Program-made: the position numbers and the translations under genes
Origin: Pestalotiopsis fici W106-1
Taxonomy: Eukaryota > Ascomycota > Sordariomycetes > Amphisphaeriales > Sporocadaceae
Reading direction: 5' to 3'
NCBI RefSeq assembly: GCF_000516985.1
Contig: NW_006917099.1
Coordinates: 310,001-374,000, forward strand
DNA: 64,000 bases
The notes under the pieces: generated by a model
Database searches by the model: none
Told to the model about the DNA's origin: nothing
The model's input: only the letters and a program-made list of their open reading frames with translations
Shown: positions 1 to 64,000 of the stretch, piece after piece
Layout: every line of letters starts with the position of its first letter
Position numbering within the stretch: position 1 is the stretch's first letter

Positions 1-350
1 CACATTACCCCGGGGCTTGTTTTATATATTTGTCAATTCCCCAAGTCATGACGGGGGCGGGGACCACGAGGCGCCGAGTAGCATGTAGATCCGATCAATG
101 CTAGCTTGAATGCGGGCTCGTTGAATGCGTTCGTACCACGGTCCGGTGAACGGCGCCTATGCATTCTAGTGGGCATCGGCTTCGATCCGATGATGCCATA
201 AACTCCATAATCGTAGGACATTTGGCACACGATGCGCAGAGGTATTTCATAAAAGAAGCCTGTCACTTTCAACATTTACTATATTCCACGACCTGAAGAT
301 TCGTGTTGTTAGACTTGTATTTCATATTTATACTTATAAAATTACCAAAC
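1..350. other. Intergenic, upstream of amidase
   Basis: Normal base composition with no supportable gene; short open frames here have no recognisable content. The stretch just before the amidase start (about 300-350) is AT-rich and contains AATTACCAAAC directly before ATG, a normal fungal start context. It presumably holds the amidase promoter and 5' leader. Confidence 0.5.
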
Positions 351-2219
351 ATGGCAGACTGGGAACAAAAGGCGGCCAAGAAACGCCAGGCATTAAGGGA
401 TTCCATCCCGTCCGAATGGATCATCCCGGCCGAGCTGCTGCCCGATGAGAGCGTGCAAGACGTGACCAAATTTCCCGAAACTTCGGGATGGTTCACATCT
501 GAAGAACTAGCCATTACAAACTCAAATGTTCTGGATTTACTACCCAAACTTGCTTCCGGCGAGCTCAAATCCGAGACGGTGACTCGGGCCTTTTGCAAGC
601 GTGCGGCAGCGGCCCATCAACTGGTAAGTCATGCTTCGCCTTTATAACATGACCTTTCATCACTGCACACAACTCTTGCTCACAACACAATTACACAGAC
701 AAACTGTCTATCGGAGACGTGTTTCTCTCGCGGCCTCGAGACGGCCAAGAAGCTCGATGAGCACCTCGCACGCACGGGCAAGCCCATCGGGCCCCTCCAC
801 GGCCTGCCCGTCTCGCTCAAGGACAACTTCAACCTAAAGGGGCTGGACGCAACCGTAGGCTTTGTGAGCCACATTGGCGACGCGGCGCCCTACGACTCTG
901 CGCTGGCCGCGCTGCTCGAGGCCGCCGGCGCCGTCTTTTACGTAAAGACCAATGTCCCCACGGCCATGATGATTGCCGAGTCGGTCAACAACGTCTTTGG
1001 CCGCACCGTCAGCCCGCTGAACCGCAACCTGACCAGCGGCGGCTCCTCGGGCGGCGAGTCGGCCCTCATCGCCTTTGGCGGCAGTCCCATTGGCGTCGGC
1101 ACCGATATTGGCGGCTCCCTGCGCATCCCCGCCGCCTGCACCGGCATCTTTACCCTGCGGCCCAGCTTTGGCCGCTTCCCGACCCTGCGCTGCCGCTCCG
1201 GCATGCCCGGCCAGGAGGCCGTCCAGAGCGTTAATGGCCCCCTGGCCCGCACCCTTCCCGACCTCGCCCTCTACTGCGCAATCGTTGTCGGCGCCGAGCC
1301 CTGGCTCGCAGACCCCCGGTGTCTGCCGATCCCCTGGCGGGAGACTCGGCTGCCCGCCCGTCTCCGCATCGCCGTCATGTGGGACGACGGCATGGCGCGC
1401 CCCACGCCGCCAGTGACGCGGGCGCTGCAGACGGCCGTCGACAAGCTCCGCGCCGCGGGTCACGAGGTGGTGGACTGGTCCTCCGAGGACCAGCTGCAAG
1501 GAGCCGCCCTGCTGCAGCGCATGTTTGTTGCCGACGGCGGCTCGGCCATTCGGCGCGAGATTGAGCGCTCCGGCGAGCCCTGGCGGCCCGAGATGGAGGC
1601 GTACCGTACCGCGACGGAGCTGTCCACCTCGGACATGTGGGCGCTGCACCTCGAGCGTGTCGAGTTCCAGAGGCGGTATTTGGAGCGCTGGAACCAGGCT
1701 GGCATTGACGCCATCTTGTGTCCCACGACCCCGTACAGTAGTGTCGAGAATGGCAAGTTTAAACATGGTGAGTTACCTCCCCTCTCGTCTTTTCTCATTG
1801 AGATGTTGGGTAACATGAACTAACTAATGACACTTGCAGTTGGATATACTGGAGTTTACAATGTCCTCGACTACTCGTGCATGTCGTTCCCCACGGGCAT
1901 CACGGTAGATGCTCAGGTTGATAAAGCTCCTAGCGACTACAAGCCCATGACAGATTTGGATGCGACGATACAGTCAGAATGTAAGTGCTCCAAGGGAAAG
2001 AGACGCCGTCAATCTCAGTGGGCATGGACTGATTGAATTTACAGACAATGCGGAAAAGGTGCATGGTATGCCGATAAATCTGCAATTGGTGGCCAGAAGG
2101 TAAGACCCCCTCTTTTGATTTTCATTATTTGGTTACGAATGTATCTGACTGTTCCAAATAGGCTAGAAGAAGAAAAGGTAGTGGCCATGACGCAAGTAGT
2201 CTTGGATGCCCTGGTATAG
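351..2219 (+). CDS. Amidase (amidase-signature family)
   Basis: Hydrolyses carbon-nitrogen amide bonds; the fungal family includes acetamidase-like and fatty-acid-amide-hydrolase-like enzymes, and the substrate cannot be told from sequence. Exons by splice sites and frame: 351-623, 699-1767, 1840-1980, 2045-2099, 2162-2219, giving 531 residues, a usual length. The Ser-cisSer-Lys triad is visible: Lys132 in LPVSLKDNF, cis-Ser207 in TSGGSSGGE and nucleophile Ser231 in GTDIGGSLR. The spacings (75 and 24 residues) equal those of mammalian FAAH. No signal peptide is seen, so it is probably cytosolic. The C-terminus ends RRLEEEKVVAMTQVV, typical of the family's last helix. The ATG at 351 is the first Met with a good context; exon 1 has no upstream in-frame ATG in the same open stretch except a distant TTG. 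The gene is convergent with the transcription factor, 204 bp away; no functional link is shown. Confidence 0.93.
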
Positions 2220-2423
2220 ATGAACAAGACACAAAAGACCCATTATTGAAATTTATGAAATGGCAATTTGAGCGCCGTTATTTTGTCCCCAACTTTTGAA
2301 ATACCTTTTATGCCCCAACACCGTTCATCCCATGATCAAGCACCCGTGACAAAACCAGAATATCAGTATTTTCCAATCAGATAATGACTCTCGTGCACAT
2401 AATATCGGTAGGAGTCGAGATAA

Positions 2424-5157
2424 TTAGTAGAAGTACTGCCCACCACCGCCAGGTTGTTGGGATGGCATGAAGTCAAAATTCATGTCGGCACCTGTATTAT
2501 AGAATGGATCTGGCGATTCTGGCACAAAGTCAGTCATGTAAGGCCGGGTTCTCAAGTCTATATGTGACGTACCCCAGAAAATGGAATCATAGAGGTCCAT
2601 GGGTGACATATTGGACATGTACGTGGAGGGATCCATTTGTGACATATCTGTGACTCCCTGGACTGGGAGTGCCTGCGCCAATGTCGTCGGGTACTGTAGA
2701 CTACTTTAAAAATGTCAGCATGAGTGATATTTCCTCAGCCACAGAGTCCTTACGTTGAAAAGTCAGGCAAAGTAGCCCCATTCTGCAGTTCCGTCATAGC
2801 CAGCGCTGCGTCTTGGTGTGGGTCTAGACTTGACTGAGCACGTTGCTGTACGTTCAGTATCGCATTCGAGGGCATGTTTGCAACAGGAGTCCGCGATCCC
2901 GAAGGTACCTCGCTCTTGAGACCTGACAGGCCATTGAGGGATCCGTAGTCGTAAATATGCTTCAAAGCAGTCAATGCTCTTGATAGTGGGCCAGACAGCT
3001 CAATGTCCTTGTCACTAACGGGGATGTGGCCCGGAGGTGGGCTGGATCGTTCCTTGGCCGCGGCAGCAGAAAGGGCGGAAATGAGATCACCTTGTAGGCG
3101 ACGAACTTCTGGCTCAGTTTTGGGGTCAGATAAAAGACCCAGAAGGACCGCTGACGAGAGTCCATGGTAGGTAAATGCCCAACTTCTGGTTGGAATGACT
3201 GATATGTTGTGCATTGCAAGGAACATGTTGACTGTTTCAATAAGATTTGCCTTGCATCTTGCCGACAGGGATTTTTTTTCTCCAGCCTTGAGCAGCTTGT
3301 AATCGCTTCGAAGCGCCGGCCGGCAGCATACGGACACTACGAATGCTGTGTGAAGTCTGAGTGCATAGTGCTGGAGTCGATCAACTACTGTCTTCAAGGC
3401 CTCTTTATTTCGAAGTTGGGGATAGACCCTCTGCCGCAGAGACATGACCTCTTCACAATTGGCCACAATGGTGTCATATGAGGCAGTATTTACGGCATCC
3501 GGATTCAGCTTCTCCGAAATAATTTGACAGAGATGATACATGGCTTCGAGGTATGACAGACCCTCGACGCCTGCATTTGGAGCCAGTGGAATTGCGCAGC
3601 ACTGTATGTTTGTCATGTTTGGTCTTGGCGACAATCAGTCACGAACGACATAGGGGTTCCATGCGAAGGACTCACCGGTCAAAAGATAGTGATGTGAGCG
3701 TATCGTGCCATTGGCAAGTCCACCTATTGAAATTAGAGCCGTGCATACATCATGCGGATAGCAAAGTATCATACCAGAGTTTTCGTCGCACATAGTCCTT
3801 TATGGTCAATTCTGTAGAGCTTGTTTCTTGCTGTGGTGCTCGGTGAAGCCCCAAGGACTGTGCCAATCGACAGGTGAGAGCAAGTAGAGCCCATGATCCT
3901 TCTGCTTTCATGTCGTTCAAGAGCACGAAGCTCGTCATCAAAAGGGCCTGGATTGAATCTAGGTTTGGTCTGAAAACAGGTTTTAACACGGAATAATTAC
4001 ACCAGTGGTACGCATGACTCAACTCACCTGAGCAGGAAATTTCCAAGTCTGAGAAAATGGAAGCAGATTTGAATGTACTTTTGAGAGTTTCGCGTCCGAA
4101 TGTGGTACGGAGAGTCATGGTATTGCGACCCAACAGCGAGCACAGCAAAAAGGATAGCGAGCCAAGAAGCAGAGATGGGTTGGGTTTGGGGACCCTTTTC
4201 CCGAAGTATCCTCGCTCGTTCTTCAAGATAGACCATCAAACGAGATTCGAGGTCGTCAATATCTATGACAAAACCCCAAAAGGGATGTGGAACTTCCTTG
4301 TAAGTCTTGAAAAGCCTTGTGCCAGTCGTTAGTATCTGAGATTTCGGATGTGAAAACTAGATACGTACTTGAGAACCTCACGGTCCGAAGGAAGCTGTGC
4401 CGATATCTCCTGGGTCATCTTGTCGAGATGATGCGTAGACATGAGTGGGAAAGGGGCAGAATTGTCCAGACCCCAGATTGGACGCATATCACGGCGAATG
4501 TCTATGCCATTCTTGGTGTCTATTGGCGACGGCTGGTCTCGCAGAATCGCCGGGATGCTATTCTGGCCTATGTAACGAGGAATTTCCGTCGTTTCCGACT
4601 GATCTATGTGGATGTGTCAATACAGGCTTGGCTGTCCTGCAAGACTTGACTCACCTGCTGCCCGAGGCCAACCCTGGGGCTGACGATCATTATCATTTTC
4701 ATAGTCGTCACTTTCTCCCGGAGAGTGTGGACGTTTTGTCCCATGCGAAGCCCCAGCATCAATCGAGCCAGATTTGCTCGTGTTTGAGCGATTTGGCTTG
4801 TATGAGCACAACTGCGGATGCTCCCTCTTTACACAATTCTCGCATGGCTGCTGGTTATCGCACTTGACCTTGCGTTGTCGACAGGGCCAGCAAGCAGTTC
4901 CTGTAGTTGATAGAGTCAGCAGGGCCTTTACCCCAGCCGGCGTGGTAGGCTCATGTATGAGAGGTTTGCCATCATGGCGGCCGGTCATGGCGGTCACTAG
5001 CAGGAATTCCGAGCAAAATCTCGAGGAGGAAGAATAATAATAAAAAGGAACATGACCTACCATAGCGTACCTTGCGGTGTGAATGGATGATGCGACTTGC
5101 TTCCTCGGGGGTCAGATCCTCCACCGGGATCTGATTTACGTTTTGGGACGTCGACAT
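2424..5157 (-). CDS. Zn(II)2Cys6 transcription factor
   Basis: A fungal binuclear-zinc-cluster regulator, expected in the nucleus. Exons in coding order: 5157-5061, 4900-4655, 4603-4369, 4315-4028, 3969-3775, 3723-3676, 3623-2754, 2700-2424; 751 residues, phases agree throughout. The zinc cluster is Cys36-x2-Cys39-x6-Cys46-x5-Cys52-x2-Cys55-x8-Cys64, beginning ACWPCRQRKVKC, and is split by a 160-bp intron after residue 33. A Ser/Asp-rich linker follows. The fungal-specific transcription-factor domain then runs from about residue 190 to 500, with WLAILFAVLAVGSQ, LRPNLDSIQALL and RRKLWWTCQWHDT, the classic middle-homology signature assembled across three exons. The tail is Met/Pro/Gly-rich and acidic, possibly an activation segment. 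Start: the first in-frame ATG is at 5157; the frame stays open upstream but has only GTG. Target genes are unknown; the neighbouring amidase is one possibility only by proximity. Confidence 0.93.
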
Positions 5158-6193
5158 GGACACGACGGCGTCTGCGTCTTCCTCTGCGTCTGAGGTGGCC
5201 ACGACCTACCTCAACAACGAACGATGGGCATGCGGCGCCCCGCTTGGCAAGAAAGTTTGAGCGACGGTTAGTCCCACGGATGAGTTTTCCGATATCAATT
5301 GGATGACAGTATACAGTTGCGCCTTCTTGGCTTGCCTATACTCTGTGTCGGAAGGGGTTTGAATCGTGCAGGTGAATCAATGGATGGGATGCCGAGCTGT
5401 GTGCGAAGCCCGAAGAACCCTTTGCAGATCCGGCAGTGGGCAATGGGCGGCGCGGGGCAGAATGAGGCGAACGACTGGCCTGGTGGGTGGGGAGAGAACT
5501 CCGAGCACCCCGAAACATCAAGAGAGCTAGAGAGGAGAAGCTGTTGTAGAGAGAAGGTACGTATCTTATTAAGCGCGATCACTTGTTGGTCCCTGCGTCT
5601 TTCTAGTCTACGTACATACCCGTACCTGTTCTGCAACCACCAAAATCATCCACCAACCAACCGTCCAGTGCCTTCAATGGAAGCAATACACACATGATCC
5701 TAAAGCTTAGAATAGCGAGAGTATATATATGCCTTTTATCAGACCGCGCTGACACAGCCCATGTCTCCAATCTCAACCCAAATCTTGCCATGCCTGCCAA
5801 GATTCAAAAGCCAAGCAACATTGCTTCGCCTCATTGTGCAATTCTGTCTCGAGCAGTAAACCCAACAGGGAATTGAGCCCCCCACGAAAGTGTCGGGAGC
5901 GCCCGAGCACTGTACAGATTATGCACTTTGGCACTGAAAAGAAGCAACGGTCCACGTTTACGTGGAGGCTGGTAGGTATAAAGTAGGTTTAGCTGCGGTA
6001 TCCCTTTCCTCAATGCCTTTTTCTTTTTTCAGCTGAGGAGCAGGAGGAGGAAGAGGAGGGAAAACTGGGCTCATATCAAAAAGCCATGCCATCCAATTTA
6101 CGCGGGTCCGTAACTCAATCGCCCCTCTCTCCTCGGACCCGCCCAAACTTATCGTGTCTTCTCGCGTCAAGCTCGCGTTAAGTTCTATTCTAT
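5158..6193. promoter_or_regulatory. Upstream region of the Zn2Cys6 gene
   Basis: About 1 kb of normal-composition sequence between the regulator's start and the RIP block. It holds a purine-rich run on the plus strand near 6031-6065 (GAGGAGCAGGAGGAGGAAGA), that is, a CT-rich tract upstream of the minus-strand gene, as is common in fungal promoters. The several 60-130 codon open frames here, on both strands, show no domain or codon pattern and I do not call them. RIP mutation does not leak visibly into this stretch. Confidence 0.45.
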
Positions 6194-6262
6194 CTGATAG
6201 AAAAATGGGGATGACTGCCATTTTAGGTAAAAATCGACTCTAAAAACACTATTTTACATAGG
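6194..6262 (+). repeat. Left terminal inverted repeat with flanking CTGATAG
   Basis: CTGATAG at 6194-6200, then a 15-bp spacer, then the repeat core 6216-6262 starting TGCCATTTT. Aligned without gaps to the reverse complement of 42435-42481, 14 of the first 15 bases agree and 31 of 47 overall. Six mismatches are transitions, the type RIP produces. AT-rich RIP sequence begins immediately inside. The outer spacer can be aligned to its partner only with a gap, so the exact end of the repeat is uncertain. Confidence 0.6.
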
Positions 6263-9036
6263 TCTTATGCTATTTAAGGCAGGTTTCGCGCTATTTTACT
6301 TTATTTTTCTAGCTATTTCGTGAGGTTTTTATTAATATATTATTTTTAATAATAGGTAATAAATATTAAAGTCGGCTTTTGGCAAAATAATAATAATAGG
6401 CAGAAAATATATATTATTATAAATATAAAATTATAATTTAATAAATTATATTATTTTTCTATATGCCTAAGCATACGCTAAATACGTATTATAATCGCAG
6501 ACCCTATTTTTCCACGTAAGCCCACTTAAAATTTAGCGAATTTAGCTAATCCAGTTTTTATTATATAGCATTATAACCTAGCACCACTTTTATACTAATA
6601 TACTGCTTCTATAGCGTTATAATCCGGCGCATTTTAGCCAGCTTATTTTAATCGTTACGATTTTTATAATAATAAATAATATAAGCTTATAAATCGACGA
6701 CTTTTACGAATCCCTTTATATAATCCGATAAATATAAGCTATATATAAGGCCCGGCTTATAATCTATTCTCCTTTGCACAAGCGGAATACAATTATATAC
6801 TTATATATTAATCGCTTACTTTATACCGACGGAACGTATAAAAAGCTTATATTTTAGGGAAAGGAATAGGTATAACCGTAGCCGCCGAGGCGGTAATAAA
6901 TTTTCGAAGCCTTTAAATATACGATAAAGCTATATTTAAATTAAATATTTTTTATATATCGTTAGCATTATATATTATATTAAATAAAAGGGGTTATATT
7001 TATCGTAAGCGGCTAAAATAAGGCGATTATAAACTCGGAAAAACCGCGCGCGGTTAAAATACTCGGTTTACGATTTATTAACGGTAATTAGCTCGTAAAC
7101 AATATAGGAGGGCAAAATGCAAAGTCGGTTATAGCAAAGGTAGGAGTTATTTATACGCTAAAACGGGCCGCATTCCAAAAAATTATCGAGCTTTACGCCG
7201 CTATACGGCTATTATTTATATTACGCGGCTGCTTTCGCAGCCGCGGTTATATAATCTAAATATTTAAATATTTAGCAAAAATAAATAATATTATATATAG
7301 GCGGGAAAATATAAAATTAACTGGTTTAATAAAGGTTAATTTTTATTATAAATGCTATTAGCTCGGGTTTTTTTAGCAAAATAATAAAAAAGGCATTTCC
7401 CGGGATAAAAAATAAAATTATAAAATCAAATTCGAAGATATATAATTAATTTATTAAAATATTGCTTTAATTTAAATATTTAGCGACCTTATTAGCTTTT
7501 AGGCTTATTTAATTTATTAAGCAGGTAAAGCATATATTATAGCTATTAATAAAAAACGAAAAATCCTATAAAGCTATTAAAATACGGATTTATAATTCGA
7601 AATAGCGTTTTTTAGCGTCCAAAAACTATTTAATCGCTTTTTGCTAATAAGCCGATTTTAATAATTTAATTTTATAATTAGGTATCGGTTTTTCGAAGCA
7701 TTTACGTTTAAATTAATACTATTTCGCTTTAGGATTATTTTAATTTATATTTGGTAGTAAACTTAGAAGAAATAATAATAAAGGGGATTAGGCTAAAAAC
7801 AACGCGCGATATTCGAATTTATCGTATATTAAGCCGGCGAATAAAATAGGCGCTATACCTAAAATTATAATATTAGTAATAATAGCTAATAATAAGGCAA
7901 TTATAAGAAAAATTATAATGCCTAAGCCTATTTATAATAATACCAGAGCTATATTTTTAGATAACGAAGCGGTATTTAGGATATTAGCGCTGGCGCTTTA
8001 TTGCCGATCTTTACTTTAATCATATTAGATGCGGTATCGTTTAAAATTTTATTTTTTATTAAAAGTGGTATTATATATAATCCCGTTAAAGCGACGCTAA
8101 TTATAGCGGTATTTTTATAGTATTATATTTATTTTATGCCGATTAATAAGTTAATGCTTAAAAGAGTTCTTAATATTTTAGGATAAGAGGATATAGCAGC
8201 TGGGTATCGTTTTAAAAAATGATATTATTTTATAAATAGCTAATATATTAAATAAATTTTTCCGTAATATATATAAGGATATATTTAATATTATAGGTTA
8301 ATATTATAAAGCCTTTAAGACCTTTATTTTGATATTTTGCATTTTATTTTAAGATTTTTAATAAGATTATAAAGTAATATAAGATTTGCCGTTTTAATTT
8401 AATTATATTTATAATTTATGTATTAAAGGGTACGATTAGCTTTAATAAGGATTGCTATTATAGTAGGATAAGACTAAGAAGAATTTCGTGATAAAGTGGA
8501 CGAGATATAAAAGCCGATTTTATGTAAGGGCGCCGGGGTTGCTGCGGCTCAAAGATAAAGGGCGGTAAGAAGAAAGCCATTAATTATTGTAATATGTGGG
8601 ATGACGATGCATATAATAAAATCCTGGCGCTATTTATATCTGTTATTTATTATAATAATTATAATATAAGCGATATAATAATCGCTAATTTTTTATTCGA
8701 GGCGATAATAATGGGATGCTTTATATTAATTTGCATATTTATAAGGATATTAAGCGCGATTATAATTGAATTTTAATAAATATTAAAGCCGCACGTAGTA
8801 GTATTTATATTTGTAAATGTTTTTAAAAGTTTTAATATTTATAAAAAGAGCCGGGATAAATAAATATATTTTATATTGAGAAACGAAGCTTTTAGTGTTG
8901 TGTAATAGTTAGGGGTAATATGAATAGGATAGAATGAATATACGAATCGAAGGTTTTTATCCCGTAATAATATAAAAAGGGGAATAAAGCGATGCTATAG
9001 TATTTTTTAATGTGTTTACTATTTTAAAGCTTGTTA

Positions 9037-9072
9037 TCGGTGTTTTGGTCGGTGTTTTGGTCGGTGTTTTAA
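9037..9072 (+). repeat. 12-bp tandem repeat x3
   Basis: Unit TCGGTGTTTTGG repeated at 9037-9048, 9049-9060 and 9061-9072 (last unit ends AA-ward). The TpG steps are unmutated although the surroundings are RIP-mutated. Confidence 0.8.
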
Positions 9073-9568
9073 TTAGTTTTTTTATTGTCTTCCTTTTTTT
9101 TAACCTTTTTTTTAACCTTTTTTTAATTTTTACCTTTTTTTTTTGCCTTTAAGAACGCGCTTATACTAATAATAATTAATTATATAATAAATATATTCGG
9201 TAGCTTTAAAGGAGTATAGGTTACTAATTTGTATAATTTTAATTTTTCCGATTTATTAAGAGCTAAAATTAGTTAAGCTATTAGTAACGCGAGCGGTAAT
9301 ATTGCCGTTTTTTTTATTATCGGTTAAATATCCCGTATTAACGCCGGAGCCGGAGCGCTAAATAGATAAGCCGTTTAATAATTTAACGATATTATAAATT
9401 ATATTTATTTTAAAAATATTAGGATAGATTTAAAAAAAAATATATATTTTATAATTAATATTTATAGTATACGAAAAGCTAAGCTTATTTACGTTTAATA
9501 TTAACGGCTTTTCCGTTCCAAGCGCCGTTAGCTAAAGCTTTAGCGGGAATAAAATTATTAGCTATATC

Positions 9569-9613
9569 GTTTAAGTTGTTTAAGTCGTTTAAGTCGTGTA
9601 AGCCGTGTGAGTC
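9569..9613 (+). repeat. 9-bp tandem repeat x5
   Basis: Five units of GTTTAAGTC and close variants (GTGTAAGCC, GTGTGAGTC). Codon-multiple period, so it may be the remnant of a low-complexity coding stretch; it could equally be a simple minisatellite. Confidence 0.75.
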
Positions 9614-12600
9614 GTATATTTATTTATAAAAATTAAAAGAGGATAAATAAAAAAAGTTTTTTAATTATATATAAAATAAATTCCGTTTAGCCCAAAGCAA
9701 AAAATAAAAATAGGTAAAAAAAAAAAGGAAAAATATAAAAAATATAGCTAGCGATAAAAGGTTTTTTGTAATTATTTGGTAATTTATTGCTATTACGTTA
9801 ATATAAGTAATAGGAAGGGCTGATGTTTTTATTAGCGTTTGGCGTTTTATAGCCTTTTAATTAATAATATATTATTTAGCGTGGCGGCTTAGTAATTAGT
9901 TTATTAGGCGTTTGAAAATATTTAAATAAATAGGCCGCGGTATGCTTAAAGTTTTTATAAAAATATAAATAATTATAAAAAAAATCGAAGTTTTTAATAA
10001 AAAATAAAACCGTAATATTTACGATTAATTATTAGCATTTATAGATAAAATAAGGAATTATTTATAATATAAATATTAAAAAATTATATTAATAATTATA
10101 TTTTTAATAATATTTCCTAACCGTAAAAAATAAACGGTTAGGGCGGTAAAGCGTATCGTTTACGAAGCTTTTTTGCGTCGTTTAAAGATATAATACGTAA
10201 TAATTAGCGGTTTATATAGGCGATTCGCTACGCGTTGCTTATACCTCCTATTTTTATATTTTTTGCTTTTTATCCTTTTATTATTTTTTTTCCCGTTTTT
10301 TTGCTTTTTTTTTTTATTATTAATTCGCCTTAGTTTTATTATTACGGATTATTTTATTAATCGCTAGCTATTTATTTATAACCGTAATATTATATATTTT
10401 TATATTTTTAACTTTTTAGTAATATTAGTTTTTTTAGACCTTTTAGATAAAAGCTTTTAACGTTAAATTATAACCGAGCTTATAAAAAGCTATAAAAATA
10501 TCGGTTAAGGCTGGCCGTATTAGTTTTTCGCGCTTTATTTATAATTGGAGGGTGATTTATTTATAAGATATTATAAAAAGCGGCGCGTTTAGCGTTTAAG
10601 GTTTTTATAAAGGATTTAAAGAATGGGATTAAATTATAAAAATTGATGGGCCTGGGATGGAATTGTCGAGCATAATGCAGGTTTTTATATACAAGCGCGT
10701 ATATCGAGCAGTAATATAAATAGTAAAATTAATCGAGTAGTTTTGCTTTTCTTATAATCGGAGTATGGCGTTAATTTTCGCAGCTTTTTTTTTTATATAT
10801 TTTAGATAAAAGCAAAAGCGGTAATAAATAGAATTAAATAAAAAATTTAAAAAATTTATAAAAATATATATTAATTATGGTATTTAGGGCAATTATAAAG
10901 ATAATAATCGTTATTAATTTATTATATTTAATTTTTATAAATAACGGGCTAGGCTGGGCGATAGTTTTATTTAGCTAAATTTAAATTACGCCCTATTATC
11001 GCCTTAAATTTAAATTTAATAATATATACCGTATATGCTAAAAATTCTTAAATATAAAGGTGGCCCGTGCCTTTAGTTACCGTATAGCTGCGGTTAATTA
11101 ATTTTATAATTCCTTGCTAATCAAAAATTATATAGGAAAGCTATTTTAGACCGGCCTTTTATAAATATATTGCTTTTATAATTATATATTTAAATATACG
11201 TTAGTTATTTATTTATTATTAATTACCGTGAGCTTTATAACGATAAACGATACCTTTAAGGTATTTATAAAACAAGCGATATATAATAGCCGCCGCTGGC
11301 CCCTTGTCCTAATCTAGTTTATAGTATTATATATTGGGGTAGCTATAATATTGCGAGGCGATATTATTAGAAATTATATATTAATTTATATATTATTATT
11401 TTAATAAAGTATTATTTATATTTATTATAAATAATTATATTTATTATATTATAGTTATATAAGGATTGCTTAAAAGTCTTATTTAGTTATTAAGTAGACG
11501 ATAATATAAAGTATTCGCAGCCTTTTTTAAGCCGCGTTTATTCGCCTGAGATATATAAATAGCCGTAAGCGATTATATATAGCGCTATTTTTAATTTGCG
11601 GATTAAAAAGGAAGATCTATGGCAGCTATTTAAACGGATATATGCGAAAAAAAATATATATTACGTTATAATCGTAATTTTAGGATTATAACCGATAAAA
11701 TAATTATTTACCCGAAAACGTAGCTATTATTTAAGCTTTAATAAAGGGATACGTTATTTTTAAGCTTAAAGATTTTTTATAATTATTTTATAAAAGTAAT
11801 TTACCGTAAAAAAAAATAAAGTTTTATTAAATTTATTTATTTAGCTAAAAGCTATGCAAATATCCGGATTTAGGGAGTAGGATATAATTTAAAGGCCGCT
11901 ATTAGCGAAATAGATTAAATATAAACGATTTTATTTTTTATTTAGTTGGAAAGTGATAGCGATAAAAAACGGATATATATTCTGGCGTGCCTTCGAATTT
12001 GGACGATTTTTTCGGATTTATAATTTTTTATTTATTAATTAATTAAATAATAATCCTTTATTTATATTTTTTTCGTTATTATGCCTGGCTTTTTAATTAT
12101 TAACGAGTTTAATTTTAACCGTAATAATAGCCGCGTTATAAAGTAGGGAATTCCCGGTTTGCGCCCGTAATATTATTCGAGCTTATAATTTGTAATTTAA
12201 TCCGCCGACGCCGCTTAATTTTTTAATAAATAACGATTCGCTATAAAATATATTTCCAAACGGCGGATAATCCTATTTACCGTATATATTTTTAATCGGA
12301 GCTTATTAATTGTAAATTTGATAAAAGCTAGCTATAGGGGAGTTTATATTAGCGATTTTATTGCGATTTATACCGAGCTTTACGTTAAGCTTTAAGCCGC
12401 CGAAGCCCGGCTTTTAAAATTTATAATTTTAGTAATTTAAATTAAGCTAAGTATTATTTAAAAGGGCGGCGAGCGTTTAGTAAATTAGGATTTTAGCGGC
12501 AAGAGCGCTAAAGATATGGAAAAGGAGTTTAAAGTTATCCGGGCGATATTTGCGGAAAGGAATAGCCGTAAATAATAATAGGAAAATATAAAGGTAGCTT

Positions 12601-13890
12601 TTTTTAAAAATATAGTAATATAAGATATTAATTAATATATTTAATTTATATATAATGGATAATTTAGATTAATTTGGAAGAGTATTATTATTAATAGCGT
12701 AGCGCGCTAAACCGTGCTTTTTATAATCCGGGAAACGCCCGTTAATATATATTGCATTTTTTAAAATAAACCGTGCTTCGAGTAGAAAGGGTTATTTGTA
12801 GCGGTATATTCGAGATATATTAAATTTAAACGGTTATTTTTTATTTTATTAATTTTATTAGATTATTTAACGCTGGCGAGCCGTGTTGTTTTAGCGTTTA
12901 TTAATAATACGGTATTTTTTGATTTGCCTTAGCGCTAATACGAATTGCTAGTGGCTGACGTATTTTTGAAGTTATTTTTGTTTTGATTATATTATAACGT
13001 TTTCCGCTGTACCTTGGAAACCGTTTTAATAGCTATATTACTGAGATATGGGGAACCCGGTTTTACGGCGAAGTCCTAAATTAGCAATTGATTTGGAGAT
13101 CCCCGCCGCTTAATGGCTATTAACTAGAATGGCGCAAGGTTTCCTTTTTTTTTTTAACCTGGCTTAGATTGCAAAAATATATATACGCGGGATTTCGAAT
13201 ACGGTTATGCCCGATAAATATAAACGCCTTATATATAGCAATTTTAGTAATAATTTGCCTAAAGGGTCGAAAAGCAATTAAATAAAACGTATAAATTACC
13301 GGATATAATAAATAAATGATTTTTTATATACGGCTTATCGTTATATTATATTAAATTAATTTAAGCAAATAATATATAGTTAATGCACGGAAATTTTCCG
13401 AAATATATCTAATTTTAAAGCTACGAATTAAATAATTACGGATATAATCCGGGGGAAATAAAGGCTGGGTTTTTTGTGCGTTAGGCTAGCGGGGTTTTTT
13501 TTTATATAAGGCCTGCTAAATTACCCGTAGGGTTATAAATGCGTAGCTTATTTATTAAACGTTATACGCTTATATTTATTATCGAGGTGCTTATTTTAGC
13601 TATTATATTAAATATAAGTAAAGCTATTTATAATTTTATATTTGTTTTTTATTTTTTTCCTTAAAAAACCTAGATTATTAGCAATACGTCCGGATTTAAA
13701 AATAAATTTAAATTAATAAAAAAGTAATTAGTATTCGGAAGGCTTAACGAAAAATATAAATTAACGGTGATTTTAATTCCGTAATAATAATAGCTATATA
13801 ATATCTTTCTAATACCTACCCGAAAATGGTATTTATAGCGTTAAACCATCTTATATTCGGACCTGTTATTTTATTCTTGCTTTTACTTTT

Positions 13891-14047
13891 ACCTTTTAAA
13901 ATCACCTTTAAAATTACCTTCAAAGTCACCTTTAAAGTCACCTTTAAAGTCACCTTTAAAGTCACCTTTAAAGTCACCTTTAAAGTCACCTTTAAAATCA
14001 CCTTTAAAGTTACCAAAATTATTTTCAAAGTCATCTTTAAAGTCACC
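13891..14047 (+). repeat. 12-bp minisatellite (TCACCTTTAAAG)n
   Basis: About 13 units of TCACCTTTAAAG with a few variants at the ends (ATCACC, TTACC). Almost every unit keeps an intact CpA. Because the period is a multiple of three, the array opens frames on both strands, giving FKVT-type and LKVT-type peptide repeats; these are by-products and not genes. Confidence 0.9.
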
Positions 14048-17000
14048 ATATTTATCTCCGCCAGTTATAATAACGAACCAGCAGAACAGGAAGCTATTAA
14101 TATCGGCTTAACGCAAAAGCCGCTTTAGCTCGGCCGCTTATAGGATTTAAAGCCTTAGCTCGAAATAAATAATTTAAACGTTACCGTTATAAATATTTAC
14201 GAAACGGTTAATCCGAGGCTTAAAGGGTATAGCGGTATTATAAATTTTTAGAAATATTAAAATATTTTTTAAAAAGCCGTAATAGCTAATTTTAGCAAAA
14301 ATTGCTTATTAGCGAAATAATATAATATATTTATATATATATAAGGTGCTTTTGCTTTTTAAATAAATAAGCTAAATAATATTTAAAACGGAACAGATAT
14401 AGCTTTTAAGGCTATAAACCTTATTTTAACGTAGAATTTTACGCGTGTTATTTTTTTTTATAATTTGGGAGTTTTCCTTTATTACCGGTTTTTAAAAATT
14501 CGTAAAATTAGCGATTTAGAGGAAGCTATAGAAATCGCTTTTAAAGCCTTTAAAAAATCCCGCTAAAACTATAATCTTCGAATTCCTGGTTTTATAAAGC
14601 TATTTAACGAATTAAAAGCTATTATAAATAAAAATTTAATAACGAAAAAGGTAAAAATATCCTAAATTTAAATAATAAATAAATAGTCGAATATTTAAAT
14701 TAATATTAAAGCACGTTATATATTAGAGTTATTTATAATAAATATGCTTTTTAAATAATATATAATCCCTATAAATAACGGGCCGGGCTATAGTAACCGT
14801 TACGTTTCTTTAAATCTTAATTAGGCGCGTGGGTAGCTGGCAAATCGGGTGACTAATACTAATATATTATATTTAAATCCGATTATATTATAAACCGGTA
14901 ACTTTAAATTAAATATAGCATTAATAAAATTATAAATAAAATATTATACCCGTAATTCGCTATTATAATTCGAATTACCGTCCGGCCGTTTTTTTTTATA
15001 TTTTAGAAATTAAAAAGTGCCGCTTATATAATTAAATTATTAAATTAAATATAAAATATAAAACGTATTATCGCCGTATTAAAACCTAGGGCTTACCGAG
15101 TCCGAGGGAGAATTATTGACGGTTTAAAATATATTTTATAAATAATAATTTTATAATAAAATAAATTATAAATAAAATTTATTATTTTAATAGCTATATA
15201 AGCGCCGAAAAGCAATAATATTTTAATAAACGATTCGAAAAAGGTTTTAAATTTAAAAACGTTAATATTATTATAAGCTTAATAAAAAAAAAACCGATCC
15301 TAAAAATATAAGCCTTTTTTATTTTAATAATTTAAATTTCCGTAAAAAATATAAACCGGCTTATTAGCTAAAAACCGAAACGGCTTTATTGGCTAAAAAT
15401 TAATAACGTGGTTTTTCGGAATTATATAAAATTCCTTTAGGCAATAAGGTCGGGTCGGATAGGTTTAAATTCTTTAAATTTTTTATGAAGGCTTTATTAC
15501 GATTTTATAACGTTTTTTTTCGGGCTAAAATAAAAATAATTAATATCCGGGAATATATCCGGTATTTATTATTAATAATAATATATTATATAATATCGAT
15601 TAATTTTTAACTTTTTTGCTAAATAAATATATTAAAATAAATGCATTTAAAAATTATATATAATAATACCTTTTGCTTTAAGCTATTTATTATTTTTACT
15701 TATTATTTATATATCGAAAACCTATTTTTTATTATTGCCGGCCTTTATTAATCTATATATATTTTCCCCGAGTTATATTGCCATCCCATACCCTTTTACT
15801 TCGATCGAAATTTTCGCAAATTCTAAAACGATAATATCGAAATTATTATTTAATAAATCGAATAATTTAACGGCAAAAAGGTCGGGGTTTCTTAATAGCT
15901 ATAGTTTTATTTATATCTACGTAGATTCTGGCGCTGTATAAATATTATATTATAGCTATTATAAACGTGGATTTTAGGAAGAATTAGGCCGTATAAAACG
16001 GGGCATATCGCTACCAGGTATTGGCGTAAAGTGGCTTTATTTATAAAAAATGTATTATAGGCGTAGTAAACGTAATATTTACGGAGGAATATGCCGTTAT
16101 ATATTTGAATATGCGTAAATAAAAATAGTAGGCTTATAAAAATAATTAAATAGTAGGGGTATATATAGGATAGAGTTTGCGATATATTCGCTAATAAATA
16201 ATAAGGGATTTAGGTGCAGGTTTTATTTTCCGGAGCTAATATTAACTAAATTTTAATAAATATTATATATAAAAGACTAAAAGGTTAAAAAATAATTATA
16301 AAAGGATTAGCTAAAGGGCGGTTAAAATTGGCTTTTTAAGTAAACGGTTAATATTAAACGGATAAATATTTTAGTTTAGTATCGTTTATATTTACTGCTT
16401 TGCGCATTAATAATCAGAAATATATAAATAAGGCAGAATTTTTAGAAAAGTAAAAAAAAAAAAGCTTAATTATACTAAAAATAAAAAAACTAGCGGCTTA
16501 AATAAATTTAGCGGTAGTTATTTTTAATTCGCTAATAGCCGTATTAGTTTTAATATTGCTTTAAATAATCGTAAAATATAAATATGCTACCGTAAGTGTT
16601 ATAAATAAAAGGTCAAAGAAGATGATATTATAACGCGCTATAAATTATAAAATGCTGGCGTAAATAAGCCCGGTTTAGGAAAATTGCACGATAAGCGTTA
16701 CAAATTTAACCTTTATAATCGTAAAATCTATTATTATATATTATTAAGTATACGCTTAGCCTGGCTTAGCGGGCGGAAGTTAAGAAATAATTAGTATATA
16801 TATATAATTAGGCAGCTGGAAATATTGCTTTTATTATATAATTAACGGGTAATAGGTTTTAAATAATAATGCTTTTTTTTTTTATAAATTTAAATATTTA
16901 TGCCTAGAAAACGTAGGTAAAAAAGAAATATTATAAAGGAATTAAAAGGCGCTATTAAGGGTGGCCTATTTAAATTATAATTAAAAAAGTGATTATATTA

Positions 17001-17929
17001 GCTTAGGTTATAATATATTATATGGAATCGCTAAACGAAAAAAGATAAATTGCGATAAAGCGGTTTTATTTTAATAAATTATCGCAATAATAAATATTTT
17101 AAATTATAATTTATATATATATACTTAAGCTTATATATGTATTTAATTATTCGAATATAACTATAATATAGCTTTTAAAATCGTATATATAAATATGCCT
17201 TTTTTATGCTTTATTTATTTTTATTTTTATATTTAATTATTTATTATTCTATATAATAATTAATTATTATAACCTAGCTAAAAACGAATAGCTATAGCTA
17301 TATTTTAGTTATTATATAATAAAGCGCTAATAATTTAAGCTTATTTTAATTATTGCTAATAATATTTTTTAATTTTTAAAAATAAAATACTTTTATATAA
17401 TATTTATAAAATATATATTTAAATTATAGCCTTATATTATATATATATATTTTTAGGAAAAATACGCATAAATATAATTTCTACCAAATAGCTATAGCTA
17501 CGGCGGGACTATAAACCTAATTTAAAAAACCTGACCGACCCTTATAATACCGTGTATTATTATGCTTTATTATTATTAGCGTTTTTATTTACCTGAATTT
17601 ATTATTACCGAAAGCGATTTTAAAATAAATTAAAGCAGATATTAAGGGATTCGATAAATTTCGAAGTTTTATAGGTTATATTTTTTATATTAAAAATGCC
17701 ACGGAGCACTTTTTAAATTTTTGTTTTTTGTTAATTTATTTAGAGGATAAGATTTTTCCGATCCGTAATCGCTAAAATAAAAAATATAGCTTTTCGAAAG
17801 CTTATTAAATATAAAAAATATAAATATATTTATAAATAAAATAAAATACGCAAAATAAAAAATATAATTTTTTTACGAAAATAGGTATAATAAATATATT
17901 TTTTAAAAAATTTCCGACGGTTAATAAGG

Positions 17930-18900
17930 GCCAAATAAAGGCCACGCTCGACTTTCTTGCTAAAAAATTAAATCTTCCAAACGCTAAAAAATCGGCGAAA
18001 ATCTGGGTTTTATGCCCCGAGTATATTTTCGATAAGGACTAAGGTATATAAAAGCCTTTATAAACGTAGCTATATTTTATAAATTATAAATACGATTAGC
18101 AAAATAAAACGGAATTAAAAAATTACCTAAAGATGGAAATACGCGCTAGCGTAGCAATAAAACGCCACACAAGACCTTTTTTAAGCGCGAGCCCGATGCT
18201 AACTTCAGCTTTAGAAAACGAATTTCTCGGGAGCTTCGAACCATTATATAAAAGCGTTTAAACAAAAAGACCGCATAATCATCCGGCCCAAATATAACGA
18301 TTAATTATAAACGCTTATAATATTATAGCTATTTTACCGTATATATTTATAAGCCGATAATTATAAGAGCCTTTAATAAAGGCCGAGGTCGATAATAAAG
18401 TAATAAAAAACACCGTAATAATATTTAAATTAGTAACGCTTTAAGTTATAAAAATAAATTTGGAGCTTCCGCCAAATAAACGTTTTCGGCGGGATAAATT
18501 AAACGCAAACCTAGCCGTTTTAAAAACGGCTAATAATATCGGTTTATATAATGCGCCTGGGAATTCGATAAGGACGGTTATTTTTTAGGCGTAGCTTCGG
18601 GTACGACAGCCTGATTCTAACGGCACCTAAGCTTCCCGTCGGATATAATATAATTGCTCCAAATAACCTTATTATACCGGAATTAGCGAAACTAAATTTT
18701 AAATTTCCCATAAAAAAAAGCGGAAAATGGTAAAGGAAGAATATAAAAAAGGAAAAAAGCTTTTAGTTATATTAGCAAAAAATTTCGAAATAAATATAAT
18801 AAATCTATATACCCGATTTTAGCTTCGGAAAATTAATTTTATAAAAGCTTTGCATTATTATATATTGTATAAAAGTGCTCGCAAAACCAAGCGCGTAATT
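17930..18900 (+). pseudogene. Decayed ORF of unknown function
   Basis: In one plus-strand frame the sequence reads as a protein with stops only of RIP type (TAA/TAG). There is a stop-free run from about 17930 to 18040, including KKLNLPNAKKSAKIW and LCPEYIFDKD. A second run begins at the ATG 18133 (MEIRASVAIKRH) and is open for some 42 codons. Coding-like stretches such as LPPNKRFRRDKLNAN (around 18460-18500) and KKRKMVKEEYKKGKK (around 18715-18760) follow. Amino-acid usage is far more balanced than in the flanking AT-rich noise. I recognise no domain. It converges on the zinc-finger/Ulp1 relic and may belong to the same element. Both ends are approximate. Confidence 0.5.
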
Positions 18901-21345
18901 ACGTTAATTACTATTGTGCTATTGCCTATAGCCAGATTTATCTAAAGTTGGGATCCTTATTCGATCTCGCTATTACCATCCTTGCCCTTGTTATCCGCGA
19001 TACTCCGGTGTAGGCAGATCTTTTCGTAAAGGATAAGGCCGTTTTTTATTAAAGCGCGCTATTTATAATATCGGCATTTAAAGTGTATAGCCGTATAATG
19101 TTTTTTAATTCTTTCCGGTTTATACGTTTTCGAATAAACAAAATAAATTAATTTGCCATCCACCTCCTTTTTGCTTTAAAATAGAGGCAATTTGCTATAA
19201 TTCGAAACCGGTAAAATAGGCTTTTAAGCCGGAGGGGCTGGCTTTTATGCCGGAAAAGCAGACTTTTTAACGTAAAAAAATGGATAAATCCCGTCCGCAG
19301 GAGCTAATGGTACGTTACCAAAGCTAAGGACCGTTTGCTTAGCTGGGGACTTCTTGAGGGCAGCTAATACATCCTTAATAACGGTTGCTGGCTTCTCCGA
19401 GTCCTTAGCTGGCTTTTAAAAATTAAGCATTAGATTTTAAAGCGGTGGAAAAAAAGGTGCCGGAGGTTTCTAAGTATTGGATTCGTGATTACTTAGCGCC
19501 GGCATTATACGGATAAAGGAGTTTTAACCAAGCTAATTCCAGACGCGTTTTTGCCAAAAATCCCAAATATTGTTTTAATAATAAATACCGCCCCGAACGA
19601 GGACTATAAGGTTACTTAGGATATATAGACTACAGCTAACGCCGTTATATTAACAAAAAACCGTTTTTAGGTTTAGCGTTAGGATTAGGACGTTTTAACC
19701 AAGCTAGCGCAGATATTAATACATATTTTTAAGGGTTCGCTTATATTGCATAAAAATCGGAGCTTGGCGCTATGAATCCGCGATAATAATAATATTAGTT
19801 ACGCGATTATAAATGGCTAGAAACTAATGGTCCGCGCCTTTAAGACGAAGAGAACTGGTACTAGCCATAAAGGCCACTTTTTGTGCGTTTATATGATTAT
19901 TTCTCCTAAATCGCAAAGCTGGATGGAAAATAGTATTAAGATTGGCGTAAGTATTAAGCAAAATGCCCGCGTCCTTTTCGTAGATTATATGCTGTGGCGA
20001 GATGTTGCGGAAGATTTCGAATATTTGCCCTTTTAGGTCCTTTTGTTGTAATTATTCCCGCCGAGCTATATGCACCTCCGAGTTCCAGCGGTTTGAAATA
20101 AGCTGGAACTAATGATCTTGCTATAGCTTAGGAGTCGGGCCCAGCTTTTGCCAATTGCCTTCGTATGCTAAACTACTAAATATGAGTTTTGTGTTTTGTC
20201 TCGATAGCTAAAGGGGACGGTAATTAAAATCTATTAGGATGTTATACGTCGTAATTCGGGACGGGATTTCCGTTAAACCATCCTAGTAAAGGGAAAGGGA
20301 GGTAGGAGAAGCAGCCGCGGGAGTGCTAATGGTATTTTGCGAGGAGGTCTGGGAAGGCAAAGGGGAAGCAGAATGGTAGGCAGAATTAAAAGCAGTTTGG
20401 AAAATACTAATATCGCTAGGAGTATGAGTGCTAAAAATAGCATTTAAAATTATACCGAGATAAGCAGCAGAAGCGGTATTTAAAGAGGAAACGGAAGCTA
20501 AACTAGCGATATTAGCGATACCAGCGATACCAGCGATATTAGCGATACTAAAAGCACTAAAAGCACTAAAAGCACTAAAAGTATTAAAAGCAAAAATTAA
20601 AGCGCCGTCACCTAAAGCGTTAAATTTAATCGAATATCCCCTTTTAGTTAAAGTTTTAATAAGCGATTTTTAAGCTGCGGGCTTTAAATGCGGTAGAGAG
20701 AAGGCGGTAAATATAAAATAAAATAAATTCGCGACTTTATTATTATTAGCGCTTTTTTGCTTTTTTTTTATAAGTTTATTTTTAGGTAGCGTTACCGGCC
20801 GTTTTAGGTAATTAAGCTTATGCCTTTAATATATTTTATTTTTGCTTTATTTTTTAAAGTTTCGTCCGTAATAAAGGCATTTAATATAGCTGGTTTTGCG
20901 GTATTTTATAAAATCGCGATTTCGAATAGCAATATAATCGTAAGCTTTATATTTAAATTTATCCGGCTATACGATTAATTCCGGCTTTTTTATGCACCCC
21001 TTTTGGTATTTCGCGCGCGCTATAGCGTTATAAAATTTCGTTTTATAATTTAGATATTATATATAGGTTTTGCGGTAATTTATAAGGTGTAGCTTTTAAG
21101 TAAAGGATTAGCTGCAGGCTTTATAATTATGGCGATATAGCTATACGACTAATTCCGGCTTTTTTATATATTTTTTTTAATATTTCGCGCGCGCTATAAT
21201 ATTAGGGAATTCCGCTTTATAACCCGGATAAATAATATAGTTTTTGCAATATAAATCGAGATTTGATTTTATGGTAAAATAATAGCCGCATTTATCGTAT
21301 TCGTGAGGACGCTCCGGATTATTTAGGTTTAAGATTAGGCATGTT
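18860..21345 (-). pseudogene. RIP-decayed zinc-finger / Ulp1-like protease / zinc-finger gene
   Basis: One minus-strand frame runs without frameshift from at least 21299 to 19016 (761 codons). Order: zinc fingers at about 21299-20900; Lys-rich, then Ser/Ala-rich low-complexity linker (20890-20290); a Ulp1/SENP-like C48 peptidase (about 20050-19560); Pro/Lys linker; two fingers (19145-19014). First-finger spacing is C-x2-C-x3-F-x5-L-x2-H-x3-H, with ligand codons at 21299, 21290, 21251 and 21239; others are C2HC (for example 21056, 21047, 21008, 20996). Many ligand codons read TAT/TAC, which is what RIP makes of TGT/TGC or CAT/CAC. Protease triad: His 19829 (then a stop at the usual Trp, then FLAIYN), Asp 19778 in IIIADS, Cys 19634 in YNGVSC, with a TAA six residues before it where the family has Gln. 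Known family: SUMO/ubiquitin-like deconjugating proteases, also carried by some DNA transposons. Now non-functional. N-terminal start and end are approximate. Confidence 0.75.
20892..21345 (-). repeat. 174-bp tandem modules, two zinc fingers each
   Basis: Copies begin (plus-strand reading) at 20892, 21066 and 21240 with GGTTTTGCGG, GGTTTTGCGG and its GTTTTTGCAA variant, exactly 174 bp (58 codons) apart. Each complete unit encodes one C2HC finger and one C2H2 finger on the minus strand. The third copy is recognisable only in its first half. Confidence 0.8.
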
Positions 21346-23280
21346 ATTTTTTAGTATTATATAATATTATTTTTGTAAAAAAACGCTAATATATAATACT
21401 TATAAATATATTTAAAAGTATTTTTTTAAAATTTTTTATCGCTTTTTGCTTTATTTACGGTAAATAATCGATTAGGCGGTATTATAACCGTAAGCGAGTT
21501 TTGCCTAAACGTATTTTTTATAACGCTTATATTAAATATTTATTTATTTTTAAAAAAAAGGATTTTTTTTAATCGAGGGCACGCTTTTAAATATGTTAAT
21601 AGGCTTTTCGCGCCCTAACCTTTAAATCTAGCGGTATTATATCTCGTCGACGTTTTAATATAAAGATTTACCGGGAAGCACGAAACGGATCGCGGTTATA
21701 AGGCGCCCGATATTTCTTTAAACGGTTAATGGGTAATTTTAGACGGCTTAATTAGTAAGCTAAAAGTTTAAATTAAAGTTTAATTATTATAAGTAAAAAT
21801 AAGCGACCGGGTTAAAGCTTTTATTGCCGGGTTTTTTTTTTTAGCCGAAGCTTATAATTATATTATAAATTTTTTTATTAATATTAATTATTAATAAAAA
21901 GTTTTATTATTAAACGAATGGGATGCCGAATGAGTTTAAAATTAGTTATTAAATATAGCTATTATTTGCGCCGGTTAGAAATGCGATTTTATTTTTGGTT
22001 TGCTAGATTATACCGTATTAAAGATAAGCATATACGAAAAATAAAGATTATTAGGTTTTTTTAGAAAAATAGCCCTGATTAGCCGAGGCTTTTCCGTATA
22101 TTTTTATTAATTTATTAAGCTTATAGCGGAAAAAAGCTGTGTAAAAAGCTTAATTTTAGCGTTATTTTTCGGTTTTAGGTTTGGAAAGGTGATAAAACGG
22201 AAAAAAGACGAATTTTCCGGAGTAGTCGGGATTTTAAATGCAGTATAAGTTATGGAATTTGTTAAGCGTAAGCTTATAATTTTTGGTTATTTTTTAATAT
22301 TAGTTATATAATCGCAAGCCTTCCGCGGCTGGATTATCGCTTATTGATTAGTGAGCTTTTTGGAAATTTCGGCTTCGAAACAGCTGTTGATTAGAAAATA
22401 AGTCTAATAAATCTTTAATATACGGCGATTTATTTGCCGTGCGAAACGTTTAAAAAACGGCTTCGGCTTTTGCCGGCGAAAGATTTAATTAACGTTAATA
22501 TCGAATATTATGGGAAGCCGTATTATTAATAATCGTGCTAATAGTTTTAATATTTATTAAAGCATTAAAATAAAGTTTTAGTTTATTTTGCTATTAGATA
22601 ATATCCGCAGAATTAGTCGTAGCCCGCAAAATGCGTCCGGCAAAAGGCATAGCTATAATCGGATAATAACCGTGGAGCTAATTTAAGCCCTAAAAAACGA
22701 TTTAAAGGTTTTCCCGGTTATTAAAGCCTATAAACGGGGAATAATATAGGATTTTTTTTTTTATTATTTAAACGAACCTACCTAAAGGCATTTTATACTT
22801 TAATAAAAAGAAATAAAAGCTTACGAATTTTTTTTAAAATATATTATAAATTAATATATTTATAGCGGAAGCTAAAGCCGTTTTTTACGCTTTCGTCGTT
22901 TTTTATTAAGGTAAAAAAGCCGCGGACGTATATATATATTTTATCGATAAAATTAATAAGCTTTTGGCTATTAAACGCGAAATTATAGTAATTTTAATTT
23001 TTTATAATAATTTATTATATAAAATTTTATATTTATTTTATAATATTATTTTTTATATTTAAAAATATATAATATTTATATATATTTTTTTTTTAGATTT
23101 TTTATCGGTTTATTAATAATAAGTAAGGCAGCGGTCGTTTTTAAAGGTTATTTCTTTAGAATTAGTTAGGGCTAAAATAAACCTTTTTTATAAATTCGAT
23201 TATTTCGGGAGCTTTAAAAGCGCCGGCAAGCTCGTTTTTAAGCTTATTTTTAAATTAATTATTATCGTCGATATAATTTA
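21346..23280. other. RIP-mutated DNA, no legible gene
   Basis: Upstream (minus-strand sense) of the zinc-finger/Ulp1 relic. Strongly mutated; I could not extend the zinc-finger frame convincingly beyond about 21345. A slightly less mutated patch at about 22180-22400 contains TpG but no readable protein. Confidence 0.6.
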
Positions 23281-25450
23281 AATTTAGCTAATCGGCCTCG
23301 ACGTGGCTATCGGAATGGACGCTCGCATCGGCCTAACCGGGATTAGGCTCGCCGGCGTGGATTTTATTTTATTAAGAGGATATAACTATTAAAATAAAAT
23401 ATTAGCAGATAAATATAAAGATTTGGTAAAAATATAATATAAAAGTAAATATAAATATTAAATAAAATTAATTTTATTTATACCGTGTTTAGGAAATTGG
23501 AAAGGTATAAAAAACGCCGGAGCGGTTTAAGATTAATAAGAATTTAGATTTATTAAAATAGGTAATAAAATTATTAATAAAAAATAGCTTAGGAGACTCG
23601 AATTTAATAATCCTGTTTTAATTAGTTGAGTCCGAGACCGTGGAATATTAGACTTACCAAAAACGTGGATAAAAGGACGTGGATAATAGGACTTATATCT
23701 AGTGAGACCTAATTAGAAAAACCTTGGATGGCTTAATTCTAGTTAGATTAGATTTAAGAAATAAAGGGATTGCCGATTTACTAAATAAATAGTTTAAGTT
23801 AAATATGAAAGTGCAAATCGTAAAAATCCTTAACTACCTTAATAATTTAACCAACTAGTGAGATTAAGGTTAAAATCGTTAGGTAAAATAAATTTATAAG
23901 TATTAATTAAGTATATATAAAAAATACTAGCTTTAAGAGATTTGCGCTTATTAATTGTAATAGCTGGATATTAAAACTTACGATAATGAAGTCTTTTAAT
24001 ATGCTAAACAAATATTAATGAAAATATATATGAGCAGGTGCTGGCTTAATAATTTTAATTAAATAACTAAAGATAGGTAAAACCGGCAAAATAAGTTGCA
24101 ATTAGTAGTAAATTAAAAGTCAATAAGGTTCTAATATACTTACAAATCCGATAAAAATAAATAAAACGAAAGCCTTGGGCAAAACGGATCTAAAAAACCA
24201 CTAAATTAAAAACGAAAGACGTAAATACCCAAATGCTATAAAGGTTAAAGGCCTAATAAATTATTTAAATACCTATTATTTATAATAAAATATAACCTGA
24301 GATATATACGTTATATAGCTAAGATTGCCTTTATTTATTAGAGACTATTATATTTGATATATTTTTTATTAATACGGTAATATTTTTTTTTCGCTTGGTT
24401 TTTAATATTTATATTAAATATATTATTATAAAGCCGTAAATAAACGCTATAAAATAAAGATTATATAAAAATCGTTTATATATGATAAAACCGATAAGCG
24501 GGTGAGATTTAATTGGTTAACCTATATTCGATATTTATCGTTTTGAAATTATAGTTTAATCCGGCATATTACATAGTGTTTTGCAACCTGGCATTATTAA
24601 ATTAGTATTTTTTTTAAATTAGTTTATAAATTTTCCATATATTATGGAAATATATAAATGCTGCCTGGTTTAATTAATCCCAATCTCTAGCATTACTTTT
24701 GCAGCAAGTTATGGTTTATAAGTTAGTTGTGGTTAGATATCACTTTACAAAGCTTTATATATACCAATCTATCTTTAATAATACCTTATACACATACCAT
24801 TACGCTATAAATTTATACTTACGACCTGCTTTTTAATATAAAATAAACGACGGTATAATGGGAAATTTTATATATAACGGGTATATATTAAGATCCACTC
24901 CCACTAAATTTTTAACTTTAAATCTGCTATTAGGCGGTGGTTAGCCGGCAGCGTCTAAGACCTTTAAATATAGTTCGGACGGATTAAATGCTTTTAAACG
25001 GGTTATGTTTTTAACCGGACTAATCTAGATTTTATCGACTTAGCGATAAGTGTGCATCTATAAGGAAAATTATACGTACATAATAAAAAAAAAAGTTTAT
25101 ATATAACAGACTAAAGTGGTCTATTATCTAAATAGATATATTGCCCCACTATAACGGCACGGCTAGCGGGTTTAAAATTTAAACTTTAAACAGCCTACTA
25201 AACTCTATTTCTAATAACCGTTAGCCAGCTTAGCTTTAAGCTTTAATAAACAATAATTCCATTATAAACAGCTTTAATCCATTATATATCTAATTTGCGC
25301 ACCTAGCCGATTAACTCCCATTTTCAATCTACAAAATCAAAAACCCATCCATTACGTCCGATGCCGTTGGCGTGTCCACGCAGATTCTTTATTTGCCACC
25401 TTGCATCCGGATTCCACTTATATCCCGATAGCGAAAAAAAAGCGCATTAT
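23280..25450. other. Weakly mutated islands inside the RIP block
   Basis: Compared with its surroundings this stretch keeps many CpA and TpG steps, notably 23285-23360 (GC-rich, with the perfect hairpin GCCTAACCGGGATTAGGC near 23330), 23600-24200, 24540-24760 and 24900-25440. No long open frame, RNA gene or known repeat end is recognisable. The islands may be late insertions, single-copy DNA captured by the block, or older sequence that diverged too far to trigger RIP again. Confidence 0.45.
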
Positions 25451-27480
25451 CGGTGAGGCTGTAAAATTATGCTATTAATTACGGTTAAATAATAAGTAGT
25501 AATTTTTATAAATCTATAAATTAAAAGGTTTTTTAAGCTATTTATATTTTTATTATATTACCGATGCCGAATTACCGGTTAAATTATTTTTTAAATTAGC
25601 TAAAAAACGATATAATAGAGTATTATTATATATTATTATTTACTAATTAATTTTTATTTTATTATAATTATTTAATATAGCTATTTATAAATATTACTTG
25701 TACGGTCGCTAATATTTATTTTATATTATTATATTTTGCTATTTAATTTTGCTAGCCGCCGGATCGCAAATATATACGCTAAAGCGCGGCCTAATTTAAA
25801 TTTATAAAAATCGAGGATTATAGCTATTTTTTGATTTTTTGCGATCGCTAAAGATATTTTTTTAGTATTTAAAGATTCGAAGCTATTACCTAAATTACCG
25901 GGGCTCGTTTTGCGCTACCGATTACGATTTCGATTTTATATTTACTCCCGACCGCCGCTTTTCCTTTTTTTTTTTGCCTTTTACGGGCAAGCGCGGTTTT
26001 GCCGGCTTTTTTTAATATATTACTATTTTAACCGGGCTAGGTTTATATTTCCGTTTAATTTAAGTAAATTATTTTAAACCCGCGCGATATTATTACCGTT
26101 TTAAAGATACCGTTTTTTACGAATTTAAAAAGGAGGCGGTAAATATTATTATAGATTTTAGGGAATACGATCGATTTACCTATATCGTTAAAATCGTTAA
26201 AATATAGCCGGTCGTAAAGGTTATTTAAGCGTTAAAACCTAACGGTTTAAACCTAAGCCTTTATTTTAATAAAATAAGCGTATTACTACCTTTTATAATT
26301 AGTATATAACCGGAGTTAGCGGTATATTTAATCGATATTTTATTTATAAACGCTTTAACGGTATTAGTCCCGTCGCCGAATATATTATTATAAATTTATT
26401 TTATTAGAATTATTCGGGTATATAGCGATTTTTTATTAATTTTAATTTTATAAATTACGGTTTAATATTTATTAGAATTTTAATTAGAATTTTTAAACTA
26501 CGGTCCGATAATATTGCTCGGTTTGCCTAATATATATATATAGAAATAAAGGCTCAAATAATATCGTTATAAACTATTTGGAATATTAGCAGCCCGACCG
26601 ATCCGATATATTAAGCCGCTTATTATATTACGCCAAAAAAGATTTATTCGGATAGCGATAAAGCGCAGCGTTTTATAATTTATAATTATTAACCTATAAT
26701 TACGGCGCCACCCGATCGACGCCGAATTCCGTTATAATAAGTTAAATAAACGGTTACGTTAAATATAATAAATTAAAAATACGATAATAAGTATAATAAA
26801 TTGAAAATACGGTAATTAGGTATATAAAATTATAAATATTAGAAATTCGGATATTATTTGCAAATTATTAATTATAATTAGCTATTAACGCCATAAATTT
26901 AATTTATTCGATAAGCCGGCTTATTTATTATTAAATTATTAAACGTTATTATAATATAGGCGTAGCACTAAATATTTTTAGCTTAATAAATATATTTATA
27001 TTAGCAATTATTTTATAATTTATTTTAAATATCCCGGAGGAAAAATATAATATTTATATAAATTCCAAAAGCTTCGATAATATTTTCGCCTAATTATTAT
27101 TTAATACCGCGTAACGCGTTTTTGGCCTTTTTTATTTTTTTAATTTCGTTTACGATATCGTTTTTATTTTTATTTTTATTAAAGATTTTTTCGGCGAGAA
27201 TTAGCTGTTATATCGCGTGGTATCGTTTAGCTACGTAAACCCCGAGGTTATTTACGTTATAAAAAATTAATATTTTTTTTTTTTATATTATCGAAAAATT
27301 AAAATGCTAAAGCTAAGCGCGACCGGGCTATATTTTTGCTAAAAGGCGCTTTGGTTTTAATTTGCGGCGCGTTTTACGTTAGCGACGCCTAAATATCGCG
27401 GGCGCATTTAATTATACTTTTAAAATTAAATAAATATTTATTATCGTAATTATTATATAAGCTTTAAAAGATATTAGACG
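25451..27480. other. RIP-mutated DNA, no legible gene
   Basis: Dense TAA/TAG in all frames and a near-complete loss of CpA/TpG. Nothing can be annotated with confidence. Some segments (for example 26100-26300) have locally balanced codons but no motif I can name. Confidence 0.6.
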
Positions 27481-28520
27481 TAAATTTGTTTTTCCGGCTT
27501 TTACCTTTGTTTTTAGTCGAGCGGGAGCCTTGGGGTTTTATTTTGCCTTTATTATCGCTTTTGCGATCGCTTTTGCGATCGATTTTGCTTTTATTATCGC
27601 TTTTGCTTTTGCTTTAGCCTTTGCCTTTGCTCGGGCTTTTACCCTTGCCTTTTTTTATGGTATTTTTATATTATTTAAAAAGGACGCCTGGGAGGATATA
27701 ATTGATTTTATTGCGCGGATTAAGGGACGCTTATATATTATTTATTTCGTTTAGCGCGATTTTGTCGTTTAGCTGGATTTTTTTATTATTAAAGTGCTTA
27801 CGGAATATGGCTAATTTTTTTTTTATCGTCGAGGGCATTTTAAAGCTCCTCGGCCCTATTTGCGAGACCGCCTAAAACGTCGGCAGAATTATTAAAATAT
27901 CCAAAATTATTAATTTTAAAGTTATTAGCTTTAGAGTTATTAGCTTTAGAGTTATTAGCTTTAAAATTATTAGCTTTAAAATTATTAGCTTTAAAATTAT
28001 TAATATTAAAATTAGAATTTTTAAAATTGCTAAGCGCGTTAGAATTGCCGGCTTTGTTTTTTTCGACGGTACCCGGTTATTTATTATTTTAGCTACCGTT
28101 TTTAAAATTTTAGCTATATTTAGGAAAGCTTTTAAATTCCGACGTAATAGCGCTTTTAAAGCGGCGTAAGATTTTAAATAAAACGGGCGGTTTAAATTTT
28201 TATTTTTTAAGCTTGGCCGCTATAGCGTCGAATTTATCGCCGGAGCCGAGCTTTTTAAAATAATAAATAAATTGGTTTTTAGTTTATTTTATTAGGGCCG
28301 TTAGCTTTTCCTAGGCTAGGTTCCGGCGCGTTTTTTATAGTTTTATATTATATATATAGCGGTTTAGCCGTAATTCGAATTTATTTTTGCTATTAACGGC
28401 AAGGCTTTTTTTATCGTTATTTTCGGCAAAAGCGGCCTTTTTTATTTAAAAAATATTTTTAGGGTATTATTTTTTTAGGGAGATTTAGGCCGTTTTAAAG
28501 GATTTTATAATTATTTTAAT
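27480..28520 (-). pseudogene. Decayed low-complexity ORF, possibly gag-like
   Basis: On the minus strand from about 28320 downwards one frame reads coherently, with only TAA/TAG breaks: stretches such as FKKLGSGDKFDAIAAKLKK, PPVLFKILRRFKSAITSEF and PGTVEKNKAGNSNALSNF. These are followed by a pentapeptide repeat (S/F-K-A-N-N, 27906-28010) and then FNNSADVLGGLANRAEEL. Below about 27650 the sequence becomes a Lys/Gln-rich run made of CTTTTG-type hexamers. The arrangement (helical domain, Asn-rich linker, basic tail) recalls a retrotransposon Gag, but I see no CCHC knuckle, and that reading is inference. The plus-strand Ala/Phe-rich frame at 27530-27754 is the shadow of the basic tail. Confidence 0.4.
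27906..28010 (-). repeat. 15-bp tandem repeat x7
   Basis: Seven consecutive 15-bp units, best copy GTTATTAGCTTTAGA, later units AT-shifted (ATTATTAGCTTTAAA). On the minus strand each encodes S/F-K-A-N-N within the decayed frame described above. Confidence 0.85.
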
Positions 28521-29699
28521 AGTCGTTTTTTTAGGTAAATATCGTATTTAAAATAGCGGGTGTTTTAGAGAATAATAAAATTAAGTGGTGGTTTAATTGT
28601 AATAAGCGTAAAGCGGGTGGGCCTATTTGGACGTTATTTCGTTTTTATTTAGTATTTATAGCGATTCGTCGCGATATAAATTATATATTATTAGGATATT
28701 AGATATGGCTATATTATTTTGGAATAATACGTAAATATATAATTTAAAAAGGTAATTTAAGGTGTTATAGCTTATATTTATTTATAAAATAAGATGGTAA
28801 TATTTATTTAAATATAATAACGATTCGTTAATAACGATTTAAGGGTTTTGCGGCTTTGGGGATTTAAGAGACGTTAATTACCGCCGCCGGCTTTTAAAGC
28901 TAAATATTTAGATTAGCTTACTATATAATATTTTATCGCTATAAAAAATATAGGAATTTTCCTTAGGTTCGCTATTTAGATGCGTATTATTTTATTTTTA
29001 ATAATTATTAAACCCGAAAAGCTATTTATTTCGATTTTTATTTTAGCTTTTAAACCTAATAAAGCTTTAGTTTTAGCTTATTTATTTTAAATAATAATTA
29101 TAAATAATAGCTAGCGAGCGATTTAAGCCGAGCGACGCTAATATTTTAAACGTTATTAAGATTTCGGAAAATGGTTTATTTTTTTAAAAAGTATTTATTA
29201 TTAAATAATATTTTAATAGCTTTTTTAGCTTAATTACGGTTTTTAAGGAAATTTTTATTTTAATCGATATAATTATATAAAATAATAAAATTTTTTAAAA
29301 ATGGGTTTCGGAATTTATTAAAAAGGTTGCCGTAAATTAATAATAATTAAAGGACGCGGAAACGGATTTAAAAAATTAGCGGGATATATTTTTGGTAATT
29401 ATAAAATCGGCAAAAAAAGGTAAAAATATCCGTAATAAGCGTAAAAAGGATTTTAACGCCTTTTTCGCTATAAGCGCCGGCGGCCCGCGTTTTAATTATT
29501 TATTTAAAATTTTATTTTAAAATTTTTTATATAGCGTACGTATATAAATTATATTTTACGGCTTTAGCTATTTTTTTATATATTATTTTGCTAATATAAA
29601 AATATATTACCGGCTAACCAAATATAACCGCGGCGTATAAAAAACGCGATAAATTTAATTTATTAATTTATTTTAGCTAAATTTCGTCGCTTATTAAAA
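28521..29699. other. RIP-mutated DNA, no legible gene
   Basis: AT-rich with frequent stops in all frames. I see no repeat, hairpin or open frame worth annotating. Confidence 0.6.
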
Positions 29700-30420
29700 G
29701 CTTACCAAAAAAAAATTCGCCGCCGCTAAAATTACGATTAGGCCCGCCGGGTTTTTTATGCTTATAAAAGCGGTAGCTAACGAATCCGTTATCGTCGATT
29801 TAAATTTCGATAAGGCCGTAGCAAATTTCGAACCCGGCTTCCGCGGTGCTTAATAACCGGTTAAATACGCTAAAGCGGAGCTTAAAAACGACGACAACAA
29901 TTTAGGCGCTAAAAAAAATAACCGTTTATTATTTAAGCCTAAAAAATTTATTATTAAATATAACGCATTTTTATTTACGCATAGCTATGCTTATAATACG
30001 GCCGTAAATAAAGACCTTAAATCGGCGATTAATAATTTAAAGCTTACCGACGGATTTAAGGCGATCGAAAACGTTTTTTAAAAAATACTCGTTTATATCA
30101 ACGTATTATATGCCCGATATTGCTAAATAATTTTAATAAACGGCTTTAGCTCGGTAAAGCTTAAAAATAAAAATAACGTCGCTATATTATAAAAATAGTT
30201 TACCGCCGACGTCTAGGCCTTTTTTATTTATATCCGGGTAAAGCCGTAAGCTAAAAGCGAATATAACGCTTTTAAAATATCGTTTAGCGGCTTTTTTTAA
30301 ATTAAAATAACCGATTTTATAAAAGCGAATAACCGGGAAGGTATTAAAAAAAAAATTCGAAAATAAAGGGATTAATAAATAAACGCGATAAATTACGCTT
30401 AATTTAGGATAATTAGGATT
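29700..30420 (+). pseudogene. Decayed ORF of unknown function
   Basis: Plus-strand frame (codon starts in register with 29770) with balanced amino acids: KKKFAAAKITIRPAGFFM, then IKAVANESVIVDLNFDKA, a TAA TAA pair at 29851, then 74 uninterrupted codons (29857-30078) including LKSAINNLKLTDGFKAIE. After the TAA at 30079 it continues with only RIP-type stops to about 30420. No start ATG is needed for this reading, so the frame is a fragment. I recognise no domain. The opposite strand is also fairly open here (Leu/Ser-rich), so orientation is likely but not certain. Confidence 0.4.
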
Positions 30421-33400
30421 AAATAATTTGCTATTACGTTAAGCTTTTTTATTATTTTAATTATTATAAATAAATTTAATATTATTTAAATTATATTTAT
30501 TTTTATATTTTTTATTTAATTTATTGCTTTTATACCGTTTTTATAAATTATTATAATTACTAATAGGCGATTATTAGCGTAAACCCTAAATTATAATATT
30601 ATACTATTAAAATCTTTTTTATAAAATTTATAGCAATTTTGCTTTTATAAATCTATTTTTACGCTTTATCTCCGATAAAGTTTTATTTTAATATATTAGC
30701 TATAAAAACGCCGTTTTACGTATTTCTCGGATTAATATATTTTTGTTTTTAAAGCGGCTATATTTATATATTAAATATACCTAAAATTTTATAAATCGGT
30801 GGAACCTTTTAATAGTTTTATAAAACGGGTATATAAGCGACAACCGGCTAGGAGCGGTGCTTCCGGCCCTTTTAATCGTTTTATTTTCGTTATATAGCGG
30901 CCTAAAAGCTTATATTTTTTTGCGTAGCGTGGCCGATAGCGGTAGCCGGTTTTTAAGCGATAAAAACGTTATTTAATTGCCCGGGCGCTAAGTTAAACCG
31001 GTTTGCGGTATATATAGCGCCCGCCGGAAGACCGAAAATTAGATTAAGTATGCCTTATATATCGTTAGCGAAGCAAATTAAAAATCGTTAGCGGTGCCTT
31101 TTTATAACGTTATAATAATTAGTTTATTTATATTAAATAAAAGGTTTAATACCGTTAATAATATTTAAGTATTATTTTGCTTTTCCGCCGATAAAAAGCG
31201 GCCTTTTTATGGTAATGCTTTTTATTATAATTGGCGTCCGAGGGTTTATAGCAAATATAGTTAGGGTTAACGTAATTATTATAATAGCAAAAATAGGAGC
31301 TATTTATTTTTTTAAAGGGGCCGGTTTTTAGGAAATTATTTAGCTTAACGCCGGTTTTCGGATATTTGCTAAATTAGGCGATAGCGCGGGCGAAAGTGGT
31401 TTTATAGTTATCGAGCTTATATTATTAATATAGTTAATAATTGCATAAGTATCGGGATATATTATATACCGGTTTTTTAGCGCGCTATTCGGGGTATTAG
31501 TTTCGGCTAAATAAAGAAAAAATATTAATTGGTTTAAGCGATAATTAGTCCGCCGGTATTAAGATATATAAATTTTTATATTTTAGGTTTATAATTCCCT
31601 AAAAGCCGAATAGCGCCCGGATATATTAGCCGAATTATTTAATATCGTTTTCGGAAAGCTAATTTAACCCGTATTATTAGTATTTTAATAAATAAAACCG
31701 TTTAATTTCGTAAAAAAATATAGGATCGCGAAAAACGTTAAGCTATTTTCGCTTTTATCCGTTATCGATATCGTTTATTATAGGTAATATCCTAAAGCTG
31801 GGCACCGCCTGAGATCTCGTGGTGGATTTTTTGGCGCCCGAATCCTTTTTTAATTCGGAGGGATTTTCCGTTTTATTTAAAAAAATAGTTTTTAATTTTA
31901 TATTAAGCCTTTTGCGATTATTATACCCGGCTTTAAAGCAAATAAATATAATTAGCGGATTAATAATTATAGCCGTTAAGCTATATTTATATATTAAATA
32001 CCTTTTATAATTATATATATTACGGGATCGCTTTTTATATAGCTTATTTTAACCTAATAAATATATATTTTTATATTTATGGCCGGTATATTAATAGCGA
32101 TAAAATTAGGTATAATTTAACGCGTTATTTTTAAATTAATATAATTTCGTTTTTTTTTTAATTAAATCGCGAAAAATTTAGCCGTTATTTAAGCTTATAG
32201 CGTATTTATAATACGTATATAAAAATTATATTTTATTTTTTAATAAAATTACGAATTAAGCTATTATATAATTTTGCGATAATTATTAAGATATATATAA
32301 AATAATTTTAAAATTAAAGCCCGGTATAATCCGGATTTATTAGCGATTTTTTTTTTTCGAGTGTCGCGACGAGATTTGATTTGAGATTATAATAAATCCG
32401 TAATTCTAAAGCAGCTTTAATAATTAAAACGGTAATCGGTATTTAAAAAATAATTAAGCGATTTTAATAAATTATTTAATATTATAATATTAAATTAATT
32501 AAATAGCGAAGGTAAATTTGGTATATTTAAGTATATAAAACCTTCGAAAATATATAATTTATTTATTGCGAAGGGCGATTAAGCCGCCTATAGTAGGCTT
32601 AGTGTCCAGCTTTAATAATATAATAGTGAATATTAAAATAGGAGCCCAGCCTTTTTTTTTTTTTTCGGGCTTTACGCTCCACTATAGATTAAATATATAT
32701 ACCTTTTTCTACTCCCATAAATACGTATAAATACTCGACTAATTAATTAATCACTTCACTTACTATAACCTCGTTTATCTTAATAGTGAATATAATAGAA
32801 TATAATAATAACAATAATAATAACCATTGCAACAACCACTAAATAGCCATTAAAATTATTAAAATCATTGCAATAACTATTACAATTATTGCAATAGCCA
32901 TTATAACACCACCCTATAAAGCCTATAAAGCGAATTCGACTAAAACGTTAAGTAATTTTTTATATATTTAATATTAAAAAGCTTTAAAGGTAAAATTAAA
33001 TTATAGATTATTTATTATATAAAAATATAGATAAAAAAGGGCCTTTAAAAAAAGCTAAATAAAAACGCAAAAATACCGGGAAAAAAAATAAGAGATCCTT
33101 TAGGGAAAAATATAATCGCAACGCTAGCCGAGCATTTAAGCTTTATTTTCTAGCTTATTTATATTATATTTTTTTTAGTTTTTAGACTTTTTCGCGTTTC
33201 GGAGCATTTTTTTTATTATTATCGCCGTCCTTATCGATTTTGCCGCTATTGCTATTTTTGTTTTTTTTATCGCTTTTGTTATTTTTATTATTTTTATTGC
33301 TAATGATATTTTTTTTATTTTTTTAATTGTTATATTAGTATATTTTTAAAAATGCTTTAATAAAAACCTGGTATTTTTTTTTAATTTTAGGCGCGTTATT

Positions 33401-33705
33401 TATATATTTATAAAAATTAATAATTATATTAAGGATTGCGGGTTCGTCGATATTATAAATTTAATTAAAAATTATGCAAATAGGATTTAGAATTTTATTT
33501 AAAAATAAAAAATTTATATAAGGACGTAGGTGTAGCTATTTTTATAATAGCGCTTATATTTATCGGCTTTTATATATTTTATTTTAACGAATTCCTAATA
33601 TTTATTATTAAATTAGCCGTATAAGGCATTTTTTAGGCAGCTTAAGCATAAAATAGGCCGAGGAGAGCTATTAATACGATTTAAAGGCTAGGACGTTTTT
33701 TTAGT
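30421..33705. other. RIP-mutated DNA with a C-rich-strand patch
   Basis: No gene. At 32641-32680 a hairpin-like segment (GGAGCCCAGCC, T-run, CGGGCTTTACGCTCC) precedes a patch at 32690-32930 that is rich in CpA on the plus strand (CCATTGCAACAACCACTA) but almost lacks TpG, so only one strand seems to have been mutated. The 63-codon frame at 31819-32010 is uninformative. I see nothing else in this stretch. Confidence 0.55.
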
Positions 33706-33840
33706 AATATTGGATAAAAGAGTTTTAAAAAAGGGAGTTTTAAATAAAGGAGTTTTAGATAAAAAAATATTGGATAAAAGGGTCCCGGAAGCTGGAGTTT
33801 TAGATAAAGGGGTTTCGGACGCTAAAATTTTAGGCGAAAA
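33706..33840 (+). repeat. 15-bp tandem repeat x9
   Basis: Nine 15-bp units, typical AGTTTTAGATAAAGG, alternating with AATATTGGATAAAAG and diverged copies (GGTCCCGGAAGCTGG). In the plus-strand frame they encode V/I-L-D-K-x pentapeptides up to a TGA at 33844-33847, so they are probably the low-complexity end of a decayed gene. Confidence 0.75.
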
Positions 33841-34204
33841 GGCTTGATATTTGCGAGAGCGGGCAGTTTTACGATTACGACGAGCCCGTTTAATTAGAAA
33901 ATTTAAGGGGCTATTAGGAATAATATAAACGTTAAAAGAGCTTTTACGTAAATTAATAATACCGGAGCTGGGATAACGGGATCCGGTTAGGTAGGAGTAA
34001 GCCGATTAAAAGCTATTTATAAAAATATTATAATCGGTTTATAGGTTTTTATTTTTGCTATAACGATTAGAAACGGAGCTTTAAAAAGTAAATTAAAGAA
34101 AACCGGCGTTTTAAAAAATATTCGAAAAAATATTATTAGGATTAATTGGATAGGTGTGATTTTAGGGCTTTTTTTTATAATTGCCGGCTGGAGGCTATTA
34201 ATTT

Positions 34205-34692
34205 TTAAAAGGCGGTTAAGGAGGATAATTAGGCGGGTACTAATAAAATTTTAGCTAATAATTTAGTTAATAACTTTATTTTAAAGCGGGTTAATAGTAA
34301 TTAGGCGGGTATTATTAAAATTTTTGCTAATAACCTAGCTAGTAATTTTATCCCGGAGCGGGTTAATAATAGCCGGGCGGCTGCTAATAAAATTTTAATT
34401 AGTAATTTTATTTAGGAGGTTATTGCTAATAGTTAATTTGGTAATTTTATTTAAAAACTAATTATTAATAATTAATTTAATGCTAAAAAAAGCTATTATA
34501 GCCTTAAAAAGCTATTTAGTTTTAGTGCTATTAGGGGTTTTAATAATTTTAAGGCAAACCTTAAAAGAAAATAGGAATATAGGGATTATTAAGAAAAGGC
34601 TATTAGGGATTTATAAAATCGGGCTAAGGAGTTTTAATATTAAGGTTAAAAACGTAAGGTATAATAAAAATAAAAGGTTTACGGCTAAATAA
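34205..34692 (+). pseudogene. Decayed ORF with 24-residue repeats
   Basis: In the plus frame starting GCG at 34233 the sequence reads as about 2.7 copies of a 24-residue repeat (AGTNKILANNLVNNF, AGIIKIFANNLASNF, AAANKILISNF). The repeat corresponds to an exact 72-bp DNA period (34232, 34304, 34376). Beyond it the frame reads as a charged helical tail (SLKKLFSFSAIRGFNNFKA around 34500-34560) with TAA/TAG/TGA breaks of RIP type. No family is recognised. The nominally open 70-codon frame at 34480-34692 is in another register and is probably a shadow. Confidence 0.45.
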
Positions 34693-34825
34693 GCATTAAG
34701 CTAAGCGATTAAAAGCAGGAATAAATATAATAGAGCCTTTTACGGATTTAAAGGTTTTGCTTGTTTTTTTGGGGGTTATTTTATTTTTTAGTATTTTAAA
34801 GGCGTTGACGATAAATATTGGAAGG

Positions 34826-34918
34826 AGAAGAAAGTGAAGTTTGGAGAAGAAAGTGAAGCTTGGAAAAGAAAGTGAAGTTTGGAGAGAAAAAAGTGAATTT
34901 TGGAGAGAAAAAGGAGAA
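34826..34918 (+). repeat. 19-21-bp purine-rich tandem repeat x4
   Basis: Four units of AGAAAGTGAAGTTTGGAGA and variants. TpG steps are intact on this strand and CpA is absent. Part of a purine-rich stretch that continues to about 34990. Confidence 0.8.
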
Positions 34919-37900
34919 GATTTACGATAATTAAAGGTAATAAGTTAGTGGTGGATATATAATAAAGAAGGAGGAGGAAGGTTAGGTGTGAATTAGGAGC
35001 GGGAGTTTTTTTTATATTTGTAAATATTGTGGTTTTTTCCTTAATTAAAGTAATTGGTTAAATATAAATATTTAATTAATTATTTTAAATTGGGATAATT
35101 TAAATATTAAGAAGCAGAATATGAAGCTTAGAGCTGGGTATTTTATAAAAATTATTTTGGTGCGTAGTGAATTATAATAAACGAATTTGGATATTAGTAT
35201 TATATATATGCTTTTTCCTTTTTTTTTATAATTTAGTAAAAATAAAAAAAGGAAGAAGCACCGCACGATATTAATAATTGCGTTTAGCGATTTTAAATTA
35301 GGGTTTAGAAAATATGCTTTAATATAGCTAGGTAAGCATTAAACGTAGATTATATATATAGTTTTAGGTATTTATTTAATAAATAATTTATTTTTATTAT
35401 ATTATTTTATAGCTAATAATATTATTTCGGTTTTTTTATAAATTTTTACGCGTATATTTTTATTAGTTTATTTAATTATATTAATAATAAACCGCCAAAA
35501 AATAGTATAAATCGTATAAAGGCTTATATTAAAATTTTAAAACAGGTCGGGAAGATTTTCGCGATTTAGCGCGGAAGATTTTTGCTTATCCGGAAAGCGT
35601 AAAAAGCTAAAATAAATAACGTAAATAGGAATTAAATTAAGCTTTAAGCTAAATTATCGCTTTACAAATATATAAAATAATAGCAAAAACCTATTTTCGC
35701 CTAAAAAAAGGCGAATATTTAAGTTAAAAATACGCTAATAAAAAAAGATATCGGTATTAACCGTCGAGTTTTTATTATTATAAAGCAAAATCGGTTAATT
35801 ATTAAAAGACGATAATTCGGAGATTAAAAAAAACGATAGGTATATTAACTCGTTTATTATTTAGTCCGATATTAAAAAGAAATGCTAATTAAAATGCCGA
35901 TTTTTTATACCGGAAAAGCGCCGCTTTATAATAAAAAACGCCGAAATTTACGCGCGACGTTATAAATTTTATTAATTTATACGTATTTTAAAATATTACG
36001 GGTAGCGGCGTAATAAGAATAAAAGCGGCTTTTAAAAAATTTAAGCGTTTTTAACGTTTAAAGCAATTTTATATAATTAATAATTAATAATGCGATTATA
36101 ACAAATTTACGGTTTAAAAGCCTATTTTTAATAGCTTATTTTACGGACGGGATATTATAATAGCCGTCGTTTTAAATCTCCGGTAATATTATTACGTAAA
36201 ATTTCCGAGCGGGAATTTTACGTAATATTTAAAATATAATTTCGGCGGCTTTTTATTAGGTATATATTAAATTTTTGCCGCGCTAATAAAAAACGCCTAA
36301 CGCGGCGCTAAAGAATTATTAAAGGTTTTTGCTATATTTAATACCCGCGTATAATACCCGGCTTAAATATTAAAAATTATTAATTATTATACGGTGGAAA
36401 ACGTTTAAACGTTTAAAAAAAAGGTTTTTTTTAATATAATATAAATTATTAATATTTATAAAAAAAAGGTTTAATATAGCTTTTATTTAGCCGGTTAAAA
36501 AAATTATTAAATAGTCGCCGCGCGCTACGATAAGCGATTATATAACGGCGCTAAAGTGTTTATTAAATTTAGCGATAGCAGCTTTATAATAATACGCCGA
36601 TTTTTTAGCGTATTAATTATTACTAAAAGGTCGGAATATATATTCCGGTTCGGTTTTATAAAAGCTTAAATCGGCTAAAGATATAAAATTAATAAACGGT
36701 TAAAGCGCTATTTTATATATGCGAATTAGGATATTCGGGGGTATTAAATTTAAAGCGCTACGTTTAAAAGATTTTTTTATTATAATAATCGAATACGATT
36801 TAAGCTTTTAAAATTTTAGGTAAAAATAGCATTTAAAATTAAATAAAGGCAATAATAAGATAACGCGTAATTTCCGGCGAAAGGATAGAAATAAAAAAGG
36901 ATAAGAGCTCCCGTATTTAAAATAACAGAGATTTAAACGAGTTTATTATTATTTTTTTATTTATAAAAAATATATTTAGATTATGGGTTTTAGACCTAAT
37001 ATATAAATAGCTTTTTATATATTATTGTTTTTAAAGCTGACGTAGTTTTTATGGTGTTTTTAGCTATTAATGCGTGTTAAATACGGCCGCTTTTATTTTT
37101 ATAATAATGCCGAGGTGAGATTTTATTAAGGATTTTTTTTATTGTATTATGGTGTTTATTATTGGAGATTATTAAGTCACAATAGGGCAATTACGGAAGA
37201 GGCTATTATTATGAGTTTTTAATACGATGTTTTTATTTTTGTAAGTATTGTATCTGGTTTGGGACGGGTTATTGGAATTGTGCCTTTATACGCTCCATAT
37301 TTGAAAATTAAGAATAATTATTAATAATAATTTATTATAAATAATAATTTAGCTAGCGTAATTATAAAATAATTAAATTGGTATACGTATGTATATAGTA
37401 AAGAAACGCTATTATTGCTTGATTATTATTTTATTATATTATCGCGTAAAAAAAAAAGAAAAAAAGCTATTATAAATATTAGCGCGGGTTATAAAAATTT
37501 ATACGACGTACCTTTTTTGCTAACGTAGCCGCCGTTTTTTAAAAATACCGTATCGAGTTTAAAGAAGAAGGAAAAAAAAAATAAAAAAAGAGTAAAAGCA
37601 AAAAGGAGAACGAGGAGGACGACGAGTTTGCTTATAATATATTATAAAATAAATATAGCGGTAAATAAGAAAATATATAGCTAATAATATATAAAGTATT
37701 ATATTATGTAGGAAGCCGTATAATATAAATATAAATTTATTTAAAATAAGTATTTTATTTTAGATAGGTTGCCGACGGCGATATTATTAATTTAGCTGCT
37801 AAATAAGCCGGTTTAAAGACTATTAAGATATAAAAAAAACAGGATTAATTATAAAAGAGATTTTAATTTTTCCCGTTCGGTTTTATTTAGTAATAAAAAT

Positions 37901-40900
37901 TTAAAAGCAGCGCTATTATAAATTTTTATTATTTTTTTAGAGTAGGAGTATTTTCGCTACGCTAAAAAAAAAAACCTATAGGACGTTTGCGTAGGTGGAA
38001 AAGGATATATTAATTATATTTATAACGGTAACCGGGTAAAGTATTTTAATAATATATATTTTAAATAAAGGTAAACGGGCGATTTAGCTAATAAAAAAAA
38101 AAATACCTAATAACGATAGCGATAAAAATTTAAAGCCGCAGGTTTACAAAGCGAAGTTTTTTTTAGGTTAAGGGGCCTCTATATTTATCTATCCGATAGA
38201 CGCGGAGCGGCTAAAATAATTACGCGTTATAATAGCCGTATAATAGGACGATTTTTTATAAAAAGCGTAATAAAATCTATGGCTATTAATTATAATAAGG
38301 GAGGCGGAGGATAACCGAAAAATAATAATTATGGATAATAAGGGATAAAAAGGAGGGAAGAAAGAGGATTATAGCGGTAATAGTTATAATAATAATACCC
38401 CGGTATTGTTTTTTAATATAATAAAGGCCGGCGATAACGATAATAATAATAATAACTAGAATTTTTAAAATATGTTAAGCTGGGATATTACGAGTATTTA
38501 ATAAATTGCGCTATATTAATTATTTTTTATATAAATGCTATTTATATCCGTAATATTTGGCGAATTTATTATAGGCTAATTGGTTTTGCTACTAGTATAA
38601 TTTGTGAAGTTTGGCAAATCGCTTTATATTTGTTTTTGCTTTTTGTATAATTTTTACCGCGTTTATTAGCTTTATAATAGCTGATTTTAATCGCTTTTTA
38701 GCTTTTTTAGGGGGGATTAATAAATCGGCTATTTGCTATAATAATATAAGATTTTATTTTAATATATTTATTCGTTTTTTATATTTATTATAAATATTTT
38801 TTACTTTACGGAATTTACTATTTACGAAGCAGATTTTATATATGGCGCGTTGCGCCGCCGCCGAGAATAGCTGTTTTTTTGCCGCGTATTTTGCGGTATC
38901 GCTAATATATATTAAATTATTAACCGTGCGGTATATAAACGGGATATTAGGTCCGTAATAAGGTAATAAAATATTATGCCGGTATAGCGGGTATTTTTTA
39001 TTATCCCGAAATTATTTCCAAACGTAACGCTTTAGAAATTTATATTAATAAAGGAATATAAAGATTTTGCTTTTAATAGGATTATTTTTTAGGCATATAA
39101 TATATTATTTTTATATATTAAATAGGAATAATAAAATAAAGCGAAATATAATATTATTTTTTTTAATAGGCTAAAACTTTTTAAGGCGGTAATCGTAAAA
39201 CCCCTTATAGCGATTTTAAACGTAAAACCGTAGTATTTTAATTTCGGGTATTCGTCGAAAAAATTAGATTTGGCGAGTTTTAGGGTTTAGTATTATAATA
39301 TTGGCTATATTATAAACGATACATAGCCGGGATAAGTTTGGCTTAGTGTAAAAATGCTTTTTAATTAGTATTAAATCGACTAATATGCGTAATTTTAAGA
39401 TCCCGTTTTAGTTAGCTAATATAATAATATTGGCAATAATTATAAAATAGCCGATTTTGGCTTTATCGGGAATTTTTACTAAGTTGGGCCCGCCGGAATA
39501 GGCTATTTCGAAAAATAACGAATAAGCGGTGAATTATTTGGGTTAAAAACGCTAAAAAATATTATTTAAAAGCCGTTAATTAGTAACGAATGGAAATAAA
39601 AAATATTTAAAATAGAAAGCGGCTATAGAATATAATATAATTTTAAAAGCTTTATTTAAAGTGGGATAGAGAGGGATATATAGTAGTTAGCGTTTGAGGA
39701 GCTTTTTAGTTATAATTAAAAGGTGTAGGACGAGTAATATAATATAATAAAGGGACGGGTATACGAGAAAATTACGAATTAGGGCGGACCGGAATATGTT
39801 GCTATTAAGGTTTAGGGACGTATAGTTAGAGATTATTGGATTGGTGCATAGTTTTAAAGCCGAATTTAGAATAAGAAGCGAGACGAGTTTTTTAGATTAT
39901 GGCGATAATAAAGAGAAAATTTTAATTTAATTAAATTGTGTGTATAAACGGGAGGTGAATTTTGGTTTATATAGTATTTAGGTAATATTAAGCTATATTT
40001 GCTATTTAAAGCGTAAAGCTTTTTATATTTTGTTTAAATAAAGAATTATAAGTAGTTATTAAAATAAATATAATAAAAAGTGTTGATTTTGGCGTTAGGA
40101 TTTATTAGGTAAAATAAAAACGGAGCAATCGGATTTCCTGGGCCGGATTTTAAGGCTTTGGAAATAGCCGAATAATAATTTATATTAAAAAAGTATATAT
40201 TTATATATATAATAAAAGGAAAATAATAAATTTAAAATCCGTATAAAAATATGGTTTATTTTAAGTAGTATATGGGTCGTAGGTCGATTTAAAGGGTTAT
40301 TTATAAATTTTTGCTGATATTACCGCTTTCGTCTTTTATTAAATTCGGATTAGCGGCTAGCTAAATTAATTTAAATTAATTTAAATTAATTTATTTTAGC
40401 TATTTAAATTAATTTTTAATAAAAAATTAATTATATAATAGTTAAGCTTATTTTTATTTTTTATATATAATATAATATATATCGCGCGGCGGCTAATATT
40501 TATTTTTTTAGCTTTTTATATAATGGCTTAGCGGGAAAATAGCGGAGTAAATTTGCGTATTATTATTTACGGAGGTTTTAATAGGTCGTTAAAGCTTTTT
40601 CGATTTCCGTGGCGTTAGCTTTAATTCGCCGCAGCTTTTCGGCCGCGGACGCAATCTTTTTATAAATAATATACGCCTTCCGTTTGGTTTTTTTAAAAAG
40701 CTTTTTAAGCTTAATAATATTTTTTTAATATAGCGGTATATCCGGATTTTGCAGCTATTTTTTAGTTTAGTAAAAAAGCGTATATAACTTATTTTAAAAT
40801 TTAATTATAGACGAGGAGTTAGCGGCGTTTTCGGAATTTTTAGATCCGGTAGCAGTTTTGTTTTTTTTGGCCTTTTTTTCTGCGGGTTTTAGTTAAGAGT

Positions 40901-42028
40901 CGTTTTTATTTGTAGGTCGCCGATTTATTTTTTGGCTCGCTTTTATTAGCGGCTATGCGTTTTTTTTCCGATTTTTCTTTTTTTATTTATTATAATTTTA
41001 ATGGTTTTTTTTTGGGTTTTGGACGGTATGGTTTATTTACCTATTAAGCGGCGGTAGCTTTATTTTTTTGCTTTTTTTTTTTAATTCCGCTATAAGCTCG
41101 AGGCTTTTACGGTATCCTTAAAAAGGGGTTAATTAAAAAAAACGAATAATAGGTATATAATTTATTAGGAAATTATTTAAATTTAATCCCCGCGCTACGT
41201 AAAAGGGGGCTATAGTTAGTTATTGTAATTTAAGTATTAGGTATTATATCGCTAAAGTTGGAAATTATAATAAAAAATAGTAAAAGGGTTTAAATTACTC
41301 TATTATAAACGAATATCGCGGGTTTTTTTATAGTGGTTTTTAATTTATTTTGCCTAATATTTAATATTATTATTTTACTCCCTAGGCGACGCTAATTAGA
41401 TACTTGATATTTGTTTTTTAGGCGTCGAATAAAAGCGTTTAGTTATATACTTTTAATATTCGAAAATATATTAATATAAATAAGGTTTATAATTATATGC
41501 TTTATATAAATGGCTTATTTATATTGGTTTTTTATATAGGTTTATAATTATAATATTATAAAATTGACTTTGGTTTATTTCCCGGGCCTAATTTGCGGCC
41601 CGGGTAATTATCGGCAATGGTTAATTTAAATTAATTTAATTTTATATTTTATTTTATATATTAGCAAGCTGGTTAGGCTTTTTAGTAATAGTAAATAAAA
41701 GTATGCCTAAGCATATAATAATATATTTTAGGTATGACACTAATTAAGTAAAAAAAGCTTCTTTAAACGCGCGATTTAGCTGGCTAGGCCTAATTATACG
41801 TTAAGAGAAAGGTTTATTTTAATTAATTAATATATTATAATGCGTAATCACGGCAAGCGCTAATTTAGCCTATTAACGTAATAATAATAATAATAATGGT
41901 TAAATATTAAGCTATTTATTTAATAAATAGTATTATTTATTTGTTATTATTTTTATAGTTAATTTCGCATTTTGTTGGATTTTGCGATTTGTGAAATGCG
42001 ATCGCGCTATACTTAGGAATACTTATTT
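34919..42028. other. RIP-mutated DNA, no legible gene
   Basis: Long gene-free stretch. Patches differ in which strand was mutated: 37100-37270 and 39640-39960 keep TpG (GGTGTAGGACGAG, ATGTTGC) but have virtually no CpA. The open frames at 35072-35266 and 38611-38793 are Phe/Ile/Lys-rich chance openings. At about 40365-40400 a short GCTAAATTAATTTAAATTAA-type direct repeat occurs. I see no transposase signature. Confidence 0.6.
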
Positions 42029-42141
42029 TAAGCGCTTGATTTTATTTTACGGCGGGCACCGACTGCTGCAATTAATTAATGCGCCTTTAGCCCATTATAA
42101 TCGGGGGAGGGCAGCGCCGTAAAATAAAAATAAATCGCTTA
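42029..42141. repeat. Inverted repeat, MITE-like hairpin
   Basis: Left arm 42029-42054 (TAAGCGCTTG... ending TTTTACGGCG) and right arm 42115-42141 (CGCCGTAAAA... ending ATCGCTTA) are near-perfect reverse complements of about 26 bp. They enclose a 60-bp loop that keeps several CpA/TpG steps (CACCGACTGCTGCAATT). It could be a small non-autonomous element or an internal structure of the large block. Confidence 0.7.
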
Positions 42142-42434
42142 AATAAATTAGGCTTAAATTTTAATTATTAATTTATTATATTTAATAAATATTATAATTG
42201 CACGGATAAACAGATTTAGAGCTATATTTATTCGTATTAATTTTAAATACCCTTTTTAACGCCATATAATAGCACTAAACACCCGGCTTTATCGCGCTTA
42301 AAGGGACCGTCCTTTCCGACGCCCTCGAGACACCCTCCAAAATCAGGGGGTCCCTCCAATTGCCCTCCAAAATGCCCTTGCGGCTTTTATCGGCCCTTAT
42401 CGGCCCTTATCGGCCCTCATCGGGAGAGGGAAAA
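42142..42434. other. GC-rich right subterminal region with repeated motifs
   Basis: From about 42290 the composition switches to GC-rich although it still lies inside the right inverted repeat. It contains CCCTCCAAAAT at 42333-42343 and 42363-42373, a shorter CCCTCCAAT at 42352-42360, and four 10-bp units of CGGCCCTTAT type at 42381-42420. These resemble subterminal motif clusters of DNA transposons, by analogy only. It is not visibly RIP-mutated. Confidence 0.55.
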
Positions 42435-42499
42435 CCCTCCTAAAACAGCCCTTTTAAGGGCCAAAATTACCAAAAATGGCAATTTGCCCTCACTGATAG
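42435..42499 (-). repeat. Right terminal inverted repeat with flanking CTGATAG
   Basis: Core 42435-42481 reads TGCCATTTTTGG on the minus strand and pairs with 6216-6262. An 11-bp spacer follows, then CTGATAG at 42493-42499 in the same orientation as the copy at 6194-6200. It contains the palindrome CCCTTTTAAGGG at about 42449-42460. Normal-composition DNA begins just outside. Confidence 0.6.
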
Positions 42500-42889
42500 T
42501 CGCAGTGTGCCACTTGCTGCTTCTTTGCTCCCCGGATCCCGACTAGATCGTGCGGCCCGAGACTAGGTCGTATCTTTACTTGGCCTAAAAGCTTATGCTT
42601 AGTCATTCTCTTCCACAGGGACATAGACCTTGGCCCTCGAGTCTCGCTTGACAGCAAGGTATGTACCTACCTCATGCTGTGCTTGGGCCACTCATCCAAT
42701 CAGTTGGCCCTCCGTCGACGACAATGTCGATGGTGCCTCTGCATGGCACTACTGTCTAGAAGCGATATGACGGGACCACTGACGCAACATTGCTGTCACA
42801 GACTCACGGGTACACGAATCAGGGTTGGCGTATGCTGCCGCACGCTGCAAGGCCGTTCTTAGGTCTCTGTGGCCGGCAGCTTTGCTGCC
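42500..42889 (+). promoter_or_regulatory. Upstream region of the RdRP gene
   Basis: Normal-composition spacer between the RIP block and the RdRP start. It contains an imperfect direct repeat (CCCGACTAGATCGT, CCCGAGACTAGGTCGT, near 42538-42572). A short open frame at 42674-42862 has no recognisable content. An upstream non-coding or short coding exon of the RdRP cannot be excluded. Confidence 0.4.
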
Positions 42890-45800
42890 ATGCAGCCGAT
42901 AACGCCCAGGAAAGATGCAAACACCATCTCCTTCAATAGCCTCTTGAGCCCTTCGTTTGTCCACAACTCTGGGGTGAAACCAAAGTTTCAAGAATTCTCG
43001 TCCAAATACAATCTGCAGCTTCGCGTTCCAGATGATGCTGAGCTGGGACGATCACCTCAAAAGCAACGAGAGTTAGATGTTCAAGGTTTGCTGCACCCAG
43101 ATGCAAAAGTGTTCCGCCGATTCGGCATACACTTGAGTAAGAAGACGCTCGATTCCGTCCTCAAAACCTTTGACGAGCGTGCGCGTGATCTCTGTAAGAA
43201 ATGGGTGCGAAAGCCTCGAGGAGATCCGAGCGTCACTCCTGCCATTACAACTCTGCCCAAGGCGACCAATACACGGGAACGTGCTGAACTGCGCAAGCTA
43301 CTCGATCAGGTCTTGCAAGAGCACAATCCCCTCCTTGCACGTCGGACGCCTGGGCCTGAGCCGGATGAGACGACTCCTCAGCCACGCCGCCCGTCAAAAC
43401 GTACCTCTGATGAAATTGTCCCAAAGCTGCCTAAACGTTCCAAGAGCGAAGCCTCCATCTCTCCACCAGATGACGCCGTCACTGCCGAGCAAGGCGTTCG
43501 TCGGTCTGAACGTCTCAACAGACCAGATCGGAGCTTTTATGGCGTATCTACTAATGTAAGCCGCGAAACGCTTGTCTTTACCGATAATGGCCACCGCGTC
43601 TCGCAAGGAACGCAGACCACGATCGAAGCGGGTAGTCAAGAAAAGGCTAGATGGCCACCAGCTCCGTTGCCTATTTCTCAAACTCAAGATGAATACGCAA
43701 TCTCTTCAAGTTCCCTCAGAGCTTTAAACGAATCTCTCCATCAAATCGACGACGCACAGCGCTACGACAATGTACGGCAATATCTGGATAGCAGCTCACC
43801 GACACACACGTACTCAGACTTTAGCAGCCTTCTTCCTGACCATGAGTTGGCTCGACTTGAGGAGAGCTTTCTAGAGTCCGAGGCCGAAAAGACTGCATCA
43901 CCTGCCATTATCGAGCTCCAAACACGTTTGAACTCCTCCTGGCGTAAGTTTGATCCAATCAATTGCTCACAGGAACTAACAAGACTCCCCTGTTGTAGCC
44001 CACATCCCACCTGGTATAGCAAAAGCACCATTTGCTGTGATTTGGGAAGTCCTTCGTGCCTTGCTCCACTGCAAGATTGACACGGGTCTTTTCGATTTGG
44101 AATTCAACGACTCGTGGAATAACCCGACCAGTCTCTGGCATGCTCTCCAAAATCACAAGGCATTTTTGGGAAAGACTCTTCCGGAAAAGTCAAGCAAGGC
44201 CGCTTGGGATGCCGCCCAAGCCAATTTTCGCTTGCATAAGCAAGCCGTCATCCTCGTCATGACCTTGACTCCATCGACCCGTACTACTGGTCCATTCTTT
44301 GAATTACAGCTGCACCCACTCAAGATTGATCACACTCATCGCCTCGCCCGTCGCTTTGGTCCTGATAGGTTCATTGAGATGATTGTCCCTTCGATCGACC
44401 CGCAGAACGTACCGGTACTTAAAAAGTTGTCTGATGAAGCTATCAACTATGCAAGGCGTTGGCTCTGTACCAATCCGCATCCATTAGCAGGTCGATTGTG
44501 GAAGCCATTTTTTGTGCGCTCTTTTCGTGACGGACCCGTTAAAAAGTCAAGCAAGAACGACTGGTTTGAGCCAGAGCCCAAACAGGTTATGAAGGACCGC
44601 TTCAATCTTTTTGCACAAGATGGAAATGATTTTCGACCGCCAGAGGAGCAATATCCTGAAAAGAACCAGTCCATCGACAGTCATACAAAGATGAGCGTGA
44701 CTGGCCTGATACAATGGCTTCTTGAACCTTCCGATAGCGCGAAACAGCCAATCTTGAAGCTGTTCTCACGTATATCGCTCGGCCTCAGTCGTACAGAACC
44801 GACCATTGTACTTGAGAGGAGCCAATTACGCCATATAGAAACCGACATTGTGTCTCCGGCAGGCAATGTCATGAACGACGGTATTGGCCGCATGTCGCCA
44901 CTACTTGCGCGGAAAATTCGCGACTCTATGGGATTAACAGAGACTCCAGCTGGGTTCCAAGGTCGCATTGGAAGTGCCAAGGGTTTCTGGATAATCGATG
45001 TATCTGAAAGAGGTGACGACCTTTGGATCGAGACATATCCGTCCCAACGAAAATGGAATTGTAATTTTGAAGATGAGGATCATCGAACTTTTGAAGTCAG
45101 CAGTTATCCTCAGCTCCCGGTACCAGCCAGTCTCAACACTCAATTCCTCCCGATTCTCATGCACCAAGCACCATCGAAGCAGCACAAACAAGCGCTGCAA
45201 GCCCATCTGAGTAATCTTCTACTGCAAATCCTGAACGAGGAGATAGAGGCCCAGCGAATCGCTATGCAGGATCCCTTGTCGTGTTCCGCTTGGGTTGAAA
45301 AGAGCTCTACTTCACGGCGGATTGAGCGCTTGGAGGAAGATCAAATTCCACGGCTGGGAAGTGTACCTCGACACGATGAAGACCGCATTCAATTCTTCTT
45401 GGCTGCTGGCTTCCATCCGTTGGAACTGAAGATGCTATGGGACATGGTATGGAAGCTATGCAAAGAAAGGTGCGAGGAGCTCAAAAGGCGCATCAACATC
45501 AAAGTTGGCCAGTCAATGTACGCTTACATGGTCATTGATTTCGAGGGAATTCTTGCAGAAGATGAGGTCCACGTCAGCTTCTCATCTAGCTTCAAGGACG
45601 AATTATCCGGATTTGCCGATACTCATTTGCATGGAGTAGATGTTCTGGTTGCACGTTCCCCGGCTCATTTCGCTAGCGACATTCAAAAGGTCAAGGCTGT
45701 TTTCAAGCCAGAGTTAGGAGCGCTCAAGGATGTGGTTGTTTTTCCGAGGAGGGGCAACTCTTCCCTTGCTGACAAGCTTAGTGGTGGAGATTACGACGGT

Positions 45801-46865
45801 GATATGGCTTGGGTGTGCTGGGACCCTAAAATCGTAGACAATTTCGAGTCTGCACCTGTGCCGGAGGAGCCAGATCTTCTCAAAGAAGGCTTTTTATCCA
45901 AAAGAACTGGTAAGTATGAAGACCTCATGCGCGACCATCAGGACAGGGCCACCCTTAAATTTCTTGAAGAGGGGTTCGACTTCAACATGCAGCCCAAGTT
46001 CTTGGGCATGTGCACCGTCTTCAAAGAGAACCTGTGCTACAAGAGAGGGTCAGTCTCGGACTCGACAGCCATTCGACTCAGCACCATGTTGAGCAATCTC
46101 GTGGACCAAGGTAAACAAGGAATTGTCTTTACGAATAAGAACTTTGCCAAGTTCAAGAAGTCTTTTCTCAAGAAAAGCGAGCCAGAACCTGCTGCACCAA
46201 AATACAAACTGGACTCTTGGACAGGTAAAGGACGCCCCTCTCATATCATCGACTTTCTCAAGTTCGAGGTTATGATACCCAAGGTCGACGCAGAATTGAA
46301 GCGTCTTAGTGAGACAACACAGGGCGACAAGGCAGGGATCTGGGACAAAGATCTTGCATTTCTCTGGGATCATTACAATAAAATGCGAGTGGACAAGAAC
46401 AAAAGAGTTGGCCACGGCATGTACTTGCTGCAAACCGACATTGAGAACTTTCAGAAAGAAGTCGAGAAAATCAGTGGCAACGAAAGCATCAGCTTTGATG
46501 TGAAAGTCGCACACATGCATGAAAAGTTCCAGTCGATCGAGCCTCGTGGTTTCAGTGGCACCCTCGAGAAGATCATTACCAATGCGCACCCAAACGCCAA
46601 GCAGCACACAGAATGGACTCTGCTCAGAGCATCAACGTATTACAAACTATACTACAAACGGTCCACCTTTCTCTGGTGGATCATTGGATCCGAGCTGGCG
46701 GCGCTGAAGGCCAAGGCGTCCCAAGCCGGTCCCCTTGTCTACCTCGTCGGAAACTTCTATGGGGCCATGAAGCTTGATCCCAAGTATATCAAAGCCCGCA
46801 ACGCAAGGCGCGAAGGCATAGAGGACCCGTTTCGCGAAGACCAAGAGCCGTACGATGATGAATGA
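42890..46865 (+). CDS. RNA-dependent RNA polymerase (RNA silencing)
   Basis: Cellular RdRP that copies aberrant RNA or single-stranded DNA templates into double-stranded RNA for Dicer, as in Neurospora quelling (QDE-1) and related pathways. Exons 42890-43943 and 43999-46865 (55-bp intron, branch GAACTAAC); 1306 residues, a full-length size. The N-terminal third (to about 350) is poorly conserved, basic and Ser/Pro-rich, with a possible nuclear signal (KLPKRSKSE, RRPSKR). The polymerase region starts near residue 440, with MNDGIGRMSPLLARKI at about 640. The catalytic double-psi beta-barrel motif is D949-Y-D951-G-D953 within SGGDYDGDMAWVCWD, the family's DxDGD. The frame is intact, so the gene is likely active. 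Of the fungal clades (QDE-1, SAD-1, RRP-3) I favour QDE-1-like from overall length, without certainty. The ATG at 42890 was chosen because the frame opens upstream only with GTG. It converges with the DUF1295 gene. Confidence 0.93.
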
Positions 46866-47436
46866 CCCTGGTGACTAGCGAGAGAGAAGGAACCGCTGAT
46901 TCAGATAATAAAAGTACCATCCAGGGTACTGGACGCTCAATCCCACCCCATCTATTTGCTTAGATATATTTCACACGTCGGAAGGTATTTGGAGATGAAG
47001 GAGGCCATGGACCCATTTTCAAGCTTTGTTACGCACGAAATGTTTGAGTTTATTTTCTTGCTCAAATATCCCTATAATGAGCGTTTTTGTACTGCTGTCC
47101 TGACCAATATTACACGACCACATGGCGGAAGACTTGGTGAATTGAGAGGTTATTTTCGACCACCATGCAATGCACATGTTTCATGATTGAATTGTGATCA
47201 CTGGTAATTGTTTAGGTGGTTGGTAAAAAAGAGTCATTGCCAACATGACTAATCGATTAGCGGTCAGACTAAGTACAAAACGCCAACCGACCTGATTCAT
47301 AATAGTTGTTTTGTTGTGTTTTTCTCCTCAAAGTAATTTCATACTTGCACATCATAGGAGTTGCGATGGTCTCAAAATGATATAACACTTCGTACACTCG
47401 TGTGAAATATTTTTCTCTTCTTGTTTTTTCTTTGGT
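46866..47436. other. Convergent intergenic region
   Basis: Lies between the 3' ends of the RdRP and DUF1295 genes and presumably holds both terminators. AT-rich in its second half (47200-47430), with ordinary composition elsewhere. The 76-codon open frame at 46956-47186 has no recognisable feature. Confidence 0.5.
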
Positions 47437-48570
47437 TTAAACAAACTGATTAATGGACACTTCAGCCGCGGCAACTGCAGCGCCGGTGCCCAAGACGATC
47501 CACAACCACTTATTGGTCAGAACGTCGGCCTTGGGCCAAAACGAGTTGTGGCTCTGTTTGAAGCGCTCAAAGTCGGCGTGCTTTTCGAGACTCGACTGGG
47601 AGTAGCGGCGGTGCTGGTGGGCCTCGGTCTGCTTGTCGCCGCCGACGTGGCGGAGGAAGAAGTAGTTTGCGATACTGCCGAGAATCTCAATGGGCGCCAG
47701 CAGGTCCGAGCCGTAGAGCAGGACTGGGAAGGAAAAGTGGATGAGGGCATCGCCCAGGTAGTTGGGGTGGCGCACGAGCGACCAGACACCTTCCTTGCAC
47801 ACGGCGCGCTCGTCGTTGGCCGTCTCCTTGTATGCCGAGAGCTGCGTATCCGCCAGGATCTCCAGGGCCAAGCCGGCGGAGAAGAGGCCGACGGCGATGC
47901 TCTGGACCAAAGGATGGTAGCCGCTCAGGACCTTGCCCTGGTGATGGTATGGGGCCGTAAAGGGGAGTGTGATGATAGTCTGGATCAGGGCCTCGGGGAG
48001 GAATATGGTGAAAATAGCCCGATTCCAAAAGTCAGGATCCTTCTTGGCATCCTCCCATCGGGTATCATCCGTACCCTTGCCGGCTTTGCGGCGCCTAATA
48101 GAGCGGCTGGAGATGCGGTACAAAAGTCTGCCACCCCAGAGAGTGACACCGGTCAACAGGAGACGTTCCGGACGTGAGAGCAGCGATAGGGCCTGACCCA
48201 GCGTCAGACCTCGCTGGACCTTGCGGCCAATGGCTGACCACCAAGCATTGGCGATGGGCGCCGTAGGCCACAGCCAATTCTTAACCTCTACGGTGTTTGT
48301 AGCACGGCCAACGCCGTATGCGACCAGGGCAAGAGATCCATGAAGGGATAGACTAGGAAAGATGGTATCTTTGAAGATGCCAACATCGAATAGCTCGCGG
48401 TGCCAGCTCTGGTGATAGTGGGGAACCGAGTTATGGTGGTGTGGAAGCTGAGAATCGAGGGCAGCTGCCGGAGAGGGCGAATCCGAGTAGCGAGGCGAAG
48501 ATGCCGAGGCGTTGAACTGAATAGTTCGACCGCCCAGCAGCGAATTGCGGTCCAGGTCGGGGTTCGACAT
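47437..48570 (-). CDS. DUF1295 / steroid-reductase-like membrane protein
   Basis: Single-exon, 377-residue multi-pass membrane protein of the DUF1295 family, related to 3-oxo-5-alpha-steroid 4-dehydrogenase and isoprenylcysteine methyltransferase folds; the exact substrate is unknown. The N-terminal 60 residues are Ser/Pro/His-rich and soluble. Hydrophobic segments follow at roughly 68-88, 185-210, 220-245, 280-310 and 355-375. The family signature is visible: DTQLSAYKETA, then GVWSLVRHPNYLGDALIHF, where the RHPNYLG motif is part of the predicted cofactor-binding region. The C-terminus ends in a hydrophobic helix, AVAAAEVSINQFV. Expected location is the endoplasmic reticulum or other endomembrane (inference). 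It lies tandem to Vps41 with 707 bp between, so it has its own promoter. The ATG at 48570 gives the first Met of the frame. Confidence 0.87.
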   Translation of the reverse strand: MSNPDLDRNSLLGGRTIQFNASASSPRYSDSPSPAAALDSQLPHHHNSVPHYHQSWHRELFDVGIFKDTIFPSLSLHGSLALVAYGVGRATNTVEVKNWLWPTAPIANAWWSAIGRKVQRGLTLGQALSLLSRPERLLLTGVTLWGGRLLYRISSRSIRRRKAGKGTDDTRWEDAKKDPDFWNRAIFTIFLPEALIQTIITLPFTAPYHHQGKVLSGYHPLVQSIAVGLFSAGLALEILADTQLSAYKETANDERAVCKEGVWSLVRHPNYLGDALIHFSFPVLLYGSDLLAPIEILGSIANYFFLRHVGGDKQTEAHQHRRYSQSSLEKHADFERFKQSHNSFWPKADVLTNKWLWIVLGTGAAVAAAEVSINQFV

Positions 48571-49277
48571 TGTTGAATAGAAGCTTGATCAACACTTCAA
48601 CAACAATCCCAAGACAAAGCCAAGTTGTTGTTGTTATTGTTATTGTTGGGTGTCAAAAGATCAATTGGGACTTGGAAATCCGCGAGCTCCTAGAGGTCGA
48701 TGAATCCTTGCGTGCGTGCGGGGGAAGACTCGAGGTGAGGGGAGGGATTGAAGCTCGACATCGAGGCGGCATGACATCACAATCTCCAACTCTAAATTGC
48801 AGTTTGACGCGGAAGGTGTCAATGATATTCGCGGGGAATCGTGCCACAAACAGCTGAGACAAAAGGTTGTATGCAAGGGACGTTGATCCATGTTTCCGCC
48901 CGCCCCCCACAAGCAATTGCTATTCTAAACTTGTGGCTGTGGCTGTAGAAGAGAAAGAAACGAGAACCATCTATAGATTGACGGCTGTCATTCTCGGATC
49001 ATACAGTAAACTTGTGGTATGTATAGATGACTGTCACTGGAGTATGAGTGGGGATTGAGATGGTAGGTAACCTATTAATGTGACCGACATCATTGATGAT
49101 TCTAAGTTTGATCTTGCAGCCGGCAGCAACGGCTCAGCCTGCACATTGTTATATACTGTGATTGAATGGAAATTTGAGGCGTAGGATGTGCTAGGAAGAA
49201 GATATTTTGCTCGCTTCTTGCTGTCGCTCATTGCCGAGAGACATATTTCCCATTGCGTCAAGTCTTATGTGTAAGTA
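48571..49277. promoter_or_regulatory. Upstream region of DUF1295 gene / downstream of Vps41
   Basis: Contains a TTGTTGTTGTTATTGTTATTG microsatellite-like tract at about 48626-48648, just upstream of the DUF1295 start. Overlapping short open frames on both strands near 48650-48916 look like chance. No RNA gene is seen. Confidence 0.4.
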
Positions 49278-52200
49278 TCAGCAGGTTCCCTCAGCTTCCT
49301 CACGCTTCTCACGACAGACGGGACAACCCGCCCTGACTTTGTCTCTCAACAACCTGGCACGAGTAACCTTGCTGCCCACAAAGCGACCCCCTCTAGTTCT
49401 ATCCTCGTCACCGTTTGCATAGCCCGTGAGACTGGGATCAGGCTCTTCGTCTGGGTGCAGGTACTGAAGCAGATGGCTCGCATGAAAGACGTGACCACAT
49501 GCAAAACCCACGAGGGTCTCCATTTCCCATTCCGTAAAGGGTTCATGGCATTGTGCGCAATGGCCTGGTTGGGGAGTACGGTGATCATGCGCCGGCTGTT
49601 GTGATTTGACTCCACCTACCGCGGCATGCGCCGTGGCCGGATCCACAATCTCCGGTACAGTCGGCGTATCGGCTCCGCTCATCTGTGGCGCGGCGCCCTT
49701 TGTGACAATGGTCGGCACTTCCTTGACTTGCACGTCTACATGATCTTCTGATTTTACCAGCACTTCGAACTTGATACCCTTTCTCTGGCCCATTCGCAGC
49801 ATGTTCTGGGCTGCTGCCACCTCGGATCTGAGGACGCGAGCAACTCCAGATGAGATGCTGTATTGAATCTCATGTTCTTTCATAATGTGCTTCAAGCCTT
49901 CTCGCAAGCCCGGAATCTCCAGGCCTTCTGGTATCCGACGTATCAGTGTGATGGGATCGATTGCTGTGCCAACTTCCTCTAGCAAACCCCGGATAAATCG
50001 TGGCTTGTCCATGCTATAGTGCAGAAGATCTTCCCATAGATCTGGGTCGTCTTTGTCTTTGGCAAATGCAATGGCCTGAGAAACGTCACCGAGTCGGTCG
50101 ATGATTAGATACAACGCACGCTTCATCTGCCCTGTAATCGAATACAGATGGACCAGCTCCGGGACGTAGTTGTAACCTTCGCATTCTTGTACAGCCTTTT
50201 CAAAAGTGTAGCTGGTAGACACTTTCAAGAGGTCCATCAAAAGCTCCCGGTCGAACGATGCAAAAAGATGTACCGCAAGGTCAGCAAACTCGTCAACAAG
50301 GCAGATTGCTTCGTCGGGATCTTGTTCGCGGTATGTTTTCCATAGCCCGCGCAGGTAAAAGTAGAGGTACCGGTTCAAATCTTTCTTCTGCAGTTGCCGA
50401 ACAACCGTCGCCGGTTTGATGAGTCCCCGCTGAGCCTCTTCGACAAGGAGTGCAATGGCCTCCGAGGTCGCTTCTTCGAGTTCTTCGGCTGTCATCCGAT
50501 CAAGTTCCGCTTCGGGCACTCTAAGCGCAATGAAGCTGGCAACATCATCTGTGACGGCGTCCGCTAGGTGATTCTCTCTTATCAAGCGCATAGTGGAGTC
50601 GGCGTCTTGAAGTTTGATGTAACACCGCAGAGCATCGCGATATTTCCCATTAGATTCATGGAGCCATGCAAGAGACTCCACGACGATTCGCCAGTCCCGG
50701 CCCTTTTCGCCGTCGTCGACGCTGTCCTCACGCACATCGCGATATGCGAGCTGGTTCTCAAGAGCCGTTGTGATGGTATGTGTGTCAAACAAGTCCACCT
50801 TCCAACGGTCCAGAAGCTTCTTGAAACGGAGCTTGTCGGTCTGGAGGTAATGGTTCAGCAATATCTCATAAACCGTTCCAGGTATTGCAGGGCGCATGGG
50901 CTCTGAAGGCACCAAATCAACAATCTCGTCAAATCTCTTGGCACCAGCAAATGTGTAAATCCATTTCTCCCAGCGATCCGGCGTATTGAGGACCTTCGCG
51001 GCGATTTGACCAGCGCGACTCCATTCACCAGCTTCAACCAATTCTTGTATCCACAACTCTCCGATCCTCCGCTTCTCCTTCTCGGCGGAAGAGTACTGCG
51101 ATCGAAGGTGAGACTCGGAAACTGAAGCATCATCTTCAAAGAAGTCATCGCTGCCCTGCTGAGATTGGCTCGGCGTCGATGGCACCAATTCAGACAGTCT
51201 TTCAGGGGGCGAAACCATGATTTCGGGATGGTCATCCAAAAGAGCCCATGCCGCTTCGTACTGGTGATGTTCAAGAAGCCATGTCAGGTGATCTCCCATG
51301 TCTCTTTTAGTAGCCAGTATACAGTCGTACGGACTGTGAATGAAGATCTTGGCACCTGGTTTGACCAGGTTTGGGTGGACCGTTTGTGGCGCTGAACGCG
51401 GGATAGGCCGAGCACTCCCCAATGTGCTTCCAATGCGTGAGCTTGACGCGCCATCGTTGCTATCGCTCTTGATGCTGGCCCCAGAGCTGAACAGTGACTT
51501 TGGGTTAATGGTCGCATTCCACATATCGGCACCAAAGTTGGTCATGGCCTCCAACACGCCACGTGATTCTACAACTGATGCCGCATTCTTGGCTGGTAAC
51601 ACGCCGAGATGATAATCATTGGACTTCAGTCGCTCATAACGGCTGACAGTCAGACTGTCCTTATCAACCTCGGCCTGCGACACGAGATCGATCAACCGAA
51701 GCTCTGGTGCTAGTGCATTCGGGTGGCGTTTTATGCCCCCTGATGGCTCGCTTCCCGCTGAAGCTGTAGACAGTTGTGCCTTGTGCCCCTTCGCGTGTTT
51801 GATGTCGTCTTCCTCATCTTCGTGATCTGGTTTACAATATGCTAAAACAAGAAGTAGTCTCTGGGTATATAACGAAATGCCGGAAATAATACAGTCCATG
51901 CGTAGTCTGCAATGGTTAGCTCAGGCATCATGCCAGGACTGAATCGGACGACTTACTTCTTCGCAATTTCTGCCCTGCCAATGGATTTCTCGCCCACGTT
52001 GCGCCCAGCGCCGATGCCACCAGCATGCACGTGGATTATCCATATGGTACCTCCCCACCCAACCAGTAACCTTTCAAATTGTTTTTCATGTTTTGTCGCT
52101 TTCTTCGTTGCCGCAGGCGGCGGGCTCTCGACTCGCTCTGTGGGTGCATCTTCCTCATCCGTCTCAATGGCCTGCTCGTCAATCCACTCGGCTCGACCCT

Positions 52201-53330
52201 TCCAGACACCAGCCATTTCTTCCCACTCGTCCGTCTGGGGCCTGTCAATGTGGCCGATCCGTTTCCAAGCATCTTCTGCATCAGCAGAGTCCAGGTGTAA
52301 CTTGGACCGCATAATCTTGATACCATGCTCATTCAACCAAACGACATATTTGCCAGAGAGCGACCACTTAATCGCACTAATGGTTCCTTCACCCGAATGA
52401 AGGACTGTGTCCCTGCCGGTATTGGCTCCTAGACCCATGCTACCGAGCCACCCAGAAGCGGCTGCCGCAGCGGTGCCCACTGTCGAGGATGTGCTTCGAC
52501 CCTGCGGTGGAGTGACGGTGAGAACGAGACTTCCAGAAGTGCCTCCAGAAAGATAGGTTCTGTCATTCTTGTAATCCGGCGACAACGCAACAGCCTGTAC
52601 AGGCCTCGCAAAGTTCCTCAAGGATACATCCTTGAAATCCATAAGTGACTGCACACAGACATGGCCATCCATAGATGATGTGCCTATGAATATGTTGTTA
52701 GATGGGATATTCGGTAGTGGTTCAGGCTCGCGAGATTTCCGAGGAAGGTCTGCTGTTGTCTTCCTGGAGGGTGCCGCTGCCGACATGGCCTTTGTGGCCA
52801 CCTCAGACTTGAGAGACGTTGGCGGTAGCGGTGGTGGGAAAGGCGATATGGAAAGGTTCGATACGGAAGCTTGATGAGCGTGGTAGTTTCGCAACGTTTG
52901 GAAGATGGGGAGTTGAACAACGTGCTGCACAGGTATGCATTAATTCGGCGCACACTATTGAGAACTTGGCATATTCCCTTACAATATTTCCTGCGTCAGT
53001 GCCTATGATCATTTTGTCACCAGCAACAATGAACGCAGTTGTCATATCTTGTCTATAGACGGCATTCAAGTGTTGCGTCAGGCGGGCATATTTGAGCTTC
53101 GGTTCATCGTCTTCATCGTCCGTCTCGTCCTCATCATCGTCATCGGAGTCATCCTGCTCTGCGATCTCTTCGCCCTCTCCGCTGTCGTCGCTCTCCTCCG
53201 ATTCTTGGGCCATGGGGCTGTCCTCTTCGGGCCGCGGCTCGACCTTGACGAGCTCCGGTCCCGAATCAGATCCAGTTTCGTCGTGTTGGCGGTCTGCATT
53301 GTCGCCCGGGGCGGATGGAGCGTCCGTCAT
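49278..53330 (-). CDS. vps41: Vps41, HOPS tethering complex subunit
   Basis: Subunit of the HOPS complex that tethers late endosomes, autophagosomes and AP-3 vesicles to the vacuole and binds the Rab7/Ypt7 GTPase. Exons in coding order: 53330-52983, 52924-51957, 51906-49278; 1314 residues, phases consistent (58- and 50-bp introns). Residues about 30-80 are an acidic Asp/Glu tract. A beta-propeller region follows (AFIVAGDKMIIGTDAGNIH, FIGTSSMDGHVCVQSL). The clathrin-heavy-chain-repeat region lies in the second half (FDRELLMDLLKVSTSYTF, SQAIAFAKDKDDPDLWEDL). A C-terminal RING-H2 spans about 1220-1305: CAQC, then ACGHVFHASHL, then GCPVC. This architecture is diagnostic. The start is the ATG at 53330 (MTDAPSAPGD); the frame extends upstream only to a GTG. 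It is divergent from APC1, sharing a ~500-bp promoter. Confidence 0.95.
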
Positions 53331-53834
53331 GATGGGCAGCTCAAGAAAGTCCTTGGCATGGCTGGGAAACGGCCAGACATCCACTCACGCCAAATCGCGA
53401 ATGAAGTTGTTGATCACTCTCGTAGTTCTGGGGGGGAGCTTGCCCGGTACAAGGTAGCTTCAATCAAGACTCCGAAATGAAAGCAAGCTACGTCAGCCAT
53501 CCATTGTCTTGACCGTACAGTATTTTAAATTATGGCACTGTGCTGTCGGCACTTTCTGGGGGGAAACTGTGGTGGCGCCCAACAAGCGCGTACAGTGTGT
53601 GCGCATAACTTTGGCGTGCCCCTCACTAATAAGGTAGATTTTAGCGTCTGGGAATTGGCAGTCGCGTCTCCCATAGGAATGTGGTTCGGATCCACGCGCG
53701 CTTCATGGCAATTCAGAGCTTGATTCTCACGACAGCTCCTGCAGCGACACAATAAAACCGAGACAAGGGCTTCAGGTTCGCCCACTACGAATCAGAGCTT
53801 GAAGAGGAGCCTCAATGGAGCACCTGTACCGACA
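53331..53834. promoter_or_regulatory. Shared divergent promoter, Vps41 and APC1
   Basis: 504 bp between two divergent start codons. No canonical element can be assigned with confidence. It is GC-balanced and has no microsatellite. Open frames at 53525-53785 (both strands) are chance. Confidence 0.55.
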
Positions 53835-56800
53835 ATGGCTGCGGTGACATCCCTGGGGCTGCACCAGCCGACAGCACTTCAATATGCCATCCAGGAACAG
53901 CTACTGAAAGAGAATGCATCGAGCACGGATTATACCTGGGATAGCTTTGTGAACCACAGCGGCGGCGACATTGGCGAGGACGAATTGCTGGTCACTAAAG
54001 AGGCAGTTGTCTGGTCTCGAGGCAACATTTTTCGCAAATGCTTTGGTTTCAAGCTTGAGAAGGAGACCGTTACCCAAGCATTATTGACATATTTCCCTAC
54101 ATCGAGCCAGTCCTTGCAGAGCAATACCCCGAACACGCCCCAGACCAAGCTCTCTCCCGATGGCCGCCAGCTCGCAAAGGCCTTGGTCGTCATCTTGAAA
54201 ACGCAGGCTCACGTTTACTTCTTGGATGGTACCAGTCATGTCCTCCATCTGCCGTTTGAGGTGGAATCTGCTTGCGCCGCACCTCACGGTGTCATCATGC
54301 AGCGCAGGCAGAGAAACGACGTTGCTTCCGTCGCCAGCATCAAGTTTCCTCGAGTACCGCCGAACTCGTTCATATCTACTCAGACTTCCCCTGCATCAAT
54401 GCGACTTTCGCAGCAGTCTACGTTCACGACCGAAACACTCGGCAAGCCAAGAGCACTACCATTAAGGCTCAACAACAATGGACATGATATATGGGACATC
54501 CCGAATGAGAGAGAAGACTCACACTGGCCTCGCCTCGTGTCCCTGACCGATCCTCTACTTGATGTGGGCTTAGTGGTTACCCAATCTGATAAGAATATAA
54601 AGCAAAAGGGTCGAAGGGTCTCGGGCAAACCACCGTCCTTTCTTGATCGAGCGGAAGAAATTCTGCACATTGAAGAGATCCCGGCGTCGACTTCAACATC
54701 TAATCAAAGATTACAATCTCTAACGTTGGCTGTGACCATCAATCGAGAGTCCAGTATGTATACTGTCTGGCGAATGTCTTATCTTCAAAGAGAAGATCCC
54801 TTTCGCGCACCCAAGGCTGCCAAAAAGAAGACGGATCGCCGCCGTAGCTCAATGCAGCCAGGCCAGCCAAGTGGTGTCACATCTCCAGTTCAACAAGGCT
54901 TCCAGGAGAGTTTCAGCACCACTCTTCCAGGAAAGCGGAGCCGAAAAAGTGAAAAGCAAGGAAAGGCCGACAAAGCTTTGGAGAACCTCGAAACTTCACT
55001 CGGGCTCGATAAAGATGCAGCAGCGGGTCGGCGAACTTCTCGTCGGGTGAGCTCCATGCTTGCAAGAGCAGACCTTTCAGCATCTCAAGATCGTGCAGGT
55101 TTCAATGACCAACCCCAGGTCGTCAACCTTACTGGGGGGCGTAGAGAGACTTCTTATGGGAGTACGCGTGTACGAACAAGTGGTGTTTTCCAAGCTGCTA
55201 GCTTTGGCGGTCCGGCAACGCAGTCTTCAAATCCTCTGGGCAGTTTCCTAGAACCTCCTGTAGACTACTTACTGGAAGAACTACGTAATAGTGGCGACGT
55301 TGAGGGCTTTCATACTATGGGACTTGATGATCATGATTTCGACGGCTTGGCACGCGAGATCTTGTTCACCAAAATTCACAGTGTATCAGTCGACAACAGC
55401 AATGTCAGATATTCGCTCTCCAGGGTCCCCGCAAAAGAGCATTGCAAGGTTTTCTGTCTGGTAGGCCCCGAGTCCATAGTAGACGAACAGCATCGCCGTC
55501 AGGTCCTTGTCGGTGTACAAGATTCTATGGAAAAGCGGCTTCAGTTATTAACGCTTCACCTGCAAACGACCACCGAATCCGCAGCACCTAGTGCTGGTAC
55601 AACAAATGTCACGTTTGGTCAGCTGCGAAAAGCACAAAATGTGATCGACTGCTGCAAAATCACTGATCAAACTGTGTCGATGATCCTAGTTCTTTCCGAA
55701 TCTGCGAATGGGGACCGGGAACTAAGTCTCCAAGCGCCTTGGAGTGAGCTTACATCGGTGCAGCTCCCAGCAAAGCTACTCCTCTCGAATTTGCGGAGCT
55801 TGGATGAACATGGCAGCCTTGTGACAAGGGAATTTGGCCTGCGGAGAGCCGTCAATCCTGCTCTGGGTGAACTGGCCGGCGTGCGGTTCCCTAGACTGAA
55901 TGGAGTAGTTGATATCTTTGGAGAAAATCAACAGCTTCATCAGATAAAGATTCAGTTGCACCCATCACGGCCCCAAGTCGCCAAGATATATGACATTCTT
56001 AGAGCAGCATTACCAATTCCGACAGGTGATAAGCTCCTTGCTGGATGGTGGCACACTATGAATTGGCTTCGCAGAGAGAACGTCGAGTGCGCAGATCTCG
56101 AATGGTCCGCCTTTGCTATACAGCTTCTGTCCGTCTATATGGCACTGGGTTTCGACGAGATCCCTGTCTCTTCAAACTCTCTAGCTGGTCATCGACGAAA
56201 AAGGAGCCTAATAAGGTCCGGTAGCGGTGCGCAGGTCGATTTGAGTGACTGGGACGCCATGAATCTAACCGAGACACCCAACTCGGCTACGCATCCACAC
56301 TGGATGCAGACTCGAGGTTGGCAATGGATCATGGAGCAAGAGGATGCAGCAAACATGTTTCAGCCCACTCAAGGGAGGCAGGAAGAGCTCTCGTTCGTGT
56401 TGTCTCACATCAGACATGCTCAAGCTTTCATGGCCTCCAATACTGGAGAGGCTGCTTGTGGCCAAGCTGGGTATTTACCCACAGCTGCAGGCCATACTGA
56501 GTCAAGTCGAATTCACTATGCGCAAGAGATATTGAGCACTCTGCACTACCTGCTGGAAGAGCAGAAGCTTGACATCAGTGCATCTCACAAGATATCTCCT
56601 GGCCCATCGGATCTGCAAGCGCTGATTATGCAAGTTGTCAAGTGGCTGCGCTGGAAGACTTGGGTGTTGGCATATGAGCTAGAGATGCCCCTTGATCGCC
56701 CGGATTTCCATGACAGCCTCAGCAGCGCCTCTATCTCAGAGCGTGTGCCGGAACCGCCTTTGTGGAGTGTTCTGGAATGGACACAAGCATGCCTAGCACA

Positions 56801-59706
56801 CGACGTATCAACCCAGATTCCACAAAACATGGCAAGCATACCAGCTACAATCCTGCCGCAAACAAAATTGCTTTCGCGCTTTTTTGAGGCATTGAGGACA
56901 AAGACGTCATCGCCTATCCATTTTGTCGAAGCAATGCATAGCAGTGGCATCACGCCTGCCAGGTTGGAATCCTTCCCGGAGACCGTTCTTGTTCCTCTGC
57001 AAGATGCAATTTCTCAATGTCAAGCTCGTCCACCACCTTCTTGGTCCAAGAGCCTCCTCGACTTAGTCGATCGTGGTGATATTGGGGCCGTTCTTTCGCC
57101 GCTTGATAAGAGCCATTCAGGCTCTACCAGTCTTAATGTAAGTAAAACGATTTCTTCACTGGAACAAGTCGCTAATGGCCTCCTAGGCTTCGTCGCATGT
57201 GTCATCGTGGGATTTTAGTTCTCTTTGCCAGAACGTGATGGATTTCAACGATGCTCCAGCTGAGGATAGTGCCGAGAGCGACAAACAAGCAGTGATCCGC
57301 GCTATTTTCAAGGAAGACCGACGGCTCGAGGAGACAAGACTTATGCTCAACACCACCAGGCCCAGAGCAGTACGTCTGGACCCCGAACCTGAATGGACGG
57401 AGCCCTTCTACCTTGAGCAACAGAAGGAGCTCGTGACGCGCTTAGCCACCAATACCTTGTCCATACCCACTAGCCGAGGACTGCTGAACTATGGGCTGCG
57501 CTTCCCGCTCCTCACGCAAAAGTATCATATCCACGGATTTGTACTCAATTGTATCGTCAAGCCAACAAATGTCACGGTTGGGGTTGACAAGTCACTTTTC
57601 ACGGAAGAGAAGATTGCTTGGGCCTTTTTCCACTCGGGTGTCGCTGCAGGCCTCTCTATATCACGACAGGCAAAAGGTGTCGACACATCCTGGATTCTTT
57701 ACAACAAGCCTGGGAATGATTTAAACAACCGTCACGCCGGGTTTCTTCTTGCCTTGGGTTTGAACGGCCACCTGAAGGGGCTGGCCAAATGGGTTGCATT
57801 CAAGTACCTGACGCCGAAACACACAATGACATCAATCGGACTGCTCCTTGGGCTAGCAGCCTCATATATTGGTACTATGGACTCGTTAATTACGCGTTTG
57901 CTGTCTGTACACGTTACGCGTATGCTACCACGCGGCGCAGCTGAGCTTAATTTATCACCGCTTACCCAGACGACCGGCATCATGGGCATTGGTCTCCTGT
58001 ACTGCAACAGTCAGCACCGACGGATGAGCGAGATCATGATGTCGGAGATACAACATGTCGAAACCGAAGACGATGAAGAGCCACTACGTAGCGAATGCTA
58101 CCGATTAGCTGCTGGATTCGCACTAGGCTTCATCAATCTAGGGAAGGGTGCAGATCTGAAGGGTCTTCACGACATGCGAATCACGGAGCAATTGTTGACA
58201 CTTGCGTCATCCACCAAGAACATCGAAGTCGTGCACATTCTTGATCGATCTGTTGCAGCGGCCGTAATGGCAATTGCGCTGATATACATGAAATCAGAGG
58301 ACTACATCGTGGCTCGGAAAATCGACGTACCAGATGCTCTACTGCAGTTCGACTACATTCGTCCAGACATTCTGCTTCTGCGTACTGTTTCGAAACACTT
58401 GATATTGTGGTCTGCAATCCAACCGACTCATGCTTGGATTCGTGAGAATCTACCTGCCAGATATCATAAACGAGTGAACCCCCCCACGCAGCCTTTCGAC
58501 CATGCTGTCCGCGGACCGCTCAACAGTACCGACCTGCCGTTCTTGACCATACTTGCTGGCCTTTGTTACGCCATCGCGTTACGATACTCTGGTTCAGGGG
58601 ATGTGCATGTGCGTGACTTGCTGCTTGTGTATCTGCAGCGCTTCTACGGATACTGCCGCTCTGCATCGCCTAGTGCAAACTTTGATGAACGCACCGTGCA
58701 CGTTACGGCCCGTATGTGCCTGGACATTGTTGCACTGTCAACCGCAACTGTAATGGCAGGGACTTGTGACCTGAAGGTTCTTCGGATCCTGAGATCACTG
58801 CATGGAAGAAACGACAGGGATACAACCTACGGTTCGCACATGGCAGCACACATGGCAATCGGCGTCTTGTCTCTGGGGTGTGGAACTCAAACCTTCAGCA
58901 CATCCAACTTGGCCATTGCGTCCTTGTTGGTGGCGTTCTACCCAGTATTTCCAGACCAAGTGCAAGACAATAAGAGCCACCTACAGGCTTTCCGACACTT
59001 TTGGGTCCTAGCTACTGACCCTCGATGCCTGGTGACGAAAGATTTGTCGACCAACACGCCTGTCAGTGTCTCGATTGTCATCAAGTTCAAGGACGGTAAG
59101 CCTGAGCAGGTACAAAATACCCCTTGCCTTCTACCACCTCTTGATGACGTGGCAAGCTTGCGTACGAACAGTCCGGAATACTGGAACCTTGAACTGAACT
59201 TTTCTGGCCCCAATGGAGACCAGATGAAAGAAAAGTTTCGTGAAAATCAGGTGTTATGCCTGCGGAGACGGCCAGTAGACGGCACTCCATTCTCTGCGAC
59301 AATGCTTGCACTGGGCCGCCAAGGAGCTGCTGCAGGTCCGAATGAAGAGGGTGCTCAACCGTTGACATGGTTGTTTGATGCATCAGAAAGTTTAGGCAAG
59401 CTTACTCATGCAGAGCGTGATATAGCGCTCGATAGCGGAGTCGGCGGGCCTGACGTTGGTCAAAGTAAGGCGAGTGTCGTGGATACAAGGCTCATACTCG
59501 AAGAAAGCATCAATTCTAGTCGCAGAGACGATCTCATTGGGCTTAAAGGTCTGTTTGAGTGGGTCGATTGGAAGGCTCGGAATGTCGGGGACGACAAACG
59601 TGCAAGCACAGATGGTCAGATTTGGAACACTGAGGGCTGGCTCAGAGAAAGTGTAATTGAAGACCTGAAAGGAAAAGTCTGGCTCGCGGGACGCGAGAAT
59701 GATTAG
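53835..59706 (+). CDS. apc1: APC1 / BimE, anaphase-promoting complex scaffold
   Basis: Largest scaffold subunit of the APC/C ubiquitin ligase, which drives mitotic exit; the Aspergillus orthologue is BimE. Exons 53835-57137 and 57187-59706 joined by a 49-bp intron (GTAAGT donor, GCTAATGG branch); 1940 residues, close to the usual ~2000. The N-terminus matches the fungal family (SLGLHQPTALQYAI). The N-terminal beta-propeller-like region is followed by a Ser/Lys/Arg-rich insert at about 330-430, a likely phosphoregulated loop (inference). The PC (proteasome/cyclosome) repeat region lies in exon 2: LLGLAASYIGTMDSLITRLL near residue 1320 and LAAGFALGFINLGKGADL near 1408. Start: ATG 53835; the frame upstream opens only at a TTG. 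Splicing at 57138/57186 was chosen because the alternative AG at 57218 breaks the frame. Confidence 0.95.
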
Positions 59707-61179
59707 AAAATAAGTAAGGGTCCAAAGGGTCCTAAGGGTCTTTCTTATCACCTGGACTTAATGTTTCATGACATCACGAAGCAATGATGTGTCCATTTGT
59801 TGGCCTGGCGCAGGGTTATAGAAAAGAATTATACCATGAGTTATTGTCCTTGGCAAAGATTGCCGTGTAACAAGCCCTGTTTATTCGGGATTTATTCGAC
59901 GTATCAAATGATGGAAGACGGGAAAAGTGCATGTAAGTGCTACCCGTCCACGGCTGCACTCGATAACAAGGGTCCCTTGTGTGTATGTGTGTGTGTGAGT
60001 GAGTAAGTCGAGTGCACTTTACAGAATAGGCATTCATGCATTGAAATCCAAAATAACGGGATTGCCAAAAGTTTATCCCAAGTTTGGTAGATTTGCGATT
60101 TTAGCTCCCGTGAACGGTCCAGGAGAGCCAAAAGATCCCATCCCGTCTCTGTCAGCTCACGCCACCAGCTGGATCAGCATCATTACAACAGATCTGCATT
60201 GCCTGCCATAACGGAAACAAAGACATATAACTGAACAGATGAAGTATCTGGGGTCTCTTTTAACTAACATAGTTGCATTAACACTTGCGGGAAAAGATAC
60301 GTTCACAATAAAAAGCAGCAAGTCGTCACATATTTGTTGCGTATCAACTTGTGCCCAGGTTCAACACCCAATAGGCACGATATGGAGCTGGGGCTCCAGG
60401 GCTGTTGGTGGGGTCAGGTGAATATAGTCGGGCATGTCGGGTTAAGCCAAGACCCTAAACTAGTGTAAAGCTTGACACTTTGTATTCTGGGTTTTGAGTT
60501 GTTTGTTTGTATGTATTCAAATTGCCAATTCGAGGTTGACAAATGGGCTAGACCCTGAACTAGACCTAGAGACATATATGTCAGTCATTATCGCGAACCA
60601 TGAATCAACAATTGTAAAAAGTTAAGGAGTAGCCTCTCGTTATGTTCCAACGCTTGAATTGAGCGCAATCTTTCCGCCAACAGGGAGGGGGGGTGGAGCA
60701 GTGCGAGTCTGAGGTGACATCACCATGTGTCGCCTCTATGTATGTCCCAGCCAGCAGCAGCAGCCCCAACGGCTTACCAGTGCCGCATCCTTCCCTCTGT
60801 ACGTCACTCATCAGCTCGTTCACTCATCAACTCACCACACTACTGGAATTTTCGGCCCCTTTCGGGAACCGAAGCAGATAGTACAGATCATCACCCTCAT
60901 AACGTGTAGAATGAAGAAAAGATAAACCCCGGCGGAGATGCTGAGCTTGTGCGTCATTGGACATGAGAATAACGCGACACATTTTCCCTCGTAGGTGAAT
61001 GCTTGGCATTTATAAAATTGTAGTACCCTCTAAATCCAAGCCTTGCGTGTCTAAATGCACCATTCTTCAATAGACTACCAGCGACCATCCATTCCCTTGG
61101 CAACTGGGCGCTCTATCTATACCTGACAGGCTGGCTCCCAAAGTTGTAAACACCAAGCCCCAAGCATTGAGAATCTATC
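59707..61179. other. Intergenic region between APC1 and SNG1-like gene
   Basis: 1.47 kb of ordinary composition. It contains a (GT)n/(GAGT)n microsatellite at about 59980-60004 and a G-run at 60684-60692. Small overlapping open frames at 60693-60925 on several registers are not credible genes. No tRNA or other RNA gene is seen. The segment just before 61180 (about 60950-61179) is the likely promoter and leader of the downstream gene. Confidence 0.5.
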
Positions 61180-62805
61180 ATGGCGAACAACAGGAGCCCT
61201 AGCCGCAGAGGCTCTGATGATACATTGAACGATACCATGCGCGTACTTGACGCCGAGGACGGGACGTTTCATTCAGCCCGGCACTACAGACAACCACATC
61301 GATCTGTTGGCTTCTGGCATCAAGGACTGAGCAAAGTAAGGGCAGAGGTGATCAAGAAATGGGCGCTCACTGGTAAGTCTATCGGCCAGAGCAAAGAATA
61401 ACTCGATAGTATCATATAACTAACACTATCTTCTACTCCAGTGCTCATCCTAATAGTCTTCATCATGGCTGTACTCGCCCTATACTGGGCGGTCCTTTCT
61501 CGTGTGCAAGATAATATGCGCTCCCTGACTGTGCAAGTGGTCGATTTCGACGGCCAGGTTGCTCCGTATGATAGCGTGGTGCCTTTTATAGGACCAATGG
61601 TGACCGAGCTGGCTCAGCAGACCATGGACATGGTGGACGTTCCCTCGGTTGGGTATGAAATCGTTCCGGTCCGCAGCTTTGACTGGGATCCCATTGCGGT
61701 CAGACAATCCGTCTATGACTTCCACAGTTACGCGGCCATTATCGTCAACCCCAACGCAACGGCGCTGCTGGTTGATGCTGTCGCGAGTGGAAATGCCACC
61801 TATGATCCGACGGGGGCGATTCAGATGATTATCTTGTCGGCGCGGTCCGAGTCCACGTACTACAATTATATTATACCGCAACTCCAGGCGTTTACCGATA
61901 AACTCATGTCCCAGTTCGGACCGGCCTGGACGCAGCGTCTCGCGAGCAACGACTCCGTCACCAAGGAAATGCTCAGCGCCGCGCCCACGGCCGTCAACCC
62001 GGGTATCTCGCCCTTGATGATCGACCTGCGGCCATTCCAGCCCGCGGCGGCCACGCCGTCGGTGAGTATTGGCCTCATCTACCTCATCATCATGGCCTTT
62101 TTCTCCTTTTCCTTTTTCCTGCCCATCCACATGCAGTACATTCAGCCCGCCGGTCACCCGCCGCTGCACTTTTGGCAGTTCATCGTCTGGCGCTGGGTCG
62201 CGACCGTGACCGTCTACTTTCTCGTCTCGCTGGCCTACTCGCTCGTGTCGCTAGCCTTCCAGATTCCCTTTTGGACGCCGCCCGGCAGCTCCGTCGACGT
62301 GGCTTTTGGCGCGACGGCCTATGGCCGCGGCTCGTTCCCCGTGTACTGGATGATCAACTTTGTCGGCATGATTGCCCTCGGCCTCGCCTGCGAAAACGTG
62401 GCCATGATTGTCGGCCAGCCCTGGACTGCGCTGTGGCTTATCTTCTGGGTCATTAGCAATGTGTCGACGGGCTTTTACAGCCTCGATCTGGCGCCCGGCT
62501 TCTTCAAGTGGGGATATGCATGGCCTCTACACAATATTGTCGAGGCGAGCCGATCTCTCCTCTTTGATCTGCACTCGCGGATCGGGTTGAATTTTGGCAT
62601 CTTGGCGGCCTGGTGCGCAATCAACACGGCCCTCTTCCCGCTGTGCTGCTACTTTATGCGCTGGAAGATGGAACATGGTCAGCGAAAGTCGCAAAAGGCC
62701 CAGGATCGGTATTCCGTGGATACGAATAATGGCCAATTGGAGTTTGCAAAGGAGCAAGGACAGTTGCCGCCAATCCGAAAGAGAGGATTCCTGAGAGGTG
62801 TATAA
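61180..62805 (+). CDS. SNG1-like DUF3533 membrane protein
   Basis: Family of yeast SNG1, a plasma-membrane protein linked to nitrosoguanidine resistance and membrane asymmetry; the biochemical role is unsettled. Exons 61180-61372 and 61442-62805 (69-bp intron, branch CTAAC); 518 residues. A 64-residue soluble N-terminus is followed by TM1 at about 65-85 (LILIVFIMAVLALYWAVLS), then a large non-cytoplasmic domain with Asn-x-Thr/Ser sites (NATA, NATY), and then five further hydrophobic segments from about residue 272: LIYLIIMAFFSFSFFL, a segment beginning VATVTVYFLVSLAYSL, MINFVGMIALGLA, WLIFWVISNVSTGFYSL and ILAAWCAINTALFPLCCYF. The motif WPLHNIVEASRSLLFDLHS before the last segment is typical of the family. 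The basic C-terminal tail is cytoplasmic. It is convergent with the transporter gene, 224 bp away. Confidence 0.9.
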
Positions 62806-63029
62806 GATGCAACGAAGCACGTGTAAAGTAGATTTGCATTTAGCGAGGCGTTTGTCATTCTGCATTAATTGTATTATATCATCAAGATCTCAGTCATCGC
62901 TACCTTGAATATCGCCGAAAAAGACTGTGTCATACATCATCAGGTCCAGCCTCTCCTAGTCGTTGCAGACGGGTTTATAAAATTCTGTAACCCCGAATAT
63001 TCATTCATGATCGGGGATACCCCGAAGCT

Positions 63030-64000
63030 TTAAGAGACAGTGCCCGAGTTGTCGGCGCAGTCGAAAACCTTGGCAATCAAGCCGGTGGCATACGCCTCTT
63101 GAATTGACAAGGCAACACCATATCTGGTTCTACAGTCAGTACATGCATGCAAGGGATAGGGAGGAGAAAATCATAAATGTGACTTACGTTCCGCCAACCA
63201 CCATGAATAGTCCAATGGCGATGACAAGTGCATGAAACCACCATAGCGCCTTGTTCTTGCCAGACAAGGTCTTGTATCCCTTGAAGTCGTGCATCCAGAA
63301 CAGCGCTGGGAAGATGAGACAAAAGGGAGCCGAGAACAGACTACCAGCGAGGCCGAGGAGGTAGTTGAGGATGGGCACGGCCTGGCTGATGATGAAGGCC
63401 AGAGTACCCAAGACAAGGTTAACGCCCAGCCAGGTGCTCCAGTGCACGAGCGTGTCGGCCTGCAGATGGCTGGTGTTGCGGAGGAGGCGCACAAACAGAT
63501 ACTTGGCGGCCACGTGCTGGTAGATGCCGTTGCCAATCACCAGTCCCGGAAGGGCCACGCCGTAGCTGATCTTCTTGAACAGCACGCCGGCGCTGCCAAA
63601 TGCCGGGGTTGTCAGCCACTGTCCGCAGTAGCGGTAGATGACCAGGCTGAAGACGAGGTACATGGCGCCGACCAGGACGCCGGTCACGTAGCAGGCCTTG
63701 CGGTAGTCTTGAGGTCTTCGCATCTCGGATATAATTGGGAGGTACACTGAAACACGCTAGGTCAGTAACCACTCCGGCGGATACTCTGGGATAAAACTTT
63801 ATAATTTGCACTTACTCGAACCGCCTGATCCGCATAGGAAAATGTTTGCTGAAGCCGTCATACCAGCGGCAAAGGTTGGGTACGCCATGGACCTGAAGCC
63901 GAGTTCATAAGGGCCAGTCTGCGGTGCTGCAGCAGGACGGTCTTGTTGCGTGACGGCAATAACAAAGATGAACACTGCGATGAAGAAGGTGATGAATCCA
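63030..64000 (-). CDS. Amino-acid transporter (AAAP family), 3' part
   Basis: Partial gene; its 5' end lies beyond the window. Exons in coding order: >64000-63816, 63746-63188, 63123-63030 (introns 69 and 64 bp, phases agree). About 279 residues are visible. The product is a proton-coupled amino-acid permease of the auxin/amino-acid permease family, as in fungal neutral amino-acid transporters. Visible hydrophobic spans include [16 protein letters not shown], a segment beginning [50 protein letters not shown] and [19 protein letters not shown]. The loop [15 protein letters not shown] matches the family's conserved E-M-x-x-P-x-D-F-x-K. The tail ends CADNSGTVS, as commonly in these fungal proteins. 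Location is the plasma membrane or vacuole, not decidable here. Confidence 0.92.

Follow-up and report, generated by a model that had tools for sequence, protein, structure and literature searches.

A RIP-mutated gene for a zinc-finger and Ulp1/SENP-type protease in a repeated element of Pestalotiopsis fici: a possible sequence-targeted anti-silencing factor

The decayed gene and its repeated element

The window, a stretch of 64,000 nucleotides from contig NW_006917099.1 of Pestalotiopsis fici W106-1, contains a decayed gene that lies inside a 36.3-kb repeated element (Table 1). Over positions 18,860-21,345 the gene frame has 32 stops in 828 codons (TAA 19, TAG 13, TGA 0), against 47-77 in the five other frames (minus strand: 53 and 77; plus strand: 47, 61, and 76). 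This agrees with the first-pass annotation, which had described one minus-strand frame without frameshift. Its placing of zinc fingers, a low-complexity linker, and a C48-type domain in one gene was upheld by the other copies and by a blind scan of copy L038.

Table 1. Positions of the gene, its parts, and the surrounding element in the window
Feature	Position	Strand	Basis or remark
Giant repeated element	6191..42508 (right end about 42,508)	.	~36.3 kb, heavily RIP-mutated (RIP indices)
Decayed gene: zinc-finger array / low-complexity linker / C48 protease / linker / zinc finger	18850..21338	-	Single frame, no frameshift
Two 174-bp units, two C2HC fingers each	20952..21299 (21126-21299, 20952-21125)	-	1 to 4 units among nine copies
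Array terminus: one further repeat-type finger and a last, different finger	20790..20951	-	Read from sequence
Low-complexity linker with 9-bp tandem repeats	20290..20789	-	Sequence and copy comparison
Exchanged block, three types	18800..20500	-	Copy comparison
C48 (Ulp1/SENP-type) protease domain	19506..20093	-	Matches are in sister copies
Catalytic His column	19827..19829	-	Sequence, copy comparison
Catalytic Asp column	19776..19778	-	Sequence, copy comparison
Oxyanion Gln column	19650..19652	-	Stop codon in window copy; Gln in L033, L038
Catalytic Cys column	19632..19634	-	Sequence, copy comparison
C-terminal zinc finger C-x2-C-x12-H-x3-C	19014..19076	-	Two ligands are Tyr; legible in types A and C
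14-bp tandem repeat	23697..23724	-	2 units in window; candidate cis target

Eight loci in the genome have both ends of the element and span 24-57 kb. The gene is found in nine copies, all with stops. The ends differ little among copies (nine left and nine right ends were read) and carry a similar subterminal motif in inverted orientation; comparison of the flanks gave no clear target-site duplication. The element is likely a giant transposon, its mobility being deduced from the dispersed copies and common ends because no transposase was recognised. The 14-bp repeat was the best candidate for a target of the fingers and was rejected: its unit is about constant across copies and does not track the changes of the fingers.

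Most of the element was covered by Pfam scans with X at stops, which took in 6.0-13.8, 24.0-28.8, and 37.5-42.3 kb of the window, all six frames of L039 and L038, and the three gene-strand frames of L035 and L033. No transposase was recognised in them, nor were a MULE transposase and DUF1985/DUF287; RIP lowers the sensitivity of such scans. An integrase-like DDE domain N-terminal to the Ulp1 domain was not recognised either: the finger array occupies that end of the protein. Beyond the C48 and zinc-finger families, all matches were below curated cut-offs: MAPEG (E 0.0043), DUF789 (0.026), TFIIA (0.35), Zip (0.034), Presenilin (2.5e-4), Leu_Phe_trans (0.22), Complex1_LYR (0.49), and, on the finger piece of L038, DUF7129 (0.033) and Zn_ribbon_TFIIS (0.11). 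A Starship captain was rejected as a component of the element: the three DUF3435 matches in the genome are all located elsewhere, and none was seen in the end-region scans, where RIP again lowers sensitivity.

No intact relative of the gene was found in its own genome. Searches of a protein collection gave no relative with the window protease piece at E<=0.001 or with a seven-copy profile at E<=0.01, both being short queries for which the length filter excludes full-length relatives. A longer five-copy profile at E<=1 gave none among the best 7,995 candidates.

The protease domain and its three types

The first-pass annotation had placed the catalytic His, Asp, and Cys codons at 19,829, 19,778, and 19,634, and a stop at 19,652; all four were found exactly there. 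Conservation of these residues in relatives was also borne out, in decayed copies only: His-Trp-Asp-Gln-Cys, in the presumed pre-RIP state, is common to three diverged types of the domain. All deviations at the catalytic residues are C-to-T or G-to-A changes, as read from the codons of the window copy, L031, L033, and L038.

The proposed check by C48 profile gave a divided answer. When five copies were scanned with X at stops, one exceeded the PF02902 cut-off of 20.7 bits (L038; E 6.7e-5, 23.3 bits) and L035 matched below it (E 0.077, 13.3 bits), while the match was absent in L036, L033, and the window copy, the last of which gave zero Pfam families at E<=1. A genome-wide stop-tolerant search with PF02902 at E<=0.001 matched three intact genes; the window and all element copies were missed. 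In the blind scan of L038 (9.9 kb, three gene-strand frames, E<=0.5), only Peptidase_C48 (17.6 bits) and zf-C2H2 (13.3 bits) appeared; they share one frame and follow the expected order, and neither reaches its cut-off. The seven-copy profile gave two PDB matches at E<=1, the better being yeast Ulp1 (E 0.28), with the His and Cys regions in register. Judged on these profiles, support for C48 is modest. It should be mentioned that chance or low-complexity matches reached similar E values, namely Presenilin on the antisense strand of L038 and PRMT5 in L033 (0.13), both below cut-offs. A single-sequence fold of the window domain (pLDDT 36.8) was unusable for comparison with the papain-like fold of Ulp1.

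Because RIP does not make transversions, these were used to read selection in the copies. Between the window copy and the eight other copies, the protease part has 316/258/467 transversions at codon positions 1/2/3 and the C-terminal part 321/296/449; a third-position peak is missing from the finger part (134/95/100) and the linker (86/58/49). Within the domain, the counts are 30/18/43 in 171 codons for types A and B (window-L038) and 37/29/54 in 165 codons for types A and C (window-L033). On this codon-position pattern, purifying selection acted on the protease domain.

The protease end of the gene appears from copy comparison as three deeply diverged types that have been exchanged between copies: type A in the window and L031, type B in L032 and L034-L038, and type C in L033. 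Their decayed proteins are 29-43% identical. Transversions between types amount to 18-26% over the protease domain and 0-3% just outside. The edges of the block are sharp between A and B, and the 3' edge is gradual between A and C. In the first half of the linker all copies resemble one another (0-3% transversions), and the divergent block starts in the second half. The idea that rare types are less RIP-mutated did not hold: L031, of type A, carries as heavy a RIP load as its own flanks.

Variability of the finger array

At least seven finger units had been claimed from the window, and seven are legible as C-x2-C-x12-H-x3-C, with Tyr at many ligand positions: four in the two complete 174-bp repeats, another two where the array ends, and one at the C-terminus (19,076-19,014). 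The spacing needed correction, as the least decayed units have H-x3-C, not H-x3-H. In 22 of 23 units, the frameshifted unit 1 of L037 being left out, all 176 of 176 zinc-ligand cells hold Cys/His (44) or Tyr (132). Tyr is the single-step RIP product of both Cys and His codons. The zf-C2H2 family stayed below its Pfam cut-off (best 21.9 bits; cut-off 25.2).

Eight codons per unit, presumably those of the DNA contacts, were assigned from C2H2 helix numbering. For positions 1+2 of these codons the purine/pyrimidine diversity is 0.230, compared with 0.061 for position 3; the corresponding values for the remaining codons are 0.084 and 0.098. Permutation gave p = 0.0071 for positions 1+2 (0.0086 in another run) and 0.0014 for the difference; without unit 1 of L037 the values are 0.012 and 0.0021, and with 19 non-redundant units 0.0078 and 0.0011, all of them approximate because the finger units are related. 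Five contact columns carry the excess, and the other three (a+3, b-1, and b+6) are nearly invariant; the non-contact codons 3, 6, 7, 9, and 56-58 are as variable as contact codons. By this measure, amino-acid change is in excess at the predicted DNA-contact residues, in a PRDM9-like manner. With purine/pyrimidine coding, selection can be read in repeats that RIP has ruined, so that even dead elements can reveal what selection had favoured in them.

Furthermore, transversions between the window copy and L031 amount to 0-1% in the protease block and 4-13% across the array, where the two copies also differ in unit number. C2HC fingers are able to bind protein rather than DNA.

A possible anti-silencing role

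These features seem to be accounted for best if the locus is a RIP-killed gene for a zinc-finger and Ulp1/SENP-type protease in a repeated element, with a product that likely served the element as a sequence-targeted anti-silencing factor; this reading is quite possible, though short of probable. The DNA bound by the finger array would be that of the element's own copies, of rivals, or of host loci. At the bound site, the protease would next strip silencing proteins of SUMO or a related tag, and loss of the tag would open the chromatin, allowing expression and movement of the element. Changes at the finger contacts might retarget the protein quickly, in the manner of an arms race. The outcome here would be defeat: RIP-type stops are present in each of the nine copies found. 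The fuller picture of a giant fungal transposon in which a PRDM9-like array steers a SUMO protease, with the array and the protease block evolving and recombining separately, so that lineages of the element could redirect and refit their attack on silencing until RIP ruined them, is put forward more tentatively.

Under the preferred reading, the gene is best regarded as a putative fungal counterpart of the plant VANC/KIU anti-silencing proteins. In the accessible text of the sources, Arabidopsis VANC proteins, some with an Ulp1 domain (KIU), act on motifs of their own transposons (PMC13317346, PMC5735166, PMC10398659). As described in the accessible parts of two of these (PMC13317346, PMC5735166), the VANC/KIU genes of VANDAL elements (non-TIR MULEs) resemble the present gene in being element-borne, in the Ulp1 domain of KIU, in the combination of conserved domains with a variable region, which in VANC/KIU has tandemly arrayed peptide motifs, and in rapid divergence within an element family. 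Unlike in VANC/KIU, the variable part here is a zinc-finger array, the 36-kb element has no recognised MULE transposase, and the anti-silencing role is predicted.

Three other functions should be weighed against an anti-silencing factor. The protein might be a transposition helper, that is, a part of the moving machinery whose fingers bind the element ends and whose protease de-SUMOylates the transposase or host repair factors. The shared ends with their inverted subterminal motif fit this idea, as does Ginger1, which in the accessible part of its description carries an Ulp1 domain on the transposase itself (PMC2836005); there too, C48 (a C-terminal Ulp1 domain) is on an element-encoded, zinc-finger-containing protein. 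Unlike in Ginger1, no DDE integrase was recognised here, many fingers are in tandem, and the element is giant. A protein tuned to the ends should keep constant contacts, but the ends are nearly constant and the contacts vary; together with the lack of a recognised transposase in the scans, this makes a helper rather unlikely.

Alternatively, the element may simply have captured a host-like gene for a zinc-finger protease as cargo, with fingers that vary by repeat slippage and relaxed constraint. Tandem 174-bp units favour slippage, and several non-contact codons are also variable. However, relaxed constraint predicts like diversity at every codon position, and the contact codons differ between positions 1+2 and position 3 (0.230 vs 0.061); in a comparison with one of the three host C48 genes, alignment was confined to the Cys box. 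This explanation is considered unlikely. The first-pass annotation, which took the gene as cargo or an accessory gene of a mobile element, was correct as to its place in a repeated element with shared ends and missed the RIP-blind hypervariability of the contacts and the exchanged protease types. Its observation was thus confirmed, and its interpretation was partly supported.

It is improbable that the gene belongs to a recognition or killer-type conflict system, in which types and arrays would tell self from non-self among strains or element copies, in the way of fungal incompatibility systems or spore killers. The three ancient block types, set on a nearly star-like backbone, do resemble alleles that diversifying selection keeps apart and recombination exchanges, but neither a partner gene nor a phenotype is known, and purifying selection on the enzymatic domain is of the ordinary kind. 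That AT-rich, RIP-mutated, low-complexity DNA was merely read as protein is hardly credible: the window copy alone has no Pfam match and chance matches arise in low-complexity parts, but the codon positions of transversions in the protease and C-terminal parts, the complete set of ligand cells, and the blind scan of L038, which gave C48 and zf-C2H2 only, all argue against it.

To our knowledge, counter-defence of fungal transposons against silencing is largely an open question. In a literature search limited to titles and abstract openings, with non-exhaustive coverage, no fungal element with zinc fingers and Ulp1 and no element-borne hypervariable finger array were named. If an anti-silencing factor is the true identity of the protein, a DNA-targeted SUMO protease with fast-changing fingers would mirror the KRAB zinc fingers of the host on the parasite's side and would independently parallel VANC/KIU. 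In KRAB zinc-finger proteins, the DNA-contact residues of the finger array change fastest. The same is described for PRDM9 in the accessible text of PMC10703446. The present array resembles both in having its fastest change at predicted DNA-contact residues, and differs from them in its C2HC two-finger units, its protease effector, its location in a repeated element, and the lack of a recognised PR/SET or KRAB domain. The Starships of Pezizomycotina, in their accessible descriptions, are likewise giant fungal elements with cargo genes; unlike in them, the DUF3435 captain was not found in the present element. Extra Ulp1-type genes also occur in accessory fungal DNA on Colletotrichum minichromosomes, a likeness drawn by description only from the accessible text of PMC10779208.

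The decayed gene and its protease domain

Between 18,860 and 21,345, the gene frame carries 32 stops in 828 codons, whereas the other two minus-strand frames carry 53 and 77; all 32 stops are TAA or TAG. The frame was translated from 21,338 downward with X at the stops, and on rereading, the positions that the first-pass annotation had given for His, Asp, Cys and the stop preceding the Cys proved correct. The gene occurs in at least nine copies in its own genome (51.7 Mb, 20 contigs): one in the window, which belongs to contig 9, and eight (L031-L038) on contigs 3, 2 (two copies), 7, 4, 10, 19 and 8. Every one of the eight contains stops.

Features of the gene in the window, and types of protease block among its copies
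Feature	Position or copies	Strand	Remark
Zinc-finger units	from 21,338 down	minus	start of gene frame, followed by low-complexity linker
Protease stretch	His 19,829; Asp 19,778; Cys 19,634; stop at 19,652	minus
Lys/Pro-rich linker	between protease stretch and last finger	minus
Last zinc finger	19,076-19,014	minus	read in gene frame
Block type A	window, L031
Block type B	L032, L034-L038
Block type C	L033

The protease had been assigned to the C48 family from the window alone. In stop-masked Pfam scans, this assignment was borne out by sister copies: PF02902 scored 23.3 bits in L038 (curated cut-off, 20.7) and matched weakly, with 13.3 bits, in L035. It gave no match in L036, L033 or the window copy, and a genome-wide search with PF02902 recovered none of the element copies. 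The genome-wide search detected three host C48 genes outside the element, each an open frame. In a blind scan of the L038 gene strand (three frames, 9.9 kb), only C48 and zf-C2H2 were found, both in one frame and at the expected places, each below its cut-off. When a seven-copy profile was compared with 177,635 PDB sequences, two matched at E<=1: yeast Ulp1 was the best (E 0.28) and aligned in register over its His and Cys regions; the second was an unrelated toxin subunit (E 0.79). Profile comparison with one C48-carrying host open frame aligned the Cys box alone, at a probability of 20%. Types A, B and C share His, the Trp that follows it, Asp, Gln and Cys. Four copies were read codon by codon, and all their deviations in the catalytic columns are C-to-T or G-to-A. 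The domain is thus, as judged from the profile match in sister copies and from the catalytic columns, a C48 relative. Queries of the protein collection with protease pieces and multi-copy profiles returned no relatives.

Divergence of the protease block and the finger array

RIP produces transitions only, and the copies were therefore compared by transversions or in a purine/pyrimidine code. The backbone differs by 0.5-1.5% transversions at 16.95-18.75 kb and by 0.6-2% at 24-25 kb, and is star-like except for the pair L034 and L036 (contigs 4 and 2). These two show no transversions in the upstream flank and finger array and 2 of 1,719 downstream, and are therefore recent sisters.

In the block that starts at about 20.5 or 20.3 kb and runs down to 18.8 kb, the copies fall into the three types. 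Over the protease domain, the window and L031 are 0.4% apart; type B, with six copies, differs from these two by 18-19%, and L033 differs from every other copy by 25-26%. In 100-bp steps across the block, A-B divergence (L038, L035) is 13-30%; A-C divergence (L033) is 15-34% between 20.4 and 19.3 kb, falling to 5-12% at lower coordinates. In the C-terminal part the values are 24-26% for A-B and 17-18% for A-C, and the few hundred bases adjoining the block on either side differ by 0-3% between types. The window and L031 are not close kin in most of the backbone, so the block has been exchanged between copies: at 16.95-18.75 kb, L031 is the copy farthest from the window (25 of 1,717 sites, against 14-21 for the others), whereas at 22.05-23.1 kb it is the closest (35 of 1,049, against 46-64).

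Transversions in the protease domain at codon positions 1/2/3 were 30/18/43 for A-B and 37/29/54 for A-C. This third-position peak is the mark of long purifying selection on a protein. The peak is weak in the C-terminal part (A-B, 40/33/43).

The finger array consists of gapless 174-bp units, 1 to 4 per copy and 23 in total, each coding C-x2-C-x12-H-x3-C-x2-C-x2-C-x12-H-x3-C. Across 22 units, 176 of 176 zinc-ligand positions are Cys, His or Tyr. The contact codons are assumed to be helix positions -1, 2, 3 and 6 of both fingers in C2H2 numbering, eight per unit. At codon positions 1+2 they have a purine/pyrimidine diversity of 0.230, and at position 3 one of 0.061; the remaining codons have 0.084 and 0.098. 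Among 20,000 random eight-codon sets, 0.7% reached the contact diversity at positions 1+2 and 0.14% the difference; omission of the frameshifted L037 unit or of near-duplicates altered this little. The signal is carried by five of the eight contact columns (a-1, a+2, a+6, b+2 and b+3), and some neighbouring codons are also variable. Although their protease blocks are nearly alike, the arrays of the window and L031 are 4-13% apart; part of this difference may be misregister, because the two copies have two and three units. On these comparisons, the array and the protease block evolve separately.

Upstream of the gene, a second decayed minus-strand frame (22050-23100) shows mostly 3-6% transversions between copies and hardly any indels, compared with about 1% in the flanks. 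For this reason it is likely to be another fast-evolving element gene.

A possible anti-silencing role

VANC proteins of Arabidopsis VANDAL elements are reported to bind noncoding motifs of their own elements and to lift silencing, and KIU, a VANC subset, carries an Ulp1 domain of unclear role (PMC13317346, PMC5735166, PMC10398659). VANC/KIU resemble the fungal gene in being element-borne and, for KIU, in the Ulp1 domain; DNA reading by the fungal fingers is predicted. Because predicted sequence-reading fingers with a SUMO-type protease have this clear analogue, the protein is a plausible, still tentative candidate for a fungal anti-silencing factor. The predicted fingers would bring it to chosen DNA, where the protease might free silencing factors of SUMO or a related tag; the finger contacts would alter quickly, following changing targets. 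The parts are known singly: Ulp1 domains on transposons of plants and on Ginger1 (PMC2836005), fast-evolving contact residues in PRDM9 (PMC10703446), and giant cargo elements. Their combination, with a separately evolving array and protease block, was not found in the titles and abstract openings searched.

A 14-bp tandem repeat (AGGTCTYTCCAGTC-like) lies 2.4 kb upstream of the gene in the window (23697-23724) and in L031-L038. A pattern count gave uninterrupted runs of 1 to 7 units; for L033, where this count had matched elsewhere, inspection by eye shows two. It is likely noncoding, since 14 is no multiple of three. As a candidate finger target it showed no tracking of the array: its unit sequence is constant, and thus does not follow the fingers.

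The element and its surroundings

The RIP mark extends over about 6.2 to 42.3 kb: the 1-kb bins between 6 and 42 kb have TA/AT ratios above 1.05, and CA/TG is scarce. Longer copy comparisons identified this entire block as one repeat. Of ten other loci, eight have the left end at window 6,190-6,195 and two have it at 6,206; the right end corresponds to 42,498-42,509 in eight loci. Counting the window, eight loci have both ends on one contig, at a distance of 24 to 57 kb; the contig 11 locus has both ends but did not match the gene. A similar motif, TGCYATTTTNGGTAA, is found in inverted orientation near the two ends. Since the dispersed copies have common ends, they point to a giant transposon, which would have moved. 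The right end occurs in two forms: GATAR is followed by TCGCAGTGT in four and TTGAGCTG in five of nine ends (L058-L065 and window 42486-42508), divided among element copies otherwise alike.

No transposase was recognised in stop-masked scans of most of the element. Starships are likewise giant elements with cargo, but the genome-wide search found no DUF3435 captain in this element. Three DUF3435 matches lie outside it, on contigs 3, 1 and 2, the best being an open frame of 597 aa on contig 3 at 6.03 Mb. In the element's decayed right part (37502-42301, minus), MAPEG matched below threshold (E 0.0043, 17.6 bits against a cut-off of 23.4).

Just to the right of the element, an intact plus-strand frame of 868 aa (44259-46865) matches, among solved structures, the fungal RNA-silencing polymerase QDE-1 (E 9.5e-209), and plant counterparts only far more weakly (2.9e-13 and weaker). 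Together with the RIP mark, this is consistent with a filamentous ascomycete as host. Another intact frame, of 873 aa (49278-51899, minus), matches the solved structure of the vacuolar sorting protein Vps41 (E 1.3e-37).
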